Shown here: in pieces, positions 1-53,375 of the stretch
Position numbering within the stretch: the stretch's first letter is position 1
Layout: every line of letters starts with the position of its first letter
IMG/VR virus record: IMGVR_UViG_3300036816_000028
Coordinates: 1-53,375 of that record
Direction: 5' to 3' (one strand)
Origin: a virus
Length of the DNA: 53,375 nt
Notes under the pieces: model-generated
What the model was told of the DNA's origin: nothing
Seen by the model: only the letters and a program-made list of their open reading frames with translations
Databases searched by the model: none
Position numbers and translations under genes: made by a program

Positions 1-904
1 CGACTACCGCGCAGAAGTCCACGCGGGTGCGGCCGTCCACGATGATGTTCTTCAGACCTTCGGTTTTGCCCGCGTTCGGAGCACCGGTGATCAGGTAGTG
101 GCCCAGCGGGCGCGACGTCGCGTCGTCCCCGCACATCCACACCGCCATGACGGAGCCGTCGGCCCGGCCGCCGTACACCAGCGGGCCGTCCGCGATGGAC
201 TTCCCGGGCATGCTGGGGCCCGTCCAGACCCGGACGGCGGTGGCGTCGTCAGACGGCTGGAAAGCCACCCTGACACGGTCAGCGCGGCCTTTGACGGGCG
301 TGACAGTCACGTCGTCAGCGCCCATTCCGACCGCGGAGGCGATGTTCTTCCGGGCGGCCACGACGTCGTCCGACGTGCCCTCTCCGGGCTTGAGCTGGAC
401 GTCCGCCTCCACTCGGCCGTCCTTCTCCGTGATCTTCTTCGTCCGGGCTCCGGCCAGGGCCGCCACCCGCTGGAACAGGGGGTCCTTCTCCCGGGTGGCC
501 TTGTCGGCTTCGTGCTGGGGCTGCATGGCGAAGTGCCGGAGGTTCCAGCACAGGGACAGGATCGGGGCACCTAGTGCCCACAGTTTGACCATCTCCGGGT
601 CCAGCGGGTTCCCGGCGCTGGCCAGGGTGAACCAGCCGGTCACGGCGCCGGTGAAGACGGTGGCCAGCGTCCGGGTGTACTCATGCCGGTTGCGCCAGGT
701 CAGGTGGGTGATGCCGGTCAGGACGACCGCTCCGGCGCCCATCCCGGCCGTCAGAGCCGGGTCCCCGTGGACTGCGAACTGGGCGGCCAGGGCTGCGGGC
801 ATGGCGCTGGCGGTGATGGCCCAGGGCTGCGCCCAGGCCGGGATGGGGCCGGAGCCTTGGGCGGTCTCCTGGCCCTTTGACCTGCTCTTCTTCTTGTCGG
901 ACAT
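1..904 (-). CDS. FtsK/TraB-like DNA translocase, N-terminal part
   Basis: The reading frame starts with ATG at 904 and runs off the left edge, so about 301 N-terminal residues are visible. A lysine-rich start is followed by hydrophobic stretches at about residues 28-68, 79-99 and 105-122, a charged segment, and a Walker A loop GAPNAGKT near residue 275. Membrane segments followed by a P-loop are the layout of FtsK/SpoIIIE and of the TraB conjugal translocases of Streptomyces plasmids, which pump double-stranded DNA across a septum or membrane. It is the last visible gene of a leftward block, after a small unknown gene and an SpdB-like gene, which favours a TraB-like role. The C-terminal DNA-reading domain, which would decide between FtsK and TraB, lies outside the window. 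Confidence 0.72.
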   Translation of the reverse strand, partial: MSDKKKSRSKGQETAQGSGPIPAWAQPWAITASAMPAALAAQFAVHGDPALTAGMGAGAVVLTGITHLTWRNRHEYTRTLATVFTGAVTGWFTLASAGNPLDPEMVKLWALGAPILSLCWNLRHFAMQPQHEADKATREKDPLFQRVAALAGARTKKITEKDGRVEADVQLKPGEGTSDDVVAARKNIASAVGMGADDVTVTPVKGRADRVRVAFQPSDDATAVRVWTGPSMPGKSIADGPLVYGGRADGSVMAVWMCGDDATSRPLGHYLITGAPNAGKTEGLKNIIVDGRTRVDFCAVV

Positions 905-920
905 GGCTCCGGCCCTCCTT

Positions 921-1427
921 TCAGAGCTTGATCGAGAAGTGGCGGTTCTTCGGCTTGTCGGTGCCCTCCAGGAGTTCACCGAAGGCCGCTTCAAAGGCGG
1001 TCCAGACGCCGACGAACTCCCCGGCGTTCTCGGCGAACCCGTCTCCGATCTTGTTCAACCGCTTGGTGACCCGGCGCATCTTGAACACCGCGCCCCAGGA
1101 CCGGTTCTGACGACCCATCTCCTTCGCACCGGCGGTGAGTTCACCGGCGGCCAGGTGGGTCTCCACGGCCAGTCGGTGGCACAGCGCGCGGCCCATCTCG
1201 CAGAAGGCATGGAGGTCGTTTTGGTCGGACAGCTCCTGGTCCACAAAGCCCCTGATCAGGGCCGTAAGGTCCTTCGGGCTGGTGGCGGAGCCACCGGCGC
1301 CCCGGCCGGAGCCGGAGCTGGCCGGGAGGCCGTCTTCGCGCAGCCCGCGCGCCCGTGCGTCGGCCGCGTCCTTCGGGATGGTGCCGCGGGTGGTGTTGTC
1401 CCCCGGCTTCAGCTTCGCATCGGCCAT
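921..1427 (-). CDS. hypothetical protein in the transfer-like block
   Basis: Function not recognised (168 residues). The N-terminal third is low-complexity and polar. Residues from about 60 on look like a helical fold, with a patch rich in Lys/Arg (FKMRRVTKRLNK) near residue 130. Two in-frame ATGs exist, at 1445 (overlapping the stop of the upstream gene) and 1427. The 1427 start is preferred because GGAGGAG lies 6 nt upstream. The short spacing to the FtsK-like gene suggests one transcript and a possible accessory role beside the translocase; that role is inference. Confidence 0.6.
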   Translation of the reverse strand: MADAKLKPGDNTTRGTIPKDAADARARGLREDGLPASSGSGRGAGGSATSPKDLTALIRGFVDQELSDQNDLHAFCEMGRALCHRLAVETHLAAGELTAGAKEMGRQNRSWGAVFKMRRVTKRLNKIGDGFAENAGEFVGVWTAFEAAFGELLEGTDKPKNRHFSIKL

Positions 1428-1441
1428 GGCCTGCTCCTCCG

Positions 1442-2326
1442 TCATGCGCTCTGGGCAAGCGCGCTGCGCGCCCGCCGGATGCTGGTGTTCATGGTGTTGG
1501 GCTTCGTGTCCTGGCCGAAGCTGTCCCGGATCATGTCCTTGATCACGTCGTCCGGGGTGTCCTCACCCTGGGACAGGATCTCCAGGACGAAGGACTTCAT
1601 GGAGCCGTTCCGGATGGCCCGTGTCCCCGCGGGGACAGGAGCGGTGTCCTTGTCCTCCATGGCTGCGGGGACAGGCTCTGCGGTGGGGACAACTGCCGGG
1701 GACAGTTCGGGGACCGCCGGGACAGCAGCCGCGGGGACAGGCTCAGCAGCCGGGGACACCGGCGCGGTGTCTGCGGGGACAACCGGGCTGTCCTGCGGGA
1801 CAGCGGGGACACCGCCGACGAAGGACACGGCCTGGGACAGGACACGGACGCCGGTCGGGGACGCGGCCAGGTGGAGCAGGTGGCCGAAGACCAGGGCCGG
1901 AATGCAGGAGATCGTGACCGTCAGCGTCTGGTGGTAGGTCCAAGCGTTGCCCGGCTGCCAGCCGGAGCCGTACAGGTGCGCGATGGGCTGGGCGGCCATG
2001 GCCAGCGTGATGGACGCGATGGCACCCCCGACGGCCGTGCGCTTGCCCGGCGCCCCCTTGGGCCGCTTCGTGGCCACGACGGCGGCCACACCGGCGTACA
2101 TGGTCAGCACTGCGGGCATGCCCCAGGCCAGCCAGTCGGTCCACCCGGCCAGGTGCGCCAGGAAGTGCTCCCCGGGGGCGGACATCACCAGGACGATGAC
2201 GGCCACGGCGGGCCGGACCCAGTCCTGAATCCAGCCGACCCAGAGCGGGTTACCGTCGTGGTCGGTGCGGGACAGGACAGGGACACGGGTGGCGTCGGGA
2301 ACGGTGTCCTTCTGCTTCCGGAACAT
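1442..2326 (-). CDS. SpdB-like (DUF2637-type) membrane protein
   Basis: This 294-residue protein has about four membrane segments between residues 30 and 170, then a Pro/Ala/Val-rich linker, then a soluble C-terminal region (about 240-294) with predicted helices and basic residues. Membrane bundle plus soluble tail resembles the DUF2637 family, which includes plasmid spread (Spd) proteins of Streptomyces that help plasmid DNA move between mycelial compartments. The ATG at 2326 is chosen because GAGGAGG sits 5 nt upstream; a longer frame to 2464 has no such site. The neighbouring FtsK/TraB-like ATPase supports the assignment. The low-complexity linker is encoded by DNA full of GGGACA repeats, so the peptide repeats may be a by-product of the DNA motif. 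Confidence 0.55.
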   Translation of the reverse strand: MFRKQKDTVPDATRVPVLSRTDHDGNPLWVGWIQDWVRPAVAVIVLVMSAPGEHFLAHLAGWTDWLAWGMPAVLTMYAGVAAVVATKRPKGAPGKRTAVGGAIASITLAMAAQPIAHLYGSGWQPGNAWTYHQTLTVTISCIPALVFGHLLHLAASPTGVRVLSQAVSFVGGVPAVPQDSPVVPADTAPVSPAAEPVPAAAVPAVPELSPAVVPTAEPVPAAMEDKDTAPVPAGTRAIRNGSMKSFVLEILSQGEDTPDDVIKDMIRDSFGQDTKPNTMNTSIRRARSALAQSA

Positions 2327-2368
2327 GGTGTCCTCCTCTTCAGGGACAGACTTTGATTTAGTCGTCCC

Positions 2369-2397
2369 AGTAAAAGGGACAGTCCCCGGACTGTCAA
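2369..2397 (-). promoter_or_regulatory. sigma70-like promoter for the SpdB-like gene
   Basis: On the minus strand a perfect TTGACA (2397-2392) is followed after 17 nt by TTTACT (2374-2369). Transcription would start near 2362, leaving a leader of about 36 nt before the ATG at 2326. Confidence 0.6.
2378..2395. promoter_or_regulatory. dyad overlapping the -35 box (operator candidate)
   Basis: GACAGTCC, two bases, GGACTGTC form a perfect inverted repeat with 8-bp arms. It covers most of the -35 box and part of the spacer of the leftward promoter, the position expected for a repressor site. It also contains the GGGACA-family sequence, so the repeat array and the operator may share a binding protein. 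Confidence 0.5.
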
Positions 2398-2441
2398 GGA
2401 CAGCCGGGGACTGATTCGGGGGACAGGGACAGAAGGACAGA

Positions 2442-2846
2442 TCAGGGGTGTCCCTGGGGGACATACGGGCGGGGACGGCGTGTCCTCCAATGCGTCCCGT
2501 CGAAGAATTGTCCCCGCTGTCCCCAGGACGTCATGTGCCAGGGGGTGTCCCCGCTGTCCTGGGTGTCCTCCGTGGAGTCGTCCCCGCTGTCCTGGCCGGG
2601 GACAGGGCCGATCAGCGGTTCCGGGGACAGGCCGTCCTCCACCGGCGGGACGAAGTCCTGTCCCGCCGGAAGGGAGGACAGAGCCAGGGACGCCCGGGAC
2701 ACCGCGGCGCGGAGTCCGGAGAACGCCTCCACGATGGCGGCCATGGTCGCCGACGCCTGGCGGACCCGGTACGGCTCCAGCTTCTGCGCGTCCTTGATCC
2801 ACTGGGACACGGGAGCGCCGTGTCCTCCAGCCGTGTCCCTGCTCAC
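2442..2846 (-). CDS. hypothetical protein, acidic C-terminal half
   Basis: Function not recognised (134 residues). Residues 10-60 look helical (QWIKDAQKLEPYRVRQAS onward), and the rest is rich in Asp, Gly, Pro and Thr. The start overlaps the upstream stop in an ATGA junction (2843-2846), indicating translational coupling. Much of the acidic tail is encoded by GGGACA/TGTCC-rich DNA, so its sequence is probably constrained by the DNA motif. Confidence 0.55.
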   Translation of the reverse strand: MSRDTAGGHGAPVSQWIKDAQKLEPYRVRQASATMAAIVEAFSGLRAAVSRASLALSSLPAGQDFVPPVEDGLSPEPLIGPVPGQDSGDDSTEDTQDSGDTPWHMTSWGQRGQFFDGTHWRTRRPRPYVPQGHP

Positions 2847-3070
2847 CGGACATCGTCCTTCGTGGCGCCCTTGACGATGCCGACCGCCGGGACAGCCGGA
2901 TCGTGGACTTCCAGGGAGACCTCCTTCAGGACACCGCTCCAGCGGATCGTCCCGGACACCCGCTCCAGTCCCCCGGCGCCCTTCGCCCGTGCCGACGCAC
3001 AGAAGCGCTCCAGGTCCACCAGAGTGATCCAGCCCTGCTTCTCACTGACCGTCGTGTGGCTGGTAGCCAT
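2843..3070 (-). CDS. small hypothetical protein
   Basis: 75 residues, not recognised. It reads as a small mixed alpha/beta protein (GWITLVDLERFCASARAKG, then TIRWSGVLKEVSLEVHDP). The ATG at 3070 is inside the end of the upstream gene; GGAGG lies 10 nt upstream. A longer frame to 3235 has a Ser/Arg-rich extension that looks out-of-frame and was not used. Confidence 0.5.
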   Translation of the reverse strand: MATSHTTVSEKQGWITLVDLERFCASARAKGAGGLERVSGTIRWSGVLKEVSLEVHDPAVPAVGIVKGATKDDVR

Positions 3071-3266
3071 CTCCGTCCAACCTCCATTCCGTGTACAGGA
3101 AGTCCCGCGGGACAGTTCCCGCAGGGATCGATTCGTCCCGCTGGAGGACGATCGACATAAGGCGGCCGACATCCAGTTCTTTCGGGGACTGGACGACCCC
3201 TCCGACGCGCGCCGGGTCGTCGTCGCTCCCCACATCCATGGAGTAGACGTAGACCGCCCGTCCCAT
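3042..3266 (-). CDS. small hypothetical protein
   Basis: 74 residues, unrecognised, with a plausible beta-rich N terminus (MGRAVYVYSMDVGSDDD) and a central MSIVLQRDESIPAG stretch. The start is joined to the preceding gene in a TGATG junction at 3264-3268, and the 3' end overlaps the next gene by 29 nt. Confidence 0.5.
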   Translation of the reverse strand: MGRAVYVYSMDVGSDDDPARVGGVVQSPKELDVGRLMSIVLQRDESIPAGTVPRDFLYTEWRLDGDGYQPHDGQ

Positions 3267-3565
3267 CACTCCACGCTCCAGCGCTTCTCCGACAGGTCCA
3301 CGTCGTCGGACATGCCGGTCAGCTCCCGGAGCCAGAAGACCAGGACGGCCCGGTCCCTGGCCGACATCGCGCGCAGCGCCAGGACGGCGCCGGGGTAGTC
3401 CCCGTCCGTCACCGCGTTGAACGCCTCCAGCTCCAGCCGGACCGGCACGGACGTGGCCTTCAGAGACCGCATCTCCCCCGCCGACCTGACCGCCTCCGCG
3501 TCGGCCGCGGAGCCGACTCCGCCCAGTTCCAGCGGCTGGCGGTCGCGCTTCCACCACTTCTTCAC
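3266..3565 (-). CDS. small hypothetical protein, basic N terminus
   Basis: 99 residues, not recognised. It starts VKKWWKRDRQ, has a helical middle (LELEAFNAVTDGDYPGAVLALRAM) and ends acidic. The GTG at 3565 is preferred because AGGAAGATC lies directly upstream, a short form of the AGGAAGAAGGAAGATC leader used by other genes here. The paired-helix pattern with YPGAVLAL hints at a TPR-like or adaptor fold, but no family is assigned. Confidence 0.5.
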   Translation of the reverse strand: MKKWWKRDRQPLELGGVGSAADAEAVRSAGEMRSLKATSVPVRLELEAFNAVTDGDYPGAVLALRAMSARDRAVLVFWLRELTGMSDDVDLSEKRWSVE

Positions 3566-3572
3566 GATCTTC

Positions 3573-4241
3573 CTACCTTCCCCGGTCCGGCCGACCGGCG
3601 GTGGACGTGCCCGGGTGGCTGTACCACTTCCAGGTGACACGGTTGATGTGCTCGAACTTCGCTCCGCCGTCCAGGAGCCTGATCAGGTAATCCTCATCCT
3701 CTCCGCGGTACCGGCCATCCTGGAGCCGGTACCCGTCGCGGAAGCCCCCGGCGGCGCGGACGGCTTCGGTCCTCACCAGATGGGTCATCGGGATGAAGGA
3801 GCCCTGGCGCCGAAGGTGCGCTTCCTGCTCCTTTCCGAAGCGGATTCCCCAGGGCGCCCGGATCTGCCCCTGGAAGGTCACGGCCGTGGGGTCGGGACCG
3901 CCGATCATCTTCGGGGACGGGTAGACCAGATCGACGGCCGGGTCCGCCTCCAGGACGCGCATGCACGCCAGGATGTGGTGGGGCAGGAGTTCGTCGTCAT
4001 CGTCCAGCCAGGCCACCACGTCCGTGGCTACCCGCTCCAGCGCCCGGTTCCTCGCCTCCGCGGCGCCGGTGCGCTCCGCGTCGTACTCCGCCACCACCTG
4101 GTCCGGGAACCGGCGCTGGGCGCGTACAGAAGCCATGGCGCGCTCGAACAGCGCTTCCCGGCCGGGGATGGTAGGAATGACGATCGCCACCGTGAGCCGC
4201 TTCGGGTTCGGGCGCCCGGCGCGCCGCTTCGCCTCACCCAC
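3573..4241 (-). CDS. GT-A family 2 glycosyltransferase
   Basis: 222 residues with a family 2 glycosyltransferase core. The first beta strand is VAIVIPTIPGREALF (about 17-31), followed by EARNRALERV (about 62-71), the metal-binding acidic motif WLDDDDELLP (about 78-87) and the acceptor-side motif GEDEDYLIRLL (about 180-190). Such enzymes move a sugar from a nucleotide donor to an acceptor. It is the first of three GT-A enzymes, together with a sugar epimerase, within 3.4 kb. The acceptor is unknown: phage DNA, virion proteins or host glycans are all possible. Confidence 0.82.
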   Translation of the reverse strand: MGEAKRRAGRPNPKRLTVAIVIPTIPGREALFERAMASVRAQRRFPDQVVAEYDAERTGAAEARNRALERVATDVVAWLDDDDELLPHHILACMRVLEADPAVDLVYPSPKMIGGPDPTAVTFQGQIRAPWGIRFGKEQEAHLRRQGSFIPMTHLVRTEAVRAAGGFRDGYRLQDGRYRGEDEDYLIRLLDGGAKFEHINRVTWKWYSHPGTSTAGRPDRGR

Positions 4242-4503
4242 GGCCGGGCTTCCCCAGTACCTGGCTGATCTCCTCCGGCGTCATCTCCCGGCCGAAGGGC
4301 TGTTCCGGCGCAGTGAAGTCCACGTGGATGGCGGACACCGTCAGGGCCACCGTGTGGCCGCTGGCGTCGCTGTGCGCCCGCATCCACGCGGAGACGTCGT
4401 CCCAGGCCGTCCCGGTGTCGTTCTCCTTGCAGCCCAGGCACAGGGCCACGTAGAGCGGAATCGAGTCGGCCGGGGTCTTCCTCTTCTGCTCTCCCCAGGG
4501 CAT
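4234..4503 (-). CDS. small hypothetical protein in the sugar block
   Basis: 89 residues, unrecognised. The centre (DDVSAWMRAHSDASGHTVALTV) could be a small alpha/beta domain, and a CLGC pair sits near residue 22. GGAGG lies 4 nt before the ATG, and the start overlaps the epimerase stop. The stop overlaps the start of the next glycosyltransferase, so it is translated with the sugar genes. Confidence 0.6.
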   Translation of the reverse strand: MPWGEQKRKTPADSIPLYVALCLGCKENDTGTAWDDVSAWMRAHSDASGHTVALTVSAIHVDFTAPEQPFGREMTPEEISQVLGKPGRG

Positions 4504-5402
4504 TACGCCTCCTTTCTGAAACACCGGGCCACACCCTGTTCCAGCGTGACCTCCGGCGTGTAGTAGCGGAGCATCTTCGACGGGTCCCCGACCCGGTAGG
4601 CGACGCCGGTGGGCTTCCCGGGGTCGGCCGTGATGGACGCCGGGATGTAGCCCGCGGCAGCCGTGACCAGCTCCGCCAGCTCCCGGAACGACGTGGCCCG
4701 GCCGGTGCACAGGTTCACCGGATCGGTCACGTCCGCGTCGGCCAGCGCCATGACTCCCTTCACGATGTCGTCCACGTGGATGAAGTCCCGGACGCAGTCC
4801 CCGCACCACGTCGGGAACGGGTCCTCCCGGCGCCGTGCGCGCTCCACGAAGGCGCGGAAGGGGTAGGTGTCGTCCTGGTCCTCCCCGTAGCCGGAGAAGG
4901 GCCGTACGACCGTCACCGGGACACCGCTGGCGCGGAGCGATCCGGACAGCGCTTCGCCGACCACCTTCGACCAGCCGTACACCTGGTCCGGCGGGACCGC
5001 CGGACACGGGTCGTCTCCGTCGTGCTCGCTGAGCCAGGTCGGGGCAGTCGCACTCTGGTAGGCCGCCGGGTACATGGCGGAGGAGCTGAAGTAGACCACC
5101 CGGCCGGGCTTCGCCTTCGCGGCCCAGCGGAACATTTCGGCGTCGATGGCCAGGTTCACCGCGGTCTCCAGCGGGGAGCCGTCGATGACCTCCCGGCCGC
5201 CGACCACGGCCGCCGCGTGGACGACCAGGTCCCAGCGCCTGACGTCCCGGCCGCCGCGTTGAGCGTCCCGGAAGTAGTGGACGCAGTCCTGGGAGGAGGA
5301 GCGCTTCGTGTCCAGGCCGGTCACGGAGTACCCGCGTCGGACCAGCTCCGCGATGAAGTGGCGGCCCAGGAAGCCCAGGTCACCGGTCACCAGTGCTTCC
5401 AC
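4503..5402 (-). CDS. NAD-dependent epimerase/dehydratase (extended SDR)
   Basis: 299 residues. The NAD-binding loop TGDLGFLG is at residues 7-14, followed by VVHAAAVVGG, the serine stretch YFSSSAMYP and the YGWSK (YxxxK) catalytic motif. Extended short-chain dehydrogenases of this type epimerise or dehydrate nucleotide sugars. The GTG at 5402 is chosen because it lies 8 nt after AAGGGGAG and places the first Rossmann strand directly at the N terminus, as in the family. It probably prepares the donor sugar for the adjacent glycosyltransferases. Confidence 0.85.
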   Translation of the reverse strand: MEALVTGDLGFLGRHFIAELVRRGYSVTGLDTKRSSSQDCVHYFRDAQRGGRDVRRWDLVVHAAAVVGGREVIDGSPLETAVNLAIDAEMFRWAAKAKPGRVVYFSSSAMYPAAYQSATAPTWLSEHDGDDPCPAVPPDQVYGWSKVVGEALSGSLRASGVPVTVVRPFSGYGEDQDDTYPFRAFVERARRREDPFPTWCGDCVRDFIHVDDIVKGVMALADADVTDPVNLCTGRATSFRELAELVTAAAGYIPASITADPGKPTGVAYRVGDPSKMLRYYTPEVTLEQGVARCFRKEA

Positions 5403-5404
5403 GA

Positions 5405-5611
5405 TCACCACTCCCCTTTGAAGTGCGGCGCGTTCGCCGAAAGGTACTGGTTGTCGGTCAGCGGACGGGCGATGGTCCAGGAGCGCCGCGGGTGAAGCGT
5501 CTTCGGCGCGTAGCAGTGTCGGCAGATCCACCGGCGCCAGCCGCGCGGTTCGAACGGGTGGGGCTCCACCTTGGACGGGTGGATCTTCGTAACGTCGGGC
5601 TTCCTCACCAT
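5405..5611 (-). CDS. small CxxC protein
   Basis: 68 residues with one CRHC pair (WICRHCYAPKTLHPR) and flanking His residues that could bind zinc. Its ATG at 5611 overlaps the stop of the upstream glycosyltransferase, and its stop sits at the start of the epimerase. No function is assigned. Confidence 0.6.
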   Translation of the reverse strand: MVRKPDVTKIHPSKVEPHPFEPRGWRRWICRHCYAPKTLHPRRSWTIARPLTDNQYLSANAPHFKGEW

Positions 5612-6213
5612 GCGCTCCCACTCCCCGACGTGTTGCCGCCGTGCCAGCGCCACTCCCAGGTCCGGGCGTAGTGGTGGACGAACTTGGCGCCTTCGTTCAG
5701 ACACTTGATCCACATGCCCCAGTCCTCACAGGGGTTGCCCGGATCGCCCCGGTGCTCGAACCCGCCGACGTGGTGGAGCAGGGACGTCCGCGCCAGGACC
5801 GTGATCGGGATGTAGTTCTGGTGGCTGCGGATCGTCTCCGCGTCGAACTCCCGGCCTTCGTACTGCGGGAACGGATCGGTTCCTACCGGCAGGTCGAACC
5901 AGGGGTACACCACGTCCGCGTTAGTGTCCCTGGCGGTCTCCAGGAGCGCTTCCACGTGGTGCGGGTACCAACGGTCGTCGGAGTCGAGAAAGGCCGCCCA
6001 CTCCGCCGTGACGCCCGCCAGGGCCCGGGTCCTGGTGACGGCCGCACCGTCGTGTTCGGTGTCCACCGCCACATGGATGGCGTCCACCGGCCGGGACTGC
6101 GCGGTGACGGAGACCAGGGCGTCGATCAGCATGCCGTTCGCCACGTTCGGCGCGTGGACGGGGATGACGGCAGCCACTTGGCCGCGCCGGTACGGCCACG
6201 CGGTCCCGTTCAC
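5605..6213 (-). CDS. GT-A family 2 glycosyltransferase
   Basis: 202 residues. The core motifs are AAVIPVHAPN at the first strand, VTRTRALAGV, the metal-binding FLDSDDRWYPHH and the downstream CEDWGMWIKCL. It is a paralogue in fold, not a copy, of the other two enzymes. GTG at 6213 overlaps the upstream TGA in a GTGA junction. Confidence 0.8.
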   Translation of the reverse strand: MNGTAWPYRRGQVAAVIPVHAPNVANGMLIDALVSVTAQSRPVDAIHVAVDTEHDGAAVTRTRALAGVTAEWAAFLDSDDRWYPHHVEALLETARDTNADVVYPWFDLPVGTDPFPQYEGREFDAETIRSHQNYIPITVLARTSLLHHVGGFEHRGDPGNPCEDWGMWIKCLNEGAKFVHHYARTWEWRWHGGNTSGSGSAW

Positions 6214-6899
6214 CCCTCCACCGCCCAGCGGATCAAGTCGGCATCGGCCGTCAGGCGTCCGTCCGCTTCGTACGCCAGCCAGAAGGCCCGGTCCGCGCTG
6301 TCCACCGCGGGCGCGTTGGCCTCCCGGTAGCCGTCGTCCATGGCGGCCTTCCCCGCGGCCGGGTGAAGGTGCTCGATCACCGTGTCCGGCAAGTAGACCA
6401 GCGTGCCCAGGGCTTCGCCCAGCGCCTTCCAGTAGTTGTCCAGGTACAGGTGGACCATCCCCGGCGGGACCATGGAGCGCAGCGCCCGGACGATCCGCGC
6501 GTCCATGAAGACGGCAGTCGGCAGGTTGGCTCCCTGGAGCAGGTCGTTCCCGTAGACGATCCGCGGCGTGCCGTCGGCGCCGTCCTTCAGGGCGTGAAGG
6601 ACGGCCAGATCCCAGCCGGGCGTGACCGGGAGGTGGTCGTCCCCCATGAAGCCCAGGGCGTCGTAGCTGTCCATGGCCTCCACCGCCATCATGTTCAGCG
6701 TCGGGCCCAGCCGCTGCCGGTGGATGACGGCCAGGTTGGACAGCCCCAACCGGCAGTAGTCCATGCACTTCGGGTCGTCGTCGTCCACGACGAACCGGAA
6801 GGACACGTCCGTCCCGGCGGCCGTCTCCTGCCAGGTCTTCTCCAGCCGGTCCGCGTTCTCCGGGCGCCCGCGGGACGGCACGATCACCAGCATCTTCAC
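6210..6899 (-). CDS. glycosyltransferase-like protein (GT-A fold)
   Basis: 229 residues. The N-terminal strand MLVIVPSRGRPENADRL, an acidic run VVDDDDPK (about 37-44) and GFMGDDHLPVTPGWD (about 83-97) fit a GT-A nucleotide-sugar fold with a DxD-like metal site. The GTG at 6899 forms a GTGA overlap and lies 5 nt after GGAGGAG; an ATG two codons later is also possible. It is more diverged than the other two, so donor and acceptor cannot be predicted. Confidence 0.72.
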   Translation of the reverse strand: MKMLVIVPSRGRPENADRLEKTWQETAAGTDVSFRFVVDDDDPKCMDYCRLGLSNLAVIHRQRLGPTLNMMAVEAMDSYDALGFMGDDHLPVTPGWDLAVLHALKDGADGTPRIVYGNDLLQGANLPTAVFMDARIVRALRSMVPPGMVHLYLDNYWKALGEALGTLVYLPDTVIEHLHPAAGKAAMDDGYREANAPAVDSADRAFWLAYEADGRLTADADLIRWAVEG

Positions 6900-7138
6900 G
6901 CGGGCTCCTCCACGATCGTCCAGACGTTGTCCCCGACGCCGGAGACAGTCCGCCGGACCATTCCCGCGGTGGACAGCCGGGTCAGGGCAAGGTAGGTGAG
7001 CTGGGGGGAGATCGACAGAGCCTCCGCGATCTCGTTCCGGCTCTTCGGTCCGTTCTCTGCCAGGAAGGCGCGGATCGTCGCGTCACGCCGGACGGTTGTG
7101 TCCGGCCTGGGGCGCCCGCGCTGGGCCTTTTCGGCCAT
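6896..7138 (-). CDS. small winged-helix DNA-binding protein
   Basis: 80 residues. A basic N terminus (KAQRGRPRP) precedes a winged-helix pattern: AFLAENGPKSRNEIAEALSI, recognition helix region LTYLALTRLSTAGMV, then a wing RRTVSGVGDNVW. It likely regulates transcription of the sugar block that follows it. The ATG at 7138 is chosen for AAAGGAG 6 nt upstream. Confidence 0.68.
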   Translation of the reverse strand: MAEKAQRGRPRPDTTVRRDATIRAFLAENGPKSRNEIAEALSISPQLTYLALTRLSTAGMVRRTVSGVGDNVWTIVEEPA

Positions 7139-7192
7139 CACCGGCTCCTTTCGTTTCATCGGTTCGCTTAACTGTAGCTTGACCAGCCGGTT

Positions 7193-7873
7193 TCAGTGGC
7201 TGGCGTACACCGGCTCCATGAAGCGGTAGAGCCCGTACAGGTCTCCGGGGGTGACGTATCCCGGCCAACGACCATCAACGAACAGGTGCCAGCCGCTGAC
7301 GTCAGCCGCGCGATCGGCCAATTGGCTGCAAATCATGTGGTTACTGGTCTCCACGAAGTGCTTCAGGCCCGGCGCGGGGATGTGGAAGCGGTGCGCCGCC
7401 AGCGCGAAGTAGTCGGCCACGCTGTAGGGCGTGCCGACCAGATCCAGGGCCGCCCCCGCCACGGCCGACCGCAAGTCGTCCGGGCAGCGGAGGTAGACCG
7501 GGTCCAGCCCGTCGTAGCGGGACAGCGGAGAGAGCAGGGCGCCCCCGGGCATGGCCTCCACGATCTTCATCCCGTCGGCCACGTCCCGGTCCTCTCCGCG
7601 GACGTGGATACCGGCCACGACGAAGGCGTGTTCGTAGTCGGCGAAGCCGTCACCGTTGAACCACTGGCCCAGCCGGATGGCCGCACCCCCGGCGCCGGTC
7701 ATGTGGACGATGCCGATGTCTCCGGGCTTCGGCACGTAGGGCAGAGTCCCACCCGCCATGCGCATAACCGCTTCGCTGATCTCCTCCACCTCTTCCTTCG
7801 GGGTTCCGGGAATCGTTCGCAACCGGTGCACGGCGGTTCCGAACGAAACGTCTTCCTTGTCGTCATCGGACAT
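7193..7873 (-). CDS. permuted papain-like hydrolase (YiiX/C92 type)
   Basis: 226 residues. The order GDIGIV..., a histidine in YEHAFVVAG (about residue 80) and a later cysteine in HMICSQLADRA (about residue 181) is that of circularly permuted papain-fold enzymes, where the His precedes the Cys. Family members hydrolyse amides or peptides, often on cell-wall or lipid-linked substrates. No signal peptide is visible. AAAGGA lies 7 nt before the ATG. A 17-bp-arm hairpin lies just upstream in its leader. Confidence 0.6.
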   Translation of the reverse strand: MSDDDKEDVSFGTAVHRLRTIPGTPKEEVEEISEAVMRMAGGTLPYVPKPGDIGIVHMTGAGGAAIRLGQWFNGDGFADYEHAFVVAGIHVRGEDRDVADGMKIVEAMPGGALLSPLSRYDGLDPVYLRCPDDLRSAVAGAALDLVGTPYSVADYFALAAHRFHIPAPGLKHFVETSNHMICSQLADRAADVSGWHLFVDGRWPGYVTPGDLYGLYRFMEPVYASH

Positions 7874-7904
7874 GATCGAGTCCTTTCGGGTCAGAAACCT
7901 GGAC

Positions 7905-7949
7905 GGCCCGCGGTGGTGAGGGTGGGAGGTCACCTCACGACCGCGGGCC
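7905..7949 (-). terminator. 17-bp-arm hairpin
   Basis: Arms at 7905-7921 and 7933-7949 pair with one mismatch and an 11-nt loop. It lies after the stop of the 31-residue peptide gene and 32 nt before the next ATG. There is no T-run, as is usual for high-G+C actinobacterial terminators; an attenuator is also possible. Confidence 0.6.
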
Positions 7950-7984
7950 GCTTGTTGCAGGTGGATCGGTGGTGCGTCGGCCGT

Positions 7985-8080
7985 TCAGCGGCCCTTGCCG
8001 TTGCCGGACTCCGTCGGACGCGGTCCGCTCGGCTCCGTGGTGCAGCCGCCCTTGCGGCAACCGGGGATCGAACAACTCAT
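7985..8080 (-). CDS. 31-residue Cys-rich peptide
   Basis: The frame starts MSCSIPGCRKGGC and ends in a Gly/Ser/Pro-rich basic tail. Three Cys in the first 13 residues could bind a metal or form a disulfide. GGAGGGG lies 3 nt before the ATG. The SD is complementary to an upstream CCCCTCC, so translation may depend on where the mRNA starts. Function unknown. Confidence 0.55.
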   Translation of the reverse strand: MSCSIPGCRKGGCTTEPSGPRPTESGNGKGR

Positions 8081-8083
8081 GGG

Positions 8084-8144
8084 CCCCTCCATCGGTAGAT
8101 TTCATTTGATCGAGACGAATATATCGCTCTACCGGCCGGAGGGG
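8084..8144 (-). promoter_or_regulatory. SD-sequestering leader hairpin with internal -10-like box
   Basis: In the leftward transcript CCCCTCC and CGGTAGA (8144-8128) can pair with TCTACCG and GGAGGGG (8099-8084). The last element is the SD of the 31-residue peptide gene. TATATT lies in the 28-nt loop and could act as a -10 box, so a transcript begun there would lack the blocking strand. Confidence 0.5.
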
Positions 8145-8149
8145 AAGAC

Positions 8150-8335
8150 CTAGCGCTTCGCGCCCTTCAGCTTCCGGTGCGCCGGGCAGATGTCGCGCCC
8201 CAGCTTGTCCCGGCGCCAGCCGTCGATCCGGGCGAGTTTTTGGGCTTGGACCGCGGTAAGTCGTGCCCATCCGGCGTGATGTTCCGCTGGGCACAGATCA
8301 CACCGGACCGTCACCCGGTCCTGGTTCCAGCTCAC
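8150..8335 (-). CDS. small zinc-ribbon protein
   Basis: 61 residues with RCDLCPAEHHAGW near the N terminus and DICPAHRKL near the C terminus, a probable four-ligand zinc site. The GTG at 8335 overlaps the upstream TGA (GTGA). The C terminus is basic (KLKGAKR). Role unknown; nucleic-acid binding is plausible. Confidence 0.6.
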   Translation of the reverse strand: MSWNQDRVTVRCDLCPAEHHAGWARLTAVQAQKLARIDGWRRDKLGRDICPAHRKLKGAKR

Positions 8336-8787
8336 CGGTCCCACTCCCGCAGTGCTTCGGCCGTCGGCGCGTCGGTCAGGGCCGCCTGTTCCAGTGCATC
8401 CCGGACCGGAGCCGACAGGAACCGGCGCCCTCCGCTGCCCGGGGAAGAGAGCAGGTGGACCGCTTCGAAGGCGTCCCTGGCACGCTGGACGCGTCCGCGG
8501 TCGTCCTCCCCGGGGACGTTCGACACGCCGGACGTGTGGACGCTGTAGCCCGTCTCTCCGAAGCCGTGGAGGAAGATCAGTACTTCGAACCACCGGCACG
8601 CCGGGCACGGCCTGGAGTCGGTGACGAAGTCCCCACCGTGGGTGTGCCGGTCCTGCTTCGTGCGCGCGGACCCTATGAGCTGGGCCCGGTGGACGTCCTC
8701 CGTACCGCCGTCCACCGGGACGGTCCAGTTCGTGGCGTACTGGCCGACGTCCTCCGGCCCGGGGAAGTGGTGCTCTGTCCTGGGCAT
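8332..8787 (-). CDS. hypothetical protein with CxxC
   Basis: 151 residues, not recognised. A CPAC pair (RPCPACRWFEVLIF) sits near residue 62, followed by a helical C-terminal half (RVQRARDAFEAVHLL, RDALEQAALTDAPTAEAL). AAGGAG precedes the ATG. It is translationally coupled to the zinc-ribbon gene downstream. Confidence 0.6.
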   Translation of the reverse strand: MPRTEHHFPGPEDVGQYATNWTVPVDGGTEDVHRAQLIGSARTKQDRHTHGGDFVTDSRPCPACRWFEVLIFLHGFGETGYSVHTSGVSNVPGEDDRGRVQRARDAFEAVHLLSSPGSGGRRFLSAPVRDALEQAALTDAPTAEALREWDR

Positions 8788-8825
8788 GGCTGTTCTCCTT
8801 CCTGGGTTCCTGTTGCTTCAGTGAA

Positions 8826-9020
8826 TCACGTGACCTGGCCGACGGCCTGGTCAGTGCGTCCGGACGTGATCTTCTGCGCGTACTCCCGCAGCGCCCAGCG
8901 GTAGACCACCGAGACGTCCACGCCCAGGCGTTCGGCTTCTTCCCGGAACACCTGGACGATCTCCGGCCGCTCCACCATGTGCACGTGTGCGGTGAGCTTC
9001 GCATTCCCTTTCGCTGCCAT
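8826..9020 (-). CDS. small DNA-binding protein, ribbon-helix-helix type
   Basis: 64 residues. A short strand HVHMVERP is followed by two helices (EIVQVFREEAERLG and VSVVYRWALREYAQK), the order of a CopG/Arc ribbon-helix-helix domain. There is no SD; TACGCT lies 7 nt before the ATG, so the mRNA is probably leaderless. It faces the RuvC-like gene and may bind the two palindromes between them. Confidence 0.55.
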   Translation of the reverse strand: MAAKGNAKLTAHVHMVERPEIVQVFREEAERLGVDVSVVYRWALREYAQKITSGRTDQAVGQVT

Positions 9021-9027
9021 ACCGGTC

Positions 9028-9057
9028 AGCGTACGCTTGACATGTCATAACGTGCAA
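9028..9057. promoter_or_regulatory. divergent promoter with two abutting palindromes
   Basis: AGCGTACGCT (9028-9037) and TGACATGTCA (9038-9047) are perfect 10-bp palindromes placed end to end. The first contains a TACGCT hexamer on each strand, a -10 candidate for both genes. A leftward -35-like TTGCAC (9057-9052) lies 18 nt from its hexamer. The second palindrome is an operator candidate. Confidence 0.55.
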
Positions 9058-9071
9058 CGGAAGGGCAAGTC

Positions 9072-9671
9072 ATGGCAGAGATCAGAATCGGAGGGCTCGA
9101 CCTCTCGATCACGTCCACCGGCTTCGCCCGGACCGACGGGACCACCGGCCTGGTGGTCACGAAGCAGACCGACGGGGACCGCCGGATCACCATCATCCGG
9201 GACGCGCTGATGGAGGCCGTCGGAGACGCCCAGGCGGTCGTCCTGGAGCGCGCACCGGCCACGCTGAAGGGGTACGCCGGAGAGCCGCTGCAACAGCTCC
9301 AGGGAGCCGTACGGGCGGCCCTGATGGACCGCGGAATCCCGTACGCCGTCGTCCCGCCGTCCACGCTGAAGCTTTTCGCGACCGGGCACGGCAATTCCCC
9401 GAAGTCGGAGCTGGCGGTGGCCGCGTACAAGCGAGCCGGTGTCGAGTTCGAGCGGGACAAGGGCGGGGACCAGTGCGACGCCTGGTGGCTCCGGATGGCC
9501 GGTCTGTCGAAGTGGGCCATGATCCCCTTCGTCCTGCCGAAGACCCAGACGGACGCACTGGACAAGGTGGTGTGGCCGGAGCCGAAGGCGGAAACGTTGG
9601 AGGACGCGTTCTCCGCGGTGTACCGCCGTGGATCGGAAGTCCCGGCCGCGGGCTTCGACCCCTGGGCCTGA
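9072..9671 (+). CDS. RuvC-like Holliday junction resolvase
   Basis: 199 residues. RNase H-fold acidic motifs are in place: GLDLSITSTGFA (Asp near residue 9), VVLERAP (Glu near 59) and KGGDQCDAWWL (Asp near 133-136), with KSELAVAA before the last. These enzymes cut branched recombination and replication intermediates, which tailed phages must remove before packaging. GGAAGGG lies 6 nt before the ATG. It is the only rightward gene in the left arm and ends in DPWA, like the convergent gene. Confidence 0.78.
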   Translation: MAEIRIGGLDLSITSTGFARTDGTTGLVVTKQTDGDRRITIIRDALMEAVGDAQAVVLERAPATLKGYAGEPLQQLQGAVRAALMDRGIPYAVVPPSTLKLFATGHGNSPKSELAVAAYKRAGVEFERDKGGDQCDAWWLRMAGLSKWAMIPFVLPKTQTDALDKVVWPEPKAETLEDAFSAVYRRGSEVPAAGFDPWA

Positions 9672-9677
9672 GCACGA

Positions 9678-9720
9678 CGAAGCCCCCACCCGGTCCCGGA
9701 AGGGATGGATGGGGGCTTCG
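9678..9720. terminator. bidirectional terminator hairpin
   Basis: CGAAGCCCCCA (9678-9688) and TGGGGGCTTCG (9710-9720) pair perfectly across a 21-nt loop. It lies between the convergent RuvC-like and ssDNA-binding-like genes. No gene is supported in the remaining 130 bases to 9852. Confidence 0.65.
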
Positions 9721-9852
9721 CTCTGCCCGTGGTTGGCTGCGCTTCCTTCAGCCGCAACGCCCGGCAGATCTGCGGACGGTGGACCGCAGGTTGTTCCAGC
9801 GGCCGGTGGTCAGAGCCTAGGTGAGTCACCGGCGGCCGGAACGGTCAGGGGC

Positions 9853-10521
9853 TTACGCCCAGGGGTCGGACGCCGGAGCGGCGGTCGGAGCCTGGCTGGG
9901 CGCGGACGGGGCGTCGGACCAGGCGTCGGCAGCGGCGCCGGTGGCGTCCTCCGCCTCCTTGGTCAGGAACTCGCTGGCGGCCTTCGCGTTGGCCGCCGCG
10001 GGGGTCCACTTCGCCGCGTAGTTGTAGCGGTAGAAGTCGGAGTTCCGGGCCTTCGTGCTCTCCAGGCGCTTGACCTGGATGTACGCCCCGCGCTCCAGCG
10101 TGGCGTTCCCGGCCTCCCGCATGGCCTTCACGATGGCCTTCTGCATGGAGCCCTTGACGTACAGGGTGCGCATGCCGTCGTCGTCCGGGACCGGCTTCTG
10201 GATGTACTGGTTGGTCTCCCAGGTGACGCCGGTGGCCTCACCCTGGATGTGGAGCAGGAGCTGGTTCGCGGGCTTCGCCGCGCGCCGCTGGTTCTCCCGG
10301 AGGTCGGAGTCCTTGACCTGCTTGTTCCCGACGAACCACAGGAGGTCTCCCGTGTTCATGTCGGTCTGCTGTCGCATCTCCCAGTCCACGATGGTGCCTT
10401 CGAAGACGAAGCCCACCTTCGGGAACTTCGCGGCGATGGAGCCGCCTCCGGACAGGAAGCTGGCCGCTTCCCTGTCCTCCGTGCCGCTGCCGTCGGAGCC
10501 GAACGGGTCGTCAGTGCTCAT
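9853..10521 (-). CDS. probable ssDNA-binding-like protein
   Basis: 222 residues. The body (about 25-155) has a beta-rich OB-like pattern: GFVFEGTIVDWEMRQQTD, NQLLLHIQGEATG, AYIQVKRLES. A low-complexity Ala/Pro tail ends in DPWA. Size, tail shape and position among recombination genes resemble phage single-strand-binding proteins, whose C-terminal tip recruits partners. It sits upstream of the RuvC-like terminator and downstream of the nuclease. The ATG at 10521 follows a GAAGGA site. The assignment rests on pattern and context only. Confidence 0.5.
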   Translation of the reverse strand: MSTDDPFGSDGSGTEDREAASFLSGGGSIAAKFPKVGFVFEGTIVDWEMRQQTDMNTGDLLWFVGNKQVKDSDLRENQRRAAKPANQLLLHIQGEATGVTWETNQYIQKPVPDDDGMRTLYVKGSMQKAIVKAMREAGNATLERGAYIQVKRLESTKARNSDFYRYNYAAKWTPAAANAKAASEFLTKEAEDATGAAADAWSDAPSAPSQAPTAAPASDPWA

Positions 10522-10711
10522 GTCGCGTGTCCTTCGTTCGCGTGTGGTGTTCACCTGTGTGAAGCGGGTCCGGCGCCCGGTACAGCCGTCCGTCTCCGGG
10601 TGTGTCCTGGCGAGGATACCCGCCGGGCCCGCGTTGTTCTCCCCCGCTTCCCGGGCGGTGGCCCGGCGCCGAAAGGCTCCGGGCGTTCCCGCTGGCCGGG
10701 GGAAGTTGGAC
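10522..10711. other. leader region without a supported gene
   Basis: About 190 bases between the ssDNA-binding-like gene and the repeat structure. Purine/pyrimidine-skewed G+C-rich DNA with no convincing frame; it presumably holds the promoter and leader of the leftward gene, but no clear -35/-10 pair is visible. Confidence 0.4.
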
Positions 10712-10762
10712 GGTGCCGCCGGATACTGCTGATCCGTTGGATACTGCTGATCCGGCGGCACC
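10712..10762. repeat. 13-bp inverted repeat enclosing two 16-bp direct repeats
   Basis: GGTGCCGCCGGAT (10712-10724) and its exact complement (10750-10762) flank two copies of GGATACTGCTGATCCG (10721-10736 and 10739-10754). Two identical units within a palindrome suggest a protein-binding site or a small attachment or origin-type site; it also lies where a terminator for the nuclease gene would be. Confidence 0.65.
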
Positions 10763-10763
10763 G

Positions 10764-10803
10764 CTGGCCTTCTGGTTCCGTGGACCGGTCGGCCGAAGGC
10801 CAG
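10764..10803 (-). terminator. hairpin after the nuclease gene
   Basis: CTGGCCTTC (10764-10772) pairs with GAAGGCCAG (10795-10803). It is 33 bases beyond the stop of the leftward nuclease gene. Confidence 0.55.
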
Positions 10804-10835
10804 CCTACGGGATTAGTTCGACCGGCACAAGTATG

Positions 10836-13595
10836 TCAGAACGGCGGCTCCAGGCGGGCTTCCACCTGGTTCCAGTACGCCTTGACCCGGTCCCGCGGCA
10901 TGCCCGCCTTCACGGCTGCCTGGCACAGCGCGGCCAGCTCCTGCATACTCTCCACGGCCGCGAACCGATCGGCCCAGGGAAGCGGCGCCGGGCGCACCGG
11001 GGCGCGTTGGCTGTCCTCTTCGTCCAGTTCGTTCTGACGGTCGGAGAAGAGGACCAGAAGTCGGCCCTTCGGCATGCCCGCGGCCTGGGCCTGCCTCGCC
11101 AGATCCTTCAGCGCGTCCAGGTTCGTCACGGCCGCGAACCGGTCGGCCCAGGAGACGACCGTGGTAGGCGGAGCCGCCGGGGTCTTGGCCAGTTCGGCGG
11201 GCGGTGCGTCGTCGGGGATGCGGTCCATGGCGTGCCACATGAACGCCTCCAGGACGTCGATCGGCATGCCCGCCTCCGCGGCCTGGACGGACAGGGCCTT
11301 CAGCTCTGCCCGGGTCTCCACTGCGGCGAAGCGCTCCCGCCAGGTGGTGACCACAGCGCCCGGCGTCATGGGCTGCGCCGGGGCGGCCGACGCCTTCGCG
11401 GTGGCAGCCAGGTTCTCCGCGCCCTTCGCCGCGTCGGCGGAGGACACACCGTTCACCGTGCCGGTGATCGATTTGTGACCGGCCAGGTTGGCAGCCGTCG
11501 GCATGGACGTGTCCCGCGCCGGAGCGCCCTCCACGGCGGCCAGGGGGAGCGCGGTGAAGACCTTCTTCACCCGCTGCCGGGTCTGGACCTCCAGGCACGC
11601 CTGGGCGTTCCTCCAGCCTTCCTCCAGGTCCACCAGGTAGACCGTCGGCGTGCCCTCCCCGTAAGGGATGTGGACGACGATCCCGACGTCCTCCCGGACC
11701 TTCGGGACGACCCAGTCCGTGCCGTCCATGGCCGACTCCCCGGGCTTGCGCCACGTCCAGTCGTAGCCCTTGCCGTCTTCTCGGACCACCGGCGTGGCGA
11801 TGCCGTGCCGGTTCTGGCCCTTCGCGTACAGGGAGATCTGGGTGGCAATCTCCTCCTGGCCGTACTGGAGATCGGCGCCGGTCTTGACGTCGCCCACCAC
11901 GAACTCCCCGGGCTCCAGGGTCACCAGGCGGCCGGGGGTCTTGCCCTTGCCGGGAAGGGTCGCGGTGATGCGCCGGGTGATCTCATAGTCCCGGTCGAAG
12001 GTGCCGATCACACCCATCTCCACGACGACCGTGGAGCGCTCCACCAGGTGGACATGAGTCTTCAGGCCGAAGCGTTCCACAGCGGACAGGTAGGCCACCG
12101 CGTCCTTTCGGAACTCCTCCACGATCTCCCCGGGCTGTTGCTCCCCGCGGTCCAGCTTCTCCGTGTGAGTGTGGAGGATCGTCCCCTTCGCGGCGCGAAT
12201 CTTGTGACCAGCCGCGTCCTTCGCCTGGTCCACCAGGTCGTTCAGCCGGTCGCGCTCCAGCTTGGCCAGTTCATGCGGCGGAACGGTCGCGTTCTCCAGA
12301 AGGGTCCGGACCTTGCGGCCCAGCTCCGGCCGGTGGACCAGGCCCAGGATGGCCATGCGCTGGGACCACTGGGACAGCGCGAAGGAGTCGGACGCCAGCT
12401 TGACGAAGGTCGTCACGCGGGTGAATTTCTGCTTCTTCGGCACGGTGCCGGGTTTCGCTTCCGGGTCGGGCGCTTCGTAGCGTCCGTTCCGGATCACCAG
12501 CTTCGCCTTCAGCCGGACCATGGGGTCGGTGCGGTCCACCCGGGGGACGTCCTCCGCGGAGTCCTCCTCCAGGGTGTGCCCGCAGCACTCCTGCCCGATC
12601 CAGTCGCCGGAGCCGTCGGGGTCCCGCGCGATCAGGTCGCCCTCCAGGAAGCGCTCCCCGCAGGAGCCGCACGCACCGTCGTAGCGGGCTTCGAACCAGT
12701 GCGGTCCGTCGTCCTCCGACTCTTCCTGCTCCGTGGCCAGGAAGTCGTTCGCGTCCTGCGCCGGGCCCGCGGGACCGGCTCCCAGGAAGGCGTTCGCCGC
12801 GTCGTCGGCCGACGGCGCCGGAGCGGCGGACGCGGGCGGCTGCGGAACGGGTGTACCGCCCAGGAACTCCTCCGCGCTCTGCTTCGGCGCCGGGCGGGCG
12901 GTCTTCGGAACGGGCGCGCTGCCGGTCGACAGCGGAGCGCGGTGCGGATTCGGGCCGCCGGTGCGCGTCACCGTCCGCGGGACGTACCGCGGGCACGCCG
13001 CGTTGTGGGCCATGTCCGGGCTCTTCTTCCCGGGGCACGTGCAGTCGCCTTCGGGGTCGTCGGCGCGTACACCCGCGGACGTCGCCTGGTCCAGGACGTC
13101 CTGGGCCCAGTGGATGTCCGCTTCGGAGGCACCGTCCGGGGAGCGCACGATGGCGGACGCCTCCCGGTACTCACTGGCGGTCGGCTTGTACTCCGTCGGC
13201 TGCGCCTCCGGAGGGATCGGAGCGTCCATCGTCGGGGCGTCGGCCATGGCCGCCTGGGGGTCGCTGTCGTCCGTCCAGGAGCCGTCCCCGGCGGTCGCCA
13301 CGTCGGAGCGCTCCGGCGCCTGGCGCTGGTCGCCCAGGTTGTCGGGCTCCGCCATCCCGCAGCCGTCCACGGTGCAGAACGACCCGGAGTGGCCGTTGTC
13401 GTCGTCGGCGTACTCGAAGCTGTGCGTGTGGTGCTCGGTGTCCTGGATGGGGAAGTTCGAGCCCCCGCCGCACGCCGGGTTGTCGGCCGTGGCCCTCTTC
13501 CCGTTCTCTGCGTGGCTGCGCACCCGGCCGTTCTTCGTCAGGGACAGGTCGTCCCTGGAGCACTCCTGGCAGGAGTACCGCTGGTCGTCGGCCAT
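10836..13595 (-). CDS. Cas4/RecB-like PD-(D/E)XK exonuclease with zinc motifs and C-terminal repeats
   Basis: 919 residues. The nuclease core lies at about 470-595: GTILHTHTEKLD, then VIGTFDRDYE, FVVGDVKTGADLQ (the D...DxK part) and the RecB-type motif QISLYAKG. It would resect DNA ends for recombination or replication. The N terminus has Cys clusters (CQEC; CTCPGKK...HNAACP; CGSCGERF...ECCGH). The linker holds three copies of an A-x-x-F-L-G/A motif (about 241, 266, 283). The C terminus has three repeats of about 55-65 residues, each with W-x-x-RFAAV and AGMP. The ATG at 13595 follows AGGAAGAAGGAAG. Unusually long for a phage Cas4-like protein. Confidence 0.75.
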   Translation of the reverse strand: MADDQRYSCQECSRDDLSLTKNGRVRSHAENGKRATADNPACGGGSNFPIQDTEHHTHSFEYADDDNGHSGSFCTVDGCGMAEPDNLGDQRQAPERSDVATAGDGSWTDDSDPQAAMADAPTMDAPIPPEAQPTEYKPTASEYREASAIVRSPDGASEADIHWAQDVLDQATSAGVRADDPEGDCTCPGKKSPDMAHNAACPRYVPRTVTRTGGPNPHRAPLSTGSAPVPKTARPAPKQSAEEFLGGTPVPQPPASAAPAPSADDAANAFLGAGPAGPAQDANDFLATEQEESEDDGPHWFEARYDGACGSCGERFLEGDLIARDPDGSGDWIGQECCGHTLEEDSAEDVPRVDRTDPMVRLKAKLVIRNGRYEAPDPEAKPGTVPKKQKFTRVTTFVKLASDSFALSQWSQRMAILGLVHRPELGRKVRTLLENATVPPHELAKLERDRLNDLVDQAKDAAGHKIRAAKGTILHTHTEKLDRGEQQPGEIVEEFRKDAVAYLSAVERFGLKTHVHLVERSTVVVEMGVIGTFDRDYEITRRITATLPGKGKTPGRLVTLEPGEFVVGDVKTGADLQYGQEEIATQISLYAKGQNRHGIATPVVREDGKGYDWTWRKPGESAMDGTDWVVPKVREDVGIVVHIPYGEGTPTVYLVDLEEGWRNAQACLEVQTRQRVKKVFTALPLAAVEGAPARDTSMPTAANLAGHKSITGTVNGVSSADAAKGAENLAATAKASAAPAQPMTPGAVVTTWRERFAAVETRAELKALSVQAAEAGMPIDVLEAFMWHAMDRIPDDAPPAELAKTPAAPPTTVVSWADRFAAVTNLDALKDLARQAQAAGMPKGRLLVLFSDRQNELDEEDSQRAPVRPAPLPWADRFAAVESMQELAALCQAAVKAGMPRDRVKAYWNQVEARLEPPF

Positions 13596-13645
13596 CACTT
13601 CCTTCTTCCTATTTAGTCGTGTCGATGGAACTAAACTACAGGTAC

Positions 13646-13679
13646 CGGACCACGGTGGCCACTCTGCCACCGCGGTCCG
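13646..13679 (-). terminator. hairpin between leftward genes
   Basis: Arms at 13646-13659 and 13666-13679 (14 bp, one mismatch) with a 6-nt loop follow the stop at 13687. It ends the upstream operon, so the nuclease gene needs its own promoter in 13611-13645. Confidence 0.65.
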
Positions 13680-13686
13680 ACAGTGC

Positions 13687-14109
13687 TCAGTCGGGGACGC
13701 GGTCGAAGGACAGGCGCCCGTACGACTCCGACAGGTGCACACGGTAGCTCCCGGGTTCCGGCAGCCGGGTGGAGCGGTGGAGGGCCAGGTTGTGGACCGC
13801 ACAGTCCTCCAGCGCTCCGTCCAGGCGCTCCTTCAGCGGGTGCCGGATCGTGAAGGAGTAGTCCCGGTGCACGGTCATCACGTGCTCCGTCTCCCCGTCG
13901 TCCAGAAGACGGTCAACGGCCGTCGGGTCCGGACACTCCAGGTGCCCGCAGGTGATGTGTCCGCCCGCACCGGTCATCAGCGACGTCCGGCCGCACGCCG
14001 GGCAGTGCCCCTGAAGGTGGTTCGTCTCCGGGCTCACCAGCCGGACCAGCTCCTCCCGGACGACGGCACGGACCCGGGCTTCCTGCGTCCCGTTCCAGTC
14101 CACGTTCAT
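13687..14109 (-). CDS. zinc-binding hypothetical protein
   Basis: 140 residues. A zinc-ribbon-like motif HCPACGRTSL...HITCGHLECPDP spans about 34-61, and the rest is a small alpha/beta fold (VHRDYSFTIRHPLKERLDG, YRVHLSES). It resembles small Streptomyces proteins seen in phages and hosts, possibly the DUF6085 group. The ATG overlaps the MazG-like stop in an ATGA junction. Confidence 0.6.
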   Translation of the reverse strand: MNVDWNGTQEARVRAVVREELVRLVSPETNHLQGHCPACGRTSLMTGAGGHITCGHLECPDPTAVDRLLDDGETEHVMTVHRDYSFTIRHPLKERLDGALEDCAVHNLALHRSTRLPEPGSYRVHLSESYGRLSFDRVPD

Positions 14110-14411
14110 GATTCCTCTTTCCTGATCATCGCTCCGTGACCGTTCTTCTCGTACACGCGGCCCACGTTCTTGGCCAGCTTCTTCAGGACTTCGTCCTCCA
14201 GGTCGATCCCGTTCATCTGGGCCACGGAGACCAGGTACAGGAGAACGTCGGCCAGCTCCTCCCCGAAGTCCGGCAGACCCTTCCGCCAGGCGGTGAACGC
14301 CTCTCCGACCTCAGCGGTCAGGAGACCGAACTCCAGAGCGGTGTCCGTGGTGTTGAATCCCTTGGCCCGTTTGTTGATCCAGGCCATCCGCTGAGCATCA
14401 CTGATCTTCAC
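14106..14411 (-). CDS. MazG-like nucleotide pyrophosphohydrolase
   Basis: 101 residues, the usual length of a single MazG domain. The helical metal-binding pattern GLLTAEVGEAFTAW and FGEELADVLLYLVSVA carries the paired E-x-x-E/E-x-x-D acids. MazG enzymes hydrolyse NTPs, and in phages may lower (p)ppGpp or damaged nucleotides. It is coupled to the helicase by a GTGA overlap. Confidence 0.8.
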   Translation of the reverse strand: MKISDAQRMAWINKRAKGFNTTDTALEFGLLTAEVGEAFTAWRKGLPDFGEELADVLLYLVSVAQMNGIDLEDEVLKKLAKNVGRVYEKNGHGAMIRKEES

Positions 14412-16138
14412 CGCTTGCGCTCCTTGACCACGTGGTCGAAGACGCGCGTGGCGGCCTTGACCGCCATGGCGTCGGACAGGTCCCCCTGGCGCAGGTCGTG
14501 GATGTCGGTCGGAACCCCCATCGACTTCGCCCGGGAGATCATCCGCGGCTCCGCGCGCTTGCGGCGCCACGACGCCTGGCGCTCGATCCCGAAGGAGCTG
14601 TAGTTGTCGGCTTCCGTCTCCGCCCAGGCTTGCGCCAGGCCCAGGGTCAGTCCTTCGTGGAGCACGACCCAGCGGGCGGTCCCGTGGGACCTCTCCGGCG
14701 CTCCGCCGACGTTCCACAGACCGTCGGCACGCGGCCACAGAAAGACGAAGCCTCCGCTGACGGAGAGGAACTGGACCCCGCCGGGTGTACGGAGCCACAC
14801 GTGGCTGGACGCGGTGAACAGGTCCAGTTCCTTGTGTTTCAGGAGGAAGGCCGTGTTCCCGGAGTGGGACTCCACCCGGTTGGCGGTCTCCTCCTGCCGG
14901 ATGTACGCCTCCGCCAGGGACTCCCCGTCCCGGACCGCGGTCGTGACCGAGTCGTCCAGGTCCACCAGAGTGGAGATCTTCCCGCCGGTGCCCGCGATGT
15001 CCAGGACCAGGGCGTCCGTCTTGCCCGACCACGGGCGCAGCACGCGGCCCACCATCTGGATGAACAGCGGCGCGGACTGGGTCGGCCGTGCGATGACCGC
15101 GCAGTCGGCCATGGGGAAGTCCGCGCCTTCGGTGAGGACCATGCAGTTTACCAGGACGGAGATGCGTCCGGTCCGGAAGTCGTCGTAGACCGACAGGCGG
15201 CCGGGGATCGTGCGGCCCAGGGAGTCGGTGGTGTCCTCCCGCTTCACGCCCGCGGAGACCGCAGCGGCGGTGTAGCCGCGCTGTTCCAGTTCCTTGACCG
15301 TCTCCTCCGCGACAGCCACCGTCGGCGTGAAAACGATGGTCCGGCGCCCCGGCGCGTAGCGGTGGACCACCTCCGCGATCTGAGCGGGGCCGCCCGCCTG
15401 AAGCAGGGCCTCTCCAAGGGCGCCCGCCTGGTAGTCCCCGGCGGTGCGCTTGACCCCGCCCAGATCCAGGCCGTCCAGCTTGACCTCCTGGCCCTTCGGG
15501 TCCACCAGGTAGCCGCGGGAGATCATCCACAGAACCGACCGGTTGTACACCATGTCATCCCAGACACCGCCCAGGCCGACCCCGTCCCCGCGGGCCAGGG
15601 TCGCGGTGAAGCCGACGGCTTTCGTCCCGGTCCAGACGTCCTCCTTGTTGACCAGGCCGGAGTAGCACCCCAGCGCGGCCATGACGTTCCGGTAGCTCAC
15701 GGCTGCCGCGTGGTGGCATTCGTCCACGATCACCAGGCCGACCGGTCCGGCCACCTCCTGGGCATCCAGGAGGCGCTGAGTCCGGTTGGCGCGGGCCAGG
15801 GTCTGCACGGAGCAGACCATGACGTCGGCGTACACCTGGTCGTCGGCCGCCTTCACCTTGCCGATGTCCAGGTCCGGAGCGGTCGCGCGGAGCTTGGCAA
15901 TCGCCTGGTCGGCCAGTTCGTCCCGGTGGACCAGGACGACGACCCGGCGCGGCTGGCCGGTGTAGCCGTGCACGTCGTGGAACTGCCGGGCCATGGCCGC
16001 GAAGATCACGGTCTTCCCGGCGCCGGTGGGCAGAACGACCGCCGGACGCTGCATGCCGGTGTTCCAGGCGTTCCAGACCGCATCCACGGTCTCCGTCTGG
16101 TAGTCCCGGAGCGTCAGCTCCGTTGCCGCGGCCCTCAT
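14408..16138 (-). CDS. SF2 DEAD/DEAH-box helicase
   Basis: 576 residues. Motif I LPTGAGKT (about 35-42), motif II DECHH (about 137), motif III-like FTATL and motif VI QMVGRVLRPW (about 364) define a superfamily 2 ATPase of the RecG/UvrB-like DEAD box class. The 150-residue C-terminal extension is not recognised. The ATG at 16138 lies 5 nt after GGAGGGG. It probably unwinds DNA or remodels forks together with the nuclease downstream. Confidence 0.85.
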   Translation of the reverse strand: MRAAATELTLRDYQTETVDAVWNAWNTGMQRPAVVLPTGAGKTVIFAAMARQFHDVHGYTGQPRRVVVLVHRDELADQAIAKLRATAPDLDIGKVKAADDQVYADVMVCSVQTLARANRTQRLLDAQEVAGPVGLVIVDECHHAAAVSYRNVMAALGCYSGLVNKEDVWTGTKAVGFTATLARGDGVGLGGVWDDMVYNRSVLWMISRGYLVDPKGQEVKLDGLDLGGVKRTAGDYQAGALGEALLQAGGPAQIAEVVHRYAPGRRTIVFTPTVAVAEETVKELEQRGYTAAAVSAGVKREDTTDSLGRTIPGRLSVYDDFRTGRISVLVNCMVLTEGADFPMADCAVIARPTQSAPLFIQMVGRVLRPWSGKTDALVLDIAGTGGKISTLVDLDDSVTTAVRDGESLAEAYIRQEETANRVESHSGNTAFLLKHKELDLFTASSHVWLRTPGGVQFLSVSGGFVFLWPRADGLWNVGGAPERSHGTARWVVLHEGLTLGLAQAWAETEADNYSSFGIERQASWRRKRAEPRMISRAKSMGVPTDIHDLRQGDLSDAMAVKAATRVFDHVVKERKR

Positions 16139-16344
16139 CGTGTCCCCTCCAGATACTCCGTCAGCGCGTCGCACTGGGCGGGAGTCATGTTCTCCTGACC
16201 GAAGATCGAGATGGCCGTGATGATGACGTCGTCATCGTCCACCCCGTCGAAGACTCCCGTCAGGTGGTGGTCCATCCCCTCTTCGAAGATGAGGGCCGCC
16301 ACCCGGACGACGAAGGCGGCCTCCGCGCGGTTCACCGGTCCCAT
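16135..16344 (-). CDS. small acidic hypothetical protein
   Basis: 69 residues, mostly helical, with an acidic patch VDDDDVIITAISIFG. ATG at 16344 has AAGGAG 5 nt upstream; a GTG at 16335 overlapping the upstream stop is an alternative. Function unknown. Confidence 0.55.
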   Translation of the reverse strand: MGPVNRAEAAFVVRVAALIFEEGMDHHLTGVFDGVDDDDVIITAISIFGQENMTPAQCDALTEYLEGTR

Positions 16345-16541
16345 CCCTTCTCCTTGCGCAGTGCACGACAGTGGGCAAGACCCTTGGCCGACAGGCATCC
16401 GGACGGCCCGGTCCATCCGCGACCGCGGGCGTAGGCCAGACCGACGGGGGTCCCGACACCCAGCGCACCGCCGATGCGGTGTTCGGCGTTCAGGACCATA
16501 TCGTCCGCGTCTTCCCGGGCCATCAGTTCGTCGTCGTCCAT
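16332..16541 (-). CDS. small hypothetical protein
   Basis: 69 residues with a very acidic start (MDDDELMAREDADDMV) and a Gly-rich middle. The AGGAAGAAGGAAG leader lies 2 nt before the ATG. The stop overlaps the next gene. No family recognised. Confidence 0.55.
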   Translation of the reverse strand: MDDDELMAREDADDMVLNAEHRIGGALGVGTPVGLAYARGRGWTGPSGCLSAKGLAHCRALRKEKGWDR

Positions 16542-16576
16542 CTCTTCCTTCTTCCTTGATCGGTAACCCGACGGCA

Positions 16577-16599
16577 GCGGACGGGGGTTTCCCGTCCGC
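16577..16599 (-). terminator. hairpin terminator
   Basis: GCGGACGGG and CCCGTCCGC (9-bp arms) with a 5-nt loop, 19 bases past the stop of the MazG-like gene at 16618. Confidence 0.6.
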
Positions 16600-16617
16600 C
16601 ACCGGACCGGCGGCCGG

Positions 16618-17103
16618 TCAGTTGTCCGTGGCGGCCCCGCGGTTGCCCTGTTCCCGCGCGTTGAGGCCGGGTTCCAGGATGCCCTCACCGTGATTGACCC
16701 GGTCCGCCAGCAAGTCCGCCCCGCGGTTCCCCAGAGCGCCGCGCAGGAGGTTCCCCGGAGCGAACGGGCGGGGAGGCAGTGCTTCGGGGTGGCGCCGGAT
16801 CTCCATCTCCGCCAGGAGCAGGGCGACAGCGGCCACCTGGACCAGTTCGGTGACAGCCTCCAGCGGGCCGTCCGCCGACAGTGCCTCGAAGACCTCCTCC
16901 AGGAGGACGTGGTCCCCGGTGCGCGTCCCGTCCTGGATCGCACGGTCGTTGATCCGCTTCTGGGCGTCGGCGCTGCCGTGGTACAGCTCCCGGGAGCTGT
17001 TGCCGGGGACCAGCGGGTAGTCCTGCGGGCCGAACTTGGCGTCCTGGCGCGACCGCTCCCGGCCGACCTCCGCCAGGAGCTTCATCAGGATGTGCTCTGC
17101 CAT
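16618..17103 (-). CDS. MazG-like family protein
   Basis: 161 residues. RSRQDAKFGPQDYP near the N terminus, then VLLEEVFEALSADGP (about 67-81) and ELVQVAAVALLLAEMEI (about 86-102) match the all-alpha NTP-pyrophosphatase-like proteins common in actinophages. The second acid pair is less complete than in the 101-residue paralogue, so activity is uncertain. GGAGGAA lies 7 nt before the ATG. The last 50 residues are Gly/Asn/Arg-rich. Confidence 0.65.
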   Translation of the reverse strand: MAEHILMKLLAEVGRERSRQDAKFGPQDYPLVPGNSSRELYHGSADAQKRINDRAIQDGTRTGDHVLLEEVFEALSADGPLEAVTELVQVAAVALLLAEMEIRRHPEALPPRPFAPGNLLRGALGNRGADLLADRVNHGEGILEPGLNAREQGNRGAATDN

Positions 17104-17105
17104 GG

Positions 17106-17546
17106 TCAGTTCCTCCAGCTTTTCGATTCGGTGGTGTTGTGGCGGATGTCGTGACCGGACCCGGGCGTGTGGTGTGCCGGGGACCGGGTGCCGAACAGGC
17201 TTCCGCACGCGGAGCACACCTGCTCTTCGTCCTTCCAGGCCCGGTTCCGGACCCAGCCGCACTTCAGGCAGCGCCAGCGCGTGCAGCGACCGCAGGGCTT
17301 CGTTCCCGGCCGGGCGCGGTAGCGGCGCCGGGAGTCCGGCGCGGGGGACGGCGGACGCGGGCGCCGGGCCTTCGGTCCGACGGGGACCGACCGGTCCCGG
17401 GCGGGATCGTCCTCCAGCTCCGTGGCGCACGCGTCGCACATCGGCTCCGCGTAGCCCGTCTGATCGGGGTCCATGGTCCAGGCGGCACAGCGGGCGCAGC
17501 GCGGCCCGCGCGCAGCGACAGCGGCCAGGACAGCAGGGAAGCTCAT
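17106..17546 (-). CDS. multi-zinc-ribbon protein
   Basis: 146 residues with five CxxC-type pairs: CARC, CDAC, CGRC, CLKC and CSAC. A Pro/Arg-rich linker (RRPRPPSPAPDSRRR) separates two zinc blocks. Probably a nucleic-acid-binding or scaffold protein. ATGA overlap with the upstream stop. Confidence 0.6.
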   Translation of the reverse strand: MSFPAVLAAVAARGPRCARCAAWTMDPDQTGYAEPMCDACATELEDDPARDRSVPVGPKARRPRPPSPAPDSRRRYRARPGTKPCGRCTRWRCLKCGWVRNRAWKDEEQVCSACGSLFGTRSPAHHTPGSGHDIRHNTTESKSWRN

Positions 17547-18121
17547 TTCAGGTTCACCGACCCGTCCGTGTCGGACACGGGGACACCGCGGGCCACCCAG
17601 GTCAGGAGGCGGTGGTCCCAGACGACCGCCACCGGCGTACCCGGGATCTCCAGCCGCCGGTCACGGACCAGCCGGGACCCGGCGATGGTCAGGTAGGAGC
17701 TGTTCGAGCGCTCCAGGTTGTTCAGCGCGTCGGCCAGCCGCTCCGCGGCGAAGTCGGGATGGCTGACCGGCCGGTGCCGCTTGCCGGTCGGGACCCGGCG
17801 GTGGACGGAGTCGTTCATCTCTCCTTCCGTGGACGTGCACCGCGGGCACCGGTGGATGCCGACGTACCGGCGGTTCACCCAGTAGCGCAGGTGCCCACAG
17901 GTCCGGCAGATCCAGGTTCCGCAGTCCCCGCAGACGTAGGGAACGAACGCCTTCGGTGCGCACGGGAGGCGGTACCAGCCGCCGTCCCGCTTCTCCACCA
18001 GACCGACGGCGGCCATCTTCGCCAGCTCTACGACAGCGGCGCCGGTGATCCGGCCGTCGTCGCGGGCCAGGTCCAGGATGGCCGCCCAGTTCCGCTCCAC
18101 GCGGTCGGGACGGCCGGTCAC
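17543..18121 (-). CDS. winged-helix plus zinc-ribbon protein
   Basis: 192 residues. The N-terminal 50 residues read as a winged helix (AAILDLARDDGRITGAAVVE, AAVGLVEKRDGGWYRL). A four-Cys zinc ribbon follows (CGDCGTWICRTCGHLRYW), then HRCPRC. The C-terminal half is strand-rich. Start is GTG at 18121, overlapping the upstream TGA. A regulatory or DNA-binding role is likely. Confidence 0.6.
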   Translation of the reverse strand: MTGRPDRVERNWAAILDLARDDGRITGAAVVELAKMAAVGLVEKRDGGWYRLPCAPKAFVPYVCGDCGTWICRTCGHLRYWVNRRYVGIHRCPRCTSTEGEMNDSVHRRVPTGKRHRPVSHPDFAAERLADALNNLERSNSSYLTIAGSRLVRDRRLEIPGTPVAVVWDHRLLTWVARGVPVSDTDGSVNLK

Positions 18122-18483
18122 AACCTGCTCCGGTCGTACTCCGGCAGCGGCGCCCAGTGGACGCTCCGCGACGCACGGACGTGGTTGATCCAGGCGTCGT
18201 GGATGCGGTGGACGAACTCCCACTCCACCGCGACCGCGCCGTAGTCCTCCATGTACGGGGCCAGGGCGGAGATGCAGTCCTCCCGGTTGTGCGGAGAGGT
18301 CACCACGCATTCGTCCCCGGGACGCCCGTAGTCGGCGAGTACCGACCAGCCGAAGAACGGGGCCTCACCGATCCACACGGTGTAGGTCTTTCCCATCCAC
18401 GGATACGTGATCCGGGTGGCGCGGGCCCGCGGCATGGCCGCCAGTTCCGCGGCCGTCACCGGGATCATGATCTGGTTCTTCAT
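18118..18483 (-). CDS. hypothetical protein, first gene of the leftward operon
   Basis: 121 residues, unrecognised. Reads as a compact alpha/beta protein (RATRITYPWMGKTYTVWIGE; ECVVTSPHNREDCISAL). Being promoter-proximal suggests strong early expression, and small promoter-proximal phage genes often act on the host. AGGAAGAAGGAAGGAGG leads into the ATG. Confidence 0.6.
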   Translation of the reverse strand: MKNQIMIPVTAAELAAMPRARATRITYPWMGKTYTVWIGEAPFFGWSVLADYGRPGDECVVTSPHNREDCISALAPYMEDYGAVAVEWEFVHRIHDAWINHVRASRSVHWAPLPEYDRSRL

Positions 18484-18510
18484 GGCCCTCCTTCCTTCTT
18501 CCTGGCCACC

Positions 18511-18539
18511 ACCCTAGGGTCAGTGTCAAAGAGTGTCAA
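18511..18539 (-). promoter_or_regulatory. consensus leftward promoter
   Basis: TTGACA (18539-18534), 17 nt, TAGGGT (18516-18511) on the minus strand, upstream of the operon starting at 18483. Confidence 0.72.
18522..18539. promoter_or_regulatory. 10-bp-phased direct repeat operator
   Basis: AGTGTCAA occurs at 18522-18529 and 18532-18539, exactly one helical turn apart, inside the leftward promoter and covering its -35 box. Confidence 0.6.
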
Positions 18540-18562
18540 TCGCTGTAAAAGACTGCTACGCT
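18533..18562 (+). promoter_or_regulatory. leaderless rightward promoter
   Basis: TACGCT (18557-18562) lies 7 nt before the ATG at 18570. A -35-like GTGTCA (18533-18538) overlaps the leftward -35. No SD is present. Confidence 0.55.
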
Positions 18563-18569
18563 CCCGGTC

Positions 18570-18755
18570 ATGGACACTGACCTGATCACCCGGCGCGGAG
18601 CGGCCGACCGTGCGGGCGTGGACGTCCGCACGGTGGACTACTGGCGCCGGACGGGCAAACTGACGGAACACCGCGACGGCCGCGGGCGCGTCTGGGTGGA
18701 GGTGGAGGAGCTGGACCGGCTGCTGAAGCCGGTCCCCGTTTCTGCCACCCGCTGA
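18570..18755 (+). CDS. HTH regulator (MerR/excisionase-like)
   Basis: 61 residues. LITRRGAADRAGVDVRTVDYW followed by GRVWVEVEELDRLL is the helix-turn-helix plus short wing of MerR-like and excisionase-like small proteins, which bind short direct repeats. It is transcribed away from an operator with two 10-bp-spaced direct repeats, so it probably regulates that divergent region, including itself. It is likely translated from a leaderless mRNA. Confidence 0.68.
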   Translation: MDTDLITRRGAADRAGVDVRTVDYWRRTGKLTEHRDGRGRVWVEVEELDRLLKPVPVSATR

Positions 18756-18780
18756 ACGACCAGGAAGCGAGGAAGAGAGA

Positions 18781-19254
18781 ATGACGATCAAGGCCATTGA
18801 AACGGCCTACGGCGGATGCCGGTTCAGGTCCCGTCTGGAAGCCAGGTGGGCGGTCTTCTTCGACGCCCAGCACTGGACGTGGACCTACGAACCGCAGGGC
18901 TTCACGCTGCCGTCGGGGAACTACCTGCCGGACTTCCAGGTGGCGCCGTACGGTGGGGACCCGGTCTGGTTCGAGGTGAAGGCGCCGGGTGTGCCGGACG
19001 ACGCGCGGTGGCCGGAGCTGGCCGCCGCTACCGGCGTCCTGATCATCGTGGCGAAGGGCATGCACCGGACCGGAGACGACTGTATGACGGCGCACAGCGC
19101 CGACGTGTACGCGCCCGGGGGTGCGGGCCACGGGCTGAAGCTGTGGATGAACGCCCCGCGGTCGGCCTGGGACGCTGCCTCCGGCGCACGGTTCGAGCAC
19201 GGGGAGTCCGGAGCAGCCGGACGCCGCTCCGGGCGCGGACGGAGGCGTCGGTGA
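18781..19254 (+). CDS. PD-(D/E)XK-type nuclease
   Basis: 157 residues. The motif order is GGCRFRSRLEARWAVF, then YLPDFQV (Asp near residue 58) and WFEVKAPG (E-x-K near residue 70). It looks like a small replication-associated endonuclease. The basic tail (GRRSGRGRRRR) may bind DNA. GAGGAAGAGAG precedes the ATG. It directly precedes the primase-polymerase frame, with a GTGA overlap. Confidence 0.7.
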   Translation: MTIKAIETAYGGCRFRSRLEARWAVFFDAQHWTWTYEPQGFTLPSGNYLPDFQVAPYGGDPVWFEVKAPGVPDDARWPELAAATGVLIIVAKGMHRTGDDCMTAHSADVYAPGGAGHGLKLWMNAPRSAWDAASGARFEHGESGAAGRRSGRGRRRR

Positions 19255-22200
19255 CCGCGGAGGCGGTGGAGTCCACCGCTGCCGGGCGGCCGACCGACCA
19301 GGAGGCGTCCCCGCTGAGCCTGGCCCACCAGGCGGAGCTGGAGGCGTCCTGCGTCGGTGAGGAGCACATCGCGGCGCGCGGCTACCGCACGCTGTACGGG
19401 TCGGACGAAGACCGCACGGAGCTTCGGGACCTGCGCATCCCCCGTTGGATGTGGCGGGAGCCCACCGCATTCCCGGGTCTGCTCATCCCGGAGTACCGGG
19501 CCACCGGGGAGCTGATCGGCTACCAGTGGAAGCCGGGTCAGCCGCAGCGCAACCCGGAGGGCAAGCCGGTCAAGTACGCCAGTGCGACCGGGGCGCCCAA
19601 CCACATGGACATCCCGCCCCTGGTGGCGGACAAGGTCCGTGACCCGAAACACTCGCTGTGGATCACCGAAGGCGTGAAGAAGGCCGACTCCCTGGCGACG
19701 CTCGGGAAGGCCGTCGTCACGCTGACCGGCGTCTTCAACTGGCGGTCCAAGCTGGGCACGCTGGGCGACTGGGAGGACATCCCGCTGAAGGGCCGGACCA
19801 TCGTGGTCTGCTTCGACGCGGACGCCCGGGAGAAGCGCACGGTTCTCCTGGCCATGGTCCGGCTGGGCCGCTGGCTGACGTCCAAGGGTGCGGCCGACGT
19901 CCGGTACCTGATCGTCCCGGCAGAGGTGGAGCAGGAGGAGGGCGCGCCCGTCGCGGTGAAGGGCGTGGACGACTACTTCCGAGCTGGGGGGACGCTCGAA
20001 GAGCTGGGCGCGTTCGCCACCCGGGAGGAGCCGGGCGGGGGCGGCGCCCAGGACGCCAGCTTCAGTGACGCCGTGATGGCCGACACCGTGTGCGGTGAGG
20101 CGCTGGAGGGGGTCTTCCGCTGGTCCGCAGGACTGGGGTGGATGACCTGGACCGGGAAGGTCTGGCGGAAGGCCACGGACGCCACCGTGACCGAAGCGGT
20201 ACGTCTGTGGGCGCTGGCCCAGTTCGAACGGGTGCTGGAGCGCCAGCGGGACGACCCGAACCGGGACCTGCGGGCCCAGATCGACGGCTGGCGGAGCGCC
20301 CTGGGAAAGGCCAAGCTGAACGCCCTGGTGGCGTTGTCCCGGGGCATCCTGGAAAGCGATCCGGGGGACTTCGACGCCGACCCGGACGCGATCAACTGCC
20401 CGAACGGCATCGTGGACCTGCGAACGGGCTTGATCGTCCCGCACGACCCGGACCGACTGATGACGAAGATCACCGGCGTGGACTACGTCAAGGACGCGGA
20501 GAGCACCGACTGGCTGAAAGCGCTGGAGGCGTTGCCGGAGGGCGTGCGGGACTGGTTCCAACTCCGCATCGGCCAGGCCGTCACCGGCCATCTGACGCCC
20601 GACGACCTGGCCGTCATCTGCCAGGGCGGAGGGGAGAACGGGAAGTCCACAGTCTTCAATGCGCTCCTGGTGGCCACCGGGCTGTATCACATCATGGTGG
20701 CGGACCGGGCCATGTTGGGGAACGCCAGCGACAACCACCCCACGGAGATGATGGACTTCCGCGGCGCGCGGCTGGCGATGCTGGAGGAGACGCCGGAGGA
20801 GCGGCACCTGGACACCAACCGGCTGAAGAAGCTGGTGGGCACCCGGGAGATCACCGCCCGCGGGATGCGCCAGGACGACGTGACGTTCGAGACGACGCAC
20901 TCCCTGTTCGTGAACACGAACTTCGAACCGCAGGTCAACGAGACGGACCACGGGACCTGGCGCCGTCTGGCGCTCCTGAAATTCCCGTACACCTATCGCA
21001 AGCCCCATGAGCCCCTGATGGGCCCGAACGACCGGCGGGCGGACCCGACGCTCCGGCAGCGGGTGGAGACCCCCGCGGTGATGGAGGCGGCCCTGGCCTG
21101 GGCGGTGGAGGGCGCTCAGCGCTGGTACGCGGCCGACCGCATCATGCCGGGCCTGCCGGACCAGGTCGTTGCCGACACGATGGAGTGGCGCCAGAAGTCG
21201 GACCCGATCCTGAAGTTCGCGAACGAGAACCTGGAGTTCGACCGGGAGAGCCACATCACCGGCGCGGAGCTGACCGACGCGTTCATGTCCTTCCTGGAGT
21301 CGGAGCGGTCGAAGCCGTGGTCCGCGAAGACCTTCGTCAGCCGCTTCGGTGGTCACGATCTGTGTTCACGGAACGGGGTCGCATACAAGTTGATCAAGGC
21401 GCGGGCGGGCCGTTCGACGCGGAAGCCGAACCTGTCCGTATCGGCGTCCTACAAGGCGTGGCTGGGGGTGCGCTTCACCACCCCGGACGACACCGATCCG
21501 TCTCAGGATGTGGGATTTTCCCCGGAATCCCCGAACGAAGATCCTTTCGGGGATTTTAAGAACCCGCAGGTGGAAGGGGGTGTTCAAGATCAGGTAACCC
21601 CAGTAACCTCACCGCCGGTTAAGCGCCCTAGTACGCGAGAAACGCAGCTTAACCGGCGTAGAGGTTACTCAGGTTACCGAAACGATGTCGTTTCGATAAA
21701 TGAAGATCATCAGGAAGAAGAAATGTCCGAAATGAGCGAATCCACGGAGCCCGTGTTCTTCGACCTGGAGGGCGCGAACGCCGACGAACTGTTCACCTAC
21801 AGTGATGACGGAGGGTCACCGCCGGTCGGCTTCGTCCGGCTGGCCGGTGCCGCCGTCGGAGAGGGTGAGATCCGCACCGGTGTGCCGGTGGAGAAGCTGG
21901 TCCGGATGCTGGAGGAGCGGCCGTCGGCGGGCCACAACATCCTGGGCTTCGACGGCCTGGCGCTGGCCTTCCACCACGGCATGGACTGGGAGAAGTTCTG
22001 CGCCGGTGCGGTGGACACGGAGATCAACGCCCGGCTGGACGACCCCCCGCGGTCCAAGGAGACCGGTGGGAGTGAGGACCGGTACGACCTGGACCACATC
22101 GCCGCGAAGCTGGGGGTGGGTGGGAAGACCGACTCCGCCAAGCGGCTGAAGGACAAGTTCGGCGGGTACGACCGCATCCCCGTGGACGACCCGGAGTACC

Positions 22201-23489
22201 ACGCGTACCTGAAGGGCGACGTGGCCGCCACCCGGTCGGTGGCCGGTCGGCTGCCGATGACGGAGTACGGCCAGCGGGAGCACCTTCTGGCGTCCCTGGC
22301 GGGACGGATGACGCTCAACGGCTGCCGGGTGGACGTCGCGCTCCTGCGGAAGCGCCTGAAGGACGGCCAGGCACGCAAGCGGGCGGCCATGGAGGAGCTG
22401 GCGGACGGCCAGGGTCTTCCGCTGGGGCGCACCGTCATGCGCGGCCGGGGTGCGGCGAAGGCGCCGGTGTTCGAGCCCTTCAGCTCCCCTTTCAACACCA
22501 CGGAGGGGAAGGAGTGGCTGGCGGACCTATGGCAGCGCTTCGGGGTGGTCCGGCCGCCGGTGACCGACAGCGGGGCCCTGTCCACCGCCGCGGAGCGGCT
22601 GAAGGCTGTGGCGGACAACCCGCGGTGCCCGGCGGAGCTGAAGCACGTCCTGGAGCTGATGGAGGTCATCACCACCACCAGGACCGTCTACCAGACCGCT
22701 GCCACGTACATGACCGCCGAAGGCCGGGTGCACCCCATGGTCTCCATGCGCCAGGCGTCGGGCCGGTGGTCGCTGACGAAGCCGGGCCTGACCGTCTTCG
22801 GGAAGCGCGGCGGGCGCCACGTGGAGCGGGAGATCATCATTCCGGAGCGGGGCCATGTGGTCATCACCTGCGACCTGGCACAGGTGGACATGCGCGGGGT
22901 GGCGGGCCACTGCCAGGACCCGGCGTACATGGAGCTGTTTCAGCCCGGCAAGGACATCCACCAGGAGATCGCGGACATGCTGGGCATCGCCCGGCAGGAC
23001 GCGAAAGCGTTCGGCCACGGGTACAACTACGGGCTCTCACTGAACGGCGCGGTCCGCCGCGGTGCGGACCTGGAGCTGGCAAAGGTCTTCTACCAGGGCA
23101 TGGTCACCCAGTTCCCGGTCAAGGAGGAGTGGACGAAGAAGATCCAGTCCATGGGGGCCCACGGGGACCTCCTGGACAACGGCTTCGGGCGCAAGATGCG
23201 CTGCGACCCGGAGAGCGCCTTCACCGTCGCGCCCGCGCTGATGGGCCAGGGCAGTGCCCGGGACATCACCATGGAGGTCCTGATCCGGCTCATGACGGCG
23301 CACCCGGAGTACCGGCCGTTCCTGCGGATCTACGTCCACGACGAATTCGTCTTCTCCGTTCCGGAGGCCATGGCGGAGGAGGTCGGAGCGGAGATCGAGA
23401 AGGCGTTCACCTGGGAGTGGCGCGGCGTGCCGATTCTTTGTGATCGCACTGCACCCGCGGAGAGCTGGGGTGCGGCCAGTGCGAAGTGA
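19251..23489 (+). CDS. primase/SF3 helicase-family A DNA polymerase fusion
   Basis: One uninterrupted frame of 1412 codons. N-terminal half: TOPRIM-like WITEGVKK (about 137) and VVCFDADAR (about 186); SF3 helicase Walker A GGGENGKST (about 460) and MLEETPEER (about 510). C-terminal half: exonuclease motifs FFDLEG (836), HNILGFD and YLKGDVAAT (986); polymerase motif A CDLAQVDMR (1204), motif B RQDAKAFGHGYNYG (1248) and motif C VHDEF (1361). All proofreading and polymerase residues are present. GTG at 19251 lies 5 nt after GGAGG. Residues about 744-826 are a low-complexity linker. An in-frame ATG at 21723 after AGGAAGAAGAA could give a separate polymerase. Confidence 0.85.
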   Translation: MTAEAVESTAAGRPTDQEASPLSLAHQAELEASCVGEEHIAARGYRTLYGSDEDRTELRDLRIPRWMWREPTAFPGLLIPEYRATGELIGYQWKPGQPQRNPEGKPVKYASATGAPNHMDIPPLVADKVRDPKHSLWITEGVKKADSLATLGKAVVTLTGVFNWRSKLGTLGDWEDIPLKGRTIVVCFDADAREKRTVLLAMVRLGRWLTSKGAADVRYLIVPAEVEQEEGAPVAVKGVDDYFRAGGTLEELGAFATREEPGGGGAQDASFSDAVMADTVCGEALEGVFRWSAGLGWMTWTGKVWRKATDATVTEAVRLWALAQFERVLERQRDDPNRDLRAQIDGWRSALGKAKLNALVALSRGILESDPGDFDADPDAINCPNGIVDLRTGLIVPHDPDRLMTKITGVDYVKDAESTDWLKALEALPEGVRDWFQLRIGQAVTGHLTPDDLAVICQGGGENGKSTVFNALLVATGLYHIMVADRAMLGNASDNHPTEMMDFRGARLAMLEETPEERHLDTNRLKKLVGTREITARGMRQDDVTFETTHSLFVNTNFEPQVNETDHGTWRRLALLKFPYTYRKPHEPLMGPNDRRADPTLRQRVETPAVMEAALAWAVEGAQRWYAADRIMPGLPDQVVADTMEWRQKSDPILKFANENLEFDRESHITGAELTDAFMSFLESERSKPWSAKTFVSRFGGHDLCSRNGVAYKLIKARAGRSTRKPNLSVSASYKAWLGVRFTTPDDTDPSQDVGFSPESPNEDPFGDFKNPQVEGGVQDQVTPVTSPPVKRPSTRETQLNRRRGYSGYRNDVVSINEDHQEEEMSEMSESTEPVFFDLEGANADELFTYSDDGGSPPVGFVRLAGAAVGEGEIRTGVPVEKLVRMLEERPSAGHNILGFDGLALAFHHGMDWEKFCAGAVDTEINARLDDPPRSKETGGSEDRYDLDHIAAKLGVGGKTDSAKRLKDKFGGYDRIPVDDPEYHAYLKGDVAATRSVAGRLPMTEYGQREHLLASLAGRMTLNGCRVDVALLRKRLKDGQARKRAAMEELADGQGLPLGRTVMRGRGAAKAPVFEPFSSPFNTTEGKEWLADLWQRFGVVRPPVTDSGALSTAAERLKAVADNPRCPAELKHVLELMEVITTTRTVYQTAATYMTAEGRVHPMVSMRQASGRWSLTKPGLTVFGKRGGRHVEREIIIPERGHVVITCDLAQVDMRGVAGHCQDPAYMELFQPGKDIHQEIADMLGIARQDAKAFGHGYNYGLSLNGAVRRGADLELAKVFYQGMVTQFPVKEEWTKKIQSMGAHGDLLDNGFGRKMRCDPESAFTVAPALMGQGSARDITMEVLIRLMTAHPEYRPFLRIYVHDEFVFSVPEAMAEEVGAEIEKAFTWEWRGVPILCDRTAPAESWGAASAK
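21526..21555. repeat. 10-bp-arm dyad in the linker
   Basis: AATCCCCGAA (21526-21535) and TTCGGGGATT (21546-21555) pair perfectly over a 10-nt loop, inside the primase-polymerase linker. Confidence 0.7.
21593..21678. repeat. 32-bp-arm inverted repeat, origin-like
   Basis: Left arm 21593-21624 and right arm 21647-21678 match at 28 of 32 positions, around a 22-nt centre. All three matching blocks share one axis at 21635.5. Each arm contains two GTAACC-type units 9 bp apart. The arms are rich in A/T compared with flanking DNA. Located in coding sequence. Confidence 0.8.
21678..21695. repeat. 8-bp-arm palindrome CGAAACGA-TG-TCGTTTCG
   Basis: Perfect 18-bp dyad abutting the large inverted repeat; ideal size and symmetry for a dimeric DNA-binding protein. 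It lies 28 bases before a possible internal start at 21723. Confidence 0.7.
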
Positions 23490-23871
23490 CCGGTTCCGCT
23501 ACCCGGCGGGGATCACGGACAAAGCGGCTTACGACGCCCAGACGTACCTGGAGGCGGGAACGGAGGAGGCGATGGCCGCCGCACGGCGGATCGACCGCCG
23601 GGAGAGGAAGAAGGAGATCATGAAGAAGCTGAAGGATCTGGCCGGACTGGGGGTCGGCCACCAGTTCATCCTGGGGTGGAAGGAGCGCCAGGCCGCCGCT
23701 GCGGAGGCGGACCTGTTCCTGATCCGGTGCGCTGCGCTGGGCTTCACCCGGCATGAGACGGCCGCCGCGGTGCTGAAGGCCCATGAGCTGTATCCGGCCT
23801 TCACCGTGGAGCAGATCAAGGCGTACGTCTGGGAGCGGATGACCGACGGAACGCTGACTCCGGTGAAATGA
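23479..23871 (+). CDS. hypothetical helical protein
   Basis: 130 residues, unrecognised and almost all helical (KAAYDAQTYLEAGTEEAM; FILGWKERQAAAAEAD; HETAAAVLKAHELYP). Start GTG at 23479 overlaps the polymerase stop. An in-frame ATG at 23620 has an excellent leader AGGAAGAAGGAGATC, so an 83-residue form is at least as likely, or both are made. Confidence 0.55.
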   Translation: MRSDRFRYPAGITDKAAYDAQTYLEAGTEEAMAAARRIDRRERKKEIMKKLKDLAGLGVGHQFILGWKERQAAAAEADLFLIRCAALGFTRHETAAAVLKAHELYPAFTVEQIKAYVWERMTDGTLTPVK

Positions 23872-23926
23872 TCAAAGGACTGATCAGGGATGATTCATGA
23901 TCATTGTTACGTAGGAAGGCGGGATC

Positions 23927-24529
23927 ATGGAACTGGACATGACCGTCATGTACGCCCGGCGGTGCCCGGCGGTGCAGACCAACGGCCGGGCGTGCATGCA
24001 GCCCGCCGGGAGCAGGACCAAGCACAAGGGGTGGGGCTTCTGCCGGTTCCACCAGGGCGGTGTCCGACCTGTAGAGGAGACCTGGGCCATGGCGGCTGAA
24101 CTGGCGGAACAACTGGACATGAACCCGCTGGAGGCGCTGCTCCACAGCGTGCGGGTGGCGGGCGCCCATGCGGCCTGGGCGGACGTCCAGCTTCAGGCCG
24201 CGATCAAGCGCCAGGAGGACGACGGCGGGAATCCGGGCGACGCTCCGAACGACGCGGTGAAGCGGTGGATGATCGAGTCCCGCAATGAACGGCGGCTGTT
24301 CGTCCAGGCGTCCAAGCTGTCGGTGGACGCCGGTGTGGCCGCCGCGCTGGTCCAGCGGGTGGAGCTGGAGTCCACGGCCGTGGCGGAGGCGGTGATGGCC
24401 GCCGTGGACACGCTGGACCTGGAGCCGTCGGAGAGGAACCGCGCGCTGGGCAAGGCGCAGGAGCGTCTTCTGGAGATAGCGGGTGCAGCGATGGAACTTC
24501 CCGACGTCCAGGGCTTGTCCGACCGCTGA
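23927..24529 (+). CDS. small terminase subunit (probable)
   Basis: 200 residues. Actinophage small terminases often show an N-terminal Cys/His cluster (RCPAVQTNGRACMQPAG, FCRFHQG) followed by long helices, as here (LAEQLDMNPLEALLHSVRVA; FVQASKLSVDAGVAAALVQRV). It would recognise the packaging site and recruit the large terminase encoded 3 kb downstream. AGGAAGGCGGGATC precedes the ATG. Confidence 0.65.
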   Translation: MELDMTVMYARRCPAVQTNGRACMQPAGSRTKHKGWGFCRFHQGGVRPVEETWAMAAELAEQLDMNPLEALLHSVRVAGAHAAWADVQLQAAIKRQEDDGGNPGDAPNDAVKRWMIESRNERRLFVQASKLSVDAGVAAALVQRVELESTAVAEAVMAAVDTLDLEPSERNRALGKAQERLLEIAGAAMELPDVQGLSDR

Positions 24530-24538
24530 CCTGTCAAG

Positions 24539-24572
24539 AGGTGGCGCTGGGTTTCGTCTTCCGGCGCCACCT
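24539..24572 (+). terminator. hairpin after the small terminase gene
   Basis: AGGTGGCGC and GCGCCACCT pair perfectly across 16 nt, 10 bases past the stop. The remaining ~100 bases to the next gene hold a TAGGCT box at about 24627 that could be a -10. Confidence 0.6.
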
Positions 24573-24629
24573 GCATGTTCGGGCGCAGCGGTGCGCCGGT
24601 GCCCTGCCGCTGCCGGAATCCGCCCGTAG

Positions 24630-25250
<621 letters not shown>

Positions 25251-25342
25251 CCTGGCGCTGGCCGGTTGGTGCACCGGCGTACAGCCGCGGACGTGCTGGG
25301 TCCGCGATGCCGGGTGGCTGTTGGCGCGGACACCCGAAGAAC

Positions 25343-25380
25343 GAACAGCCCCCTGGCATCCGACCACCAGGGGGCTGTTC
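25343..25380. terminator. bidirectional terminator, 14-bp perfect arms
   Basis: Arms 25343-25356 and 25367-25380, 10-nt loop, between the rightward Rpf-like gene and the leftward CxxC peptide gene. The ~90 bases from 25251 to 25342 show no gene. Confidence 0.75.
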
Positions 25381-25396
25381 GCTGCGCGGGGACCTG

Positions 25397-25519
25397 TTAG
25401 CAGGGCTGGCCGCACTTCGTGCACTTGCCGATCCACTCACCGGACGTTCCGCCGGTGTGGTCCCCGCCGTTCGGGCAGTTGCCGAAGACGGTCGAAATCA
25501 GGCGCAGGAGTCGGTTCAC
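25397..25519 (-). CDS. 40-residue zinc-ribbon peptide
   Basis: GTG at 25519 follows the full AGGAAGAAGGAAGATC leader. The peptide starts MNRLLRLISTVFGNCPNGG and ends CTKCGQPC, giving Cys pairs that could bind zinc. It is the second gene of a leftward cassette inserted between the Rpf-like gene and the papain-like gene. Too short for usual gene finders; function unknown. Confidence 0.65.
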   Translation of the reverse strand: MNRLLRLISTVFGNCPNGGDHTGGTSGEWIGKCTKCGQPC

Positions 25520-25546
25520 GATCTTCCTTCTTCCTCTCGGGTTCCA

Positions 25547-25574
25547 CCGCGGCCGGGTGGATTCCCGGCCGCGG
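25547..25574 (-). terminator. hairpin, 11-bp arms
   Basis: CCGCGGCCGGG and CCCGGCCGCGG with a 6-nt loop, between the two leftward cassette genes, 12 bases past the stop at 25586. Confidence 0.65.
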
Positions 25575-25585
25575 AAGTCTCTGGA

Positions 25586-26062
25586 TCAGACGGTCTTCCA
25601 GGTGTAGGAGATCACCTGGGGCGCCAAGGCGTGGCGCTGGTCGTTGCCGAAGTACAGCGATCCGGCCGGGTCGGAGCGGAAACCGATCACCCAGGAGTCG
25701 AAGGGCTCCGGAGCGTAGTAGCCGTCCGTCATGGACAGTTCGTAGCTGATGTGGCCGCGGTAGGCGGTGCGCTCGAACGTGTCCGCGTCGGTGCACTCGG
25801 TGCGCTCCTCCATCAGCGCCACGAACCAGGCGGCGAACCGGCTGGTGGTGACCGCGTCCCAGTTCGGGGTGGCCGCTTCCACCGGCGCCGTCTCGGTGGC
25901 CTCCTCCGTCTCCACCGGCGCCGCGTTCCGGGCGTCGAAGGCGGCCAGGACCGCGTCCATCTCCGCCTTGCCAGCGGCCTGGAGCGCCTTCAGGTTGGCG
26001 GCGCTGGGGTCGGCGGTGAAAGCGGCTTCTGCGTCCCGGCGGGCGATGGAGAGAGTGTTCAT
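25586..26062 (-). CDS. hypothetical protein of a leftward cassette
   Basis: 158 residues, not recognised. The first 55 residues are Ala-rich helix, then an acidic Pro/Glu linker, then a mixed domain with ISYELSMTDGYY and WVIGFRSDPAGSLYFGN. The ATG at 26062 follows AGGAAGAAGGAAGATC. It has its own TTGACA promoter and terminator, so it is probably expressed independently of the late genes, like a moron. Confidence 0.6.
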   Translation of the reverse strand: MNTLSIARRDAEAAFTADPSAANLKALQAAGKAEMDAVLAAFDARNAAPVETEEATETAPVEAATPNWDAVTTSRFAAWFVALMEERTECTDADTFERTAYRGHISYELSMTDGYYAPEPFDSWVIGFRSDPAGSLYFGNDQRHALAPQVISYTWKTV

Positions 26063-26095
26063 GATCTTCCTTCTTCCTGGTCGTCTTGCTGTGTC

Positions 26096-26127
26096 TCTAT
26101 ACTCCCGCAAGTCAGAACTCTTGTCAA
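26096..26127 (-). promoter_or_regulatory. leftward promoter of the cassette
   Basis: Perfect TTGACA (26127-26122) and TATAGA (26101-26096) on the minus strand, but 20 nt apart, longer than ideal. CTTGACAAG is also a near-palindrome. Confidence 0.5.
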
Positions 26128-26233
26128 GTTATGCGTAAGTCTCTGACCTGCGAAAATGAAGATTCTTTGGCGCCGGACGACGCACACAGGGCGCGCGGGT
26201 AGCCTTACTCCAGCCGATGAAAGGAATGGAACC

Positions 26234-27130
26234 GTGACTTACGGATTCAGCATGGAGGACGGCGTGTACCGTCGTGATCTCCCGCGTACGGACCGACGTC
26301 TGGGCCGACACGTCCGCCACGACCACCGGTCCGCGCGGTACGCCGTCGGCGTGCTGCCGAAGCGCGCCATCCAGAAGGTGAGCTGGACCCGGCGCATCGG
26401 AATCCTGGACCAGCTTCAACTGGGCAAGTGCACCGCGGAGGCGTTCACCGGCGCGGCCGGGACGGACAGCGCGGCGGGCCAGGGCCAGACCTCCGTGACG
26501 CTGGCCGCCTCCGCGGCCGGGCGCGGCTTCCTGAACGCCGGGCAGACCTACGCCCTGGACGACACGTTCTCCACGGCCTTCTACAGCGTGGAGACGGCGG
26601 ACGACAGCTACCCGGGCTCCTACCCGCCCGACGACACCGGCTCCGACGCGCTGGGTGCCATGGCCGCGGGCAAGGCGCTGGGGCTGGTCGGCCAGTACCA
26701 GCACGCCATGAGCTACGCCGCGGCGGTCTCCGCCATCCAGTCCGGCGCGCTGCTGTGGGGGACCACGTTCTACAACTCCATGTTTGACCTGGACTCCAAG
26801 GGCTACTTCGTGGTCAACCCGAAGTCGGGTGTGGCGGGCGGCCATGAGATGGTCCTCACCAGCTACGACCCGGAGACCGACGAATGGGGCGGGGACAACT
26901 CCTGGAACGAGAGCTGGGGCCCGCTGGACGGATCGTTCAAGATCACGGGGAAGAATCTGACCGCGCTCCTGAAGGACGACGGGGACGTGACGCTCCCGGT
27001 GTGGACCTTCGCGCCGATCACACCCGTCCCGCCCACTCCGCCGGTGCCGCCGACGCCCGCGACCGTGGACGACTCCGCACTGTGGGCCGCTGCGCAGTCC
27101 TGGGCGGCCGGTAAGGGGTTCACCGCGTGA
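26234..27130 (+). CDS. papain-like (C1) cysteine peptidase
   Basis: 298 residues. QLQLGKCTAEAF supplies the oxyanion Gln and nucleophile Cys (about 60-66), GGHEMVLTSYD the His (about 203) and DNSWNESWG the Asn (about 221): the papain triad in normal order. The N terminus is Arg/His-rich and basic, with no signal peptide. A Pro-rich hinge (PVPPTPPVPPTP) leads to a helical C-terminal tail. GTG at 26234 is preferred with AAGGA upstream. It could be a virion protease, a host-directed enzyme or part of lysis. Confidence 0.65.
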   Translation: MTYGFSMEDGVYRRDLPRTDRRLGRHVRHDHRSARYAVGVLPKRAIQKVSWTRRIGILDQLQLGKCTAEAFTGAAGTDSAAGQGQTSVTLAASAAGRGFLNAGQTYALDDTFSTAFYSVETADDSYPGSYPPDDTGSDALGAMAAGKALGLVGQYQHAMSYAAAVSAIQSGALLWGTTFYNSMFDLDSKGYFVVNPKSGVAGGHEMVLTSYDPETDEWGGDNSWNESWGPLDGSFKITGKNLTALLKDDGDVTLPVWTFAPITPVPPTPPVPPTPATVDDSALWAAAQSWAAGKGFTA

Positions 27131-27333
27131 TGAACCCCTTCGCCGCACTGTTCCCGACGGAGAAGCGGCGCCCGGCCGACGCCCGCAGCGTGACCATGTC
27201 GGAGGGCGGTTTCCAGATCTGCGGGTACTCCGCGGACGACGTCCTGAAGCTCCTGGCCGGGATGAAGGGCGACGACGCCATGACGGCCAAGTTCGGGGAG
27301 CAGGACAAGACGCCGTCCGGTGGATACGCGTAG
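27130..27333 (+). CDS. small hypothetical protein
   Basis: 67 residues, unrecognised. ATG at 27130 is joined to the peptidase stop in a TGATG junction. The sequence (FQICGYSADDVLKLLAGMKG) suggests a small alpha/beta domain. Lies immediately before the large terminase gene. Confidence 0.55.
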   Translation: MNPFAALFPTEKRRPADARSVTMSEGGFQICGYSADDVLKLLAGMKGDDAMTAKFGEQDKTPSGGYA

Positions 27334-27343
27334 GGAGCAGGAC

Positions 27344-28762
27344 ATGACGGTGACGGACGCCCAGCGCATCGCGGCCGGTGCGGCTGCGCACATCGCGCGC
27401 GGCATGGCTTCCACGCGCTGGCGTCCGCTGCCCCACCAGGTCCCGCCACCGGACGACTGGTACGGCTGGCTTCTGATGGCCGGGCGCGGTGCGGGCAAGA
27501 CCGACGCGTGTGCGGAATACATGGTCCAGCACGTGAACGGACCGCCGTGCCTTCCCGGACCCAGCCCGCACTGGATGGGCATCATTGCTCCGACCCTGGG
27601 CGACGCGGCCACGTCGTGTTTCGCCGGGCCGTCGGGCATCCGGACGCACGACCCGTCGGCCACCATGGTCACCACGAAGGGCGGCACGGTGATCCGGTGG
27701 CCGAACGGGTCGGAGGCGAAGCTGTTCGGTGCGCACACGGAGGAGGAGACCGACCGTCTCCGCTCCGGCGGTAACCGCTGCCTGATGTGGCTGGAGGAGT
27801 TGGCCGCCTGGCGGTACCTGGACGAAGCCTGGGCACAGATGCGTTTCGGTCTGCGCGTCGGGCCCCACCCGCACTGGATCGGGTCCACCACGCCGAAGAC
27901 GCGTCCGCTCATCCGGCGCCTGCACGAAGGCAAGGTCCCGAACACGGTCCTGACCCGCGGTTCCATGTACGACAATCCCCACCTCCGGCCGGAAGTGCGT
28001 GCCGCGCTGGAGGAGGAGTACGCGGGTACGCCGATGGGTCGTCAGGAGCTGATGGGACTCCTGATCGAAGAGGACGAAAACGCACTGTGGAACCGGAAGG
28101 TGATCGACGCCAGCCGCGTGCACCCGAACGACCTTCCGGACCTGGGCCGGATCTCCGTCGGCGTGGACCCGTCGGGCGGTGCCGGTGAGCAGGGAATCAT
28201 CGTGGTGGGGAAGTCCAGGCTGCGCCTGGCGCCCATCACCATGCCTCCGGACATCCTTCCGGAGGGGGGCCCGCCGCAGCCGATGACCCCGCGGCACCTG
28301 GGCTACGTGCTGGACGACCGGACCGTCCGCCTGAAGCCGGAGGGCTGGGGCCGCGCGGTGGTGCGCGCCGCGGTGGAGTGGGAAGCGGATGAGATCTTCG
28401 TGGAGGTCAACTACGGCGGGGACATGTGCATCTCCACCGTGGGTTCCGTCCTGGAGGCGGAAGGGCTGAACATCCCGATCCGGGCGGTACGCGCTACGCG
28501 CGGCAAGGCCATCCGGGCGCAGCCGGTCAGCGCGTTGTCCTTCCAGGGGGCGTGGTCGCACGTCGGGGAGTTCGAAGCTCTGGAGGACCAGATGACGACC
28601 TGGACGCCGGAGACCGACTGGAGCCCGGACCGGCTGGACGGTTCGGTCTGGAACGCGCACGGGCTGAAGCTGGTGGGCCCCGGCGTCCGTGGGAAGGGCT
28701 CTTTCGGTGGTTCAATGGGACAAAAGCAAATCATGACAACAAGTCGAAGGTCATTCCCATGA
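27344..28762 (+). CDS. terminase large subunit
   Basis: 472 residues. ATPase: Walker A LLMAGRGAGKTDA (about 43-55) and Walker B CLMWLEELAAW (about 146-156). Nuclease: GVDPSGGAGEQG (Asp near 273), FVEVNYGGDM (about 352) and DRLDGSVWNAHGL (about 430). It packages the genome and cuts it at the packaging site. ATG at 27344 follows GGGAGCAGG. The last ~20 codons are unusually A-rich (GQKQIMTTSRR) compared with the body. Confidence 0.88.
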   Translation: MTVTDAQRIAAGAAAHIARGMASTRWRPLPHQVPPPDDWYGWLLMAGRGAGKTDACAEYMVQHVNGPPCLPGPSPHWMGIIAPTLGDAATSCFAGPSGIRTHDPSATMVTTKGGTVIRWPNGSEAKLFGAHTEEETDRLRSGGNRCLMWLEELAAWRYLDEAWAQMRFGLRVGPHPHWIGSTTPKTRPLIRRLHEGKVPNTVLTRGSMYDNPHLRPEVRAALEEEYAGTPMGRQELMGLLIEEDENALWNRKVIDASRVHPNDLPDLGRISVGVDPSGGAGEQGIIVVGKSRLRLAPITMPPDILPEGGPPQPMTPRHLGYVLDDRTVRLKPEGWGRAVVRAAVEWEADEIFVEVNYGGDMCISTVGSVLEAEGLNIPIRAVRATRGKAIRAQPVSALSFQGAWSHVGEFEALEDQMTTWTPETDWSPDRLDGSVWNAHGLKLVGPGVRGKGSFGGSMGQKQIMTTSRRSFP

Positions 28763-28944
28763 TCACCCTGCCCCTGACGCTGGTCTTCCTCGCGATCCTG
28801 GCCGCCTTGTCCGCGTCCCGCGGGCGCTTCCACGTCGGCACCACGGCACTGGCCGTTGTGACCGGCGTCATGCTGGCCAATACGGTCATCGGCGCGGACA
28901 TCGTGGCCGTGGTGTCCAGCGCGGTGCACGTCTTCAGCGCGTGA
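28759..28944 (+). CDS. small membrane protein (holin-like)
   Basis: 61 residues with two membrane segments (ITLPLTLVFLAILAALSA and TALAVVTGVMLANTVIGADIV). The start overlaps the terminase stop (ATGA). Small two-segment proteins in this position may be holins or antiholins. Confidence 0.55.
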   Translation: MITLPLTLVFLAILAALSASRGRFHVGTTALAVVTGVMLANTVIGADIVAVVSSAVHVFSA

Positions 28945-28947
28945 GGC

Positions 28948-28989
28948 GGTACCTTCTTTCCGTGTACCAGCCGAACGAAAGAAGGTACC
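28948..28989 (+). promoter_or_regulatory. SD-sequestering hairpin, 13-bp perfect arms
   Basis: GGTACCTTCTTTC (28948-28960) pairs exactly with GAAAGAAGGTACC (28977-28989). The right arm contains the AAGAAGG SD of the membrane protein gene starting at 28994, so folding would hide the ribosome site. Confidence 0.65.
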
Positions 28990-28993
28990 CCTG

Positions 28994-29365
28994 ATGGCCA
29001 CTCCCGACCCGGCGCCCGCCAACCCGGCAGCGCCCGCGGAACCGGCTCTCCTGTTCGCCCTGCTCTCCGCCGTGCTGGGCCTCCTGGCCGCGCTGCACGT
29101 CGGCCACCTGACCACCGATCAGACCGGCGCCATCATGATCATTGTGAACGCGGTGTTCGGTGCGGTCGTGGCGGCGCTCACCCGGCCGGTGTCCCCGGCC
29201 GCCTTCACCGGTGCGTTCTCCGCCATCGTGGCGGCTGTCGCCTCCTTCGGTCTCCATCTCTCCCCGCAGGTGACCGGCGCATCCTCCGGCCTGATCATGG
29301 CGTTCGTCCTCCTGGTGGCCCGCGGCCACGTCGCGCCGGTCGTGAACCCGACGCTGCGCCGATGA
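28994..29365 (+). CDS. four-segment membrane protein (holin candidate)
   Basis: 123 residues with four hydrophobic segments: LLFALLSAVLGLLAAL, GAIMIIVNAVFGAVVAAL, FSAIVAAVASFGL and GLIMAFVLLVARG. N terminus is Ala/Pro-rich; the C terminus is short and basic. A small membrane protein downstream of a hidden SD is a good holin candidate because lysis timing needs tight control. Other membrane genes nearby are competitors for this role. Confidence 0.55.
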   Translation: MATPDPAPANPAAPAEPALLFALLSAVLGLLAALHVGHLTTDQTGAIMIIVNAVFGAVVAALTRPVSPAAFTGAFSAIVAAVASFGLHLSPQVTGASSGLIMAFVLLVARGHVAPVVNPTLRR

Positions 29366-29526
29366 AGCGGCGCGTCCTGCGCTGGCTGCGCATCTCCCGG
29401 CCGACCACGGCGGAGCGGCAACGGCAGGTGATGGAGGACGGGGTCCGCGCCGGGATGGAGTACATCGTCCGGCGCTACGGAGAACATCTGCCGACCAGCC
29501 GGACCGTCCACTGGTACGACCGCTGA
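29362..29526 (+). CDS. 54-residue basic protein
   Basis: Frame too short for most gene finders: starts MKRRVLRWLRISRPTTAERQ, very basic at the N terminus, helical centre. ATGA overlap with the membrane gene. Ends in HWYDR. Function unknown. Confidence 0.55.
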   Translation: MKRRVLRWLRISRPTTAERQRQVMEDGVRAGMEYIVRRYGEHLPTSRTVHWYDR

Positions 29527-29533
29527 ACCACCC

Positions 29534-29558
29534 GGCGCCGGTCACCACGACCGGCGCC
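29534..29558 (+). terminator. hairpin terminator, 10-bp arms
   Basis: GGCGCCGGTC and GACCGGCGCC with a 5-nt loop, 7 bases after the stop at 29526. Confidence 0.65.
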
Positions 29559-29590
29559 GGTCGTCTGTCCGATCAAGGAAGTGAGGAACC

Positions 29591-30031
29591 ATGCCCATCT
29601 GGCTTTATCTGATCATGATGGCGCTGTCCGGCTACCGGCTGACGGTCCTGGTCGTCCAGGACACCTTCCCGCCGGTGCTCTGGCTGCGGGACCGGGTCGT
29701 CGGCGGCTGGCGGCCGGTCACCGCGAAGGAGTGGGAGCAGATCCGCGCGGCGGCGCAGGACGGCGCAGCGAAGACGTTCACCACCCAGGCCGTGGACTTC
29801 GGCGGGAAGCGCGGGGAGCAGGAGGCCCGGTACGTGGAGCGTGCCTCCTGGGTGCCGTTCTGGCTGTCCGACCTGGTCTCCTGCCCGTGGTGCGCGTCCG
29901 GCTGGATCTCCCTGGCGCTGGCGGCTGCCGGTGCGGCGCAGGGGTTCTACGGCTGGCCGGTGTCCTGGCTGGTGTGGGGCGCGGTGTGGGCCGTGTCCGC
30001 GACCATGGCCGCCTGGGAGGTGAGCCGCTGA
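29591..30031 (+). CDS. membrane protein with CPWC motif (DUF1360-like)
   Basis: 146 residues. YRLTVLVVQDTFPP at the N terminus, then SCPWCASGWISLALAAAGAA and a last segment WLVWGAVWAVSATMAAW. Tyr-Arg-Leu near the start plus CPWC just before a membrane helix is the DUF1360 pattern in phage and spore-coat-related proteins. Function unknown. GGAAGTGAGGAACC precedes the ATG. Confidence 0.6.
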   Translation: MPIWLYLIMMALSGYRLTVLVVQDTFPPVLWLRDRVVGGWRPVTAKEWEQIRAAAQDGAAKTFTTQAVDFGGKRGEQEARYVERASWVPFWLSDLVSCPWCASGWISLALAAAGAAQGFYGWPVSWLVWGAVWAVSATMAAWEVSR

Positions 30032-30144
30032 TGGAGACTCTGGAGATCGTCGGCGGGACCGTGTTCGGCATCGCGCTGGGCGCCGGACTGGCGTACCTGC
30101 TCGGTCGTCATGCGGTCCGGAAGTGGATGGAGCAGGAGTGGTGA
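30031..30144 (+). CDS. 37-residue single-pass membrane peptide
   Basis: METLEIVGGTVFGIALG continues into LAYLLGRHAVRKWMEQEW: one membrane helix followed by a charged tail. TGATG overlap with the DUF1360-like gene. Could be a lysis or spanin-type accessory, but no evidence beyond context. Confidence 0.55.
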   Translation: METLEIVGGTVFGIALGAGLAYLLGRHAVRKWMEQEW

Positions 30145-30341
30145 GCGGACGATCGAGAGAGCCGTACGTCTACGAAGGCCAGCCCGGCCTGGCTGCGATC
30201 GTGAACGCGATCATCGATCTGTGTTGCGACCACCAGAGGGAGACGGCGGGACCGCTGGACGGGACCACGATGTACACCGACGCGGACGACATCGCGCCGT
30301 CGGAGATCCTGGACCTGATCCGGAGCAGGGGGCAGCGGTGA
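30141..30341 (+). CDS. small hypothetical protein
   Basis: 66 residues with NAIIDLCCDHQRETAG and TDADDIAPSEILDLIRSRG. GTGA overlap with the upstream gene. Not recognised. Confidence 0.55.
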   Translation: MSGRSREPYVYEGQPGLAAIVNAIIDLCCDHQRETAGPLDGTTMYTDADDIAPSEILDLIRSRGQR

Positions 30342-30583
30342 GTGACCCGACCCCGTTCGACGCCGGGAACCGTCTCCTGGACGAAGTCCCCGCGGAGCTG
30401 ACCACCACGATCATGAACGGGCCCGGCGGACAGCGGCTGGCCGTGACCGTGCGCACGCCGTCCACGACCGTTACCGTTCTCCTGGCGAAGGACTGGGCGG
30501 AGCGGTGGCGCGATCAGATCGCGTCCGCCATCGCGTCCATGTCCGGCCTGATCCTCCCCCTGAACGGAGATCCCCATGGCTGA
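30338..30583 (+). CDS. small hypothetical protein
   Basis: 81 residues, beta-rich (ELTTTIMNGPGGQRLAVTVR; TTVTVLLAKDWAERW). GTGA overlap with the upstream gene. Function unknown. Confidence 0.55.
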   Translation: MSDPTPFDAGNRLLDEVPAELTTTIMNGPGGQRLAVTVRTPSTTVTVLLAKDWAERWRDQIASAIASMSGLILPLNGDPHG

Positions 30584-31172
30584 GTGGCGACTGACCGACG
30601 AACTGGTCCCGCACGTGTCCACCGCCGACTATCACCACGATCGGGAGCGCGCGCCGCACCTGGAGCAGCCCTGGCACCGGCCGCGCCTGGAACAGGCGGC
30701 CGCCTTCGTGCGCAAGGCTGCGGAACTGGGCGCGGTCACCTGGTCGGACCTGGGGTGCGGGGACGGCGGCCTCCTGTATCTCGCCCAGGACGTCTTCACC
30801 CATGCATGGGGTTACGACTTCCAGCCGTCGAATGCTGCGGGCTGGGTGGAGCGCGGCGTTCAGGCACAGGCTCTGGACGTGTTCGGGAAGGGCCGGGCCG
30901 CGGCGGCGCTGGGCGACGTCGTGTCCATGACCGAAGTCCTGGAGCACGTCGCGGAGCCGCACCTGACACTGACCCGGCTGGCCATCGACCCCCGGCCGCG
31001 CTTCCTGGTGTGCTCCAGCCCGTGGAACGAGCATCCGGGAAACCACAGCGATTGCCACGCCTGGGCCTGGGACATGGTGGGCTACCGCGCCATGGTCGAA
31101 GACGCCGGGTGGTCGGTGATCGATCACGTCCCGGTCGGGTTGTTCCAGGTCATCCTGGCGGAATCCCGCTGA
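30576..31172 (+). CDS. class I SAM-dependent methyltransferase
   Basis: 198 residues. The SAM-binding loop is WSDLGCGDGGLL (about 56-67), then a fold with GYDFQPS, VVSMTEVLEHVAEP (about 113-126) and a late FLVCSSPWNE strand. Of the UbiE/COQ5-like kind. Substrate unknown; in phages such enzymes modify sugars, small molecules, proteins or DNA. It overlaps the upstream gene by 8 nt. Confidence 0.75.
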   Translation: MAEWRLTDELVPHVSTADYHHDRERAPHLEQPWHRPRLEQAAAFVRKAAELGAVTWSDLGCGDGGLLYLAQDVFTHAWGYDFQPSNAAGWVERGVQAQALDVFGKGRAAAALGDVVSMTEVLEHVAEPHLTLTRLAIDPRPRFLVCSSPWNEHPGNHSDCHAWAWDMVGYRAMVEDAGWSVIDHVPVGLFQVILAESR

Positions 31173-31184
31173 ATCGGATCTTCC

Positions 31185-31502
31185 GTGCATGATGGTCCCG
31201 TGGGAAGACTCTGGTTGATCGTTGAAGCAACAGAAGCGCCAGCGACGGACCCTGTTTCGTCTGTGCTGGTCCAGTATGGTGCCATCGGGGTAATAGCCCT
31301 GGTGGCGCTTCTGGCTGTGCGTGTCCTGTTCAACCGGGTGGCAGAATACGCGGATCAGCAGAAGGAGCGGGCCGACCGTCTGGAGGAGGAACTGAGGCGG
31401 CTCAATGAGACGATCCGTACGGAAATCGCGCCAGCTCTCGCCAGGTCTGCCGAAGCCCTGGCCGACTACCGGCACGCACCCGCACGGCGCCCCAGGAGCT
31501 GA
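31185..31502 (+). CDS. single-pass membrane protein with coiled-coil tail
   Basis: 105 residues. A membrane helix (YGAIGVIALVALLAVRVLF) is followed by a charged coiled coil (DQQKERADRLEEELRRLNE) and a basic end. The start is uncertain: GTG at 31185 or 31200; the latter has CATGAT 6 nt upstream and may be leaderless. Shape resembles phage holins with a charged tail. Confidence 0.55.
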   Translation: MHDGPVGRLWLIVEATEAPATDPVSSVLVQYGAIGVIALVALLAVRVLFNRVAEYADQQKERADRLEEELRRLNETIRTEIAPALARSAEALADYRHAPARRPRS

Positions 31503-31503
31503 T

Positions 31504-31671
31504 GTGTCTCCCGCACCCGCAGCCGGAACAGACCGGCTGATCCAGGAATCCGAGCGACTGCGCGCATGGTTGTCGGGTACGGCGGCCAGTCTGGCGCAGT
31601 ACGCGGAAGACCTGATCACTGAAGGACGAATCCTCCGGGAGGAAGAAGACGATGACCAGCCCGGAGAGTGA
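31504..31671 (+). CDS. 55-residue hypothetical protein
   Basis: GTG at 31504 follows AGGAG by 5 nt. A short helical protein (DRLIQESERLRAWL; SLAQYAEDLITEGRI) with an acidic end. It sits between two membrane coiled-coil genes and may assist them. Confidence 0.5.
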   Translation: MSPAPAAGTDRLIQESERLRAWLSGTAASLAQYAEDLITEGRILREEEDDDQPGE

Positions 31672-32128
31672 GACCAAACTCCAGGAACTGATCACGGTCG
31701 GGACCCAGCTCCTGGAGCAGATCAGCCAGTTCGCCGACCAGTCGGGGACCCAGTTCGTGTCTCTGGCGCAGCGGGCCCGCGCCAACCGGCGGGCCATCAT
31801 CGCTCTGGGGATCAGCCTGTTCCTGGACATCGTTCTGACCTTCGTGACCGTGTTCGCCTGGGTCCAGGTGTCCAACAACGAACACAAGATCAGCGACTTG
31901 ACGGCTCGGCTGGACTACTCCCAGACCGTCCAGCGCCAGAAGGCGCTGTGCCCGCTGTACCAGCTCCTCCTGGACAGCAAGTCCACCGCATCCCGCAACG
32001 CCTCCCCGGACCCGAAGGCGTACGACCACGCTTTCGACGTGATCGGCCAGGGGTACGCCGCGCTGGACTGCTCCGCGTACATCACGGACCCGAACTCCAG
32101 CGGTGTGACCACTCCGACGACGAATTAA
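31652..32128 (+). CDS. membrane-anchored coiled-coil protein
   Basis: 158 residues. N-terminal helix (ESETKLQELITVGTQLLEQ), one membrane segment (AIIALGISLFLDIVLTFVTV, about 49-70), then an extracytoplasmic-type region with two Cys (LCPLYQLLLDS; LDCSAYI). Overlaps the upstream gene. Possibly part of the lysis set. Confidence 0.55.
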   Translation: MTSPESETKLQELITVGTQLLEQISQFADQSGTQFVSLAQRARANRRAIIALGISLFLDIVLTFVTVFAWVQVSNNEHKISDLTARLDYSQTVQRQKALCPLYQLLLDSKSTASRNASPDPKAYDHAFDVIGQGYAALDCSAYITDPNSSGVTTPTTN

Positions 32129-32167
32129 TTTCATCGGCCAGCTTTATTAATTAGCCATTCCGGCGCT

Positions 32168-32197
32168 TTCAATTCGAAGGCCGTATTCGGGTACCCT
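32168..32197 (+). promoter_or_regulatory. possible promoter before the portal gene
   Basis: TACCCT (32192-32197) in an A/T-rich gap, with a weak -35-like TTCAAT 18 nt upstream. Confidence 0.3.
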
Positions 32198-32227
32198 GTC
32201 GCCCAGACCGATACTGGGAGGCGCCGC

Positions 32228-34057
32228 ATGCCGTGGTACAACGCCCTGGGCTTCGGCCGCCGACCGGCGCCGCCGGACGTCCCGGCTTCCCTGACCGCGG
32301 CGGCTGCGCCCGTCAAGGGCCCGCAGTCCCAGTTCCTCCAGCACACCCAGAACTGGCAGAACGAAGCCTGGGACTTCTACGACGCCAACGGGGAGTACAA
32401 CTACGGCGTCACCTGGCTGGCCAACATGATGTCCCAGGTCCGACTCCGCGCCGCCCGGTTGGACCCGGAACTGGACGAACCGGAGATCCTGAACGACGGC
32501 GCAGCCGCGGAGATCATCGCCAAGATGAACGGCGGTGTGGGCGGCCAGTCCCAGATGATGCGGTCGCTGTCCACCCAGCTCTCTGTTCCCGGTGACTGCT
32601 ACCTGATCGGGGAGCAGACGGGCCCGGCGGAGAAGTGGACCGTTCGGTCCGTGGACGAAGTCCGGGCGCAGTCTGGCCGCTTCCAGGTCGTGACCGGGCG
32701 TACGCCCAGCGTGGAGTGGTCCGACCTCCCGCCGGACTCGATTCCGGTACGGATCTGGCGTCCGCATGAGCGTTGGCACCACATCGCCGACAGCCCGTCC
32801 CGCTCCGCCCTGTCCACCATGCGGGAACTGGAACTGGTCAACCGGCACATCACCGCCCAATACCTGTCCCGGCTGGCGTCGGCCGGTGTGCTGATCCTGC
32901 CGGAAGAGGTGACCTTCCCGGTGCGGGAGGAGTTCGAAGACGCTCCGGACCCGTTCGTGGCGGAGTGGGTGGAGGTGGCGCGGGAAGGCATCGCCAACCC
33001 GGGCACGGCGTCCGCCGTTGTTCCGATCCCGATCCGTGTCCCCGGTGAGTACGTGGACAAGATCAAACACCTGGACTTCACGCTCAAGATCGATGACAAG
33101 ATCATCGAAAAGCGGGACAGCGCGATCAACCGCCTGGCCACCCAGATGGACATCCCGACCGAAGTCCTGACCGGCATGGGCAAGGTCAACCACTGGACCG
33201 CCTGGCAACTGGACGAAGGCAGCCTGAAGACGCACATTGCGCCGCTGGCGGAGGTCATCTGCTACTCCCTGACCACCGGGTACTTCCAGGCGCGGCTGGC
33301 CGCCTCCAACGTGCCAGACCCGGAACAGTACGTGGTTTGGTACGACATGTCCGAACTGGCCATCCGGCCGGACAACAGCACTAACGCTCAGGCCGCCTAC
33401 GACCGTCTGGAGATCTCTGGGTCCGCGCTGCGTCGTGAGACCGGCTTCGGTGAGGACGACGCTCCGACCACCCAGGAGCTGGAGGCCATGACCCAGAAGG
33501 CCATCTTGCGCGAGGCTCCGGCGTCCCCGATGGCTGCGGTGGCGGCCGACGCCCTGGCCGGGAAGCATGTCTTCGCCGATGCCATGGGCGGGACCGCGGC
33601 ATCCGGCACCGGCGGGGAGGTGGGCACCAAGCAACCCGCGGAGTCGTCCGACGACGGAGCACCGCCGGGGCCGCCGTCCACGTCTCCGCCGTCCCAGGCC
33701 GCACCGAAGGACACGCCTCCGTCCACATCCCCGCCCGGCGCGGAGCGTGCGTCGGCCGCGGTGATCCGCGCGTCCGCCCAGGCGTCCGCCGTCCACGTGC
33801 TGCGCTACTCCGTGGACGCCGTACCGCAGCTTCTGCATCCACCGGGTGTGTGCTCCACGCACGCGTATTCCTGCCCGTTCACACACAGTGCCTGGGGCCG
33901 CTGGCTTCCGTCTCTGACCACCGGGACCTACGAAGTCCGCCTGGACGCCTTCGGACAGCTCCGGGTGGGCCGTTTCGCGCCGGAAATGGACACGTTGGGC
34001 TGGATCACCACCACAACGGCGGTGGGTCGGAAGGGGACCAACTATGCCCGCGCATGA
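32228..34057 (+). CDS. portal protein
   Basis: 609 residues, the usual portal size. Between terminase and the MuF/protease gene. NEAWDFYDANGEYNYGVTWL (about 43-62), RLRAARLDPELDE, WRPHERWHHIADSP and the long helix region with PTEVLTGMGKVNHWTAWQLDE (about 317-337, split across the core) match actinophage portals. It forms the dodecameric DNA entry ring at one capsid vertex. The C-terminal ~140 residues are Pro/Ala/Ser-rich with an unrecognised Cys/His end. ATG follows GGGAGGC. Confidence 0.82.
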   Translation: MPWYNALGFGRRPAPPDVPASLTAAAAPVKGPQSQFLQHTQNWQNEAWDFYDANGEYNYGVTWLANMMSQVRLRAARLDPELDEPEILNDGAAAEIIAKMNGGVGGQSQMMRSLSTQLSVPGDCYLIGEQTGPAEKWTVRSVDEVRAQSGRFQVVTGRTPSVEWSDLPPDSIPVRIWRPHERWHHIADSPSRSALSTMRELELVNRHITAQYLSRLASAGVLILPEEVTFPVREEFEDAPDPFVAEWVEVAREGIANPGTASAVVPIPIRVPGEYVDKIKHLDFTLKIDDKIIEKRDSAINRLATQMDIPTEVLTGMGKVNHWTAWQLDEGSLKTHIAPLAEVICYSLTTGYFQARLAASNVPDPEQYVVWYDMSELAIRPDNSTNAQAAYDRLEISGSALRRETGFGEDDAPTTQELEAMTQKAILREAPASPMAAVAADALAGKHVFADAMGGTAASGTGGEVGTKQPAESSDDGAPPGPPSTSPPSQAAPKDTPPSTSPPGAERASAAVIRASAQASAVHVLRYSVDAVPQLLHPPGVCSTHAYSCPFTHSAWGRWLPSLTTGTYEVRLDAFGQLRVGRFAPEMDTLGWITTTTAVGRKGTNYARA

Positions 34058-37000
34058 TCATTTCACGGGCGCGCATAACGCGATCACCGCGGACGCGTCC
34101 AGCGACCACCTGAGTGGCTGCATGGTCGCGCTCATGCCGACCGAACAGGACGCCGCACGGATGGCCGTGGACGGCGGGGAGGCAGCGGCGGACCTCCATC
34201 TGACGCTGGCCTACCTGGGCCCCGACGCGAACGCCTGGGACGACGCCGCGCGGACGGAGCTGACCGGCTTCCTGCGCTCCGTCATCCAGTCCTCCGAATT
34301 CGGCTCCTGGAACAGCTTCACTGCGAAGGTCTTCGGGGCCGCACACTGGAACGGTGACGGAGACAGCCCGGCCTGGGTGTGGAGCGTCGGTGACCAGCCG
34401 GACGACGACTCCATGGACCACGACGGGGACGCCCTGGAGGACTACCACGACCTGGTGTTCGACGCGCTGGAATCCGGCCACGACCACCCGGATCTCCCGG
34501 CGCCGCACAGCCCGTGGGTGGCGCACATCTGCGCCGCCTACAGCGCGGACGACGCGTTCCTTCCGCTCCTGGAGGCCAAGCTGGGGACGGTCACCTTTGA
34601 CCGCCTCCGGCTGTCGTTCGGGGACGACGACACGGACATCCCGCTGAACACCGATGTGGCCATGTCCGGCCCGTTGACGGCCGCCGGGATGCGCCGCAAG
34701 CCCAAGGGGTTCGAGAGTGCGTCCACTGTGGACTTCGCGCTCATGGACAGCTCCTGGAAGGCCGCGGTGGACCGGGCCTACGTAGCCTGGATGGCCATCC
34801 TGTCCGCTCAGCGCCAGGAGCTGACCGACCAGGTGAAGGCTGCTGTGGACGGCGGGGACTTCGCCGACCTGGCCGCTATGACCGTCTCCACCGCGGCGGC
34901 TGTGGACCTCCTGTCAGAGCACATGGCGCGCTTCGCCCAGACCGCCGGTCAGCAACAGGAGCACGAAGCAGACCGACAGGGCGTGGCCGTCCCGCCCTGG
35001 GCGCTGACCGACGACGACCCGGAAGGCGTGACCGCTTCCCTGTCGTCGGCCGCGAAGTCCTTCCTGTCCCGCATGCGCGCGTACGCCTCCGTCGTCGCCT
35101 CCAGCCTGGCCAACCGAATGGTGTCCTCCGCGTCCCAGCGCTCCATCACGCTGGCGGAGGCGGACGCCGACGGCGCGGCGGTCGCGCGGGACGTGGAGAC
35201 CTACCTGGCCGACCACCCGAAGGCGTATGTCCGGCAGGGCATCGCGGCGGCCATGACCATGGCTCAGAACACGGGCCGTCTGGCGGTGCTCACCGCGGCG
35301 CCGCCGGGGAGCTACTACGCCTCCGAAATGCTGGACTCGAACACCTGCGGGCCGTGCCGCGCGATCGACGGTAAGGAATTCGCCACGCTCAACGCGGCGG
35401 AGGATGCGTACCCCGCCGGGGGCTACGTGGACTGTGCGGGCGGATCAGCCTGCCGGGGAACCATGGTCACCGTCTGGGACGCCGGACAGACCGCCAGTGC
35501 GACACCGAAGGAGGGCATCGTGGCGGAAACCGAAGACCTGGGCGGGAAGCCGAACCCGGGCACGAAGAAGGACAAGCGGCTGAAGGAGAACGACCAGGGC
35601 AAGGCGAAGGCCGTCGGCGACGCCGACCACTTCGCCGCTGGCGCGTCCGTGTCGGACAAGCCCTGGGACGGCGCCGCCAGCCGCTTCAACGACGACCAGT
35701 GGAAGCGCGCCACCGCGGCCTGTGACGGGGACGGAACACCCAAGGAGGCGTGCTTCCTGCCTCACCACGAACCGGACGGCACGCTGAACCGGAACGGCCT
35801 GCACGCGGCGGCACAGCGCGTCGGCTCCGTCACCGGCCGCTCCCCGGCGGCTGTCGCGCACGCGAAGTCCCACCTGCGCAACCACTACAGCCAGATCGGG
35901 GAGGATGCTCCGGACTCGATCGCGGCCACCCTGGGCGACGCCGTGGAAATGGCACTGGCCCCGGCCGACCCGGACGCCGTCATGCCCGCTTCCGACAGCA
36001 ACACTGCACCCTGGCGCGGACCGCTGGCCGTGGAGGGGAAGACCACCGGCGACGGTCGGGAGTTCGCCGCGGGGTCTCTGACCTGGCGTGACCTCCCGGT
36101 GCCGCTGCGCTGGAACAAGGAGGACTCCCACGGAGGTGAAGCCCACACCGTGGCCGTCAACGTCGGCCGGATTGACAAGATCTGGCGTGAGGGTGACCTG
36201 GTCATGGGGGAGGGCGTCTTCAACCTGGCGGAGGCCGACGGCCAGCGCGCGCACGACCTGGTGAAGGGCCAGTTCCTGCGCGGTGTCTCGATCGACGCCG
36301 ACTCCATTTCCGACAAGGACGTGGAGTACGTCTGGCCGGACGTCGGACCGGAGGACGGCGACGGGGAGGACATGGACATCCTGGATCTCCTCTTCGCCCA
36401 GCCGGAGAAGGTGCTGTTCCACGCCGGGCGGATCAGCGCGGCCACCCTGTGCGACATCCCCGCCTTCGCGGAGGCGTATGTGGCGCTCCTGGATAGTGAA
36501 GGCGCGGTGACCGCGGGCGGGACCCCGGCCGGAGCACAGGGCGGGGGAGGCTACGCGGTGCGCGGCGTGCGGGCGCGGACCGTGGACGGCCTGACGGCGG
36601 CCATCAGCGCGCCGGACTGGAAGCCGCCCGCGGAGTGGTTCGCGAACCCCCAGCTCTCCCTTCCGACCGGCATCCAGGTCACGGACGACGGCCGTGTCTA
36701 CGGCCATGCGGCCACCTGGGGCTCCTGTCACATCGGTCAGGCCGACGTGTGCGTCCAGCCGCCGCGGGAAGAGAACCACCCGTACTACATGACCGGAGAG
36801 GTGGTCACGGCTGACGGAGGGCGCGTCTCGGTCGGCCAGATCACCGTGGGCACCGGCCACGCGCCGCTGTCGATGGGCGCCGTTCCGGCGACCGAGCACT
36901 ACGACCACACCGGCCACGCAGTCGCGGACGTCCACGTCGGAAACGATGAACACGGGATCTGGGTGGCGGGCGCCATCCGGCCGGGCGCACCGGCGGACCT

Positions 37001-37283
37001 GGTCCACGCCCTGCGCGCGGCGGGCCAGGTGTCCGGAGACTGGCGCCGGATCGGCTCCGCGCTGCGCTTGGTCGGTCTCCTGGCCGTCAACGTCCCCGGT
37101 TTCCCGGTGCCGAAGATGGCCACGCGGGTGACTGCGTCGGCTGCCGGGTCCGAAGTCCAGACCGCACTGGTGGCCGCCGGGCGCCCGCCGGTCGCGCACG
37201 GCACCACGGAGAAGGAGCTGATCCAGGCGTCCTTCCGGACGGTCATGGACGCGCTGTCCCGCGGTGTCCACAGCGAGAGCTGA
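34044..37283 (+). CDS. 2H phosphoesterase-MuF-capsid protease fusion
   Basis: 1079 residues in one frame. Residues 20-210: 2H phosphoesterase pattern with DLHLTLAYLG (about 50) and VAHICAAYS (about 157). Residues about 240-480: MuF-like minor head domain ending in the zinc-like motif DSNTCGPCRAIDG...SACRGTM. Residues about 650-815: prohead protease-like domain (FAAGSLTWRDLPVPLRW, FLRGVSIDAD). Residues about 862-1025: the actinophage protease C-terminal domain (DGRVYGHAATWGSCHIG...LSMGAVPATEHYDHTG). Links head assembly, possible RNA/nucleotide processing and capsid maturation. GGAAGGGG precedes the ATG, which overlaps the portal by 14 nt. Confidence 0.75.
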   Translation: MPAHDHFTGAHNAITADASSDHLSGCMVALMPTEQDAARMAVDGGEAAADLHLTLAYLGPDANAWDDAARTELTGFLRSVIQSSEFGSWNSFTAKVFGAAHWNGDGDSPAWVWSVGDQPDDDSMDHDGDALEDYHDLVFDALESGHDHPDLPAPHSPWVAHICAAYSADDAFLPLLEAKLGTVTFDRLRLSFGDDDTDIPLNTDVAMSGPLTAAGMRRKPKGFESASTVDFALMDSSWKAAVDRAYVAWMAILSAQRQELTDQVKAAVDGGDFADLAAMTVSTAAAVDLLSEHMARFAQTAGQQQEHEADRQGVAVPPWALTDDDPEGVTASLSSAAKSFLSRMRAYASVVASSLANRMVSSASQRSITLAEADADGAAVARDVETYLADHPKAYVRQGIAAAMTMAQNTGRLAVLTAAPPGSYYASEMLDSNTCGPCRAIDGKEFATLNAAEDAYPAGGYVDCAGGSACRGTMVTVWDAGQTASATPKEGIVAETEDLGGKPNPGTKKDKRLKENDQGKAKAVGDADHFAAGASVSDKPWDGAASRFNDDQWKRATAACDGDGTPKEACFLPHHEPDGTLNRNGLHAAAQRVGSVTGRSPAAVAHAKSHLRNHYSQIGEDAPDSIAATLGDAVEMALAPADPDAVMPASDSNTAPWRGPLAVEGKTTGDGREFAAGSLTWRDLPVPLRWNKEDSHGGEAHTVAVNVGRIDKIWREGDLVMGEGVFNLAEADGQRAHDLVKGQFLRGVSIDADSISDKDVEYVWPDVGPEDGDGEDMDILDLLFAQPEKVLFHAGRISAATLCDIPAFAEAYVALLDSEGAVTAGGTPAGAQGGGGYAVRGVRARTVDGLTAAISAPDWKPPAEWFANPQLSLPTGIQVTDDGRVYGHAATWGSCHIGQADVCVQPPREENHPYYMTGEVVTADGGRVSVGQITVGTGHAPLSMGAVPATEHYDHTGHAVADVHVGNDEHGIWVAGAIRPGAPADLVHALRAAGQVSGDWRRIGSALRLVGLLAVNVPGFPVPKMATRVTASAAGSEVQTALVAAGRPPVAHGTTEKELIQASFRTVMDALSRGVHSES

Positions 37284-37325
37284 TCTGGCATCCTGATGAA
37301 GCTACCCCGACAGGAGGTGATCGAC

Positions 37326-37385
37326 ATGGCTTGTGGTTGCGGCGGCCAGCTCCCCCCGCCCCCTCCGACTCCCGACCACACCTGA
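37326..37385 (+). CDS. 19-residue Cys/Pro micropeptide
   Basis: MACGCGGQLPPPPPTPDHT preceded by AGGAGGTGATC, a near-perfect complement of the 16S rRNA tail, 3 nt before the ATG. A terminator hairpin follows 13 bases after the stop. Such an ideal ribosome site for so short a frame argues for real translation. Function unknown. Confidence 0.5.
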   Translation: MACGCGGQLPPPPPTPDHT

Positions 37386-37397
37386 TCCACCCCGGAC

Positions 37398-37432
37398 GGA
37401 GCCCTCACCGCATCCCCCACGGTGAGGGCTCC
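37398..37432. terminator. terminator hairpin, 13-bp perfect arms
   Basis: GGAGCCCTCACCG (37398-37410) and its complement (37420-37432), 9-nt loop, followed by TTCGCG. Lies between the convergent micropeptide and lipoprotein genes. Confidence 0.75.
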
Positions 37433-37439
37433 TTCGCGT

Positions 37440-37904
37440 TCACGTCGCGCTGGGCGTGACCGACCTGTCCAGGTCGGCCTTCAGCGTGTTCATGTCCTTC
37501 AGGGCGGTGTCCGCATCGGAGTTGAAGCCGGTTATATCCCCGTTGTCGATGTCGTCGGCCAGCGTCAGGGAGTCGTCCATGACCCGGTCGTACGACATGT
37601 CCAGCTCCGGATGTCCCGTGGGCGGCCGGACGGCCAGCCCTTCCTTCGCGGTCGTGCGGAGCTTCGCGGCGTCGCCGGTTGCCTGGAGCTGGGAGAGCGT
37701 CGCTCCGTGGGCTCCCAGGTCGACGTAAGTACGGCCCAGCTCCCCCAGGGGACCGGCCGCCTGGCCGTACCAGTCGGCCAGCGGCTGCGCGGTCGCGGAC
37801 GGCCGGACCACCGGCGCCGGGCTGGCAGCCGGATGGCCGGACCCCCCGCACGCCACCGCGCCCAGGAGCAGGAACGGAACCAGAATGAATTCTTTGTGCC
37901 GCAT
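37440..37904 (-). CDS. phage lipoprotein
   Basis: 154 residues. MRHKEFILVPFLLLGAVACGG is a lipoprotein signal with lipobox AVAC (Cys at about 19); the -3 Ala is less usual than Leu. An Ala/Pro linker and a helical domain follow (ADWYGQAAGPLGELGRTYVD; PELDMSYDRVMDDSL). It faces against the late genes and has its own -10 and terminator, so it is probably made outside the lytic programme. Similar phage lipoproteins block superinfection at DNA injection. AAAGGA precedes the ATG. Confidence 0.68.
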   Translation of the reverse strand: MRHKEFILVPFLLLGAVACGGSGHPAASPAPVVRPSATAQPLADWYGQAAGPLGELGRTYVDLGAHGATLSQLQATGDAAKLRTTAKEGLAVRPPTGHPELDMSYDRVMDDSLTLADDIDNGDITGFNSDADTALKDMNTLKADLDRSVTPSAT

Positions 37905-37934
37905 TGATTAATTCCTTTCATTTCGATGGATCGC

Positions 37935-37943
37935 ATTATTGCA
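37935..37943 (-). promoter_or_regulatory. extended -10 of the lipoprotein gene
   Basis: TGC followed by AATAAT (minus strand 37943-37935), about 30 nt before the leftward start; no clear -35. Confidence 0.45.
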
Positions 37944-37949
37944 CGACCT

Positions 37950-37979
37950 TTGGAATTAAGGGAAACGGCCTGCTACCTT
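37950..37979 (+). promoter_or_regulatory. promoter of the capsid gene
   Basis: TTGGAA (37950-37955), 18 nt, TACCTT (37974-37979); the capsid GTG is at 38017 with GGAGG 6 nt upstream. Confidence 0.5.
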
Positions 37980-38016
37980 CATCGCAAACATCATTTCCGT
38001 TCGGCGGAGGTCAACC

Positions 38017-39804
38017 GTGCCCGAACAGTTCGAGAAGACCGACAAGTACCCGGCGCCGGATGACCTCACCACGGTTTCCGACGCCGACCTTCAGGAGCTG
38101 GAGACGGAGTTCGTCGGCTCCTTCGACGCAGTCCACAATCTCCAGGACTTCACCCCGGAGATGGTGGAGTACGCGATGGGCCTCCGGAACGACCTGGACC
38201 GGATCAAGGCGGAGCTGTCCGCCAGGGCCGTCCGCGCCCAGACCCAGGCGACCCAGGCCAAGCTGAAGGCGGACCGCCAGATGGCGGAGCTGAAGGAGGC
38301 CGTCCACGGACCGGCCGAAGGCTCCCCGGAGGCTGTCGCAGCGGCGGCCATCGACCAGTCCAAGCGGGACGCCGCGCTGGCGGAGGTGGTCTCCACGTCG
38401 GTCGTCAAGGGCTTCATGGAGATCCTGGGCGACCGCGCGGGCAAGGAGATCGTCAAGGGTGCACGCGGCGGGGCCGTCGTCGCCTCCCTGGGTGCCACCG
38501 CGGCGAAGGCGCCGAAGCCTGGCGTCCCGTCGCAGCGCCTGGCCATCACCGCGGCGGGCTCCGGCCAGGATCTCCCGTCCCTGGACGCGCTGGCCGCGGA
38601 GTTCACCCGCATGGCCCAGGGCGTGCCGACCACCCGCCTGGGCGGGAACGCGCCCGTCTACCCGGTGGCGAAGGTCCGGAACGACTTCGAACACACCGTC
38701 GACAGTCGGACCTCCCCGGGTGAGGTGGAGGAGATCTGGCGCAAGCTGGTCAACCGCGAGACCCAGGAAGCCCTGGTGGCCGGTGGTGGGTGGTGTGCCC
38801 CGTCGGAGGTCATGTACGACTTTTTCAACATCGCTGACAGTGACGGCGCGATCGACCTCCCCACGGTCGGCGTGAGCCGGGGCGGCATCCGCTTCCCGGT
38901 CTCCCCGTCCATCGGTGACGTGTTCTTCCAGAACGCGGGCACCAACCCGGCGTCCGGCTTCGGCGGTTTCGCCTTCCCGTTCAGCAACGCTTCCGACCCG
39001 TGGCTGTGGACGGAGGCCGATGACATCGCGACCGTCACCGGCTCCGTGAACAAGCCGACGCTCCGCGTCCCCTGCGCCAGCTTCAACGAAGTGCGGCTGG
39101 AGGCGTACGGCCTCACGGTCACCGCGGGCAACCTGACCGACAGCGCGTACCCGGAGGCCACCCGGAACTTCATCCGGCTCCTGCGCGCAGCCTACGCGCA
39201 CGCGATCAATGCGCGGCTGATCGGGCTCATGGACACCGCGTCCGGCAGCACGAACACCATCGGCGCCATCACGACCGACCCGGCCGCGCCGCGCATCTTC
39301 AACGCGGTGGCCCTGGCCGCCACGGACTACCGCGCGAAGTACGCGATGAACACGAACGCGGTGCTGGAGGTCATCATCCCCTACTGGGTCCGGGAGGTCA
39401 TCCGGGCCGACCTGGCGTACAAGCAGGGGATCAACTCCACGGAACTCCTGGCCGTCATCGACTCCCAGATCGACGCGTTCTTCACGGCGCGCAAGGTCCG
39501 GGTCCAGTGGGTGAACGACTACCAGGTCCGCGGCTCCGGCCAGTTCGGCGCGGCGGTCCAGACCACGTGGCCCACCACTGTGAACTTCATGGTCTACGCG
39601 GCCGGGACGTTCCTCCACGGGACCGGCCTCCAGTTGGACCTGGGCGTCGTCCGTGACTCCGTCCTGAACGCGGAGAACGACTTCACCGCGGCCTGGGCGG
39701 AGGAGGCGCACCTGATCGCGATGGTGGGCCACGCCAGCCGGAAGTACACGGTGGCCTTCCAGGTCAACGGCGCCAGCGGTGGCGGCACCACCGCGCGCGT
39801 CTGA
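38017..39804 (+). CDS. major capsid protein (HK97-type) with scaffold region
   Basis: 595 residues. The N-terminal ~110 residues are coiled coil (LQELETEFVGSF; RAQTQATQAKLKADRQMAELK), acting as an in-line scaffold (delta domain), which explains the lack of a separate scaffold gene. The rest reads as an HK97 fold, with EVRLEAYGLTVTAGN, NFIRLLRAAYAHAIN and the late VLEVIIPYWVREVIRADLAY. Proteolysis by the fused protease upstream would remove the N terminus. Start GTG at 38017. Confidence 0.78.
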   Translation: MPEQFEKTDKYPAPDDLTTVSDADLQELETEFVGSFDAVHNLQDFTPEMVEYAMGLRNDLDRIKAELSARAVRAQTQATQAKLKADRQMAELKEAVHGPAEGSPEAVAAAAIDQSKRDAALAEVVSTSVVKGFMEILGDRAGKEIVKGARGGAVVASLGATAAKAPKPGVPSQRLAITAAGSGQDLPSLDALAAEFTRMAQGVPTTRLGGNAPVYPVAKVRNDFEHTVDSRTSPGEVEEIWRKLVNRETQEALVAGGGWCAPSEVMYDFFNIADSDGAIDLPTVGVSRGGIRFPVSPSIGDVFFQNAGTNPASGFGGFAFPFSNASDPWLWTEADDIATVTGSVNKPTLRVPCASFNEVRLEAYGLTVTAGNLTDSAYPEATRNFIRLLRAAYAHAINARLIGLMDTASGSTNTIGAITTDPAAPRIFNAVALAATDYRAKYAMNTNAVLEVIIPYWVREVIRADLAYKQGINSTELLAVIDSQIDAFFTARKVRVQWVNDYQVRGSGQFGAAVQTTWPTTVNFMVYAAGTFLHGTGLQLDLGVVRDSVLNAENDFTAAWAEEAHLIAMVGHASRKYTVAFQVNGASGGGTTARV

Positions 39805-39841
39805 TCCACCCCCGACGGCTTCGACAGAAAGGCGGTGAACA

Positions 39842-40783
39842 GTGGCCGCAGCACGTCAGATCGTTGACGGTCCTTCGTTCACACCGCTGCCGTACGGGCT
39901 CTGGTCCGCTGTCGAGCACCCCACTCCGACCGGTCCGCACTGGCAGAACGGTGTGACCTGGTCGGAGTGGTGCGGCGGTGGCGGTACGACCTATGACCCG
40001 TGCCTGGCTGTGACGGGTACGGGTGGTTCTCCGGCCGGGGGCGGTCCGGGAACCCAGGCTCCGCTGGCGGGGAACATCACCCAGACCAACCGGGGCGCCA
40101 CGTCCTTCACCGTCTACGCGGAGTTCGACTGCTCCGCGGTCGGCAGTGTGGGCGATGCCCGGCAGGTGGCCGAAGACGCTCTGAACAGGGTGGAACAGTG
40201 GCAGGTGGGCGCGGCCTTCTGGACCGGTACCGCGGGCGCGACCGCTGCGGGGCCGACGCCCCAGAAGACCGTGTTCCCCCACCTGGCCGCCGCTTCGTCC
40301 TTCACGGAGGCCGGTACCGGGATCGTCATGCAGCCCGCGGCGTCCATCGTCGCTACCGGAACCGGCGATGATGCGGCCATCACTATGGGCCAGTTGGAGG
40401 GGGCGCTGGCCGACTGCTACCACGGCCAGGGTCTGATCCATGTGGCTTTCGAAGCGCTGGCCACCCTGGAGGCGTTCAAGCTGGCCAAGCGCGACCCGGC
40501 CGACCCGACCAAGCTGTACAGCCCGGCCGGTCACCGGATCGTCGTGGACTCCGGTTACCCGGGCACCGGGCCCGACGGGGCGTCCGCCCCGGCGGCCACA
40601 TCGTGGGTCTACGGCACCGGCGCCATGTTCGGGTACCGCGGCCAGGTGATGATCCCCACCCAGCTCTACCAGTCCTTCGACCGGACGGAGAACACCGTCC
40701 GGATGATTGCACAGCGGACCTACCTTCTCGGGTGGGATTGCTGCCTGTTCGCGGCCCGGCTCAACCTGGGCGTGTCCCAGTAA
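39842..40783 (+). CDS. virion structural protein, unassigned
   Basis: 313 residues, beta-rich with FTVYAEFDCSAVGSV, RVEQWQVGAAFWTG and YHGQGLIHVAFEALATLEAF. This gene sits directly after the capsid gene in many actinophages. It could be a second head-lattice, decoration or head-tail protein. GTG at 39842 follows AAAGGCGG. Confidence 0.55.
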   Translation: MAAARQIVDGPSFTPLPYGLWSAVEHPTPTGPHWQNGVTWSEWCGGGGTTYDPCLAVTGTGGSPAGGGPGTQAPLAGNITQTNRGATSFTVYAEFDCSAVGSVGDARQVAEDALNRVEQWQVGAAFWTGTAGATAAGPTPQKTVFPHLAAASSFTEAGTGIVMQPAASIVATGTGDDAAITMGQLEGALADCYHGQGLIHVAFEALATLEAFKLAKRDPADPTKLYSPAGHRIVVDSGYPGTGPDGASAPAATSWVYGTGAMFGYRGQVMIPTQLYQSFDRTENTVRMIAQRTYLLGWDCCLFAARLNLGVSQ

Positions 40784-40794
40784 AGGGGTGAGAA

Positions 40795-41496
40795 ATGGCC
40801 ACCACATCGTCCTGTGCAACACCGATCAAGGGCACGATGTACCGCATGGTGAAGCTGGACACGTGCGGCAACCCCGTTACGGGGACGGGCTCCATCCAGA
40901 TCGTGGGGAAGGGCTTCATCCAGGTCCAGATGGAGCCGCAGTACGAAGACGGGACGGAGTTCTTCGAGCGCACCGCGGACGGCTCCGTGTGCGTGAACCA
41001 GAAGGACGACCCGGTCCTGAAGCGACTCCAGCTCACGATGGACTTCTGCGAGATCAACACCACGGGCGCGTCCTACATGATGTCCGCCCGGGAGCTGGTC
41101 GTGACCAACACCGGGTACGGCTTCGCGGTGGCGGAAGGGCTGTCGTCCAACCGCTTCAGCTTGGAACTGTGGCAGCAAGTGGCGGGCGCCGGGGCGTGCG
41201 ACCCGTCCGGTCTCCAGCGGTACATCTACCACGCGTTCCCGAACTGTGGCGCGTCGAAGATCGGCTCCTACACCGTGGAGAACGACCGCGGCACGCTTCA
41301 GATCATCTGTGAGACACGCGCCGCTTCGACGGCCGCGAACATCGGGTGGCTGGACGGACCCGGTTCCGTGTCCTGGCTCCCCGCCGGAACGGTGAACCAG
41401 GCCGGTGGCGGCACGGGCATCCTGGACCACTGGCTGTTCAACATCACCACCGTCTCCCCGCCGACGGCGGCCTGTTCGCCCCAGGCCATCACGTGA
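40795..41496 (+). CDS. probable major tail (tube) protein
   Basis: 233 residues. A tube-like beta pattern: KLDTCGNPVTGTGSIQIVG, FIQVQMEPQYEDGTEFFER, VCVNQKDDPVLKRLQLTMDF. I recall this EDGTEFxxxNxxGxxCVNxK pattern in actinophage tail proteins. Six Cys could form disulfides. The gene order (before the chaperones and tape measure) fits. Confidence 0.5.
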   Translation: MATTSSCATPIKGTMYRMVKLDTCGNPVTGTGSIQIVGKGFIQVQMEPQYEDGTEFFERTADGSVCVNQKDDPVLKRLQLTMDFCEINTTGASYMMSARELVVTNTGYGFAVAEGLSSNRFSLELWQQVAGAGACDPSGLQRYIYHAFPNCGASKIGSYTVENDRGTLQIICETRAASTAANIGWLDGPGSVSWLPAGTVNQAGGGTGILDHWLFNITTVSPPTAACSPQAIT

Positions 41497-41801
41497 TCCC
41501 GATCCTCCAGCCTCCGGCGCAGCGATGGGAGTGCCCGAACTGTACCGTCACATCAGTGACGTACGGCCAGGACAACCGCTTCCACCGCTGCGCCGGGCTG
41601 GGCGGCCTCACGGTCGCCATGGTCCGGTCCGGCCTCCACTGCAAGGTGGAGGCCGTGGTCCGGGAGGACTTCGTGGGGGCGGAGGACGTCACCTACGACG
41701 CGGCCGGGCGGCCGATCACCGCCGTGGTCACCACGCGGGACGACGGGAACGACGTCACCGTCTACGCGCCGACCGCGCACATGGAGGGGAACGGGTCGTG
41801 A
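41493..41801 (+). CDS. zinc-ribbon virion-region protein
   Basis: 102 residues. CPNCTVTSVTYGQDNRFHRC suggests a zinc site (about 13-32), then GLTVAMVRSGLHCKV and strands. GTGA overlap on both sides. Function unknown; perhaps an internal or connector protein. Confidence 0.55.
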   Translation: MIPILQPPAQRWECPNCTVTSVTYGQDNRFHRCAGLGGLTVAMVRSGLHCKVEAVVREDFVGAEDVTYDAAGRPITAVVTTRDDGNDVTVYAPTAHMEGNGS

Positions 41802-42277
41802 GCTGGACCGCAAGCGCCATCTTCCGGGAGTGGCCGAACCAGACCTTCCAGGCGTCCGGCACCGGGTACACCGGTCTGGACTCCGACACGGTCAAGGCCG
41901 CTCTGTACAACAACACCGGCACGCCGGACAAGGACGCCGCGGTGGCGTCGGCCGGGTACAACACCGGCCAGTGGGTGACGGCCAACGAGGTGACCGGAGC
42001 GTCGGAGTGGGTCGCCGGTGGCCGCGCACTGGCGTCCAAGACCTTCACCAGCCCGGCCAGTGGGACGTTCATGTTCGACGCGGCCGACCTGACCGGTACC
42101 GCGACCGTGACCATGGCCAACGTCTACGGCTGCCTGGTCTACGACGACACGATCAGCGGCGGGACCGTGGCCAAACAGGGTGTGTCCTTCCATTACTTCG
42201 GCGGGGCGCAGTCGGTGACCGCCGGAACCTTCTCGATCATGTGGAACGCGAACGGTCTGCTCCGCATCACCGTGTGA
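41798..42277 (+). CDS. virion structural protein, unassigned
   Basis: 159 residues, beta-rich (SAIFREWPNQTFQASGTGY; FMFDAADLTGTATVTMANVYG; GLLRITV). Tail or head-decoration protein by location. GTGA overlap with the zinc-ribbon gene. Confidence 0.55.
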   Translation: MSWTASAIFREWPNQTFQASGTGYTGLDSDTVKAALYNNTGTPDKDAAVASAGYNTGQWVTANEVTGASEWVAGGRALASKTFTSPASGTFMFDAADLTGTATVTMANVYGCLVYDDTISGGTVAKQGVSFHYFGGAQSVTAGTFSIMWNANGLLRITV

Positions 42278-42291
42278 GGGGCTGACCGGCC

Positions 42292-43593
42292 ATGGCCACC
42301 ACGTTCGTGAAGAAGGCGTCCGGCCAGTCCGGCTCCGCCTCCCTGACGCTCCCCCTGACCATGGCGTCCGCTCCGACGGCCGGAAACCTTCTGGTCTTCG
42401 CCATGGCCGGGGACAAGAACACCGGCGCTCTGACCCTGGTGGGGTTCACCCAGCTCCAGTCCCTGCTCTCTGCGTCGGTGTCCCTGTACCTGGCCTGGAA
42501 GGTGGCCGACGGTACAGAAACGGCCATCACTCCCACCTGGGCCACGGCGTCGGCCACCGGGAACGTGGCCTGGTACGGGGAGTTCAACGACCCGGCCGTG
42601 ACCGGTGCGGCGGCCTGGCAGATCTCCGCCCAGGCCAGCCACATCACCGATGAGACGAACGTGACCTCCTGGTCCACCGGGACGACCGGGACCACGTCGG
42701 CCGCCGGGCTGGGGTTGTCGGTCATCTGCATGGACTCCGCCGACTCCGTCACCGACGGGACGACCGCCTGGACGAACAGCTTCGCCGCACTGTTCACCAC
42801 GCTGGCCTCCGCCGGTGCGCGCGGAGGGCTGCACCTGGGGAACGCCCAGATCTCCTCCGGTGTCACCGCGGAGTCCACCTTCAGCTACACCCCTTCCGCG
42901 ACGCTGCGGGACCAGCTCTCCGGCGCCCTGGCAGTCTTCAGCCTGGTCCCGCTGCCGACGGACAGTGCCATGGCGGAGTCCCCTACCGCGACCGGCTCCT
43001 CCTTCGGAGCGTCCACCGCGCTGGCCGTCAGCACAGACGCCCCTACCGCGACCGGCTCCTCCTTCGGAGCGTCCACCGCGCTGGCCGTCAGCACAGACGC
43101 CCCTACCGCGACTGGAGCGGCTTTCGACATCGCGGCGGGCCCGGCAGTGCTCCCCGTGGCGCCGGTCGCCACCGGAGCGGCCTTCGATGCGGGCGGCACC
43201 GCGCTGGGCGTCGGCACGGATACCACCGGGGCGTCCGGAGCGTCCTTCGACACGGGCGGCATCGCGCTGGGAACCTCCGCGGCGGCGCCCGGCGCCACGG
43301 GGAGCGCCTGGGATGTGTCGTCCGGTCTCCTGGTCCAGCCGGACACCGTCCAGGCCACTGGAGCGGCGTACAGCGCTTCGGTGTCGGTCGCTGTGACCGT
43401 GACAGCCGCCGCTGGAGCGGCGTCGGCCGTCGGAGTCGCCTTCGACGTTCGGTCCAGCTCCCCCCAGACACCGATCCGACTGCGGATCAGCGGCAAGGAA
43501 CCGTCCGGCCGGACCGGGGGCTATCAGCCGGTATCCTCCTGGGCAGGACGCGAGCCGTCCAGCCGTGCGGAAGGATCGGAGGCGGGGTCGTAG
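42292..43593 (+). CDS. repeat-rich virion protein
   Basis: 433 residues. Residues 1-225 form a beta-sandwich resembling the N terminus of the large minor tail protein at 49743 (both start MA-x-x-FV and share NLLV/NLLL strands). Residues about 230-390 hold eight units of about 20 residues of the form PTATGSSFGASTALAVSTDA, the first two identical at DNA level. The tail after residue 395 is basic and may be read from a partly degenerate end. Likely an elongated surface or tail-fibre-like decoration. Confidence 0.6.
   Translation: MATTFVKKASGQSGSASLTLPLTMASAPTAGNLLVFAMAGDKNTGALTLVGFTQLQSLLSASVSLYLAWKVADGTETAITPTWATASATGNVAWYGEFNDPAVTGAAAWQISAQASHITDETNVTSWSTGTTGTTSAAGLGLSVICMDSADSVTDGTTAWTNSFAALFTTLASAGARGGLHLGNAQISSGVTAESTFSYTPSATLRDQLSGALAVFSLVPLPTDSAMAESPTATGSSFGASTALAVSTDAPTATGSSFGASTALAVSTDAPTATGAAFDIAAGPAVLPVAPVATGAAFDAGGTALGVGTDTTGASGASFDTGGIALGTSAAAPGATGSAWDVSSGLLVQPDTVQATGAAYSASVSVAVTVTAAAGAASAVGVAFDVRSSSPQTPIRLRISGKEPSGRTGGYQPVSSWAGREPSSRAEGSEAGS
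42981..43112 (+). repeat. 60-bp perfect tandem duplication
   Basis: Bases 42981-43040 and 43041-43100 are identical, and a third partial copy continues to 43112. It encodes one 20-residue unit of the repeat protein, so the copy number changes by recombination or slippage. Confidence 0.9.
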
Positions 43594-43928
43594 TGGCGGA
43601 CATCACCCTGGGCCCGTACGTCGTCGGCGAGAAGCCCGCGCCGCTGGAGTACACCTTCCTGGACAGCTCCGGTACGCCGCTGGACCTGACGGGCTACACG
43701 GCGGCCTTCCGGTGCCAGGAGCGTTTCACGCCCGGCGCCTTCGACGGAACGGCCGCCATCCCCACCGGCACGGACGGGATCGTGGTGTACACCTGGACCG
43801 GCAGCGAGTTCCCAACGTCCGGCCGGTACTTCGCGGAGCTGTGGGCCGGAAACGGGACCAACCGCTTCGCTTCCCTGCGTATCCGGTTCGAAGTGGCCGC
43901 GCCCGTTGGCGACGTCCCGTCCGTCTGA
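43593..43928 (+). CDS. small beta-rich virion protein (BppU/Ig-like)
   Basis: 111 residues. PLEYTFLDSSGTPLDLTGY, GIVVYTWTG and SGRYFAELWAG suggest a small Ig-like or baseplate upper protein domain. GTG at 43593 shares one base with the upstream TAG. Confidence 0.5.
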   Translation: MADITLGPYVVGEKPAPLEYTFLDSSGTPLDLTGYTAAFRCQERFTPGAFDGTAAIPTGTDGIVVYTWTGSEFPTSGRYFAELWAGNGTNRFASLRIRFEVAAPVGDVPSV

Positions 43929-43937
43929 GAGGCTGCC

Positions 43938-44741
43938 GTGACCGCTGACTTCGGACCCTGTTCCGCCTGGGACCCCATCTGGCCGTGCGACATCTCCACC
44001 TGGTCCCCGGCTGCCACCGGCCTGGCCGCTGAAGCGGCTACGTCGATCGTCTGGGCGATGTCCGGCCGTCGGTTCGGCACCTGCTCCGTGACGCTCCGAC
44101 CGTGCCGCCAGTCCTGCTACGGCAGTGGCTGGGAGGGTTGGTCCCAGTTCTCCCGCTGGTCGAACACCTACACGTCCCCGCTGGTCTACGGTGCTGGGCG
44201 GTTCGGCTGGTGGTTCGACACGGAGTGCGGCTGCGGGGCGGTGTGCGGGTGCTCCCGGCTGTCCCAGGTGGAGCTTCCGGCGCCGGTGAACTCGATCACG
44301 ACCGTCCTCCTGGACGGAGCGGCCATGCCCGCTTCCGGCTACCGGGTGGACGACAACCGGTGGCTGGTCCGTACGAACGGCGGCCGGTGGCCGCGCTGCA
44401 ACGATCTGACGAAGGACGACACCCAGCCGGGTACGTGGTCGGTCACCGCGCTGTACGGAGAGGACGTCCCCACCGGAGGCCGGATCGCGGTCGGCGAGAT
44501 GGCCTGTGAGTACCTGAAGGCCATGGACGGCCAGGACTGCTCCCTCCCGCCGGGCGTGACCCAGCTCGCACGCCAGGGCGTGACGATCGAGCTTCCCCAG
44601 CCGTCGGAGCTGTTCAAGGACGGGCAGACCGGACTGTACACCGTGGACGCCTTCATCGCGTCCGTGAACCCCCACGGGCTGGTCCGACGCTCCCGGGTCT
44701 ACCGGGTGGACGGCCGCCCGCCGCGGAGGGCCGGAACATGA
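43938..44741 (+). CDS. head-to-tail adaptor-like protein
   Basis: 267 residues with many Cys (SVTLRPCRQSC, FDTECGCGAVCGCSR) and LFK-type helical end. Motif LRPCRxSC is common in actinophage head-tail adaptors. GTG start at 43938. Confidence 0.55.
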   Translation: MTADFGPCSAWDPIWPCDISTWSPAATGLAAEAATSIVWAMSGRRFGTCSVTLRPCRQSCYGSGWEGWSQFSRWSNTYTSPLVYGAGRFGWWFDTECGCGAVCGCSRLSQVELPAPVNSITTVLLDGAAMPASGYRVDDNRWLVRTNGGRWPRCNDLTKDDTQPGTWSVTALYGEDVPTGGRIAVGEMACEYLKAMDGQDCSLPPGVTQLARQGVTIELPQPSELFKDGQTGLYTVDAFIASVNPHGLVRRSRVYRVDGRPPRRAGT

Positions 44742-45250
44742 TCCAGGGCGATGACCGGTGGTGGCAGGTGGCCAGTCGGGTGGTCACGGCGGTGTACGCC
44801 GGGCTGGCGGTGGCGCCGGAGCGGTACGGCGTTGTCCCGGGCGCGGTTGCCTGGGACGACTGTGACTGTGGCCTCCTGGCCGTCTCCTGGACGCTGTCCT
44901 ACCCCAGCGACGTCTTCCCGGCCGAACAGGCGGGCGTGAACGGGAACTGTGACTCCGCTTGGGAGGTGTCGGAGTTCCTGATTCAGATCATCCGGTGCGC
45001 GCCGGGTCCGGGACCGAACGCCAACGCTCCGACGGTCAAGGCGCTCTCCGACGCGGCCCGCCTCCAGGACACCGACGGGAACCAGGTCGTGCGGTCCCTG
45101 TCCGCGCTCCTGTGCACGATGAAGGACGCATACGACATTGACGACTTCCTGGTGACCCGGCGCACCCCGCTGGGGCCGGAGGGCGGCTGCGTCGGCAGTG
45201 AACAGCGCTTCCTGGTCGCGCTCCCCCGCATCGTTCCGGCTACCGTGTAG
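44738..45250 (+). CDS. head-tail connector/tail completion protein
   Basis: 170 residues. VPGAVAWDDCDCGLLAVSW, YPSDVFPAEQ, GNCDSAWEVSEFLIQIIRCAP and RSLSALLCTM match a recurrent actinophage gene between adaptor and gp10-like genes. Cys-rich. ATGA overlap with the adaptor. Confidence 0.55.
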   Translation: MIQGDDRWWQVASRVVTAVYAGLAVAPERYGVVPGAVAWDDCDCGLLAVSWTLSYPSDVFPAEQAGVNGNCDSAWEVSEFLIQIIRCAPGPGPNANAPTVKALSDAARLQDTDGNQVVRSLSALLCTMKDAYDIDDFLVTRRTPLGPEGGCVGSEQRFLVALPRIVPATV

Positions 45251-45252
45251 CC

Positions 45253-45627
45253 ATGGCGGAGTTTCTGACGATCAACGCGACGGCCACCGAACGGCTGGCC
45301 GTCAACTCCTCCCGGTCGATCACCGCACGGAAGACCGCGGCTGTGGCCGGTATCGCCCGGATGATCGCGCCCGGCTCCATGAAGCAGAGCATCCGGGCCA
45401 TTCCCGGCGCCGGGGTCTCCCCCATCGGGATCGTGGTCTGCGACCACCCGGCGGCCGTCTACGTCATCCATGGCACGAAGGCTCACGTGATCAAGCCGAA
45501 GAAAGGCAAGTACCTGGCATTCCAGCCGAAGGGCGGAGGGAACACCGTCTTCGCGCGGATCGTCCACCACCCCGGTACGAAGCCCAACAACTTCATGCTC
45601 CGGGCGCTCCGGCTCACCCCGCGCTGA
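45253..45627 (+). CDS. HK97 gp10-like neck protein
   Basis: 124 residues. YVIHGTKAHVIKPKKGKYL and HHPGTKPNNFMLRAL are typical of HK97 gp10-like/tail completion proteins. Confidence 0.65.
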   Translation: MAEFLTINATATERLAVNSSRSITARKTAAVAGIARMIAPGSMKQSIRAIPGAGVSPIGIVVCDHPAAVYVIHGTKAHVIKPKKGKYLAFQPKGGGNTVFARIVHHPGTKPNNFMLRALRLTPR

Positions 45628-45656
45628 CTCCGGAAAGATCTTGGTCCGGACCGCGT

Positions 45657-45662
45657 TAGCGT
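45657..45662 (+). promoter_or_regulatory. possible leaderless promoter -10
   Basis: TAGCGT with exactly 7 nt to the ATG at 45670, the same spacing as at 9020 and 18570. No -35 and no SD. Confidence 0.35.
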
Positions 45663-45669
45663 CTTGACC

Positions 45670-46089
45670 ATGAAGGACTTCTCCCGGGCGCGGCCCACTG
45701 TAGGATTCAAGATCGATAACGACGTCTTCACCGGGGTCCCCGCCATGTCGGCCGACGACATGGTGACCCTGGTGGCGACGTTCTCCGACATGGACGAAAA
45801 CGACCCGGTCCAGGTAGCCAAGACGATCAAGAACATCGTCAGGAACCTCCTGGACAGCCGGTCGGCGGACGTCTTCGTCAACCGGATGGGCGACCGGACG
45901 AACCCGATCGAGTTCGACCAGGCCAACGAGATCATTCTCTGGCTGATGGGTGAGTACGGCATGCGCCCTACCGAACAGCCCTCACCCTCTGGGAGTGGGC
46001 CAGCCAGCCCGGAGTCTGGCATGAGCTTGACGGAACCTACGTCGGTCGCGGTATCGACCTCCTCTCCCTCCCCTGGGCCCAATTCCTGA
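45670..46089 (+). CDS. tail assembly chaperone, short form (gpG-like)
   Basis: 139 residues. MKDFSRARPTVGFKIDNDVF, VQVAKTIKNIVRNLL and QANEIILWLMGEYG fit a tail chaperone. After about residue 100 the sequence becomes a Ser/Pro-rich run (TEQPSPSGSG), the sign that the overlapping frame carries the real extension. Directly before the tape measure. Confidence 0.7.
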   Translation: MKDFSRARPTVGFKIDNDVFTGVPAMSADDMVTLVATFSDMDENDPVQVAKTIKNIVRNLLDSRSADVFVNRMGDRTNPIEFDQANEIILWLMGEYGMRPTEQPSPSGSGPASPESGMSLTEPTSVAVSTSSPSPGPNS

Positions 46090-46355
46090 ACGTGATCTAT
46101 GCCGAGATGCTTCAGCGCATGGACGTCAAGCCCGAAGAGGACGCGGAACAGATCCGCAAGGGCTTCGACAACCAGCTAGGCGTCTCCGGTTGGCAGGTGC
46201 CGGGACGGGAGCCGGTGTACGACGTGCCGGAAGTCGATCCGCGGGCACCGCTGTGGTGGCAGGGGGACGAAGAGGCCAGCTCCAGCTTCCTGGCCGCATA
46301 CGGGATCACGCTGACCGATGGTCCCCTTCCCGGAGAGGAATCCGCCAGTGGCTGA
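45670..46355 (+). CDS. tail assembly chaperone, -1 frameshift form (gpGT-like)
   Basis: The -1 frame is open from 45954 to 46355 and reads as protein: YRTALTLWEWASQPGVW, then GIDLLSLPWAQFLNVIYAEM. A slip between 45954 and 46089 joins it to the first ~100 residues, giving about 228 residues. The best site by eye is CCT at 45967-45969, which can re-pair as CCC. This is the classical G/GT arrangement of siphovirus tail chaperones. Confidence 0.68.
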
Positions 46356-49300
46356 CGAAGTCATCGGCCGCGGATTGATCGAGATCCTTCCCGATTTCAA
46401 GAAGTTCGGGAAGGAACTCTCCGCGGGCATGAAGACCGCGAAGGCACAACTGGACGGCTCCACGGCCGGTCTGAAGGCGTCGGCCGGAACCATCTTCAAC
46501 TCCATGGCGAAGGTCGGTAAGGGCGTCTCCGTCGTCGGGGTCGGGGTGGCCGCTGCGTCGGTCAAGATGGCCGGGACGTTCCAGGCGGAGACCGCCGTCC
46601 TTCAGACGGCCGCCGGGGAGTCGGCCAAGAACTTGGCTACGGTCCGGAAGGGAATCCTGTCCATCTCGGAGGGCACCGGGACCGGGATCAAGAACCTGAC
46701 CGACGGCATGTACACGATCGAGAAGGCGGGGTACCGGGGCGCCGCCGGTCTGGGTGTGCTGAAGGCCGCCGCGGAGGGTGCGAAGGAGGAGAACGCCCAG
46801 CTCTCCGACGTCACCAATGCGATGACCAGCGTCATGGCGTCGTACCACCTGAAGGCCACCGACGCCACGCGCGTGATGAACGCGCTGAAGACGGCCGCCG
46901 GTGAAGGCAAGATCACCATGGAGCAGTTCTCCGGCGCCTTGTCCACGGTGCTGCCGATCGCGTCGGCCAACAAGATCAGCTTTGCCCAGGTGGCCGGTGC
47001 GGTCGCGACCCTCACCCAGCACGGCACGTCGGCGAACGAAGCCACCCAGGAGCTGGCGGCCACAATCCGCCAGCTTGCGGCGCCCAACAACGTGGCCGTC
47101 AAGGAGATGGCCCGCTTCGGGATCACCGCCCAGGACGTCTCCCTGAACTTGGGGAAGAAGGGTCTGACCGGGACTATCAATGAACTGGTCCAGGCCGTTC
47201 TGACGAAGATGGGGCCCAGCGGAAAGATTCTTCTTTCGTCTTTCAACACCACTCAGCAGGCCAGTACCGCGCTGAATGCGATGTTCGAAAAGATGCCGAA
47301 GTCCCTCCAGGATTTGGCCACTCAGTACAAGAACGGAAAGATCGCGTCCGATGACTGGAAGATGGCTATCAAGGGCCTTCCAGTAGATCAGAAGAACCTG
47401 ATCAGTCAGTACGTCACGCTGACCAACAAGAACAAGGGCTTCTCCGACGAACTCCGCAAGGGCGGCCCGGCCACCAAGACCTTCACCGAAGCAATCAAGA
47501 AGATGTCCGGTGGCGCTATCGGATTGAACACCGTTCTCCAGCTTTCCGGAGAAAGCCAGGCCGGATTCCAGGACCGGGTGAACAAGGTCAGCAAGTCGTA
47601 CAACAATGCTTCCAAGGAAGTGGAAGGCTGGAAAACCACCCAGGGGCTGTTCAACACCCAGCTTGCACGGATGAAGCAGACCGTGGAAGTTCTGATGATC
47701 GACCTGGGGACGAAGCTGATCCCGATCCTCCAGACCATGATTACCTGGCTGGGGAAGAACAAGGACGCCGTTTACCTCCTGGCCGGAGCCATCGGAACCG
47801 TCCTGACCCTGTCGGTAGTCGCCTTCGCGGCCAAGACCGTGGTGTCTGCCGCGAAGATCGTTACATCCTTCGCGAAAATCGGCGTCAGCGCGGTGACGAT
47901 GGGGGTCAACTTCGCGCGCGGATTCGCCTCCGCGTCGGCCGCCGCGTCCAGCTCCTCCGGCTTGGCGGGAACCCTGGGAGGAAGCCTGGCGCGGGCGTTC
48001 GACGGCATCCGGCTACGGGCCATGTACGCCGCGGACGCCATCCGGACCAGCTTCGCCAGCGGCGGCATCCGTACAGCCATGACCAGCACCGGCAACGCGG
48101 TAAAGACCTTCGGGAAGAACATCGCCTCCGTGGCGTCGTCGGCAGGGAAGTCGGCCTGGACCGGGATTGTGTCTGGCCTGTCCTCCGTCGGGAAGGGCAT
48201 GAAGGCCGCAGCCATCGCCACCCGGGACTTCACCGTGGCGACCGCCCAGAGCGCGGCGGCCGGGGCGAAGGCGGCGCTGGTCTGGACGGCGCAGCGGATC
48301 AAGACTCTGGCCCAGGCCGCCGCTACCGGGATCGCAACCGCCGCCCAGTGGCTGTGGAACACGGCCATGGATGCCAACCCGATTACCCTAGTGGTCATCG
48401 CTATTGCCGCGCTGGTCGCAGCAATTGTTTATGTGGCTACACAAACGGACTGGTTCCAGAAGCTTTGGAAGGACGCTTGGTCCGGAATTACTATCGCCTT
48501 CAATGCGACATGGACATTTATTCGCGATCACTGGAAGCTTATTCTGGCCATTCTCACCGGTCCAGTAGGCGGAGCAGTCATCTTCATTCTTTCCCATTGG
48601 AAGATGATTCTTTCCGGTATCGAGTCGGTGTTCAACTGGATAAAGGGCCACTGGGTACTCCTGGTTGAAATCATCACCGGGCCCATCGGTATTGCGACCA
48701 CCTACGTGGTCCAGCACTGGCAGAAGATCAAGGACGGGGCGTCGGCCGCCATCAGTGCGGTAGGCCGTTTCTTCTCGAACCTGGGCCACACCATCACCAG
48801 CTCCGTCGGGAGCTTGTCCAAGACGCTGTACAACGCAGGTGCCAACCTGATCCACGGTCTGATCTCCGGCGCCCAGTCCGTCATGAAGGGGATCAAGAAC
48901 TGGGCCACCGGAATCAAAAATTCCATCGTGGGAGCGATCAAGGACGTATTCAAGATCAGCTCTCCGTCCCGGGTCATGATGACCATGGGTGGCCACATGA
49001 TGACCGGTCTTCTCCACGGCATGCTGAAGGGGAAGAAGGTGCTGCACTCCGCTGTGAAGGGGTTGTTCAGCTCCCCCCTGGACGCCGCAAAGAACCTGGT
49101 GAAGAACGGCGTGAACCTGTCCACAGAATGGGTCGGGAAGATCTTCGGCGGAGGCGGGGCCGACAACAAGGGGTACAGCTCCAAGGCGGTCGGTTCCGCC
49201 CAGTCGTTCGCCAAGGCCATCCTGGGGAATTACAACTGGGGCCCCAACGAATTCGGTCCGTTGAAGTCTCTGTGGAACGGGGAATCCGGCTGGAACTACC

Positions 49301-49743
49301 AGGCGTTGAACAAGTCCTCCGGTGCGTACGGCATCCCCCAGGCGCTCCCCGCGTCGAAGATGGCCAGCGCGGGAAGCGACTGGAAGACGAACGCCCAGAC
49401 ACAGATTCTGTGGGGTCTGGGGTACATCCGGGACCGCTACGGAACCCCGGCCGAAGCCTGGGCGAAGTGGCAGGCGCGATCCCCGCACTGGTACGACAGC
49501 GGCGGCTGGCTGCCGACCGGCCTGTCCATGGTCATGAACGGCACCGGGCGGCCGGAGCGCATCCGCAACTCCCGGCAGGAGGCCGCGCTGGGCAACGGCA
49601 CCGGGGCGGGCGTGACCATTAACCTGACCGTCGTGAACAAGGGCGTGATCTCCAACAAGCAAGACGCGATGGACTTCCTGGTGTCCGCCCTGGACACCCT
49701 GAACCGCCAGCACCGGCTCCCGAAGGGGCTGGGTGGTAGCTGA
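46348..49743 (+). CDS. tape measure protein with muralytic domain
   Basis: 1131 residues. The GTG at 46348 is preferred for GGAGAGG 9 nt upstream. Lys/Ala/Gly-rich helices run through the body, with hydrophobic segments (ITLVVIAIAALVAAIVYVA; VYLLAGAIGTVLTLSVVAF). Residues about 959-1045 carry a lytic transglycosylase-like domain: SLWNGESGWNYQALN with the catalytic Glu, AYGIPQALP and TPAEAWAKW. Its length sets tail length, and the domain opens the cell wall at injection. Stretches at about 47220-47640 and 48370-48680 are richer in A/T than neighbours. Confidence 0.88.
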   Translation: MADEVIGRGLIEILPDFKKFGKELSAGMKTAKAQLDGSTAGLKASAGTIFNSMAKVGKGVSVVGVGVAAASVKMAGTFQAETAVLQTAAGESAKNLATVRKGILSISEGTGTGIKNLTDGMYTIEKAGYRGAAGLGVLKAAAEGAKEENAQLSDVTNAMTSVMASYHLKATDATRVMNALKTAAGEGKITMEQFSGALSTVLPIASANKISFAQVAGAVATLTQHGTSANEATQELAATIRQLAAPNNVAVKEMARFGITAQDVSLNLGKKGLTGTINELVQAVLTKMGPSGKILLSSFNTTQQASTALNAMFEKMPKSLQDLATQYKNGKIASDDWKMAIKGLPVDQKNLISQYVTLTNKNKGFSDELRKGGPATKTFTEAIKKMSGGAIGLNTVLQLSGESQAGFQDRVNKVSKSYNNASKEVEGWKTTQGLFNTQLARMKQTVEVLMIDLGTKLIPILQTMITWLGKNKDAVYLLAGAIGTVLTLSVVAFAAKTVVSAAKIVTSFAKIGVSAVTMGVNFARGFASASAAASSSSGLAGTLGGSLARAFDGIRLRAMYAADAIRTSFASGGIRTAMTSTGNAVKTFGKNIASVASSAGKSAWTGIVSGLSSVGKGMKAAAIATRDFTVATAQSAAAGAKAALVWTAQRIKTLAQAAATGIATAAQWLWNTAMDANPITLVVIAIAALVAAIVYVATQTDWFQKLWKDAWSGITIAFNATWTFIRDHWKLILAILTGPVGGAVIFILSHWKMILSGIESVFNWIKGHWVLLVEIITGPIGIATTYVVQHWQKIKDGASAAISAVGRFFSNLGHTITSSVGSLSKTLYNAGANLIHGLISGAQSVMKGIKNWATGIKNSIVGAIKDVFKISSPSRVMMTMGGHMMTGLLHGMLKGKKVLHSAVKGLFSSPLDAAKNLVKNGVNLSTEWVGKIFGGGGADNKGYSSKAVGSAQSFAKAILGNYNWGPNEFGPLKSLWNGESGWNYQALNKSSGAYGIPQALPASKMASAGSDWKTNAQTQILWGLGYIRDRYGTPAEAWAKWQARSPHWYDSGGWLPTGLSMVMNGTGRPERIRNSRQEAALGNGTGAGVTINLTVVNKGVISNKQDAMDFLVSALDTLNRQHRLPKGLGGS

Positions 49744-52106
49744 TGGCCATCGCCTTCGTAGGTGCTTCCACGCTGTCCGCCAACACTGGCGGGGCCAACC
49801 ACATCCAGGCCGTTCCGCTGCCGACCGGGCACGCGGCGGGGAACCTCCTGCTCCTGGTCATCACGTCCGACTCGATCAAGACGGCCACCGTTCCGGCCGG
49901 ATGGGCCCGGGTCTTCGGCATCCAGGCGGGGACGTCGTCGGCGTCCCCGTTCGCCGCGTATCCGACCACGGTCGTCTACTACAAGATCGACAGCGGTTCG
50001 GAGGGCTCCTCCGTATCCGTGAACTTCCCCACGGACAACTGGCCCCAGGGCGACGCCTACACCGCGACCGCCGTCCTGGCGTACAGCGGCACCGACCAGA
50101 CGTCCCCGGTGGGGGAATGGGGCTGGTTCACCACCCAGTCCACCGCAGCGTCCCAGGCCCACCCGATCGTCACCACGTCCACCACTGGGGAATGGCTCCT
50201 GACGATCCGCGCCGTCTCCACCCAGGGGAGGAATCCGAACTTCACCGTCTCCGGCGGGACCAACGCGGAGCGCGCCGACTTCGGGGACGGTCAGAACGAA
50301 CTGGCCATGGCGCTGTACGACTCGAACGGGTCGCTCACCGCCGGGGCTCAGACCCAGCGGACCACGGTCTCCAGCACCGTGGCCGACTGGGGCTCCAACG
50401 TCATCTCCCTGGCCGTCCGGGTCCCGACGCCCAGCATCGCCCAGGGCCCGACCGCCACGGCCGCGGGGACGGCCTACGGCGCCACGGTGCACGCCGTGGA
50501 CGGTCCCTGGGACCTGTGCGCCGCATTGCCCTCCTACACCTTCGCGGTGGACTGGGCGGGGGACGGAAGCTTCACCACGCCCGGCGACGACGTCACGTCC
50601 GACATCCTGGACGGCGGGGTCACGATCGCGTACGGCCGGGACGACAACCGCCAGCTCTCCCCGCCGAAGACCGGGAACGCGGCCTTCTCCCTGAACAACA
50701 CGGACCGCACGTACTCCCCGGAGAACGCGGCCGGACCGCTGTACGGGGACCTGGACCCGGCGCGCGAGTGCCAGGGCTCCGTGACCTTCTACGGGCAGAC
50801 GTACCCGCTGATGTTCCAGCGCGTGGACGACTTCACCGTCCACGCGGACATGGATGACCGGACCGTGGACTTCACCTTCCTGGACGGCCTGAACCTCCTG
50901 TCCGGCGTGACCCTGTCCACCGACGTCCAGTCCGGCCAGCGTACCGGCGCGCTGATCAACTACGTCCTTGACCTGGCAGGCTGGACCGGTGGCCGGGACA
51001 TCGACCCGGGTGTGACCATCGTGCCCTGGTGGTGGGTGGAGGGCACCGATGCCCTGTCCGCGATCAACGACCTGGTGAAGAGCGACGGGCCGCCGTCGGT
51101 CGCCTACGTCTCCCCGGACAACACCTTCGTCTTCCGGGACCGCCATCACCGGCTTCTGGATGAGAAGTCGGTGAACGTCCAGGCAGTCTTCTCCGGTAAC
51201 AAGCTGATGGACTGCACGTCCCCGTCGGCCACCGGCCTGAACTTCTCCGCTCCGTTCGACTATGAGAACGGTTGGAAGAATATCGTCAACAGCGTGTCCT
51301 TCACCGTCTCGGAACGGAGTCCGGACACAGGCTTGACCGCCGTCTGGACCAACGACTCCACCCTGTCCCTGTCCACCGGCCAAAGCGTGACCCTGACCGT
51401 CTCCGGCGGGGACCCGTTCATCAACGCGGTGACGCCGGTGGTCGGAACGGACTACGTCCTCACCGGTTCCGGGACGGCCCAGATCCAGCTCTCCCGGACG
51501 TCGGGCCAGTCGGTCACCCTGTCCATTCTGGCGGTGGGCTCCCCGATCACCATCAGTGGACTCCAGGTGCGCGCCCAGGCCATCGCGGTCCGGAACACAA
51601 TCATCGTCGGCCAGGACGACGCGGGGTCCATCTCCGCGCACGGCCAGAAGTCCTACACCGACACTGCCCCCTGGGCCGGAGTGAACGACGCCTTCGCGGT
51701 CGCGGAAGCCATCCTTCTGCACTACGCGAAGCGGCGGCCCACGGTCTCCCTGCGGATCTCCGCGAAGAACGGCGCTCACCTGGTACAGATCCTGTCCAGG
51801 TCCATCTCCGACCGGATTCATATCGTTAACGGTGAAATGGGAATTGACGACGATTTCTTTATTGAAAATGTCGCCCACACCATTCAGCGGATGAACAATT
51901 CAAATGGACAGCCTCCCGTCCATTCCGTGGTGTTCGGATGCGAGAAAGAGGTGTTCGTGACCGCGAACCCCTTCCGCTTCGACGTTCGCGGGGCGGGCTT
52001 CGATCAAGGCGTGTTCGACCAGATAGGGTCCAGTGACCCGACCACCGTCTTCGTCTTCGGGGACACCGGCCGGGGCGTCTTCGACTTCGGAACCTTCGGA
52101 CTGTGA
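49743..52106 (+). CDS. minor tail protein
   Basis: 787 residues. An N-terminal beta-sandwich (about 1-225) related to the 42292 protein precedes the actinophage minor tail core: FAVDWAGDGSFTTPGDDVTS (split over ~275-295), YGRDDNRQLSPPKTGNAAF, DRTYSPENAAGPLYGDL and SAINDLVKSDGP. The role is distal tail or baseplate hub. It overlaps the tape measure stop. Confidence 0.7.
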   Translation: MAIAFVGASTLSANTGGANHIQAVPLPTGHAAGNLLLLVITSDSIKTATVPAGWARVFGIQAGTSSASPFAAYPTTVVYYKIDSGSEGSSVSVNFPTDNWPQGDAYTATAVLAYSGTDQTSPVGEWGWFTTQSTAASQAHPIVTTSTTGEWLLTIRAVSTQGRNPNFTVSGGTNAERADFGDGQNELAMALYDSNGSLTAGAQTQRTTVSSTVADWGSNVISLAVRVPTPSIAQGPTATAAGTAYGATVHAVDGPWDLCAALPSYTFAVDWAGDGSFTTPGDDVTSDILDGGVTIAYGRDDNRQLSPPKTGNAAFSLNNTDRTYSPENAAGPLYGDLDPARECQGSVTFYGQTYPLMFQRVDDFTVHADMDDRTVDFTFLDGLNLLSGVTLSTDVQSGQRTGALINYVLDLAGWTGGRDIDPGVTIVPWWWVEGTDALSAINDLVKSDGPPSVAYVSPDNTFVFRDRHHRLLDEKSVNVQAVFSGNKLMDCTSPSATGLNFSAPFDYENGWKNIVNSVSFTVSERSPDTGLTAVWTNDSTLSLSTGQSVTLTVSGGDPFINAVTPVVGTDYVLTGSGTAQIQLSRTSGQSVTLSILAVGSPITISGLQVRAQAIAVRNTIIVGQDDAGSISAHGQKSYTDTAPWAGVNDAFAVAEAILLHYAKRRPTVSLRISAKNGAHLVQILSRSISDRIHIVNGEMGIDDDFFIENVAHTIQRMNNSNGQPPVHSVVFGCEKEVFVTANPFRFDVRGAGFDQGVFDQIGSSDPTTVFVFGDTGRGVFDFGTFGL

Positions 52107-52117
52107 GGAGCAGACCA

Positions 52118-52474
52118 ATGACCGAACCGGCGCCGGTGCGCGCCTACGTCTACGGCGGGGACTGGGTGGCCGACTGCGGGCGGGACGGGTGCTCGAACGT
52201 GGAGCACCTGTTCACCCCTGCCCGGATGAACGGTCCGCGTATCCTCCAGCGACCGTTCTACGCCTGCTCCTACTGCGGGTTCCAGGCGGACATCTCCTGG
52301 CCGGACACCGGCTTCATGGCGGAAATCGGGGAGATCCTGGGGAAGCGGCCGATCCCCGACACCCGGAACTGGTACCCCCAGGACCATGCCACCGCGATCC
52401 GTTTCCGCATCCCGCACGGCCAGAGCGCGGCCGACCTGCGGGCGGAGAACGAAGCCCACGGGGTGCCCGCATGA
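52118..52474 (+). CDS. zinc-ribbon minor tail-region protein
   Basis: 118 residues. CGRDGCSNVEHL and ACSYCGFQADISWP form a likely four-Cys zinc site (about 20-60). GAGGAG is 7 nt before the ATG. Unknown function within the tail cluster. Confidence 0.6.
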   Translation: MTEPAPVRAYVYGGDWVADCGRDGCSNVEHLFTPARMNGPRILQRPFYACSYCGFQADISWPDTGFMAEIGEILGKRPIPDTRNWYPQDHATAIRFRIPHGQSAADLRAENEAHGVPA

Positions 52475-53010
52475 CCTGGTCCGCGCCGATGACGGCGGTA
52501 GCCGGGTCGATCTTCAGCGCGGCCCAGTTCAACCAGTACGTCCGGGACAACCTGAACGAGACGGCACCTGCGAAGGCGTCTGCCGACGGCCAGGTGTTCG
52601 TGGCCACCGGAGCGAACGCCATCGACGTCCGGGTACCGGCCAGCGCCCGGGTGAACACGTCGGAGACCACCACGGCTACCTCCTACGGGGACCTGGCCAC
52701 CGTCGGGCCCTCCGTGACGTGCACCACCGGCGCGCACGCCCTGGTGATCGTCACGGCCGACATGGACAACAACTCCGACAACGCGGCGTCCAGTGCCAGT
52801 TTCGCCATCACCGGTGCGTCGTCCATCGCAGCCGCGGACAGCCACCGCATCGCCCGGGACGGCCACCCTGCGAGCAACATCGTCCGGTACTCCGCGGCCA
52901 GCTTCTTCAACACCCTGGTTCCGGGCTCCAACATCTTCACCATGAAGTACCTGGTGGGGTCCGGAACCGGTACGTTCGCCAACCGGGAGATCTTCGTCTT
53001 CCCGATGTGA
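52471..53010 (+). CDS. minor tail/fibre-like protein
   Basis: 179 residues starting MTWSAPMTAVAGSIFSAAQF and NQYVRDNLNETAPAK, a start seen in many actinophage tail proteins, followed by beta-rich repeats and a compact C-terminal domain (SNIFTMKYLVGSGTGTFANR). A paralogue begins at 53329. ATGA overlap. Confidence 0.6.
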   Translation: MTWSAPMTAVAGSIFSAAQFNQYVRDNLNETAPAKASADGQVFVATGANAIDVRVPASARVNTSETTTATSYGDLATVGPSVTCTTGAHALVIVTADMDNNSDNAASSASFAITGASSIAAADSHRIARDGHPASNIVRYSAASFFNTLVPGSNIFTMKYLVGSGTGTFANREIFVFPM

Positions 53011-53035
53011 TCCGAGAGAGGAAGGAGGCGCCGTC

Positions 53036-53329
53036 ATGGCGGCTACCACGATCGTCCAGTACGTCCAGATCATGCGGAACGCCCAGTGGGACCTGGCGCG
53101 GAAGCTGGGTGCCGACCTGTCGGCCGCCGACCGCCAGACCCGAGTCCTGATGATCTCCACTTTGGCCGTCCAGGCGGTGCTGATCGAAGTCCTGGTAGCG
53201 AAGGGGGTGGTGAAGGACGCCGAACTCCTGGGCGCGCTCAACGCGGCGCGGGCCGATCCGTCGTACCTCCCTCCGGTGGAACCGGTCTACCCCGTCATCT
53301 GGAACACCGACCCTGTGACGGGGTTCTGA
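53036..53329 (+). CDS. small helical hypothetical protein
   Basis: 97 residues, helical (YVQIMRNAQWDLARKLGADL; LMISTLAVQAVLIEVLVAKG) with a proline-rich end. GGAAGGAGG precedes the ATG. Tail-cluster accessory of unknown function. Confidence 0.55.
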   Translation: MAATTIVQYVQIMRNAQWDLARKLGADLSAADRQTRVLMISTLAVQAVLIEVLVAKGVVKDAELLGALNAARADPSYLPPVEPVYPVIWNTDPVTGF

Positions 53330-53375
53330 TGGCCTGGACCGTACCCATGACCGCGGTGGCGGGGAGCGTTTTCAC
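53329..53375 (+). CDS. partial paralogue of the 52471 tail protein
   Basis: Only the first 15 codons are visible (MAWTVPMTAVAGSVF), differing from the start of the 52471 gene at a few residues. TGATG overlap with the previous gene. The gene is cut by the right edge. Confidence 0.6.
   Translation, partial: MAWTVPMTAVAGSVF

Follow-up and report, generated by a model that had tools for sequence, protein, structure and literature searches.

A TraA-TraB gene pair at the edge of a tailed-virus genome: the left part of a probable DNA-transfer module

Three tightly packed leftward genes at the left edge of a viral DNA fragment raise the question of whether a tailed virus carries the DNA-transfer machinery of a Streptomyces conjugative plasmid, and what use it would make of it. 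The window, by which we mean the whole stretch analysed, is an IMG/VR virus record of 53,375 bases with 68% G+C, and is an incomplete fragment from a soil phage. Its first third runs mostly leftward and its structural part rightward; the large terminase was recognised by Pfam (Terminase_6N, 27344-28762), and the portal, major capsid and tape measure genes by colinearity with the Streptomyces element pS1D4-14.2. The leftward block of three reading frames and its coordinates had been given correctly in a preliminary description, and the following features were assigned:

2-904, minus strand: g1, edge-cut, the N-terminal 301 residues of a TraB-type DNA translocase with its 3′ half past the window edge (NF041214, phrog_24831 and plasmid TraB matches; viral TraB clade)
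62-85, minus strand: Walker A motif GAPNAGKT of g1 (residues 274-281), conserved in alignments
524-868, minus strand: four predicted N-terminal membrane helices of g1, approximate extent, transferred by alignment from the AlphaFold2 model of the relative L138
921-1445, minus strand: g2, TraA homologue of 174 residues directly upstream of traB (NF041213)
1442-2326, minus strand: g3, 294-residue membrane protein with four transmembrane (TM) helices, a disordered linker and a C-terminal helix-turn-helix (HTH) (AlphaFold2 model; homologues)

Elsewhere in the window, a family A DNA polymerase is fused to regions of primase/D5 helicase in one 1,412-residue protein (19251-23489; Pfam D5_N, DUF3854, DUF5906 and DNA_pol_A), and the same leftward run as the block contains glycosyltransferases and a nucleotide-sugar epimerase (3573-6899) common to pS1D4-14.2 and relatives. 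A secreted-looking protein with a transglycosylase-like domain and LysM (24672-25250) is 80% identical over 94 residues to a pS1D4-14.2 protein, and a perfect 60-base tandem duplication lies in gene g57 (42980-43099).

The reading of g1 as an FtsK/TraB-type ATPase was borne out by the NCBIfam model plasmid_TraB (NF041214; E=2.4e-51, 175 bits, model positions 9-279 of 639), by phrog_24831 (E=4.3e-23) and by tblastn, which matched TraB-type proteins of 40 plasmid records, many annotated TraB and those of pSN22 and pJV1 included (best 37% identity over 85%). Pfam alone was set aside as the decider, as FtsK_SpoIIIE scored only 14.2 bits, which is too weak; it was NCBIfam that settled the identity. 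Relatives of the window virus were then retrieved via the capsid protein, and two of them, G009 (77.8 kb) and G010 (75.9 kb), carry capsids 75-78% and TraBs 58-66% identical to those of the window. In G009 the counterpart of window gene g20 is divided between the two ends of the record, and the genome is therefore regarded as circularly permuted and essentially complete; by comparison with it, the window lacks approximately 24 kb, among them the 3′ half of traB. Full-length TraBs of the relatives have 668-682 residues and match NF041214 over positions 4-634 of 639 with E of about 1e-116 and 389-392 bits. The curated equivalog cut-off of that model, 800 bits, was missed both by g1 (175 bits for half a protein) and by the relatives tested (best 392), and the viral TraBs are therefore treated as a homologous sister clade and not as the curated equivalog.

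The features of a TraB, namely predicted N-terminal membrane helices, Walker A motif, FtsK-type motor and C-terminal winged helix, are present, the last in the relatives only because the window stops short of it. The DNA-reading domain expected past the edge could be read there as the TraB winged helix (L134, NF041214 positions 4-634 of 639, E=4.7e-117). In the AlphaFold2 model of the closest full-length relative (L138, from G009), which has a mean pLDDT of only 61.5, four long N-terminal helices (residues 20-134) are followed by a RecA-like motor and then the winged helix, and the best matches of this model in a PDB fold search were FtsK motors and the conjugation coupling protein TcpA. The N-terminal membrane segments proposed earlier for the ATPase accordingly appear in the predicted model of the relative, but none was found in g1 itself by a simple hydropathy cut-off.

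Downstream of traB, the relatives encode small membrane proteins conserved in the sublineage of the window (L134:3283-4004, L135:5021-5749, L136:8330-8722 and L137:7615-8240). One has 67-75 residues with 1-2 TM segments, the other 130-137 residues with 1-2 TM segments and a HIHHHY-like motif, and no family match was found for either. In the pS1D4-type lineage, a reading frame of 130-154 residues just 3′ of traB (L003:17214-17663; equivalents in G002-G008 and G019) matches the TraB C-terminal winged helix only (model positions 554-632), and is, judged by this match, a stand-alone copy of the TraB DNA-reading domain.

The small gene g2, formerly described as unknown, turned out to be identifiable by a match to plasmid_TraA (NF041213; E=3.9e-8). 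At 33.6 bits it misses the curated equivalog cut-off of 80 bits and is hence considered a divergent TraA homologue; its homologue in pS1D4-14.2 matches the same model with E=3.9e-5. With g1 of TraB type and g2 as TraA, the window carries traA-traB in the order of the conjugative plasmids pSN22 and pJV1, and the gene order of the block is identical in the window, G009, G010, G013 and G015. Since NF041214 at E<0.001 also gave matches in control genomes (9 of 14), for which chromosomal FtsK is the presumed cause, only strong TraB matches (E<1e-58) were counted; TraA was present in 12 of the 14 records with such a match and in none of the records without one. The gene content of Streptomyces conjugative plasmids, claimed for this block in the preliminary description, holds for the TraB-type ATPase paired with TraA, but not for the membrane protein, which has no Spd-family match.

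If TraB acts as in plasmids, a loading site would be expected, and short direct repeats were found directly 3′ of traB in the relatives: TGTCAGA in G009, G010 and G015, CGTGATCACACC in G013, and other motifs in other relatives. The traB 3′ end was compared with other 200-base segments of the same locus in 23 viral loci, and it was repeat-rich, ranking in the top 5% of the segments of its own locus in 16 of 23 and in the top 1% in 10 of 23, a count that overstates independence since some loci had been partly inspected before the test (L134-L137 and L003) and some are close relatives. No notable array was seen 3′ of traB in the remaining 7 loci. TGTCAG/TGACAC was the commonest motif among the viral loci. 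The same position is occupied in pJV1 by the known CCGCACA repeats (the clt transfer site) and in two plasmids by TGACACC repeats, TGACACC being also the sequence that footprinting revealed for the pWTY27 translocase (PMC3583192). The window itself showed no enrichment of TGTCAGA, as is expected if clt lies past the edge. By their sequence and position, the repeats in the relatives are likely to be the transfer site for the TraB pump. Taken together, the winged helix and these clt-like repeats argue against an ATPase whose C terminus would match only chromosomal FtsK or a packaging ATPase.

The third gene of the block and the DNA around it contain the following features:

1448-1600, minus strand: predicted three-helix HTH of g3, residues 243-293 (pLDDT 87-95)
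1601-1813, minus strand: disordered V/P/A linker of g3, residues 172-242 (pLDDT below 50 over most of it), its DNA dense in TGTCC repeats
1862-2245, minus strand: four-TM domain of g3, residues 28-155 (AlphaFold2 model)
1500-2900, no strand: array of TGTCC/GGACA repeats that spans g3, the promoter region upstream of it and g4, with 32 of the 70 GGGACA sites of the window
2369-2397, minus strand: promoter-like element TTGACA-17-TTTACT, read by eye, overlapping TGTCC repeats, in an upstream block conserved in the window, G009 and G010
2442-2810, minus strand: g4, small protein upstream of the module with a homologue in G009; the TGTCC array extends into it

The membrane protein had been proposed to be SpdB/DUF2637-like. 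Four membrane helices are indeed predicted, but the profile check returned no DUF2637 or Spd match: nothing was obtained at E<1 in Pfam, PF10935 (DUF2637) included, hhalign against plasmid DUF2637 proteins gave a probability of 0.4%, and no match was found in 72,556 plasmids, and an SpdB/DUF2637 identity was rejected on sequence. Nor did the g3 model find a meaningful counterpart among PDB folds. The homologues of g3 are proteins of the Streptomyces phages mu1/6 (gp30), Attoomi (gp48), Success (gp8) and Ponzi (gp4), 35-55% identical over the TM domain; unlike the window, these phages have no traB and no TGTCC array, Success having another motif. When viral contigs were scanned with g1 or g3 as single sequences, nothing was found, but alignment-based scans gave matches, and g3-type genes were recovered in this way from 27 viral contigs, in 9 of which traB adjoins. 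SpdB2/DUF2637 proteins resemble g3 in having a TM domain, a linker, a C-terminal DNA-binding domain and a position upstream of traA-traB, although the sequences are unlike; SpdB2 itself sits in the membrane, binds DNA and interacts with TraB (PMC4170104).

The TGTCC repeats within g3 fall in several reading frames and point both ways, they exceed the number in synonymous-codon shuffles (p=0.003), and 9 copies are present in the 250 bp upstream of g3 where 0.16 are expected; the array is therefore a feature of the DNA and not a protein repeat. It accompanies 7 of 9 TraB-linked g3-type loci as against 1 of 18 unlinked ones (Fisher, about 3e-4). An array of this kind could be an operator with a regulatory role only, taking no part in DNA tethering or transfer, and its copies do overlap the conserved promoter-like element upstream of g3, an element proposed from conservation only, as a consensus promoter scan called no site there. 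Many copies, however, lie well inside the coding sequence, a long way past its start, in those several frames and both orientations, which would be unusual for simple repression; we give the purely regulatory reading somewhat less than an even chance.

Repeat arrays were also observed at other places in related elements. The linker-coding region of the DUF2637 gene carries a GTGAAC(A) array in three conjugative plasmids (L008:4337-4981, L009:2615-3182 and L015:3628-4250), and in the first two the repeats after traB are TGACACC, unlike those of their DUF2637 gene. L169 has a GGGACA array of 26 copies within the traB gene itself, and about five iteron-like direct repeats with GACGCTGCAACGCAAC lie upstream of the membrane-protein gene in L137 (3570-3900). 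No prior description of a repeat array within the membrane-protein gene was found, whether in viruses or, with another motif, in plasmids.

DNA transfer or intra-hyphal spread is the best reading of what the module probably does. It is probable, on the gene content and the repeats, that the window contains the left part of a TraA-TraB DNA-transfer module, loaded at a clt, which would pump viral double-stranded DNA so that the virus spreads as naked DNA besides spreading by virions. In plasmids, the 8-bp repeats of clt are bound by TraB hexamers, which transport double-stranded DNA (PMC4170104). By analogy, after circularisation or replication of the viral genome, hexamers of TraB would load on the clt-like array via the winged helix and, by way of a pore in the membrane, would drive the viral DNA across septa or into an adjacent hypha, in the manner of conjugation of the pSVH1/pIJ101 type. 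The g3 protein might meanwhile bind the TGTCC array, both regulating the operon and tethering viral DNA at the membrane, and would so stand in for SpdB2 as regulator and membrane tether; the outcome would be spread of the virus as naked DNA without lysis, in addition to that by virions. Since the window has the start of traA-traB and the likely pump site is kept in relatives, these viruses may spread by a plasmid-like route besides particles. The most specific form of the proposal, in which integrase-less actinomycete phages would pump double-stranded DNA across septa or into neighbouring hyphae by their own TraA-TraB-clt while the HTH protein g3 holds the DNA at the membrane via an array in its own gene, is put forward tentatively and is on balance doubtful.

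Could TraB serve segregation instead? It would then be an FtsK/SpoIIIE-like pump that moves genomes of the virus or phage-plasmid out of septa as they close, or into spores, so that no compartment loses the element. In favour are the FtsK-like nature of TraB, the overlap between spreading and stability of plasmids in Streptomyces (PMC4170104), and the presence of ParA and ParB in the pS1D4-type sister lineage. Against this, TraA and a clt-like array accompany TraB, no partition partner was found for it, the lineage of the window having no detectable ParA or ParB_N, and TraB clusters with the TraB of conjugative plasmids. In a maximum-likelihood tree, 14 viral and 4 pS1D4-type TraBs, that of the window included, formed one clade (100/100), and the viral and plasmid TraBs were set apart from the remaining phage and phage-plasmid proteins of FtsK type (100/99, with host chromosomal FtsK left out). 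We regard a segregation role as unlikely.

A role of the ATPase in DNA packaging, ejection or another virion function is very improbable. The gene does belong to a tailed phage, and other members of the capsid clade encode other FtsK/HerA-like ATPases; but TraB has a predicted membrane domain and a winged helix, and homologues of the window TraB were absent from 50,697 phage records, yet 40 plasmid records match. The packaging reading of g1 in particular was rejected because the window encodes its own large terminase. In the capsid-clade members L118-L126, the FtsK/HerA-type ATPases stand in place of TraB, and one of them resembles classical FtsK.

A module acquired recently from a plasmid and perhaps inert, or else a chimeric contig, would agree with the place of the module at a contig edge and with the viral TraB of L184, which falls inside the plasmid clade, but this reading is largely refuted by repeated linkage and has hardly any probability left, as the identical block order recurs in independent contigs, an intact capsid-linked traB is found in at least 10 other records (pS1D4-14.2 and a contig from an S. 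africanus isolate among them), and TraB distances follow capsid distances over 11 viruses (Mantel r=0.93, with three clades driving much of the correlation). The TraB clade, this correlation and the co-occurrence of TraA together indicate that the module is an old and stable part of the virus clade rather than a recent accident. The viruses carrying it are actinomycete tailed viruses, probably of Streptomyces.

Among known systems, the nearest described element to the window is pS1D4-14.2 (NZ_CP041606.1, 98.8 kb, Streptomyces sp. S1D4-14), which shares about 40 colinear homologues with it at 29-80% identity (most 35-65%), including traA-traB, capsid, portal and tape measure. Unlike the window, it has ParA, ParB and a tyrosine integrase, another membrane/HTH protein, and the extra stand-alone TraB winged helix downstream of traB. 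The S. africanus contig, of 92,743 bases, is of the same kind and has the same size as the matching virus record. The sublineage of the window (G009, G010, G013 and G015) yielded neither an AAA_31 ParA nor an integrase of the tyrosine or serine type, and gave no ParB_N match above the cut-off; in the incomplete window, in which capsid, portal and terminase genes are present, no ParA, ParB_N or integrase was found among the families tested. The suggestion of a phage-plasmid hybrid is accordingly supported for the sister lineage of pS1D4-14.2 type, which joins capsid, portal and tape measure to ParA and ParB, but is no more than a possibility for the window virus, whose closest complete relative shows no AAA_31 ParA, ParB_N, or tyrosine or serine integrase; for this reason the other suggestion, a phage moving inside hyphae, is a live alternative. 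The lack of detectable ParA and integrase in the lineage of the window counts to some degree against the transfer reading, since a long-lived plasmid state, the usual setting of conjugation, is only presumptive there.

The module of pSN22 and pJV1 is alike: TraA is directly succeeded by a TraB of FtsK type that ends in a winged helix, and short direct repeats adjoin the 3′ end of traB. Their TraBs are only 26-28% identical to that of the window, the repeats of pJV1 are CCGCACA as against TGTCAG in the viral relatives, and the viral module differs in lying on a tailed-virus genome with a phage-family membrane protein upstream. No description of traA-traB-clt in a phage clade was found in the open-access literature. 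The plasmid-phage pZL12 (Streptomyces phage ZL12) has been described, as cited in PMC4487206 and PMC3583192, with transfer reported, and the title of Zhong et al. (2010), cited in PMC4487206, names its replication, transfer and plasmid/lytic cycle. Like the module-bearing viruses, pZL12 is a phage genome with an FtsK/SpoIIIE-type gene, and it also has ParA/ParB; its FtsK gene shows a weak motor-domain match to TraB only (E=1e-6) and falls outside the TraB clade. If the proposed reading is true, some phages would have two modes of spreading, one by particles and the other by passing naked double-stranded DNA between cells. A precedent for transfer by one Streptomyces plasmid-phage is pZL12, but with another translocase, whereas the viruses described here seem to have kept the classic TraB system stably, to judge from about 18 viral sequences, and it predicts infection that crosses hyphal septa without lysis.

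What the first reader, a model, noticed from the sequence alone, without database searches (positions are those of the whole stretch)
18511..18562. Compact divergent switch with shared -35 and phased repeats
Leftward TTGACA and rightward -35-like boxes overlap, two AGTGTCAA repeats lie 10 bp apart on the same helix face, and the rightward gene is a MerR/excisionase-like HTH with a leaderless start. It looks like a lifestyle or early/late switch.
Basis: partly seen in the sequence, partly recalled or inferred. Interest (0 to 1): 0.7.

Follow-up and report, generated by a model that had tools for sequence, protein, structure and literature searches.

The report
Phage divergent promoter with repeat operator
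A bacterial virus drives its replication genes in two directions from two back-to-back promoters that share one control box, and a tiny DNA-binding protein encoded right there probably coats a row of evenly spaced repeats to turn its own promoter off; relatives keep the layout while the letters change.

Summary
On the minus strand TTGACA (18539-18534) lies 17 bp from TAGGGT; the same hexamer, read TGTCAA on the plus strand, lies 17 bp from TACGCT, which is 7 nt before the ATG of a 61-aa winged-HTH gene. The two AGTGTCAA copies belong to an array of about four 10-bp units (18523-18562). In relatives with the same HTH-nuclease-primase/polymerase operon, 10-bp phasing upstream of the HTH gene persists although the letters differ (one region per cluster, 25 clusters: score 11.51; shuffles 9.45, sd 0.35, max 10.36). 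Both promoters on one hexamer recur in 7 of 46 loci (200 shuffles: none). The HTH protein's nearest solved structures are BldC and Pukovnik Xis. Best reading: an autorepressor that binds head-to-tail on helically phased repeats, as BldC and phage 186 Apl do, and controls replication operons. A lifestyle switch is not supported: no integrase or HTH_3 repressor was found in this record, and 23 of 27 viral relatives checked have no tyrosine integrase. No binding or expression was measured. New variant of a known kind.

The parts
18118..18483 (-). first leftward gene, 121 aa, function unknown; AGGAGG-type ribosome site just upstream
   Evidence: PHROG 26751 (unknown function) E 8.8e-9
18511..18516 (-). 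leftward -10, TAGGGT
   Evidence: TANNNT 17 bp from TTGACA; the only TTGACN-16..18-TANNNT in the window on either strand
18534..18539 (.). shared -35 hexamer: TTGACA on the minus strand (leftward), TGTCAA on the plus strand (rightward, degenerate)
   Evidence: both promoters on one hexamer in 7 of 46 loci, 0 in 200 shuffles
18523..18562 (+). operator array, four 10-bp units: GTGTCAAAGA, GTGTCAATCG, CTGTAAAAGA, CTGCTACGCT (last weak, contains the rightward -10)
   Evidence: 10-bp phasing kept across relatives
18557..18562 (+). rightward -10, TACGCT, 7 nt before ATG 18570, no ribosome site: predicted leaderless mRNA
   Evidence: leaderless geometry in 19 of 46 loci
18570..18755 (+). 61-aa winged-HTH protein, BldC/Xis-like, proposed autorepressor
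   Evidence: Pfam MerR_1 5.9e-5; family profile hits BldC 3.2e-11 and Pukovnik Xis 8e-9; model pLDDT 84 matches the same two folds
18781..19254 (+). second rightward gene, 157 aa, probable nuclease / Holliday junction resolvase
   Evidence: PHROG 21138 E 2.5e-32 (unknown function), weak resolvase match; some phage homologues are annotated holliday junction resolvase
19251..23489 (+). third rightward gene, D5-type primase/helicase fused to family A DNA polymerase (start at 19251 chosen by me)
   Evidence: Pfam D5_N 5e-19, DNA_pol_A 1e-26
14408..16174 (-). DEAD/ResIII helicase of the leftward arm, kept on the opposite strand in relatives
   Evidence: synteny

Best explanation
This is an autoregulated divergent early promoter of an actinobacterial phage. 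SHOWN: two promoter-like elements back to back on one hexamer; an array of about four 10-bp direct repeats from the shared -35 through the rightward -10; a BldC/Xis-fold wHTH gene immediately downstream; conservation of the phasing, the promoter geometry and the gene order in diverged relatives. INFERRED: the HTH protein, translated from a leaderless mRNA as soon as the rightward promoter fires, binds the repeats as head-to-tail monomers on one face of the helix. The filament covers the whole rightward promoter and the leftward -35, so it represses its own operon (HTH, nuclease, primase/polymerase) strongly and the leftward recombination/helicase operon too. This limits early expression once enough protein is made. 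Because both promoters use one hexamer, RNA polymerase should occupy only one direction at a time.
For: Phasing: mean best lag-10 score 12.39 against 10.07 for random windows, and lag 10 is the best lag in 17 of 46 loci. With one region per cluster (25 clusters) it is 11.51 against a dinucleotide-shuffle null of 9.45, sd 0.35, max 10.36; lag 20 (11.06) is the next highest. The repeat words differ between clades (GTGTCAA, CTGYCA, GGTGNCA, GTGTAA, GTGGGTAA, GTNGCAA; read), as expected for an operator under selection for spacing. Promoters: leftward + rightward + start on one TGTCAA in 7 of 46 loci, rightward part in 16 of 46; 200 shuffles gave at most 0 and 1. Protein: BldC and Pukovnik Xis are the top single-domain sequence matches and the top fold matches; BldC binds direct repeats head-to-tail (PMC5859096, abstract and sections 10, 12, 13 read). 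Recognition-helix residue 23 goes with the repeat word (13 of 17 D/N/K/A/S-type loci have TGTCA, 1 of 25 Y/R-type). Position: the array overlaps both promoters. One HTH_17 match per record in 26 of 28 records. No second comparable array in the window.
Against: No binding or expression data. The residue/word association rests on only 2 changes on the polymerase tree (same direction in 1.7 of 2 on average; the sign test cannot reach significance). After declustering, lag 10 is the best lag in 5 of 25 clusters (5.4 averaged over representatives, null mean 1.70, max 6), so several clades show no clear array, e.g. L070, L066/L068, L071. BldC's head-to-tail core residues are only partly kept here (BldC Phe21 and Leu43 align with Ala15 and Gly37, and base-contacting Arg30 with Tyr24, by the ungapped alignment). 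Repression rather than activation is inferred from position. Whytu, the best-matching named isolate, shows no array.
Confidence: 0.64

Rival explanations
1. Lifestyle switch: the HTH protein acts like a Cro, Apl or Cox protein and decides between lytic growth and a dormant state, with the two directions standing for lytic and maintenance programmes.
For: Phage 186 Apl represses both pR and pL from phased repeats between them (abstract and passages of PMC7498355). Some relatives carry a tyrosine integrase (records of L064, L069, L106, L127) or ParA (L069, L076, L106), so part of the family may be temperate.
Against: Both arms are DNA-metabolism genes and none looks like an immunity repressor. 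No integrase, serine recombinase or HTH_3 match in this record; 23 of 27 viral relatives checked lack PF00589, and 0 of 29 records have PF07508. The module is the same with or without integrase.
Confidence: 0.14
2. Excisionase: the protein is a recombination directionality factor and the repeats are its arm sites.
For: Fold and sequence are close to Pukovnik Xis and RdfS; PHROG 66 is annotated excisionase and transcriptional regulator.
Against: No integrase in this record; the repeats lie in a promoter, not beside an integrase; the gene stays with the primase/polymerase operon in relatives.
Confidence: 0.06
3. Activator: as in classical MerR promoters the protein bends DNA and helps polymerase use the poor rightward -35, so it starts rather than limits the replication operon.
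For: The rightward -35 is degenerate (2-4 of 6) while the leftward one is perfect; an RdfS homologue activates two promoters (passage of PMC11963761).
Against: The spacer is 17 bp, already normal, not the 19-20 bp of classical MerR promoters (recalled); the array runs into the -10, where a bound filament should block polymerase.
Confidence: 0.13
4. Replication origin: the 10-bp repeats are iterons for initiation, and transcription control is secondary.
For: The cumulative GC skew of the window is lowest at 16501-18500, next to the site; the site is A+T-rich for this genome (48% against 68% GC) and adjoins the replication genes.
Against: GC skew also follows gene orientation, which flips here; the repeats sit precisely on promoter elements.
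Confidence: 0.07
5. No regulator site: the repeats are only duplicated -35 boxes or chance.
For: TTGACA occurs in both copies; short exact repeats at this spacing occur elsewhere in the window.
Against: The 10-bp pitch persists in relatives whose units are not TTGACA.
Confidence: 0.05

Closest known systems
Phage 186 Apl at pR-pL (Apl/Cox excisionase-regulators)
   Same: Small phage protein, direct repeats spaced one helix turn (10-11 bp), cooperative, represses both of two opposed early promoters (abstract and passages of PMC7498355).
   Different: In this phage group the promoters are face to face, 40-60 bp apart, with seven Apl sites in 186, and Apl also works at att. Here the promoters are back to back on one hexamer, about four repeats, the gene is leaderless and heads a replication operon, and no integrase is seen in this record.
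BldC of Streptomyces (PDB 6AMA, 6AMK)
   Same: wHTH only, about 60-70 aa; best sequence-profile hit and top Foldseek fold match; binds direct repeats head to tail (PMC5859096, abstract and sections 10, 12, 13 read).
   Different: BldC is a host developmental regulator with 9-bp units (AATTXXXX(C)); here units are 10 bp and of another sequence, and two of three core contact residues differ.
Mycobacteriophage Pukovnik Xis (PDB 4J2N)
   Same: Best structural Z in VIA-align (9.2, rmsd 1.7, 53 residues); small phage wHTH.
   Different: An excisionase; no integrase link here.
RdfS and CvkR
   Same: Profile hits 4e-4 and 6.8e-5; mobile-element wHTH/MerR-type regulators.
   Different: RdfS has an extra N-terminal helix and serves ICE excision (passages of PMC11963761). 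CvkR is a longer MerR-type repressor of CRISPR-associated transposons (title and abstract start only).
Lambda-type pR/pRM divergent switch
   Same: Back-to-back promoters with shared control sites; leaderless repressor mRNA (recalled).
   Different: No CI/Cro-type protein found here; direct rather than inverted repeats.

Membership tests
BldC-like regulators | wHTH-only protein of about 60-70 aa with BldC fold | tested here: met
   61 aa, pLDDT 84; 6ama E 7e-4, TM 0.73/0.80; Z 8.8
BldC-like regulators | head-to-tail core and base-contact residues (Phe21, Trp31, Leu43, Arg30) conserved | tested here: not met
   by the ungapped structural alignment (offset 6) Trp31 = W25, but Phe21 = A15, Leu43 = G37, Arg30 = Y24; many relatives have Arg at the Arg30 place
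BldC-like regulators | operator of direct repeats | tested here: met
   phased repeats, but at 10 bp instead of 9 bp and without AATTXXXX(C)
BldC-like regulators | cooperative head-to-tail oligomer on DNA | not testable with these tools
   needs protein
Apl/Cox/Xis excisionases | partner integrase and att arm sites | tested here: not met
   no PF00589 or PF07508 match in this record; record may be a fragment
Apl/Cox/Xis excisionases | direct repeats spaced one helix turn between opposed early promoters | tested here: met
   that the promoters are early is inferred from the genes they face
Apl/Cox/Xis excisionases | repression of both promoters | not testable with these tools
   needs reporters
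Classical MerR regulators | C-terminal coiled-coil dimer helix and effector domain | tested here: not met
   protein ends at residue 61 after the wHTH
Classical MerR regulators | operator palindrome in a 19-20 bp spacer | tested here: not met
   17-bp spacer, direct repeats; the defining spacer length is recalled
Lambda-type CI/Cro switch | HTH_3-type repressor beside the divergent promoters | tested here: not met
   no PF01381 match in this record

The most novel reading that the evidence does not exclude
A single hexamer serves as -35 of two opposed promoters, so one polymerase at a time must choose a direction, and a self-made protein filament growing on helically phased repeats sets that choice: an inherently exclusive two-way replication switch that keeps its geometry while its repeat word and recognition helix change together, independent of integration or lysogeny.
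Probability: 0.22. Interest if true: 0.68.

Novelty: new variant of a known kind. Interest (0 to 1): 0.46.

Why it matters
It points to a phage-encoded BldC/Apl-type regulator working as the control knob of a replication module rather than of excision or host development, and offers dozens of natural variants of operator and protein with fixed spacing. That makes it possible to test how head-to-tail wHTH filaments read DNA, and how divergent promoters that share a -35 choose direction. The literature searches made here listed no paper that, by its title and abstract start, describes this arrangement; most subscription papers are not held.

Tried and rejected
Searches for close DNA relatives in named phages gave nothing. 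Protein scans of viral contigs with the HTH or the leftward gene alone found none; the leftward gene had no tblastn match in phages. Five Arthrobacter phage records match the HTH weakly; Whytu, the one I fetched, has no phased array upstream of either MerR-like gene and no divergent partner. Mycobacterium phage Saroj shares the nuclease, in another setting.

WD-40 and beta-propeller hits in the PDB sequence searches were set aside as short repeat-motif artefacts. A search with the L110 protein found nothing. A first clustering of upstream regions merged nearly all loci because the gapped identity threshold was too low, and was redone with ungapped identity. A strict sigma-70 scan found no promoter.

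Considered and set aside: an inverted copy of the repeat at the start of the HTH gene (18573-18582 against 18518-18527, within pair I5), because it falls in coding sequence and is not clearly kept in relatives.

Rows dropped before counts: of 48 distinct HTH proteins, 46 had enough upstream DNA for the phasing tests; 44 went into alignment A3 (L086, L130, L063, L134 left out); 43 into the tree. The fraction of relatives without an integrase is from 27 chosen viral relatives (the call also held this record and one host genome), none of certified completeness.

Full report
WHAT IS THERE. The window is a 53,375-base virus record, 68% GC. At 18511-18562 two promoter-like elements stand back to back. 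Leftward: TTGACA (18539-18534), 17 bp, TAGGGT (18516-18511), then a ribosome site and a 121-aa gene. Rightward: the same hexamer read as TGTCAA, 17 bp, TACGCT (18557-18562), 7 nt, ATG (18570) of a 61-aa gene with no ribosome site. The TTGACN-TANNNT arrangement occurs once in the window on either strand.

IS IT MORE THAN CHANCE? In the window alone it is suggestive but not overwhelming. Two AGTGTCAA occur in 12 of 100 shuffles, three of 53,342 windows reach its lag-10 score, and exact 8-mer pairs at similar spacing exist elsewhere. A 10-bp triple scan puts the site first (21 of 21; next unrelated 15; best of 20 shuffles 16), but that consensus came from the site itself. The answer comes from relatives.

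RELATIVES. The nuclease and primase/polymerase proteins brought in 60, 15 and 63 viral loci, with overlap between searches, and 4 loci in bacterial genomes including Streptomyces africanus. A profile of the HTH found it upstream of the polymerase in most of the polymerase loci; 48 distinct HTH proteins were kept. In the fullest loci the order is HTH, nuclease, polymerase rightward, with the helicase leftward.

PHASING. In 46 upstream regions lag 10 was the best of 16 lags in 17, and lag 20 in 6; the mean lag-10 score was 12.39 against 10.07 in random windows. With one region per cluster (25 clusters) the lag-10 mean was 11.51 against 9.45 (sd 0.35, max 10.36) for dinucleotide shuffles, and lag 20 was next (11.06). 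The best-lag count alone was weaker: 5.4 of 25 on average, null mean 1.70, max 6. The repeated word changes between clades while the pitch stays.

PROMOTERS. Leftward -10, shared TGTCAA, rightward -10 and start codon in register occur in 7 of 46 loci (window, L002, L062, L089, L108, L098, L097); the rightward part in 16 of 46; 200 shuffles gave at most 0 and 1. A TANNNT 6-7 nt before the chosen start, the mark of a leaderless mRNA, occurs in 19 of 46 (null mean 1.15, max 6; 10 of 25 clusters). One clade (L064, L069, L073 and others) has instead a leader with an AAGGAGG ribosome site; by my reading of those letters its two -35s are offset by one repeat.

PROTEIN. Pfam MerR_1 is above its cut-off. 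The family profile finds BldC (3.2e-11), Pukovnik Xis (8e-9), CvkR (6.8e-5) and RdfS (4e-4) among solved structures. The predicted model (pLDDT 84) matches BldC and Pukovnik Xis best (Foldseek E 7e-4 and 1.4e-3; VIA Z 8.8 and 9.2). BldC binds 9-bp direct repeats head to tail (PMC5859096; abstract and sections 10, 12, 13 read). By the ungapped alignment, BldC Trp31 is kept (W25), but Phe21, Leu43 and Arg30 are not (A15, G37, Y24). So it probably works like BldC; I do not file it as a BldC orthologue.

PROTEIN AND REPEAT CHANGE TOGETHER, WITH A CAVEAT. At recognition-helix position 23, D/N/K/A/S-type proteins have TGTCA upstream in 13 of 17 loci, Y/R-type in 1 of 25 (2 loci of other types not counted; Fisher p 1.1e-6). 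On a polymerase tree of 43 rows the residue class changes only twice, and the word goes with it in 1.7 of 2 pairs on average, so the sample is too small for a test. By the tree, one of those changes is the window's own clade (window, L002, L062), nested among Y/R-type phages. A swap of the whole module could explain it as well.

WHAT IT CONTROLS. Rightward: HTH, nuclease, primase/helicase-polymerase fusion, later terminase, holin, portal, capsid and tail genes. Leftward: helicase, exonuclease and others. No integrase, large serine recombinase, ParA or HTH_3 repressor was found in this record. Among 27 viral relatives, 4 have a tyrosine integrase (records of L064, L069, L106, L127) and 3 have ParA (L069, L076, L106). 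HTH_17 is found once per record in 26 of 28. The module therefore follows replication, not integration.

MECHANISM. Best reading: early autorepression by a head-to-tail filament that covers the rightward promoter and the shared -35. Phage 186 Apl is the nearest working precedent: repeats 10-11 bp apart between pR and pL, both repressed (abstract and passages of PMC7498355). The difference is the back-to-back layout on one hexamer, the leaderless gene, and the tie to replication instead of excision. Activation, a lifestyle role, and an origin (cumulative GC skew is lowest at 16501-18500, though orientation also flips there) remain open at lower odds.

VERDICT. Observation confirmed and extended; interpretation partly supported; a new variant of a known kind, of moderate interest.

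Noticed in passing
window 19251-23489: D5-type primase/helicase fused to a family A DNA polymerase in one protein of about 1412 aa; in the named phages listed as best matches the two activities are annotated as separate genes. Full-length matches to the fusion are in many viral contigs.
   Followed up: partly
window 34044-37283: A 1079-aa open frame matches RNA ligase at its start and head maturation protease / portal families further on: a possible fusion or mis-set frame.
   Followed up: no
window 18518-18527 and 18573-18582: 10-bp perfect inverted repeat linking the array's first unit to the first codons of the HTH gene (within pair I5).
   Followed up: partly
window 4503-6768: Sugar epimerase and glycosyltransferase-like genes in the leftward arm, perhaps DNA or surface modification.
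   Followed up: no
L140 (contig NZ_MUKA01000058.1, 92743 bases): A Streptomyces africanus contig of the same length as an IMG/VR virus record: a possible extrachromosomal or phage-plasmid relative.
   Followed up: no
window 16501-18500: Minimum of cumulative GC skew beside the divergent region.
   Followed up: no

Follow-up and report, generated by a model that had tools for sequence, protein, structure and literature searches.

A predicted single-protein replicase of an actinobacterial phage-plasmid family, with a putative replication origin inside its coding sequence

Can one viral gene encode most of the enzymes of a replication fork, and does the DNA between its helicase and polymerase halves also hold the origin at which that fork would start? 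The window, meaning here the whole 53,375-bp stretch that was analysed, comes from the record of an uncultivated virus; 3′ of the replicase gene it encodes terminase, portal, major head and tape-measure proteins. A single stop-free frame on the plus strand runs from GTG (19251) to TGA (23489) and encodes 1412 aa, which bears out the primase-helicase-polymerase frame of 1412 codons proposed in a preliminary description of this DNA; the product size given there, 155 kDa, has to be adjusted slightly, to a computed 156.0 kDa. The frame is already open from 18816, and the alignment of relatives begins at about residue 15–22 of the window protein. The start codon shares the bases GTGA with the stop of the preceding gene (18781–19254), and translational coupling of that gene to the replicase through this overlap is likely from the layout of the two frames. 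The features of the locus are collected in Table 1.

Table 1. Features of the replicase locus, with positions in the window
Feature	Position	Strand	Basis or remark
Preceding gene, PHROG 21138 (function not assigned)	18781..19254	+	GTGA overlap with replicase start
Fused replicase gene, 1412 aa, 156 kDa	19251..23489	+	
Predicted DnaG-type primase core (RNA-polymerase/TOPRIM, DUF3854), residues 20–262	19308..20036	+	Pfam, AlphaFold model, structure matches
D5_N and SF3 (P4-type) helicase, residues 289–572	20115..20966	+	Pfam D5_N, DUF5906; TIGR01613
Helical domain with beta hairpin, residues 601–742	21051..21476	+	Predicted secondary structure; Pox_D5 E 0.08
Helicase-polymerase linker	21477..21755	+	Low third-position GC
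Origin-like element	21593..21678	.	Inverted arms, shuffle test
Left 9-bp repeat pair, GTAACCCCA GTAACCTCA	21594..21611	+	
Right 9-bp repeat pair, inverted	21660..21677	-	
Possible internal start, ATG 21723 after AGGAAG	21712..21725	+	588-aa, 64.5-kDa polymerase; not conserved
3′-5′ proofreading exonuclease motifs, residues about 836–1000	21756..22250	+	D838xE840, N896–D901, Y986–D990
Family A DNA polymerase, residues 1081–1399	22491..23447	+	Pfam DNA_pol_A 1e-26

Relatives were collected by two scans of IMG/VR and one scan of genome contigs, and are mostly 40–73% identical. Both halves stand in one frame in 41 loci besides the window, and the distinct fused proteins, that of the window included, number 39. 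All four Pfam matches of the replicase exceed the cut-off (DUF3854, residues 131–245; D5_N, 289–425; DUF5906, 458–572; DNA_pol_A, 1081–1399). Together with profile matches and catalytic residues that are nearly invariant among 42 fused sequences (some rows of which are truncated and are set aside in the counts of invariance below), they uphold the earlier assignment of four functions, each with its catalytic motifs.

The part that had been called a TOPRIM-like primase is predicted to be a full DnaG-type RNA-polymerase core. The AlphaFold model of residues 20–262 has a pLDDT of 90 and matches known structures with a best E of 5.9e-6 and Z of 13–15, the top matches being DnaG of B. subtilis, S. 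aureus, M. tuberculosis and E. coli, T7 gp4 and T4 gp61; E140, D189 and D191 are present and invariant. The core begins at residue 20, without an N-terminal zinc-binding domain, and no Pfam zinc-ribbon match was found in the replicase. The SF3 helicase is recognised by NCBIfam TIGR01613 (P4-family primase C-terminus; 152.5 bits against a cut-off of 108.7), and its Walker A and B motifs, sensor asparagine and arginine finger are all in place, with G464 and K465 (Walker A), E512/E513, N555 and R571 invariant. Fold and profile searches relate this region to AsfvPrimPol, poxvirus D5/E5 and the SaPI5 primase-helicase; since confidence in the helicase core of the model of residues 1–760 is low (mean pLDDT 66), the match is used at the level of fold only. 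Residues 601–742 form helices and a beta hairpin in a model of moderate confidence, with a weak likeness to Pox_D5 (E 0.08). They are the most divergent part, and are a candidate origin-binding domain.

In the C-terminal half, which PHROG 17 matches over residues 823–1407, the three motifs of a proofreading exonuclease are conserved in 40–42 of the 42 fused proteins (D838/E840, D901 and Y986/D990 invariant; N896 in 40/42). The family A polymerase that follows carries motifs A, B and C, with D1208, K1252, Y1260 and H1363-D1364-E1365 invariant, and its matches in the PDB are the Taq, Klenow and PREX polymerases. The replicase is predicted, as the preliminary description put it, to be nearly a complete replisome. 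No SSB, clamp or ligase genes were found in the window, whose small ORFs were scanned in part. In one relative (L015:33–5762) an insert of about 350 aa, near residues 550–910 and with LAGLIDADG and homing-endonuclease matches, splits the helicase exactly at Walker A (GGGSNGK/ST) and ends in HN-S; it looks like an intein by these features, and part of it is also present in L014.

The linker between the two halves differs from its surroundings. Its third-position GC is 0.54 in the window, against 0.92–0.93 on both sides, and about 0.55–0.7 across the family. In the fused relatives it measures 44–159 aa, is poorly conserved and is rich in Pro, Ala and Glu. With a single exception among the 42 fused sequences, stops interrupt at least one of the other linker frames, and the replicase frame is open throughout. 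The share of linker substitutions that falls at third codon positions is 0.43–0.44, compared with a non-coding expectation of 0.33 and with 0.51–0.53 in the domains, for sequence pairs that are not independent.

The low third-position GC, as in an old intergenic stretch, fits the notion that the polymerase is made, or also made, separately from ATG 21723, giving two products and leaving the open frame as incidental. An AGGAAG lies five bases 5′ of this ATG, so that an internal start is plausible in the window virus, and L012 and others do have two genes. Against this, the frame is open in 41 further loci with a coding-like pattern of substitution, and the linkers of seven relatives (L005, L007, L013, L016, L023, L044 and L063) hold no ATG, GTG or TTG at all. 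A separate polymerase cannot therefore be the family rule, a conserved internal start is ruled out as a family feature, and we consider a two-product gene unlikely. Equally unlikely, in our judgement, is a polyprotein cut in the linker into a primase-helicase and a polymerase. Plasmodium PREX is cleaved after import (PMC9631997), and a linker of such composition, variable length and poor conservation would suit a cleavage site; but the sequence of the linker is shaped by DNA repeats, no cleavage motif is conserved and a dedicated protease was not identified. The replicase more likely than not works uncleaved.

The DNA repeats in the linker were absent from the preliminary description. Two inverted arms of 32 nt (21593–21624 and 21647–21678) are 88% complementary, and the layout consists of two 9-bp direct repeats, an AT-richer centre of about 50 bp, and then both repeats inverted. 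Because the linker DNA holds these 9-bp repeats, the linker peptide repeats in units of three residues (VTPVTS...GYSGYR in the window, VPPVPS...GTGGTG in relatives). With a score of 29, where 60 shuffles gave at most 23, the element is the only match of 26 or more in the whole window, in which no further copy of the repeat pair was found beyond chance. The layout occurs once per locus in 53/56 loci, with a span of 79–89 bp; it scores above all 60 shuffles in nearly all loci that have the element near the helicase end, and across about 0.85 Mb of the same DNA a single match away from the replication gene region reached a score of at least 27. The sequence of the 9-mer varies by genome (38 distinct 9-mers in 55 elements), and the four copies within each genome are alike: within a genome, identity is 95% for the inverted arms and 86% for the tandem copies, as compared with 61% between genomes. 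The period of 9 was picked after the first examples had been seen, so the two within-genome identities are partly selected for; position, span and centre GC were not selected. The GC of the centre is 0.51 versus 0.68, and is the lower value in 54/55 elements. An outer motif, CAAGATC(A) / GATCTTG, is often found beside the repeats, partly as inverted pairs (L003, L010, L012 and, in the window, 21584–21592).

The place of the element with respect to the genes is informative. It lies within the linker in 29 fused loci, 7–37 bp 3′ of the helicase stop in 11 loci that have two genes or lack the polymerase, and just upstream of the gene in seven fused loci, a clade with short linkers. Four Streptomyces plasmids and one further Streptomyces genome also have it 3′ of the homologous helicase gene. 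In the stretches read of the four plasmids there is no family A polymerase, and a primase-polymerase gene stands there instead. As the element follows the helicase even where this polymerase is missing, it is tied to the helicase and not to the fusion, and its upstream position in the seven fused loci indicates that fusion does not fix the place of the putative origin. Five distant two-gene phages (phiSASD1, TG1, Samy, Adumb2043 and Quenya) showed no such element at periods 7–13; a period-9 element is thus not universal for D5 helicases.

Two precedents make an origin the best reading of the element. In the SaPI Rep helicases, which are of the Primase_Cterm/D5 class, a C-terminal domain binds iterons directly 3′ of the gene (PMC7581432), and the replication locus of the Streptomyces plasmid pWTY27 contains a 105-bp region of inverted iterons to which RepA binds (PMC3583192). 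The window matches the SaPI/P4-type initiators in having iteron-like repeats next to the helicase region or immediately 3′ of it. The cumulative GC skew of the window turns near 16–18 kb and not at the element, and the repeat sequence covaries only weakly with the C-terminal domain (partial rank correlation 0.25). On balance we regard the element as quite probably a replication origin. An upstream position would also suit an operator, and ParA and ParB genes on a related plasmid (pS1D4-14.2, described below) bring a partition site to mind; yet an operator, partition site or recombination site would fit poorly with a single copy per locus, with an AT-richer centre, and with an occurrence 3′ of the helicase gene across phages and plasmids and at a chromosomal locus, and such a role seems improbable. 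An RNA hairpin that serves the replicase mRNA as attenuator, pausing signal or terminator is less likely still. The window RNA is predicted to fold into one long stem (-55.9 kcal/mol), but the arms are themselves tandem repeats (86% identity), which a hairpin does not need, and the element is 5′ of the gene in some relatives and intergenic in others. A hairpin role may exist in addition to another function of the element.

The fusion itself comes and goes among relatives. About eight close relatives, L012 among them, have two separate genes, as do the five more distant cultured phages named above, and the fused state requires at least four changes on the helicase tree, so it has been gained or lost repeatedly. 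The full fusion was found in one of the 150 Streptomyces genomes searched. The finished 98.8-kb plasmid pS1D4-14.2 of Streptomyces sp. S1D4-14 carries a fusion as one RefSeq CDS of 4341 bp, and this replicon, which also encodes capsid, portal, terminase, ParA, ParB and an integrase, is a phage-plasmid. In RefSeq this CDS (NZ_CP041606.1, 26749–31089; L078; WP_181360814.1) bears the name 'phage/plasmid primase, P4 family', with the polymerase half unmentioned. An assembly or frameshift artefact, for which the uncultivated source of the window might speak, is in effect ruled out by the 41 other one-frame loci and by this finished plasmid from a cultured Streptomyces. The comparison of these loci supports the fusion as a real and conserved gene of an actinobacterial phage-plasmid family.

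Elsewhere in the window, a gene for an SF2 DNA helicase (PHROG 16) is located at 14408–16174 on the minus strand, and pS1D4-14.2 has a DEAD/DEAH helicase at a similar relative place. The C-terminal part of a minus-strand frame at 14106–15530 matches the MazG nucleotide pyrophosphohydrolase. An ORF of 1079 aa at 34044–37283 shows RNA ligase matches in its N-terminal part, followed by head maturation protease/portal, an odd combination.

Taken together, these observations suggest a single multifunctional replicase with an iteron-type origin in a family of actinobacterial phage-plasmids, a model to which, on sequence grounds, we assign a probability of roughly 0.7. The P4/SaPI-type SF3 helicase part would recognise the iteron-type origin, form hexamers and open it, with the domain between helicase and linker presumably binding the element; the DnaG-type N-terminal part would make primers, and the tethered exonuclease-polymerase would extend them. 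The ancestral order was probably a primase-helicase gene, the origin and a polA gene; loss of the intervening stop would then have turned the origin into coding DNA, now translated as the linker. A linker translated from an origin after gene fusion is the most likely history of this stretch. It also appears somewhat favoured that the gene for initiator, primase, helicase, exonuclease and polymerase carries, in the DNA of its own linker, the origin that its product recognises, and that the 9-bp unit diversifies fast within the fixed layout of 79–89 bp and is replicon-specific.

If this is true, most of the fork enzymes and the origin would reside in the gene of one 156-kDa protein, as a compact and self-contained replicon. 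The replicase would then offer a system in which the coupling of priming, unwinding and synthesis can be studied, and possibly a tool for DNA amplification. Relatives with one gene or two, in which the element sits within the gene or on either side of it, provide natural controls in asking what drives the fusion of replication genes, and a 9-mer that varies in a fixed layout allows a clear test of initiator-origin co-evolution.

Replicases in one protein are already known, in GP55, Plasmodium PREX and the Pyrovirus polyproteins. The PREX helicase is of the T7 gp4/Twinkle type, unlike the SF3 helicase of the window. PREX resembles the window in joining primase, helicase and family A polymerase in one frame, but it is organellar and no origin has been reported in its linker (PMC9631997). 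For GP55 of the lactococcal phage 1706, all four activities have been shown in one protein (PMC12205980, 2025); GP55 combines an archaeo-eukaryotic (AEP) primase with a family B polymerase, whereas the window has a DnaG-type primase, an SF3 helicase and a family A polymerase. The Pol polyprotein of Pyrovirus OS3173 (1606 aa) is also viral and joins a helicase/primase-like region to exo-PolA, and is fused in some relatives and separate in others, as in the window family; it differs in its DUF927 helicase region, in its hosts, since these viruses infect hyperthermophilic Aquificae, and in that no origin-like element has been reported in the linker (PMC7689252). The window replicase has no Pfam match to DUF927, and has D5_N and DUF5906 instead.

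Pas55 of the Actinoplanes phage phiAsp2 (NC_005885; L022:1535–5782) is, like the window protein, a CDS of similar length (1415 aa) with DUF3854 and a family A polymerase; unlike it, Pas55 has no D5_N or DUF5906 match, and the polymerase half alone aligns. It contains a P-loop region, was deposited only as a putative DNA polymerase, and no period-9 element was found in phiAsp2. From its domain matches, Pas55 looks like a second type of primase-ATPase-polymerase fusion that has been overlooked, and one that belongs to a phage in culture.

The self-loading helicases SaPI5 Rep and Cch2 share with the window the D5_N/Primase_Cterm SF3 type and, in the SaPI, an iteron origin directly 3′ of the gene, but they are free of polymerase, the SaPI primases are AEP and not DnaG-type, and the origin is non-coding (PMC7581432). 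In pWTY27, which replicates bidirectionally, RepA binds oppositely oriented tandem repeats, about 105 bp in all, next to the rep genes, much as the window element is placed; the units are of 8 bp, the primase/polymerase RepB is separate, and the likeness to the window is one of locus layout (PMC3583192). In the open-access papers searched we found no description of the DnaG/SF3/exo/PolA combination, or of an origin-like element in a coding linker. The DnaG-SF3-exo-PolA version, with its translated origin-like linker, is a new variant of the one-protein replicase.

Follow-up and report, generated by a model that had tools for sequence, protein, structure and literature searches.

In the Sulfolobus plasmid pRN1, a 100-bp stem-loop lies directly 3′ of the gene for a replication protein with a superfamily 3 (SF3) helicase and a winged helix; this stem-loop is needed for replication and is functional when moved (Berkner 2014, PMC4234260; Joshua 2013, PMC3869888). 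The authors report the absence of iteron structure, and specific binding by the replication protein was sought and not detected (PMC4234260). Deletions of 3 bp in the loop abolish replication and the substitutions tested are tolerated (PMC3869888), as fixed spacing would predict. The alpha protein of phage P4 is also an SF3 helicase, and its C-terminal winged helix binds the repeats of the origin (PMC4234260). In phage-inducible islands, two sets of iterons flank an AT-rich segment immediately 3′ of rep, and rep–ori segments replicate plasmids (Fillol-Salom 2018, PMC6092414); this organisation has been said to be common to no other known replicon (PMC6092414). The passages considered from a 2011 survey of actinobacterial integrative elements name prim-pol modules and describe no such origin (PMC3218068).

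The window analysed here, by which the whole stretch of 53,375 bases is meant, is the virus record IMGVR_UViG_3300036816_000028; it is linear, may be incomplete, and contains portal, terminase, and tape-measure genes. One of its genes fuses a primase-like region, an SF3 helicase, a linker, and a family-A DNA polymerase in a single frame (Table 1), and the linker harbors an 86-bp dyad that, judged by sequence comparison, is probably the phage replication origin, bound by the protein whose gene contains it (a rough probability of 80%). The start of the fusion gene is an inferred GTG within a frame open from 18816. The N-terminal part of the fusion protein matches DUF3854, and Pfam detects no prim-pol (AEP) family in the fusion protein or the upstream ORF, and no nicking Rep endonuclease domain of the rolling-circle type in the fusion protein. 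Past the dyad, the in-frame ATG at 21723 could be an internal start giving a separate polymerase product.

Table 1. Positions of the fusion gene, its domains, and the repeat elements of its linker in the window.
Feature	Position	Strand	Basis or remark
Upstream ORF, 157 aa, phrog_21138	18781–19254	+	Overlaps inferred fusion-gene start
Fused primase-like/SF3 helicase/linker/family-A DNA polymerase gene	19251–23489	+	Pfam DUF3854, D5_N, DUF5906, DNA_pol_A
D5_N and SF3 helicase core	20115–20966	+	Pfam D5_N (residues 289–425), DUF5906 (residues 458–572)
Winged-helix domain at helicase C terminus, inferred iteron reader	21168–21479	+	AlphaFold2, Foldseek, partial Mantel test and scan
10-bp perfect inverted repeat (arms 21526–21535/21546–21555)	21526–21555		Overlaps codons of conserved DPFG peptide
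CAAGATC element adjoining left arm	21585–21591	+	Unmatched on right side in window
Dyad left arm, iterons GTAACC at 21594–21599 and 21603–21608	21593–21624	+	Repeat search
Inner inverted repeat GCCGGTTAAGC/GCTTAACCGGC (21614–21624/21647–21657) around central TACGCGAG-like segment	21614–21657		Centred comparison, 55 loci
Dyad right arm, inverted iterons GGTTAC at 21663–21668 and 21672–21677	21647–21678	+	Repeat search
8-bp dyad CGAAACGATGTCGTTTCG (arms 21678–21685/21688–21695), adjoining right arm	21678–21695		Repeat search
AGGAAG ribosome-binding-like sequence, then in-frame ATG at 21723	21712–21725	+	Sequence
Family-A DNA polymerase domain	22491–23447	+	Pfam DNA_pol_A (residues 1081–1399)

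The large dyad begins 114 bp past the winged-helix segment, within the fused frame, and consists of two 32-nt arms, 88% complementary, around a 22-nt loop. Each arm carries two GTAACC iterons at a pitch of 9 bp and the arms are inverted, with the outer edges of the four copies 84 bp apart; the inner inverted repeat is a candidate melting region. In some related loci (e.g., L004, L011, L055, and L064 of the survey described below), the CAAGATC element beside the left arm belongs to the dyad. A first-pass annotation of this DNA had listed three inverted repeats with arms of 10, 32, and 8 bp, GTAACC pairs 9 bp apart in the large one, and linker DNA less G+C-rich than its flanks. All of these are present, the G+C content being 0.53 at 21500–21799 versus about 0.65–0.72 across most of the remaining gene. 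The large dyad is the top ungapped dyad of the window (score 20; runners-up 15), and its single-strand fold has a z value of −6.4, equaled by none of 200 shuffles. The pair GTAACN4GTAAC was found nowhere else in the window with one mismatch allowed, and near relatives of the linker DNA are absent from annotated phages at the blastn level.

The likeness to pRN1 and pRN2 is low in sequence conservation and high in structural conservation: an inverted repeat of about 100 bp directly follows, on the 3′ side, the gene of an SF3 helicase that ends in a winged helix, and each arm contains a pair of iterons spaced at 9 bp. Each pRN1 arm repeats TGTCCA at 9 bp (TGTCCATAG TGTCCA), and the same four-copy finder gives the same layout; pRN2 repeats GGAC(C/A)G at 9 bp (GGACCGATA GGACAG). 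The pRN1 element differs in that it is non-coding DNA, is accompanied by an AEP primase, and spans 94 bp versus 84 bp in the window. P4 crr, annotated as required in cis for replication, is located 46 bp beyond the end of alpha, and its two type-1 repeats, 9 bp apart, face two inverted ones. Inverted sets of short repeats are found 3′ of the initiator in both phages, but those of the window sit inside the fused frame and not past the stop codon, and the crr pitch is 9 bp on one side and 18 bp on the other, an arrangement missed by the motif finder. P4 further differs in its repeat, TGTTCAC(C/A), its two crr copies, and a distant separate ori with further repeats, none of which forms a helicase coding linker; in the window, with its GTAACC iteron and a single occurrence of the pair, neither the type-1 repeats of P4 (TGTTCACC) nor a second distant ori is seen, in a record that may be incomplete. 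Iterons bound by an initiator within its own coding sequence are known from the origin in the lambda O gene, although that initiator is unrelated, is not itself a helicase, and reads a different repeat layout.

The window shares with phage-inducible islands the two sets of iterons and their location, but its central segment is only moderately AT-rich (local GC 0.53) and the island origin is non-coding; the comparison covers layout. The present comparison calls into question the uniqueness claimed for the island organisation (PMC6092414). In the Bordetella phage BPP-1/BIP-1, a large dyad with TTGCCTCGT at 9 bp in both arms is found 3′ of the primase gene, but it lies 467 bp past the stop codon and has a span of 104; it is a candidate stem-loop by sequence and may differ from the stem-loop depicted in PMC4234260.

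A search of viral contigs yielded 15 loci, with helicase, linker, and polymerase in one open frame in 14 of them, and a linker dyad is present at the same place in all 15 with differing letters, the iterons being GTAACC in the window, GTTCCC in L003, GTTCCG in L009 and L013, and GTACC in most. The survey was enlarged by 16 loci from bacterial genomes and 80 viral loci, some redundant with one another or with the first 15. The four-iteron layout occurs just 3′ of the helicase winged-helix domain at 74 of 101 related loci (some redundant), in the reading frame when helicase and PolA are fused and often just past the stop codon when they are not; iteron sequence is highly variable between loci, and all four copies change together. 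A motif finder allowing one mismatch per copy detected the motif at the helicase end of 73 of 100 loci, versus 3 of 100 after shuffling, with outer spans that peak at 85 bp. The perfect four-copy motif is found at 55 of 101 loci in a 0.56-kb foreground around the helicase 3′ end, versus 6 clusters in 1,043 kb of background from these loci. Across 64 non-redundant dyads, within-arm identity is 0.64 at a lag of 9 versus 0.26 ± 0.02 in shuffled sequences, and near the shuffled level at other lags. The first-pass annotation had named a lack of dyad conservation in homologous fusion genes as grounds for giving up its origin proposal; for the large dyad, the outcome was the opposite, with position, pitch, and span kept in fused and unfused relatives.

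Hosts of the named loci include Streptomyces, Micromonospora, Asanoa, Nonomuraea, Microtetraspora, and Mycobacterium. In small Streptomyces plasmids (14–32 kb), the helicase is about 45% identical and is not fused to a polymerase, and in all five plasmids examined the top dyad of the locus sits in the non-coding DNA beyond the helicase gene, about 40–65 bp after its stop; the iterons keep the 9-bp spacing, and each arm has one further copy, the third. The fused state forms a cluster in a 95-helicase tree whose deep branches are poorly supported, and unfused relatives outside the cluster bear the dyad. Because these unfused relatives carry the same element just past the stop codon, the dyad probably predates the helicase–polymerase fusion and is now read through as linker peptide. 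The motif is absent from the DNA examined in a fused clade (L072, L073, L076, L078, L079, L082, L099, and L118), so it is either not obligatory or has moved outside that DNA. In L030, L110, L114, and L115, it is found 1.5–2.8 kb upstream of the helicase end rather than on the 3′ side, as though the origin had shifted across the gene, and five loci carry variant motifs with a 10-bp pitch or a longer span. No such dyad follows the primase in Samy, TG1, phiSASD1, Tallboi, or Gretchen (phiC31-type and other actinophage primase regions). It is about as likely as not that one origin design, with four iterons in two inverted pairs of 9-bp pitch and a nearly fixed span, read by the winged helix of the helicase itself, is common to SF3-helicase replicons from archaeal plasmids (pRN1 and pRN2) to Gram-negative and actinobacterial phages and plasmids, and that one phage lineage fused its helicase and polymerase across this origin, with the active origin dictating the linker.

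Given its in-frame position and the low complexity of the encoded peptide, the dyad might be a by-product of coding for a repetitive linker peptide (VPxVP...GTGGT), with no function as DNA. This reading is largely refuted and retains next to no probability. Synonymous-codon shuffles of the linker (n = 300) give a mean dyad score of 8 and a maximum of 18, codon resampling gives a maximum of 14, and shuffling abolishes the dyad in the window as well as in the majority of relatives, the exceptions being L005 and L007, whose scores fall inside the synonymous-shuffle range, and L010 and L015, which fall inside the codon-resampling range. Moreover, the dyad persists while the peptide changes, from VTPVT...GYSGY in the window to VPPVP...GTGGT in other loci, and non-coding copies exist in plasmids. 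The linker peptide appears to follow the dyad DNA passively, and the same three observations support the earlier suggestion that DNA function may dominate in the linker.

The hairpin could instead act as RNA, slowing ribosomes between domains or setting the level of an internally started polymerase, as the very stable fold and the ribosome-binding-like sequence and ATG beyond the dyad might suggest, but this is very improbable. Only 18 of 102 cross-arm mismatches are G.T, and this lack of enrichment makes the constraint look like one on DNA, not RNA. RNA pairing needs agreement between the arms only and would not demand like copies within one arm at exactly 9 bp, whereas the within-arm copies agree too, as expected for repeated binding sites of one protein. 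In the unfused plasmids, furthermore, the dyad lies outside the gene, beyond a terminator-like hairpin seen by eye (and not scored by the terminator scan). Rfam gives no match in the window, and an RNA element was rejected on this ground together with the mismatch pattern and the non-coding copies.

The protein that reads the iterons is likely to be the C-terminal winged helix of the helicase and not its ATPase domain. An AlphaFold2 model of this domain has a pLDDT of 85, and its top Foldseek matches, at modest E-values, are the RFX winged-helix DNA-binding domain and the C-terminal part of the C962R primase-polymerase. Partial Mantel tests across 56 loci show a correlation of iteron distance with winged-helix distance when the helicase core is controlled (partial r 0.39, permutation p 0.0005), versus 0.02 (p 0.36) for the helicase core when the winged helix is controlled. 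A sliding scan along the protein shows that the correlation peaks at the recognition-helix/wing region and falls on both sides; since the columns nearest the dyad correlate less but are gap-rich, physical linkage is less likely as an explanation but may add to the correlation. The first-pass annotation had compared the locus to iteron origins of P4-type helicases, and this comparison stands for the layout, which matches pRN1, P4 crr, and the phage-inducible islands, but the likely reader is the winged helix and not the ATPase. The tracking of the helicase winged helix by the iteron sequence also speaks against a role of the dyad in recombination, partition, or packaging. Sites of this sort often have inverted repeats around a short asymmetric centre, and the small plasmids carry recombinase genes downstream; against this, the layout accompanies serine-type and tyrosine recombinases alike and is always tied to the helicase end, and a recombination event within the fused frame would disrupt an essential gene. 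Such a role is rated as highly improbable.

For the origin reading, we infer the following mechanism, from iteron binding through the paired assemblies and melting to the point where replication begins. The winged helix at the end of the SF3 helicase would bind the four iterons as two inverted pairs, and two helicase assemblies would form face to face across the central segment, an arrangement suggested by the four sites in two inverted pairs and their nearly fixed span. The helicase assemblies would then melt the central segment, and priming, together with the family-A polymerase, fused or separately translated, would start synthesis. The cumulative GC skew has its turning points near 17 kb (window) and near 26 kb (the Streptomyces plasmid pS1D4-14.2), 3–4.5 kb upstream of the dyads. 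In the plasmid, the turn coincides with a change of gene strand from leftward to rightward near 26 kb, some 3 kb ahead of the dyad, so GC skew does not tie the origin to the dyad. Near rep genes, iterons commonly serve as operators as well, and the dyad could be a binding site for the helicase or another phage regulator, serving autocontrol or blocking transcription into the polymerase, with the origin elsewhere. The winged-helix coupling would allow this, as it identifies the probable reader and not the consequence of binding. A regulatory site is nonetheless unlikely: the dyad is found at the 3′ end of the gene or just past it rather than in a promoter position, a scan of 21300–21900 gave no sigma-70-like promoter (the only promoter type sought), the iteron pair has no second occurrence in the window, and pRN1 needs its counterpart of the dyad in order to replicate, also when that element is moved (PMC4234260).

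If the dyad is an origin, its rule can be read from sequence, as two inverted pairs of iterons, 9 bp apart and about 85 bp across, near the end of a helicase gene, and this rule would locate origins in many phages and plasmids. The views of a stem-loop origin (pRN1) and of an iteron origin (P4 and the phage-inducible islands) would become one design, many natural pairs of winged helix and iteron would be available for solving the recognition code, and the fusion gene would clearly exemplify how an origin evolves within coding sequence once two genes have fused.

The conserved unit is the large dyad only, so that of the stacked dyads earlier proposed as a candidate origin, the large one is upheld by its conservation and the two smaller ones, which are also weaker, fall outside the unit. 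The 10-bp repeat was rejected as part of the origin, since among 33 fused loci it is found in one, the window itself. The 8-bp dyad (CGAAACG-N4-CGTTTCG) also occurs right after the right arm in three related genomes (L049, L057, and L007/L043), and 85 exact stretches of it are among the matches listed for the whole viral collection; it may be an accessory site.

Several further features were seen at individual loci. Purine-rich stretches precede an ATG at similar places past the dyad in L003, L007, L009, and L011. Beyond the dyad, DPF(G/A) recurs in the linkers of GTACC-type relatives (e.g., L006, L010, and L015), for example as DPFGDDPFAE; these linkers are otherwise variable and acidic, and the motif is possibly a short protein-binding motif. 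In L016 (33–5765), the fusion ORF has 1,910 codons versus about 1,410, with an insertion of several hundred codons that is possibly an intein or an extra domain, and in L013 helicase and polymerase are in overlapping frames (5476–8535 and 8415–10388), through a natural split or a frameshift or assembly error. L023/L129 is pS1D4-14.2, a linear, plasmid-prophage-like Streptomyces plasmid with the same fusion gene. In the window itself, a 1,079-codon ORF at 34044–37283 matches RNA ligase families at its N terminus, followed by portal/head-maturation families.

Follow-up and report, generated by a model that had tools for sequence, protein, structure and literature searches.

A 2H-fold domain that recurs in the head-assembly proteins of actinophages is a candidate for packaged phosphoesterase cargo

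What is a predicted 2H phosphoesterase domain doing at the front of a phage head protein? The question is raised by an IMG/VR virus record of 53,375 bases, all of which was analysed and is called the window here. The virus is described as infecting soil bacteria. A preliminary description of this DNA had read one of its genes as a single 1079-residue frame in which three or four functions are joined, and had suggested that the 2H part, once inside the cell, could cleave cyclic-oligonucleotide defence signals or the ends of host RNA. A related idea is already in print. In 2017, Iyer et al. proposed that MuF-2H and portal-2H fusions are packaged effectors, acting as RNases or as erasers of oligonucleotide signals (PMC5512222), and the packaging idea for 2H fusions is restated in passages of a paper from 2022 (PMC9503650).

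A polyprotein between the portal and capsid genes

The gene of interest sits between the genes for the portal and the major capsid protein. Its features and neighbours are as follows.

32228..34057, + strand: portal protein gene (PHROG 776 portal, 7.6e-130)
34044..37283, + strand: gene for a 1079-aa polyprotein (2H, MuF, helical segment, maturation protease, C-terminal domain; open reading frame, and HMMs from relatives)
34104..34646, + strand: 2H phosphoesterase domain, residues 21-201 (about 21-203; PHROG 2659, Pfam in relatives, AF2 model, PDB comparison)
34197..34205, + strand: first motif, H52-L-T54 (H and T in 128/128 distinct domains)
34524..34532, + strand: second motif, H161-I-C163 (H in 128/128 distinct domains)
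34719..35498, + strand: MuF-like domain, residues 226-485 (PF04233 in relatives; PHROG 595)
35709..35936, + strand: short conserved helical segment, residues 556-631, in a subset of relatives (own HMM, model helices)
36006..36488, + strand: predicted capsid maturation protease domain of the T4 gp21/herpes assemblin type, residues 655-815 (structure, invariant columns)
36624..37187, + strand: conserved C-terminal domain (CTD) of actinophage maturation-protease proteins, residues 861-1048 (PHROG 18402)
38017..39804, + strand: major capsid protein gene (PHROG 777 major head protein, 7.4e-115)

The polyprotein frame opens with ATG, extends over 1079 codons and has a third-position GC of 0.90, which is a coding-type value. 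Its start is overlapped by the end of the portal gene over 14 bases. A relative from another contig (L011, open at its 3' end) parallels the polyprotein across almost its full length with 85% identity. These observations bear out the reading of joined functions in one 1079-residue frame. The count of three or four functions was also a fair one, as the 2H, MuF-like and protease domains are accompanied by a fourth conserved domain at residues 861-1048, which is modelled with low confidence.

Pfam and NCBIfam searches with the entire window protein gave no match. The PHROG labels describe its rear as a head maturation protease or a portal, and its front as an 'RNA ligase'. The structure model of the full-length protein was modest (pLDDT 68), and neither residues 222-490 nor residues 861-1048 of this model gave a usable structural match. 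A near-identity search with 20 kb of sequence surrounding the gene did not match any named phage. Judged by the 2H domain, the closest prophages are found in Streptomyces, with 54% identity, and the host of the window virus is thus probably an actinomycete.

The MuF-like domain is best recognised through the relatives. PF04233 (Phage_Mu_F) matches 12 of 39 full-length relatives with a best E-value of 1.2e-4 and does not match the window protein itself, whereas PHROG 595 aligns with window residues 397-554 (E 2.5e-8). Window-type and Streptomyces-type MuF domains were modelled with two separate HMMs. The helical segment was detected with an HMM of our own in 13 of 81 proteins (the set described below) and received a family name from no source.

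Comparing residues 650-806 with T4 gp21 (5jbl) yields a Z score of 9.5 and an rmsd of 3.1 over 122 residues, and herpesvirus proteases reach Z values of 6-7, including 7.3 for 1vzv. H696 and S749 are invariant across the alignment of relatives, and Peptidase_S77 matches 4 of the 39 full-length relatives. The model of residues ~650-806 hence combines the assemblin-type fold with the conserved His and Ser of S77/S78 maturation proteases, and we regard this part as a predicted protease. Behind it, PHROG 18402 (head maturation protease) covers residues 854-1055.

The front domain has a predicted 2H fold

PHROG 2659 spans window residues 7-204 (6.6e-25). With the window domain alone, the Pfam family 2_5_RNA_ligase2 gives a weak match (E 0.0021; 18.5 bits, with a cut-off of 27), and in the aligned front domains of relatives it is found in 30/47, with LigT_PEase in 16/47. 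We utilised AF2 to predict residues 1-205, and the resulting model, built from 38 sequences, has a mean pLDDT of 86.7. Comparison with PDB structures gave Z scores of 14.6 for TT0787 (1iuh), 14.4 for drCPDase, 13.4 for E. coli LigT (5ldm) and 12.9-13.2 for human Usb1. Rotavirus VP3 PDE reached 11.6 and the poxvirus cGAMP PDE 9.7. The anti-CBASS enzyme Acb1, at 10.3, lies 3-4 units below the LigT-type enzymes. The best Foldseek E-values were obtained for Usb1 (1.3e-05), and the PDB matches also include AKAP18 domains and mitoribosome proteins. PF23474, the Acb1 family, matches 2/47 members weakly (best E 0.017) and does not match the window domain.

The duplicated fold that characterises the 2H superfamily is present in the model of the window domain (Z 14.6 and 13.4 for TT0787 and LigT, at the pLDDT given above). 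Taken with PHROG 2659 and the Pfam matches in relatives, the predicted fold (Z 13-14.6) upholds the 2H call made in the preliminary description: as modelled, the front domain is a 2H fold of the LigT/Usb1 type.

Many database records name these proteins 'RNA ligase'. We considered a ligase function, as suggested by GenBank names and PHROG 2659, and ruled it out, since the portion that matches is the 2H fold. Nor did the Pfam matches in the scanned members point to a ligase domain. The label has probably been inherited from '2'-5' RNA ligase', an older name for the 2H fold.

Conserved histidines and an altered second motif

A canonical 2H active site has a serine or threonine two positions past each of its two histidines. 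The window domain has one histidine in each half, H52 and H161; T54 fits the consensus, whereas C163 departs from it. This departure is common in the family. Removal of identical copies left 128 distinct domains. Of these, 87 have C as the third residue of the second motif and 37 have T or S; T, with which the full H-x-T pair is retained, accounts for 36 of the 37 and S for 1. The remaining domains have A (3) or R (1). The lone HxR row may be a misalignment.

Both histidines are also found in the most divergent members. The count of 128/128 is biased, because the viral and genome scans that supplied most of the domains used motif-containing patterns; the phages found by BLAST and the domains caught via the other motif are free of this bias. 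In the named phages from BLAST, obtained with no motif selection, both histidines are present in 19/19. A first set of 74 distinct domains had both histidines and T54 in 74/74. Loss of both 2H histidines in relatives had been named beforehand as the sign that would speak against the proposal. It was sought and is absent, as all 128 domains retain the pair. The reading of a 2H-fold domain that opens a head protein and keeps its two histidines is therefore supported. That the second motif is H-x-C rather than H-x-T had gone unremarked.

Because C163 replaces Ser/Thr, we file the window domain, from its sequence, as a 2H homologue and not as a canonical 2H enzyme. Replacement of the threonine by C, A or R may weaken catalysis, and with an H-x-C motif the window domain cannot be taken as proven to use canonical 2H chemistry. 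The two forms of the motif are unevenly distributed. H-x-C is typical of 2H-MuF and of most MuF-2H polyproteins. H-x-T occurs in 9/9 short stand-alone copies, 4/4 CTD-2H and 2/2 S78-2H-CTD proteins, in the single 2H-S78-CTD protein, and in 8/8 other fused copies.

Between the window and L011, its nearest relative, dN/dS is 0.30 for 2H, 0.16 for MuF, 0.13 for the protease and 0.07 for the C-terminal domain. Of 1035 pairwise comparisons, 995-996 show lower conservation in 2H than in the protease domains, and just 212 show lower conservation in 2H than in MuF. We thus dropped the idea of a special arms-race signature in 2H, which evolves faster than the protease domains and more slowly than MuF.

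The 2H domain recurs in actinophage head modules

In the window protein and its 80 best viral-contig relatives, 2H is fused to MuF in 81/81 cases, in the order 2H-MuF in 73 and MuF-2H in 8. Some of these proteins have no protease, either where a contig ends or where the protein stops after MuF. A different balance is seen in 47 bacterial-genome loci, with 2H-MuF-protease-CTD in 6, MuF-2H-protease-CTD in 32 and protease-2H-CTD in 2. The remaining 7/47 show a match to 2H alone with these HMMs. Five of the seven are longer proteins, and a Pfam scan covered four of them (L131, L129, L123 and L135, with L130 left out). In L131, 2H is fused to a Mu-like prohead protease (PF10123), and in L129 to an ADP-ribosyltransferase domain; in L123 and L135 Pfam gave nothing further of note.

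Named phages add further arrangements. EMoore, Dexdert, Vivi2 and Lilbeanie have the order CTD-2H and Kithara has 2H-protease-CTD, and in Kovu and Salgado 2H is joined to an XkdF-type protease. Clown, Wizard, Pupper, Stormageddon, McWolfish, Phabba and E3 have a short separate 2H gene, and stand-alone copies are encoded within the head operons of phages that infect Gordonia, Mycobacterium and Rhodococcus. In GMA6, a 324-residue 2H protein is encoded between the portal and ADP-ribosyltransferase genes. In actinophage head modules 2H can thus follow MuF or the protease, lie between protease domains or stand alone, and the proteases joined to it are S77/S78-like, XkdF and Mu-like_Pro. Twenty named 2H phages were read in context, a non-random and non-independent sample picked for diversity from the hit lists, and in 20/20 the 2H lies in or adjoins the portal-protease-capsid genes. 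Portal, MuF, protease or capsid genes are annotated nearby in 19/20; phiSAJS1 was placed by synteny and a label on a second record.

Searching 50,697 phage records by tblastn, we found the C-terminal domain in 831 (E 1e-5) and the 2H domain in 391 (E 0.01), and both sets come almost entirely from actinobacterial phages. Seven proteins with the C-terminal domain were fetched: six have no 2H match, and that of the Arthrobacter phage Beagle has one (E 2e-9). As many phages with the C-terminal domain show no 2H, the latter is an optional part, and the head backbone functions in many phages that lack it.

Inheritance and exchange of the module

The 2H tree comprises 77 of the 128 distinct domains (72% identity cut, some truncated classes omitted) and has long branches for Kithara, GMA6, L135 and L137. 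Architecture changes 13 times on this tree, compared with a minimum of 10 and with 40.6 for shuffled labels; domain orders are therefore mostly inherited, yet have been altered several times.

Window-type and Streptomyces-type domains are united in the 2H tree (99/95), whereas the C-terminal-domain tree separates them. Forcing the two types together in the latter was not rejected (p-AU 0.34 and 0.321). We had considered a transfer of 2H into the window lineage; the trees suggest separate histories, but these p-AU values give no support. The Nonomuraea prophage L132, chosen post hoc once the first tree had been seen, differs in this respect. Its C-terminal domain groups with the Streptomyces type (100/100), and its 2H data reject a Streptomyces-type placement (p-AU 0.005). 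A swap, in which the 2H of L132 came from a different lineage than its backbone, is supported by these trees.

Discussion

The domain identities, the conserved histidines, the recurrence of 2H and the mobility of this module within head genes are what the analysis shows. To explain them, we propose, with a probability of about one half, that 2H is a packaged and ejected phosphoesterase cargo that acts on RNA ends or nucleotide signals; here we infer the catalytic activity, packaging, cleavage between domains, ejection and substrate. The 2H domain, roughly the 200 front residues, would enter the prohead within the head-assembly polyprotein, with MuF and the maturation protease putting it inside the shell. 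The protease would probably trim the polyprotein, and the 2H-MuF portion would remain in the head and exit with the DNA. In the cell, 2H would cleave a 2',3'-cyclic or 2'-5' phosphodiester. The most likely target would be either a small nucleotide signal or an RNA end that an RNA-cutting defence has left behind.

That 2H recurs among the head genes supports its reading as virion cargo, and its repeated joining to MuF or the maturation protease, both of which are prohead-internal, is consistent with an encapsidation tag. According to passages of PMC6316719, the portal of SPP1 draws gp7, a portal-binding minor head protein of the MuF family, into the procapsid, and gp7 aids the start of infection. 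Passages of PMC5512222 describe MuF fused to many predicted effectors, and T4 Alt as an ADP-ribosyltransferase that is packaged in the head and injected. An ADP-ribosyltransferase is fused to 2H in L129 and adjacent to it in GMA6, which recalls T4 Alt, and we counted this for the cargo reading, as we did the 2H dN/dS, which is below 1, and the optional presence of 2H on its backbone. Counted against it were the replacements of the second-motif threonine, the evolutionary rate of 2H, which carries no special arms-race signature, a literature search that found no virion or enzyme data on this 2H family, and the model, which gave no cleavage sites. Our search of the virion proteomics literature on relatives yielded no report of the 2H protein in particles, and passages from the main text of PMC7150772 on Myrna capsids do not mention an RNA ligase. 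As to the substrate, the predicted fold is nearer to LigT, CPDase and Usb1 (Z 13-14.6) than to Acb1 (10.3), and an RNA end or a 2',3'-cyclic phosphate is thus somewhat favoured over CBASS signals.

Several other explanations deserve weighing. We think it unlikely that 2H serves head assembly by binding nucleotides or RNA without catalysis, in the manner of some 2H-fold binders or structural parts. Such a role would suit the loss of the second-motif threonine (to C in 87/128, A in 3 and R in 1), the shared fold of AKAP18 domains and mitoribosome proteins, and the inactive RNase-like domain in Mu's own MuF that Iyer and colleagues mention in passages of PMC5512222. It sits poorly with histidines that are invariant in 128/128 domains, divergent members included, with the H-x-T pair of 36/128, and with the many phages that have the same backbone and no 2H, whose assembly does not require it. 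Action in the producing cell, as a late RNA-end healing enzyme or repair helper whose fusion to a head gene is incidental, seems to us rather improbable. Most members are fused to MuF or a protease, no RNA ligase or kinase was recognised among the larger window ORFs that were scanned, and Iyer and colleagues never found these 2H versions with RNA ligases (PMC5512222); the stand-alone copies in Gordonia, Mycobacterium and Rhodococcus head operons, and the function of 2H enzymes in RNA repair described in passages of PMC9503650, point the other way.

Two narrower alternatives concern the substrate. PMC5512222 favours two roles, one of which is an injected Usb1-like RNase, attacking host RNA rather than healing it or erasing a signal, and the best Foldseek E-values are in keeping with this role. 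With LigT/CPDase structures reaching equal or higher Z scores and no RNA-binding extension seen, it must be judged very unlikely. We would give least credence, and very little of it, to a strict anti-CBASS enzyme like Acb1: the fold is common to both (Z 10.3) and PF23474 weakly matches 2/47 members (best E 0.017), but the Z score is 3-4 units under that of LigT-type enzymes and most members have no Acb1 match.

The reading of 2H as packaged, ejected cargo can be set beside known systems. Acb1 is likewise a phage-encoded 2H fold, structurally more distant from the window domain than LigT/Usb1. Acb1 is not known to be fused to head proteins. The MuF-2H and portal-2H fusions, as described in passages of PMC5512222 and PMC9503650, share with our protein a 2H on a head protein that is predicted to be packaged and injected; the window protein adds a maturation protease and the C-terminal domain, and in its family the order varies and H-x-C prevails. 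Text passages of Iyer et al. name a protease fusion for Nudix and not for 2H (PMC5512222). The MuF polymorphic toxins also have an enzyme fused to MuF and are thought to travel in the virion (PMC5576092). This class is marked by a variable toxin domain and an immunity gene. The toxin lies behind MuF at the C-terminus (passages of PMC6316719), whereas the window enzyme precedes MuF, which places it outside that class as so defined.

Annotated actinophage proteins offer further comparisons. The 'capsid maturation protease and MuF-like fusion protein' of Streptomyces phage TurkishDelight (gp15) and Mycobacterium phage Akoma (gp12) combines MuF, a protease and the C-terminal domain, and its gene lies between those for portal and capsid. 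MuF precedes 2H in TurkishDelight, Akoma is without 2H, and neither record names a 2H part. The 'RNA ligase' products of Gordonia phage Vivi2 (gp16) and Mycobacterium phage McWolfish (gp93) contain the same 2H domain in the head module, but stand alone or follow a protease C-terminal domain, unlike in the window. VIP2-MuF and MuF-protease fusions are reported for Microbacterium phages in passages of PMC7302621, which do not name 2H. In the text of the open literature searched (figures and supplements aside), we found no description of 2H-protease polyproteins or of the H-x-C motif.

The mechanism is plausible, and its general form has already been proposed in print. Added here are the protease-linked variants, a module that is mobile and shuffled, the observation that it is widespread but misleadingly named, and the H-x-C site. 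More tentatively, and with considerable doubt, tethering of an enzyme to the maturation protease or MuF could be a general cargo route of actinophages. On this broader proposal, 2H, joined to no fewer than three types of protease in five or more orders and swapped between backbones, would be trimmed in the prohead before its ejection; the H-x-C branch would be a subfamily with altered chemistry or substrate.

If the cargo reading is true, hundreds of sequenced actinophages, many of which were isolated on laboratory strains such as Mycobacterium smegmatis mc2 155 and Gordonia terrae, would bear a pre-loaded phosphoesterase, possibly acting before phage gene expression. In their database records this 2H would go under the wrong name 'RNA ligase' or be concealed within a 'capsid maturation protease'. 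The idea of packaged 2H effectors put forward in 2017 would become directly testable in tractable phages, and the head proteins would offer a natural set of sites at which proteins could be tethered for loading into phage heads.

Other genes of the window

The 2H-MuF-protease polyprotein shares the window with several genes of note, which are listed here by position.

3573-4241, minus strand: family 2 glycosyltransferase
4503-5621, minus strand: NAD-dependent epimerase
18816-23489, plus strand: DUF3854, D5_N and DUF5906 (primase/helicase-like) with family A DNA polymerase, one chain
26156-27130, plus strand: match to PHROG 16701 'peptidase' (4.5e-33, PHROG comparison)
30576-31172, plus strand: SAM methyltransferase (Methyltransf_23 match)

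The glycosyltransferase and epimerase genes are situated at the record's left end; they are either cargo of a kind unusual in siphophages or an indication that host genes flank the virus or were borrowed by it. The replication protein is a fusion of 1557 aa in which a primase/helicase-like part is joined to the polymerase. The PHROG 16701-type gene, whose product had no match in the Pfam scan, is immediately followed by the terminase gene, and the methyltransferase gene lies shortly 5' of the portal region.

2H domains at other loci

Comparison with other loci revealed a 2H domain concealed under another annotation. Arthrobacter phage Beagle gp25 (L153:2969-5632) is annotated solely as a maturation protease and MuF fusion; a 2H match (E 2e-9) is placed between these two parts. 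In three loci of large Gordonia and Mycobacterium phages (L005, L007 and L141), the portal gene is followed by a ThyX-like thymidylate synthase gene and then by a stand-alone 2H gene. In Gordonia phage EMoore, the gene for a histidine-triad nucleotide-binding protein (gp10, L009:4961-5323) is flanked by a MuF-type gene and a 2H-protease gene; its product is perhaps another nucleotide-directed cargo. In Dactylosporangium fulvum, a single protein (L129:5974-8592) has 2H as its front domain and ends in an ADP-ribosyltransferase exoenzyme domain, a combination of two candidate injected effectors on one chain.
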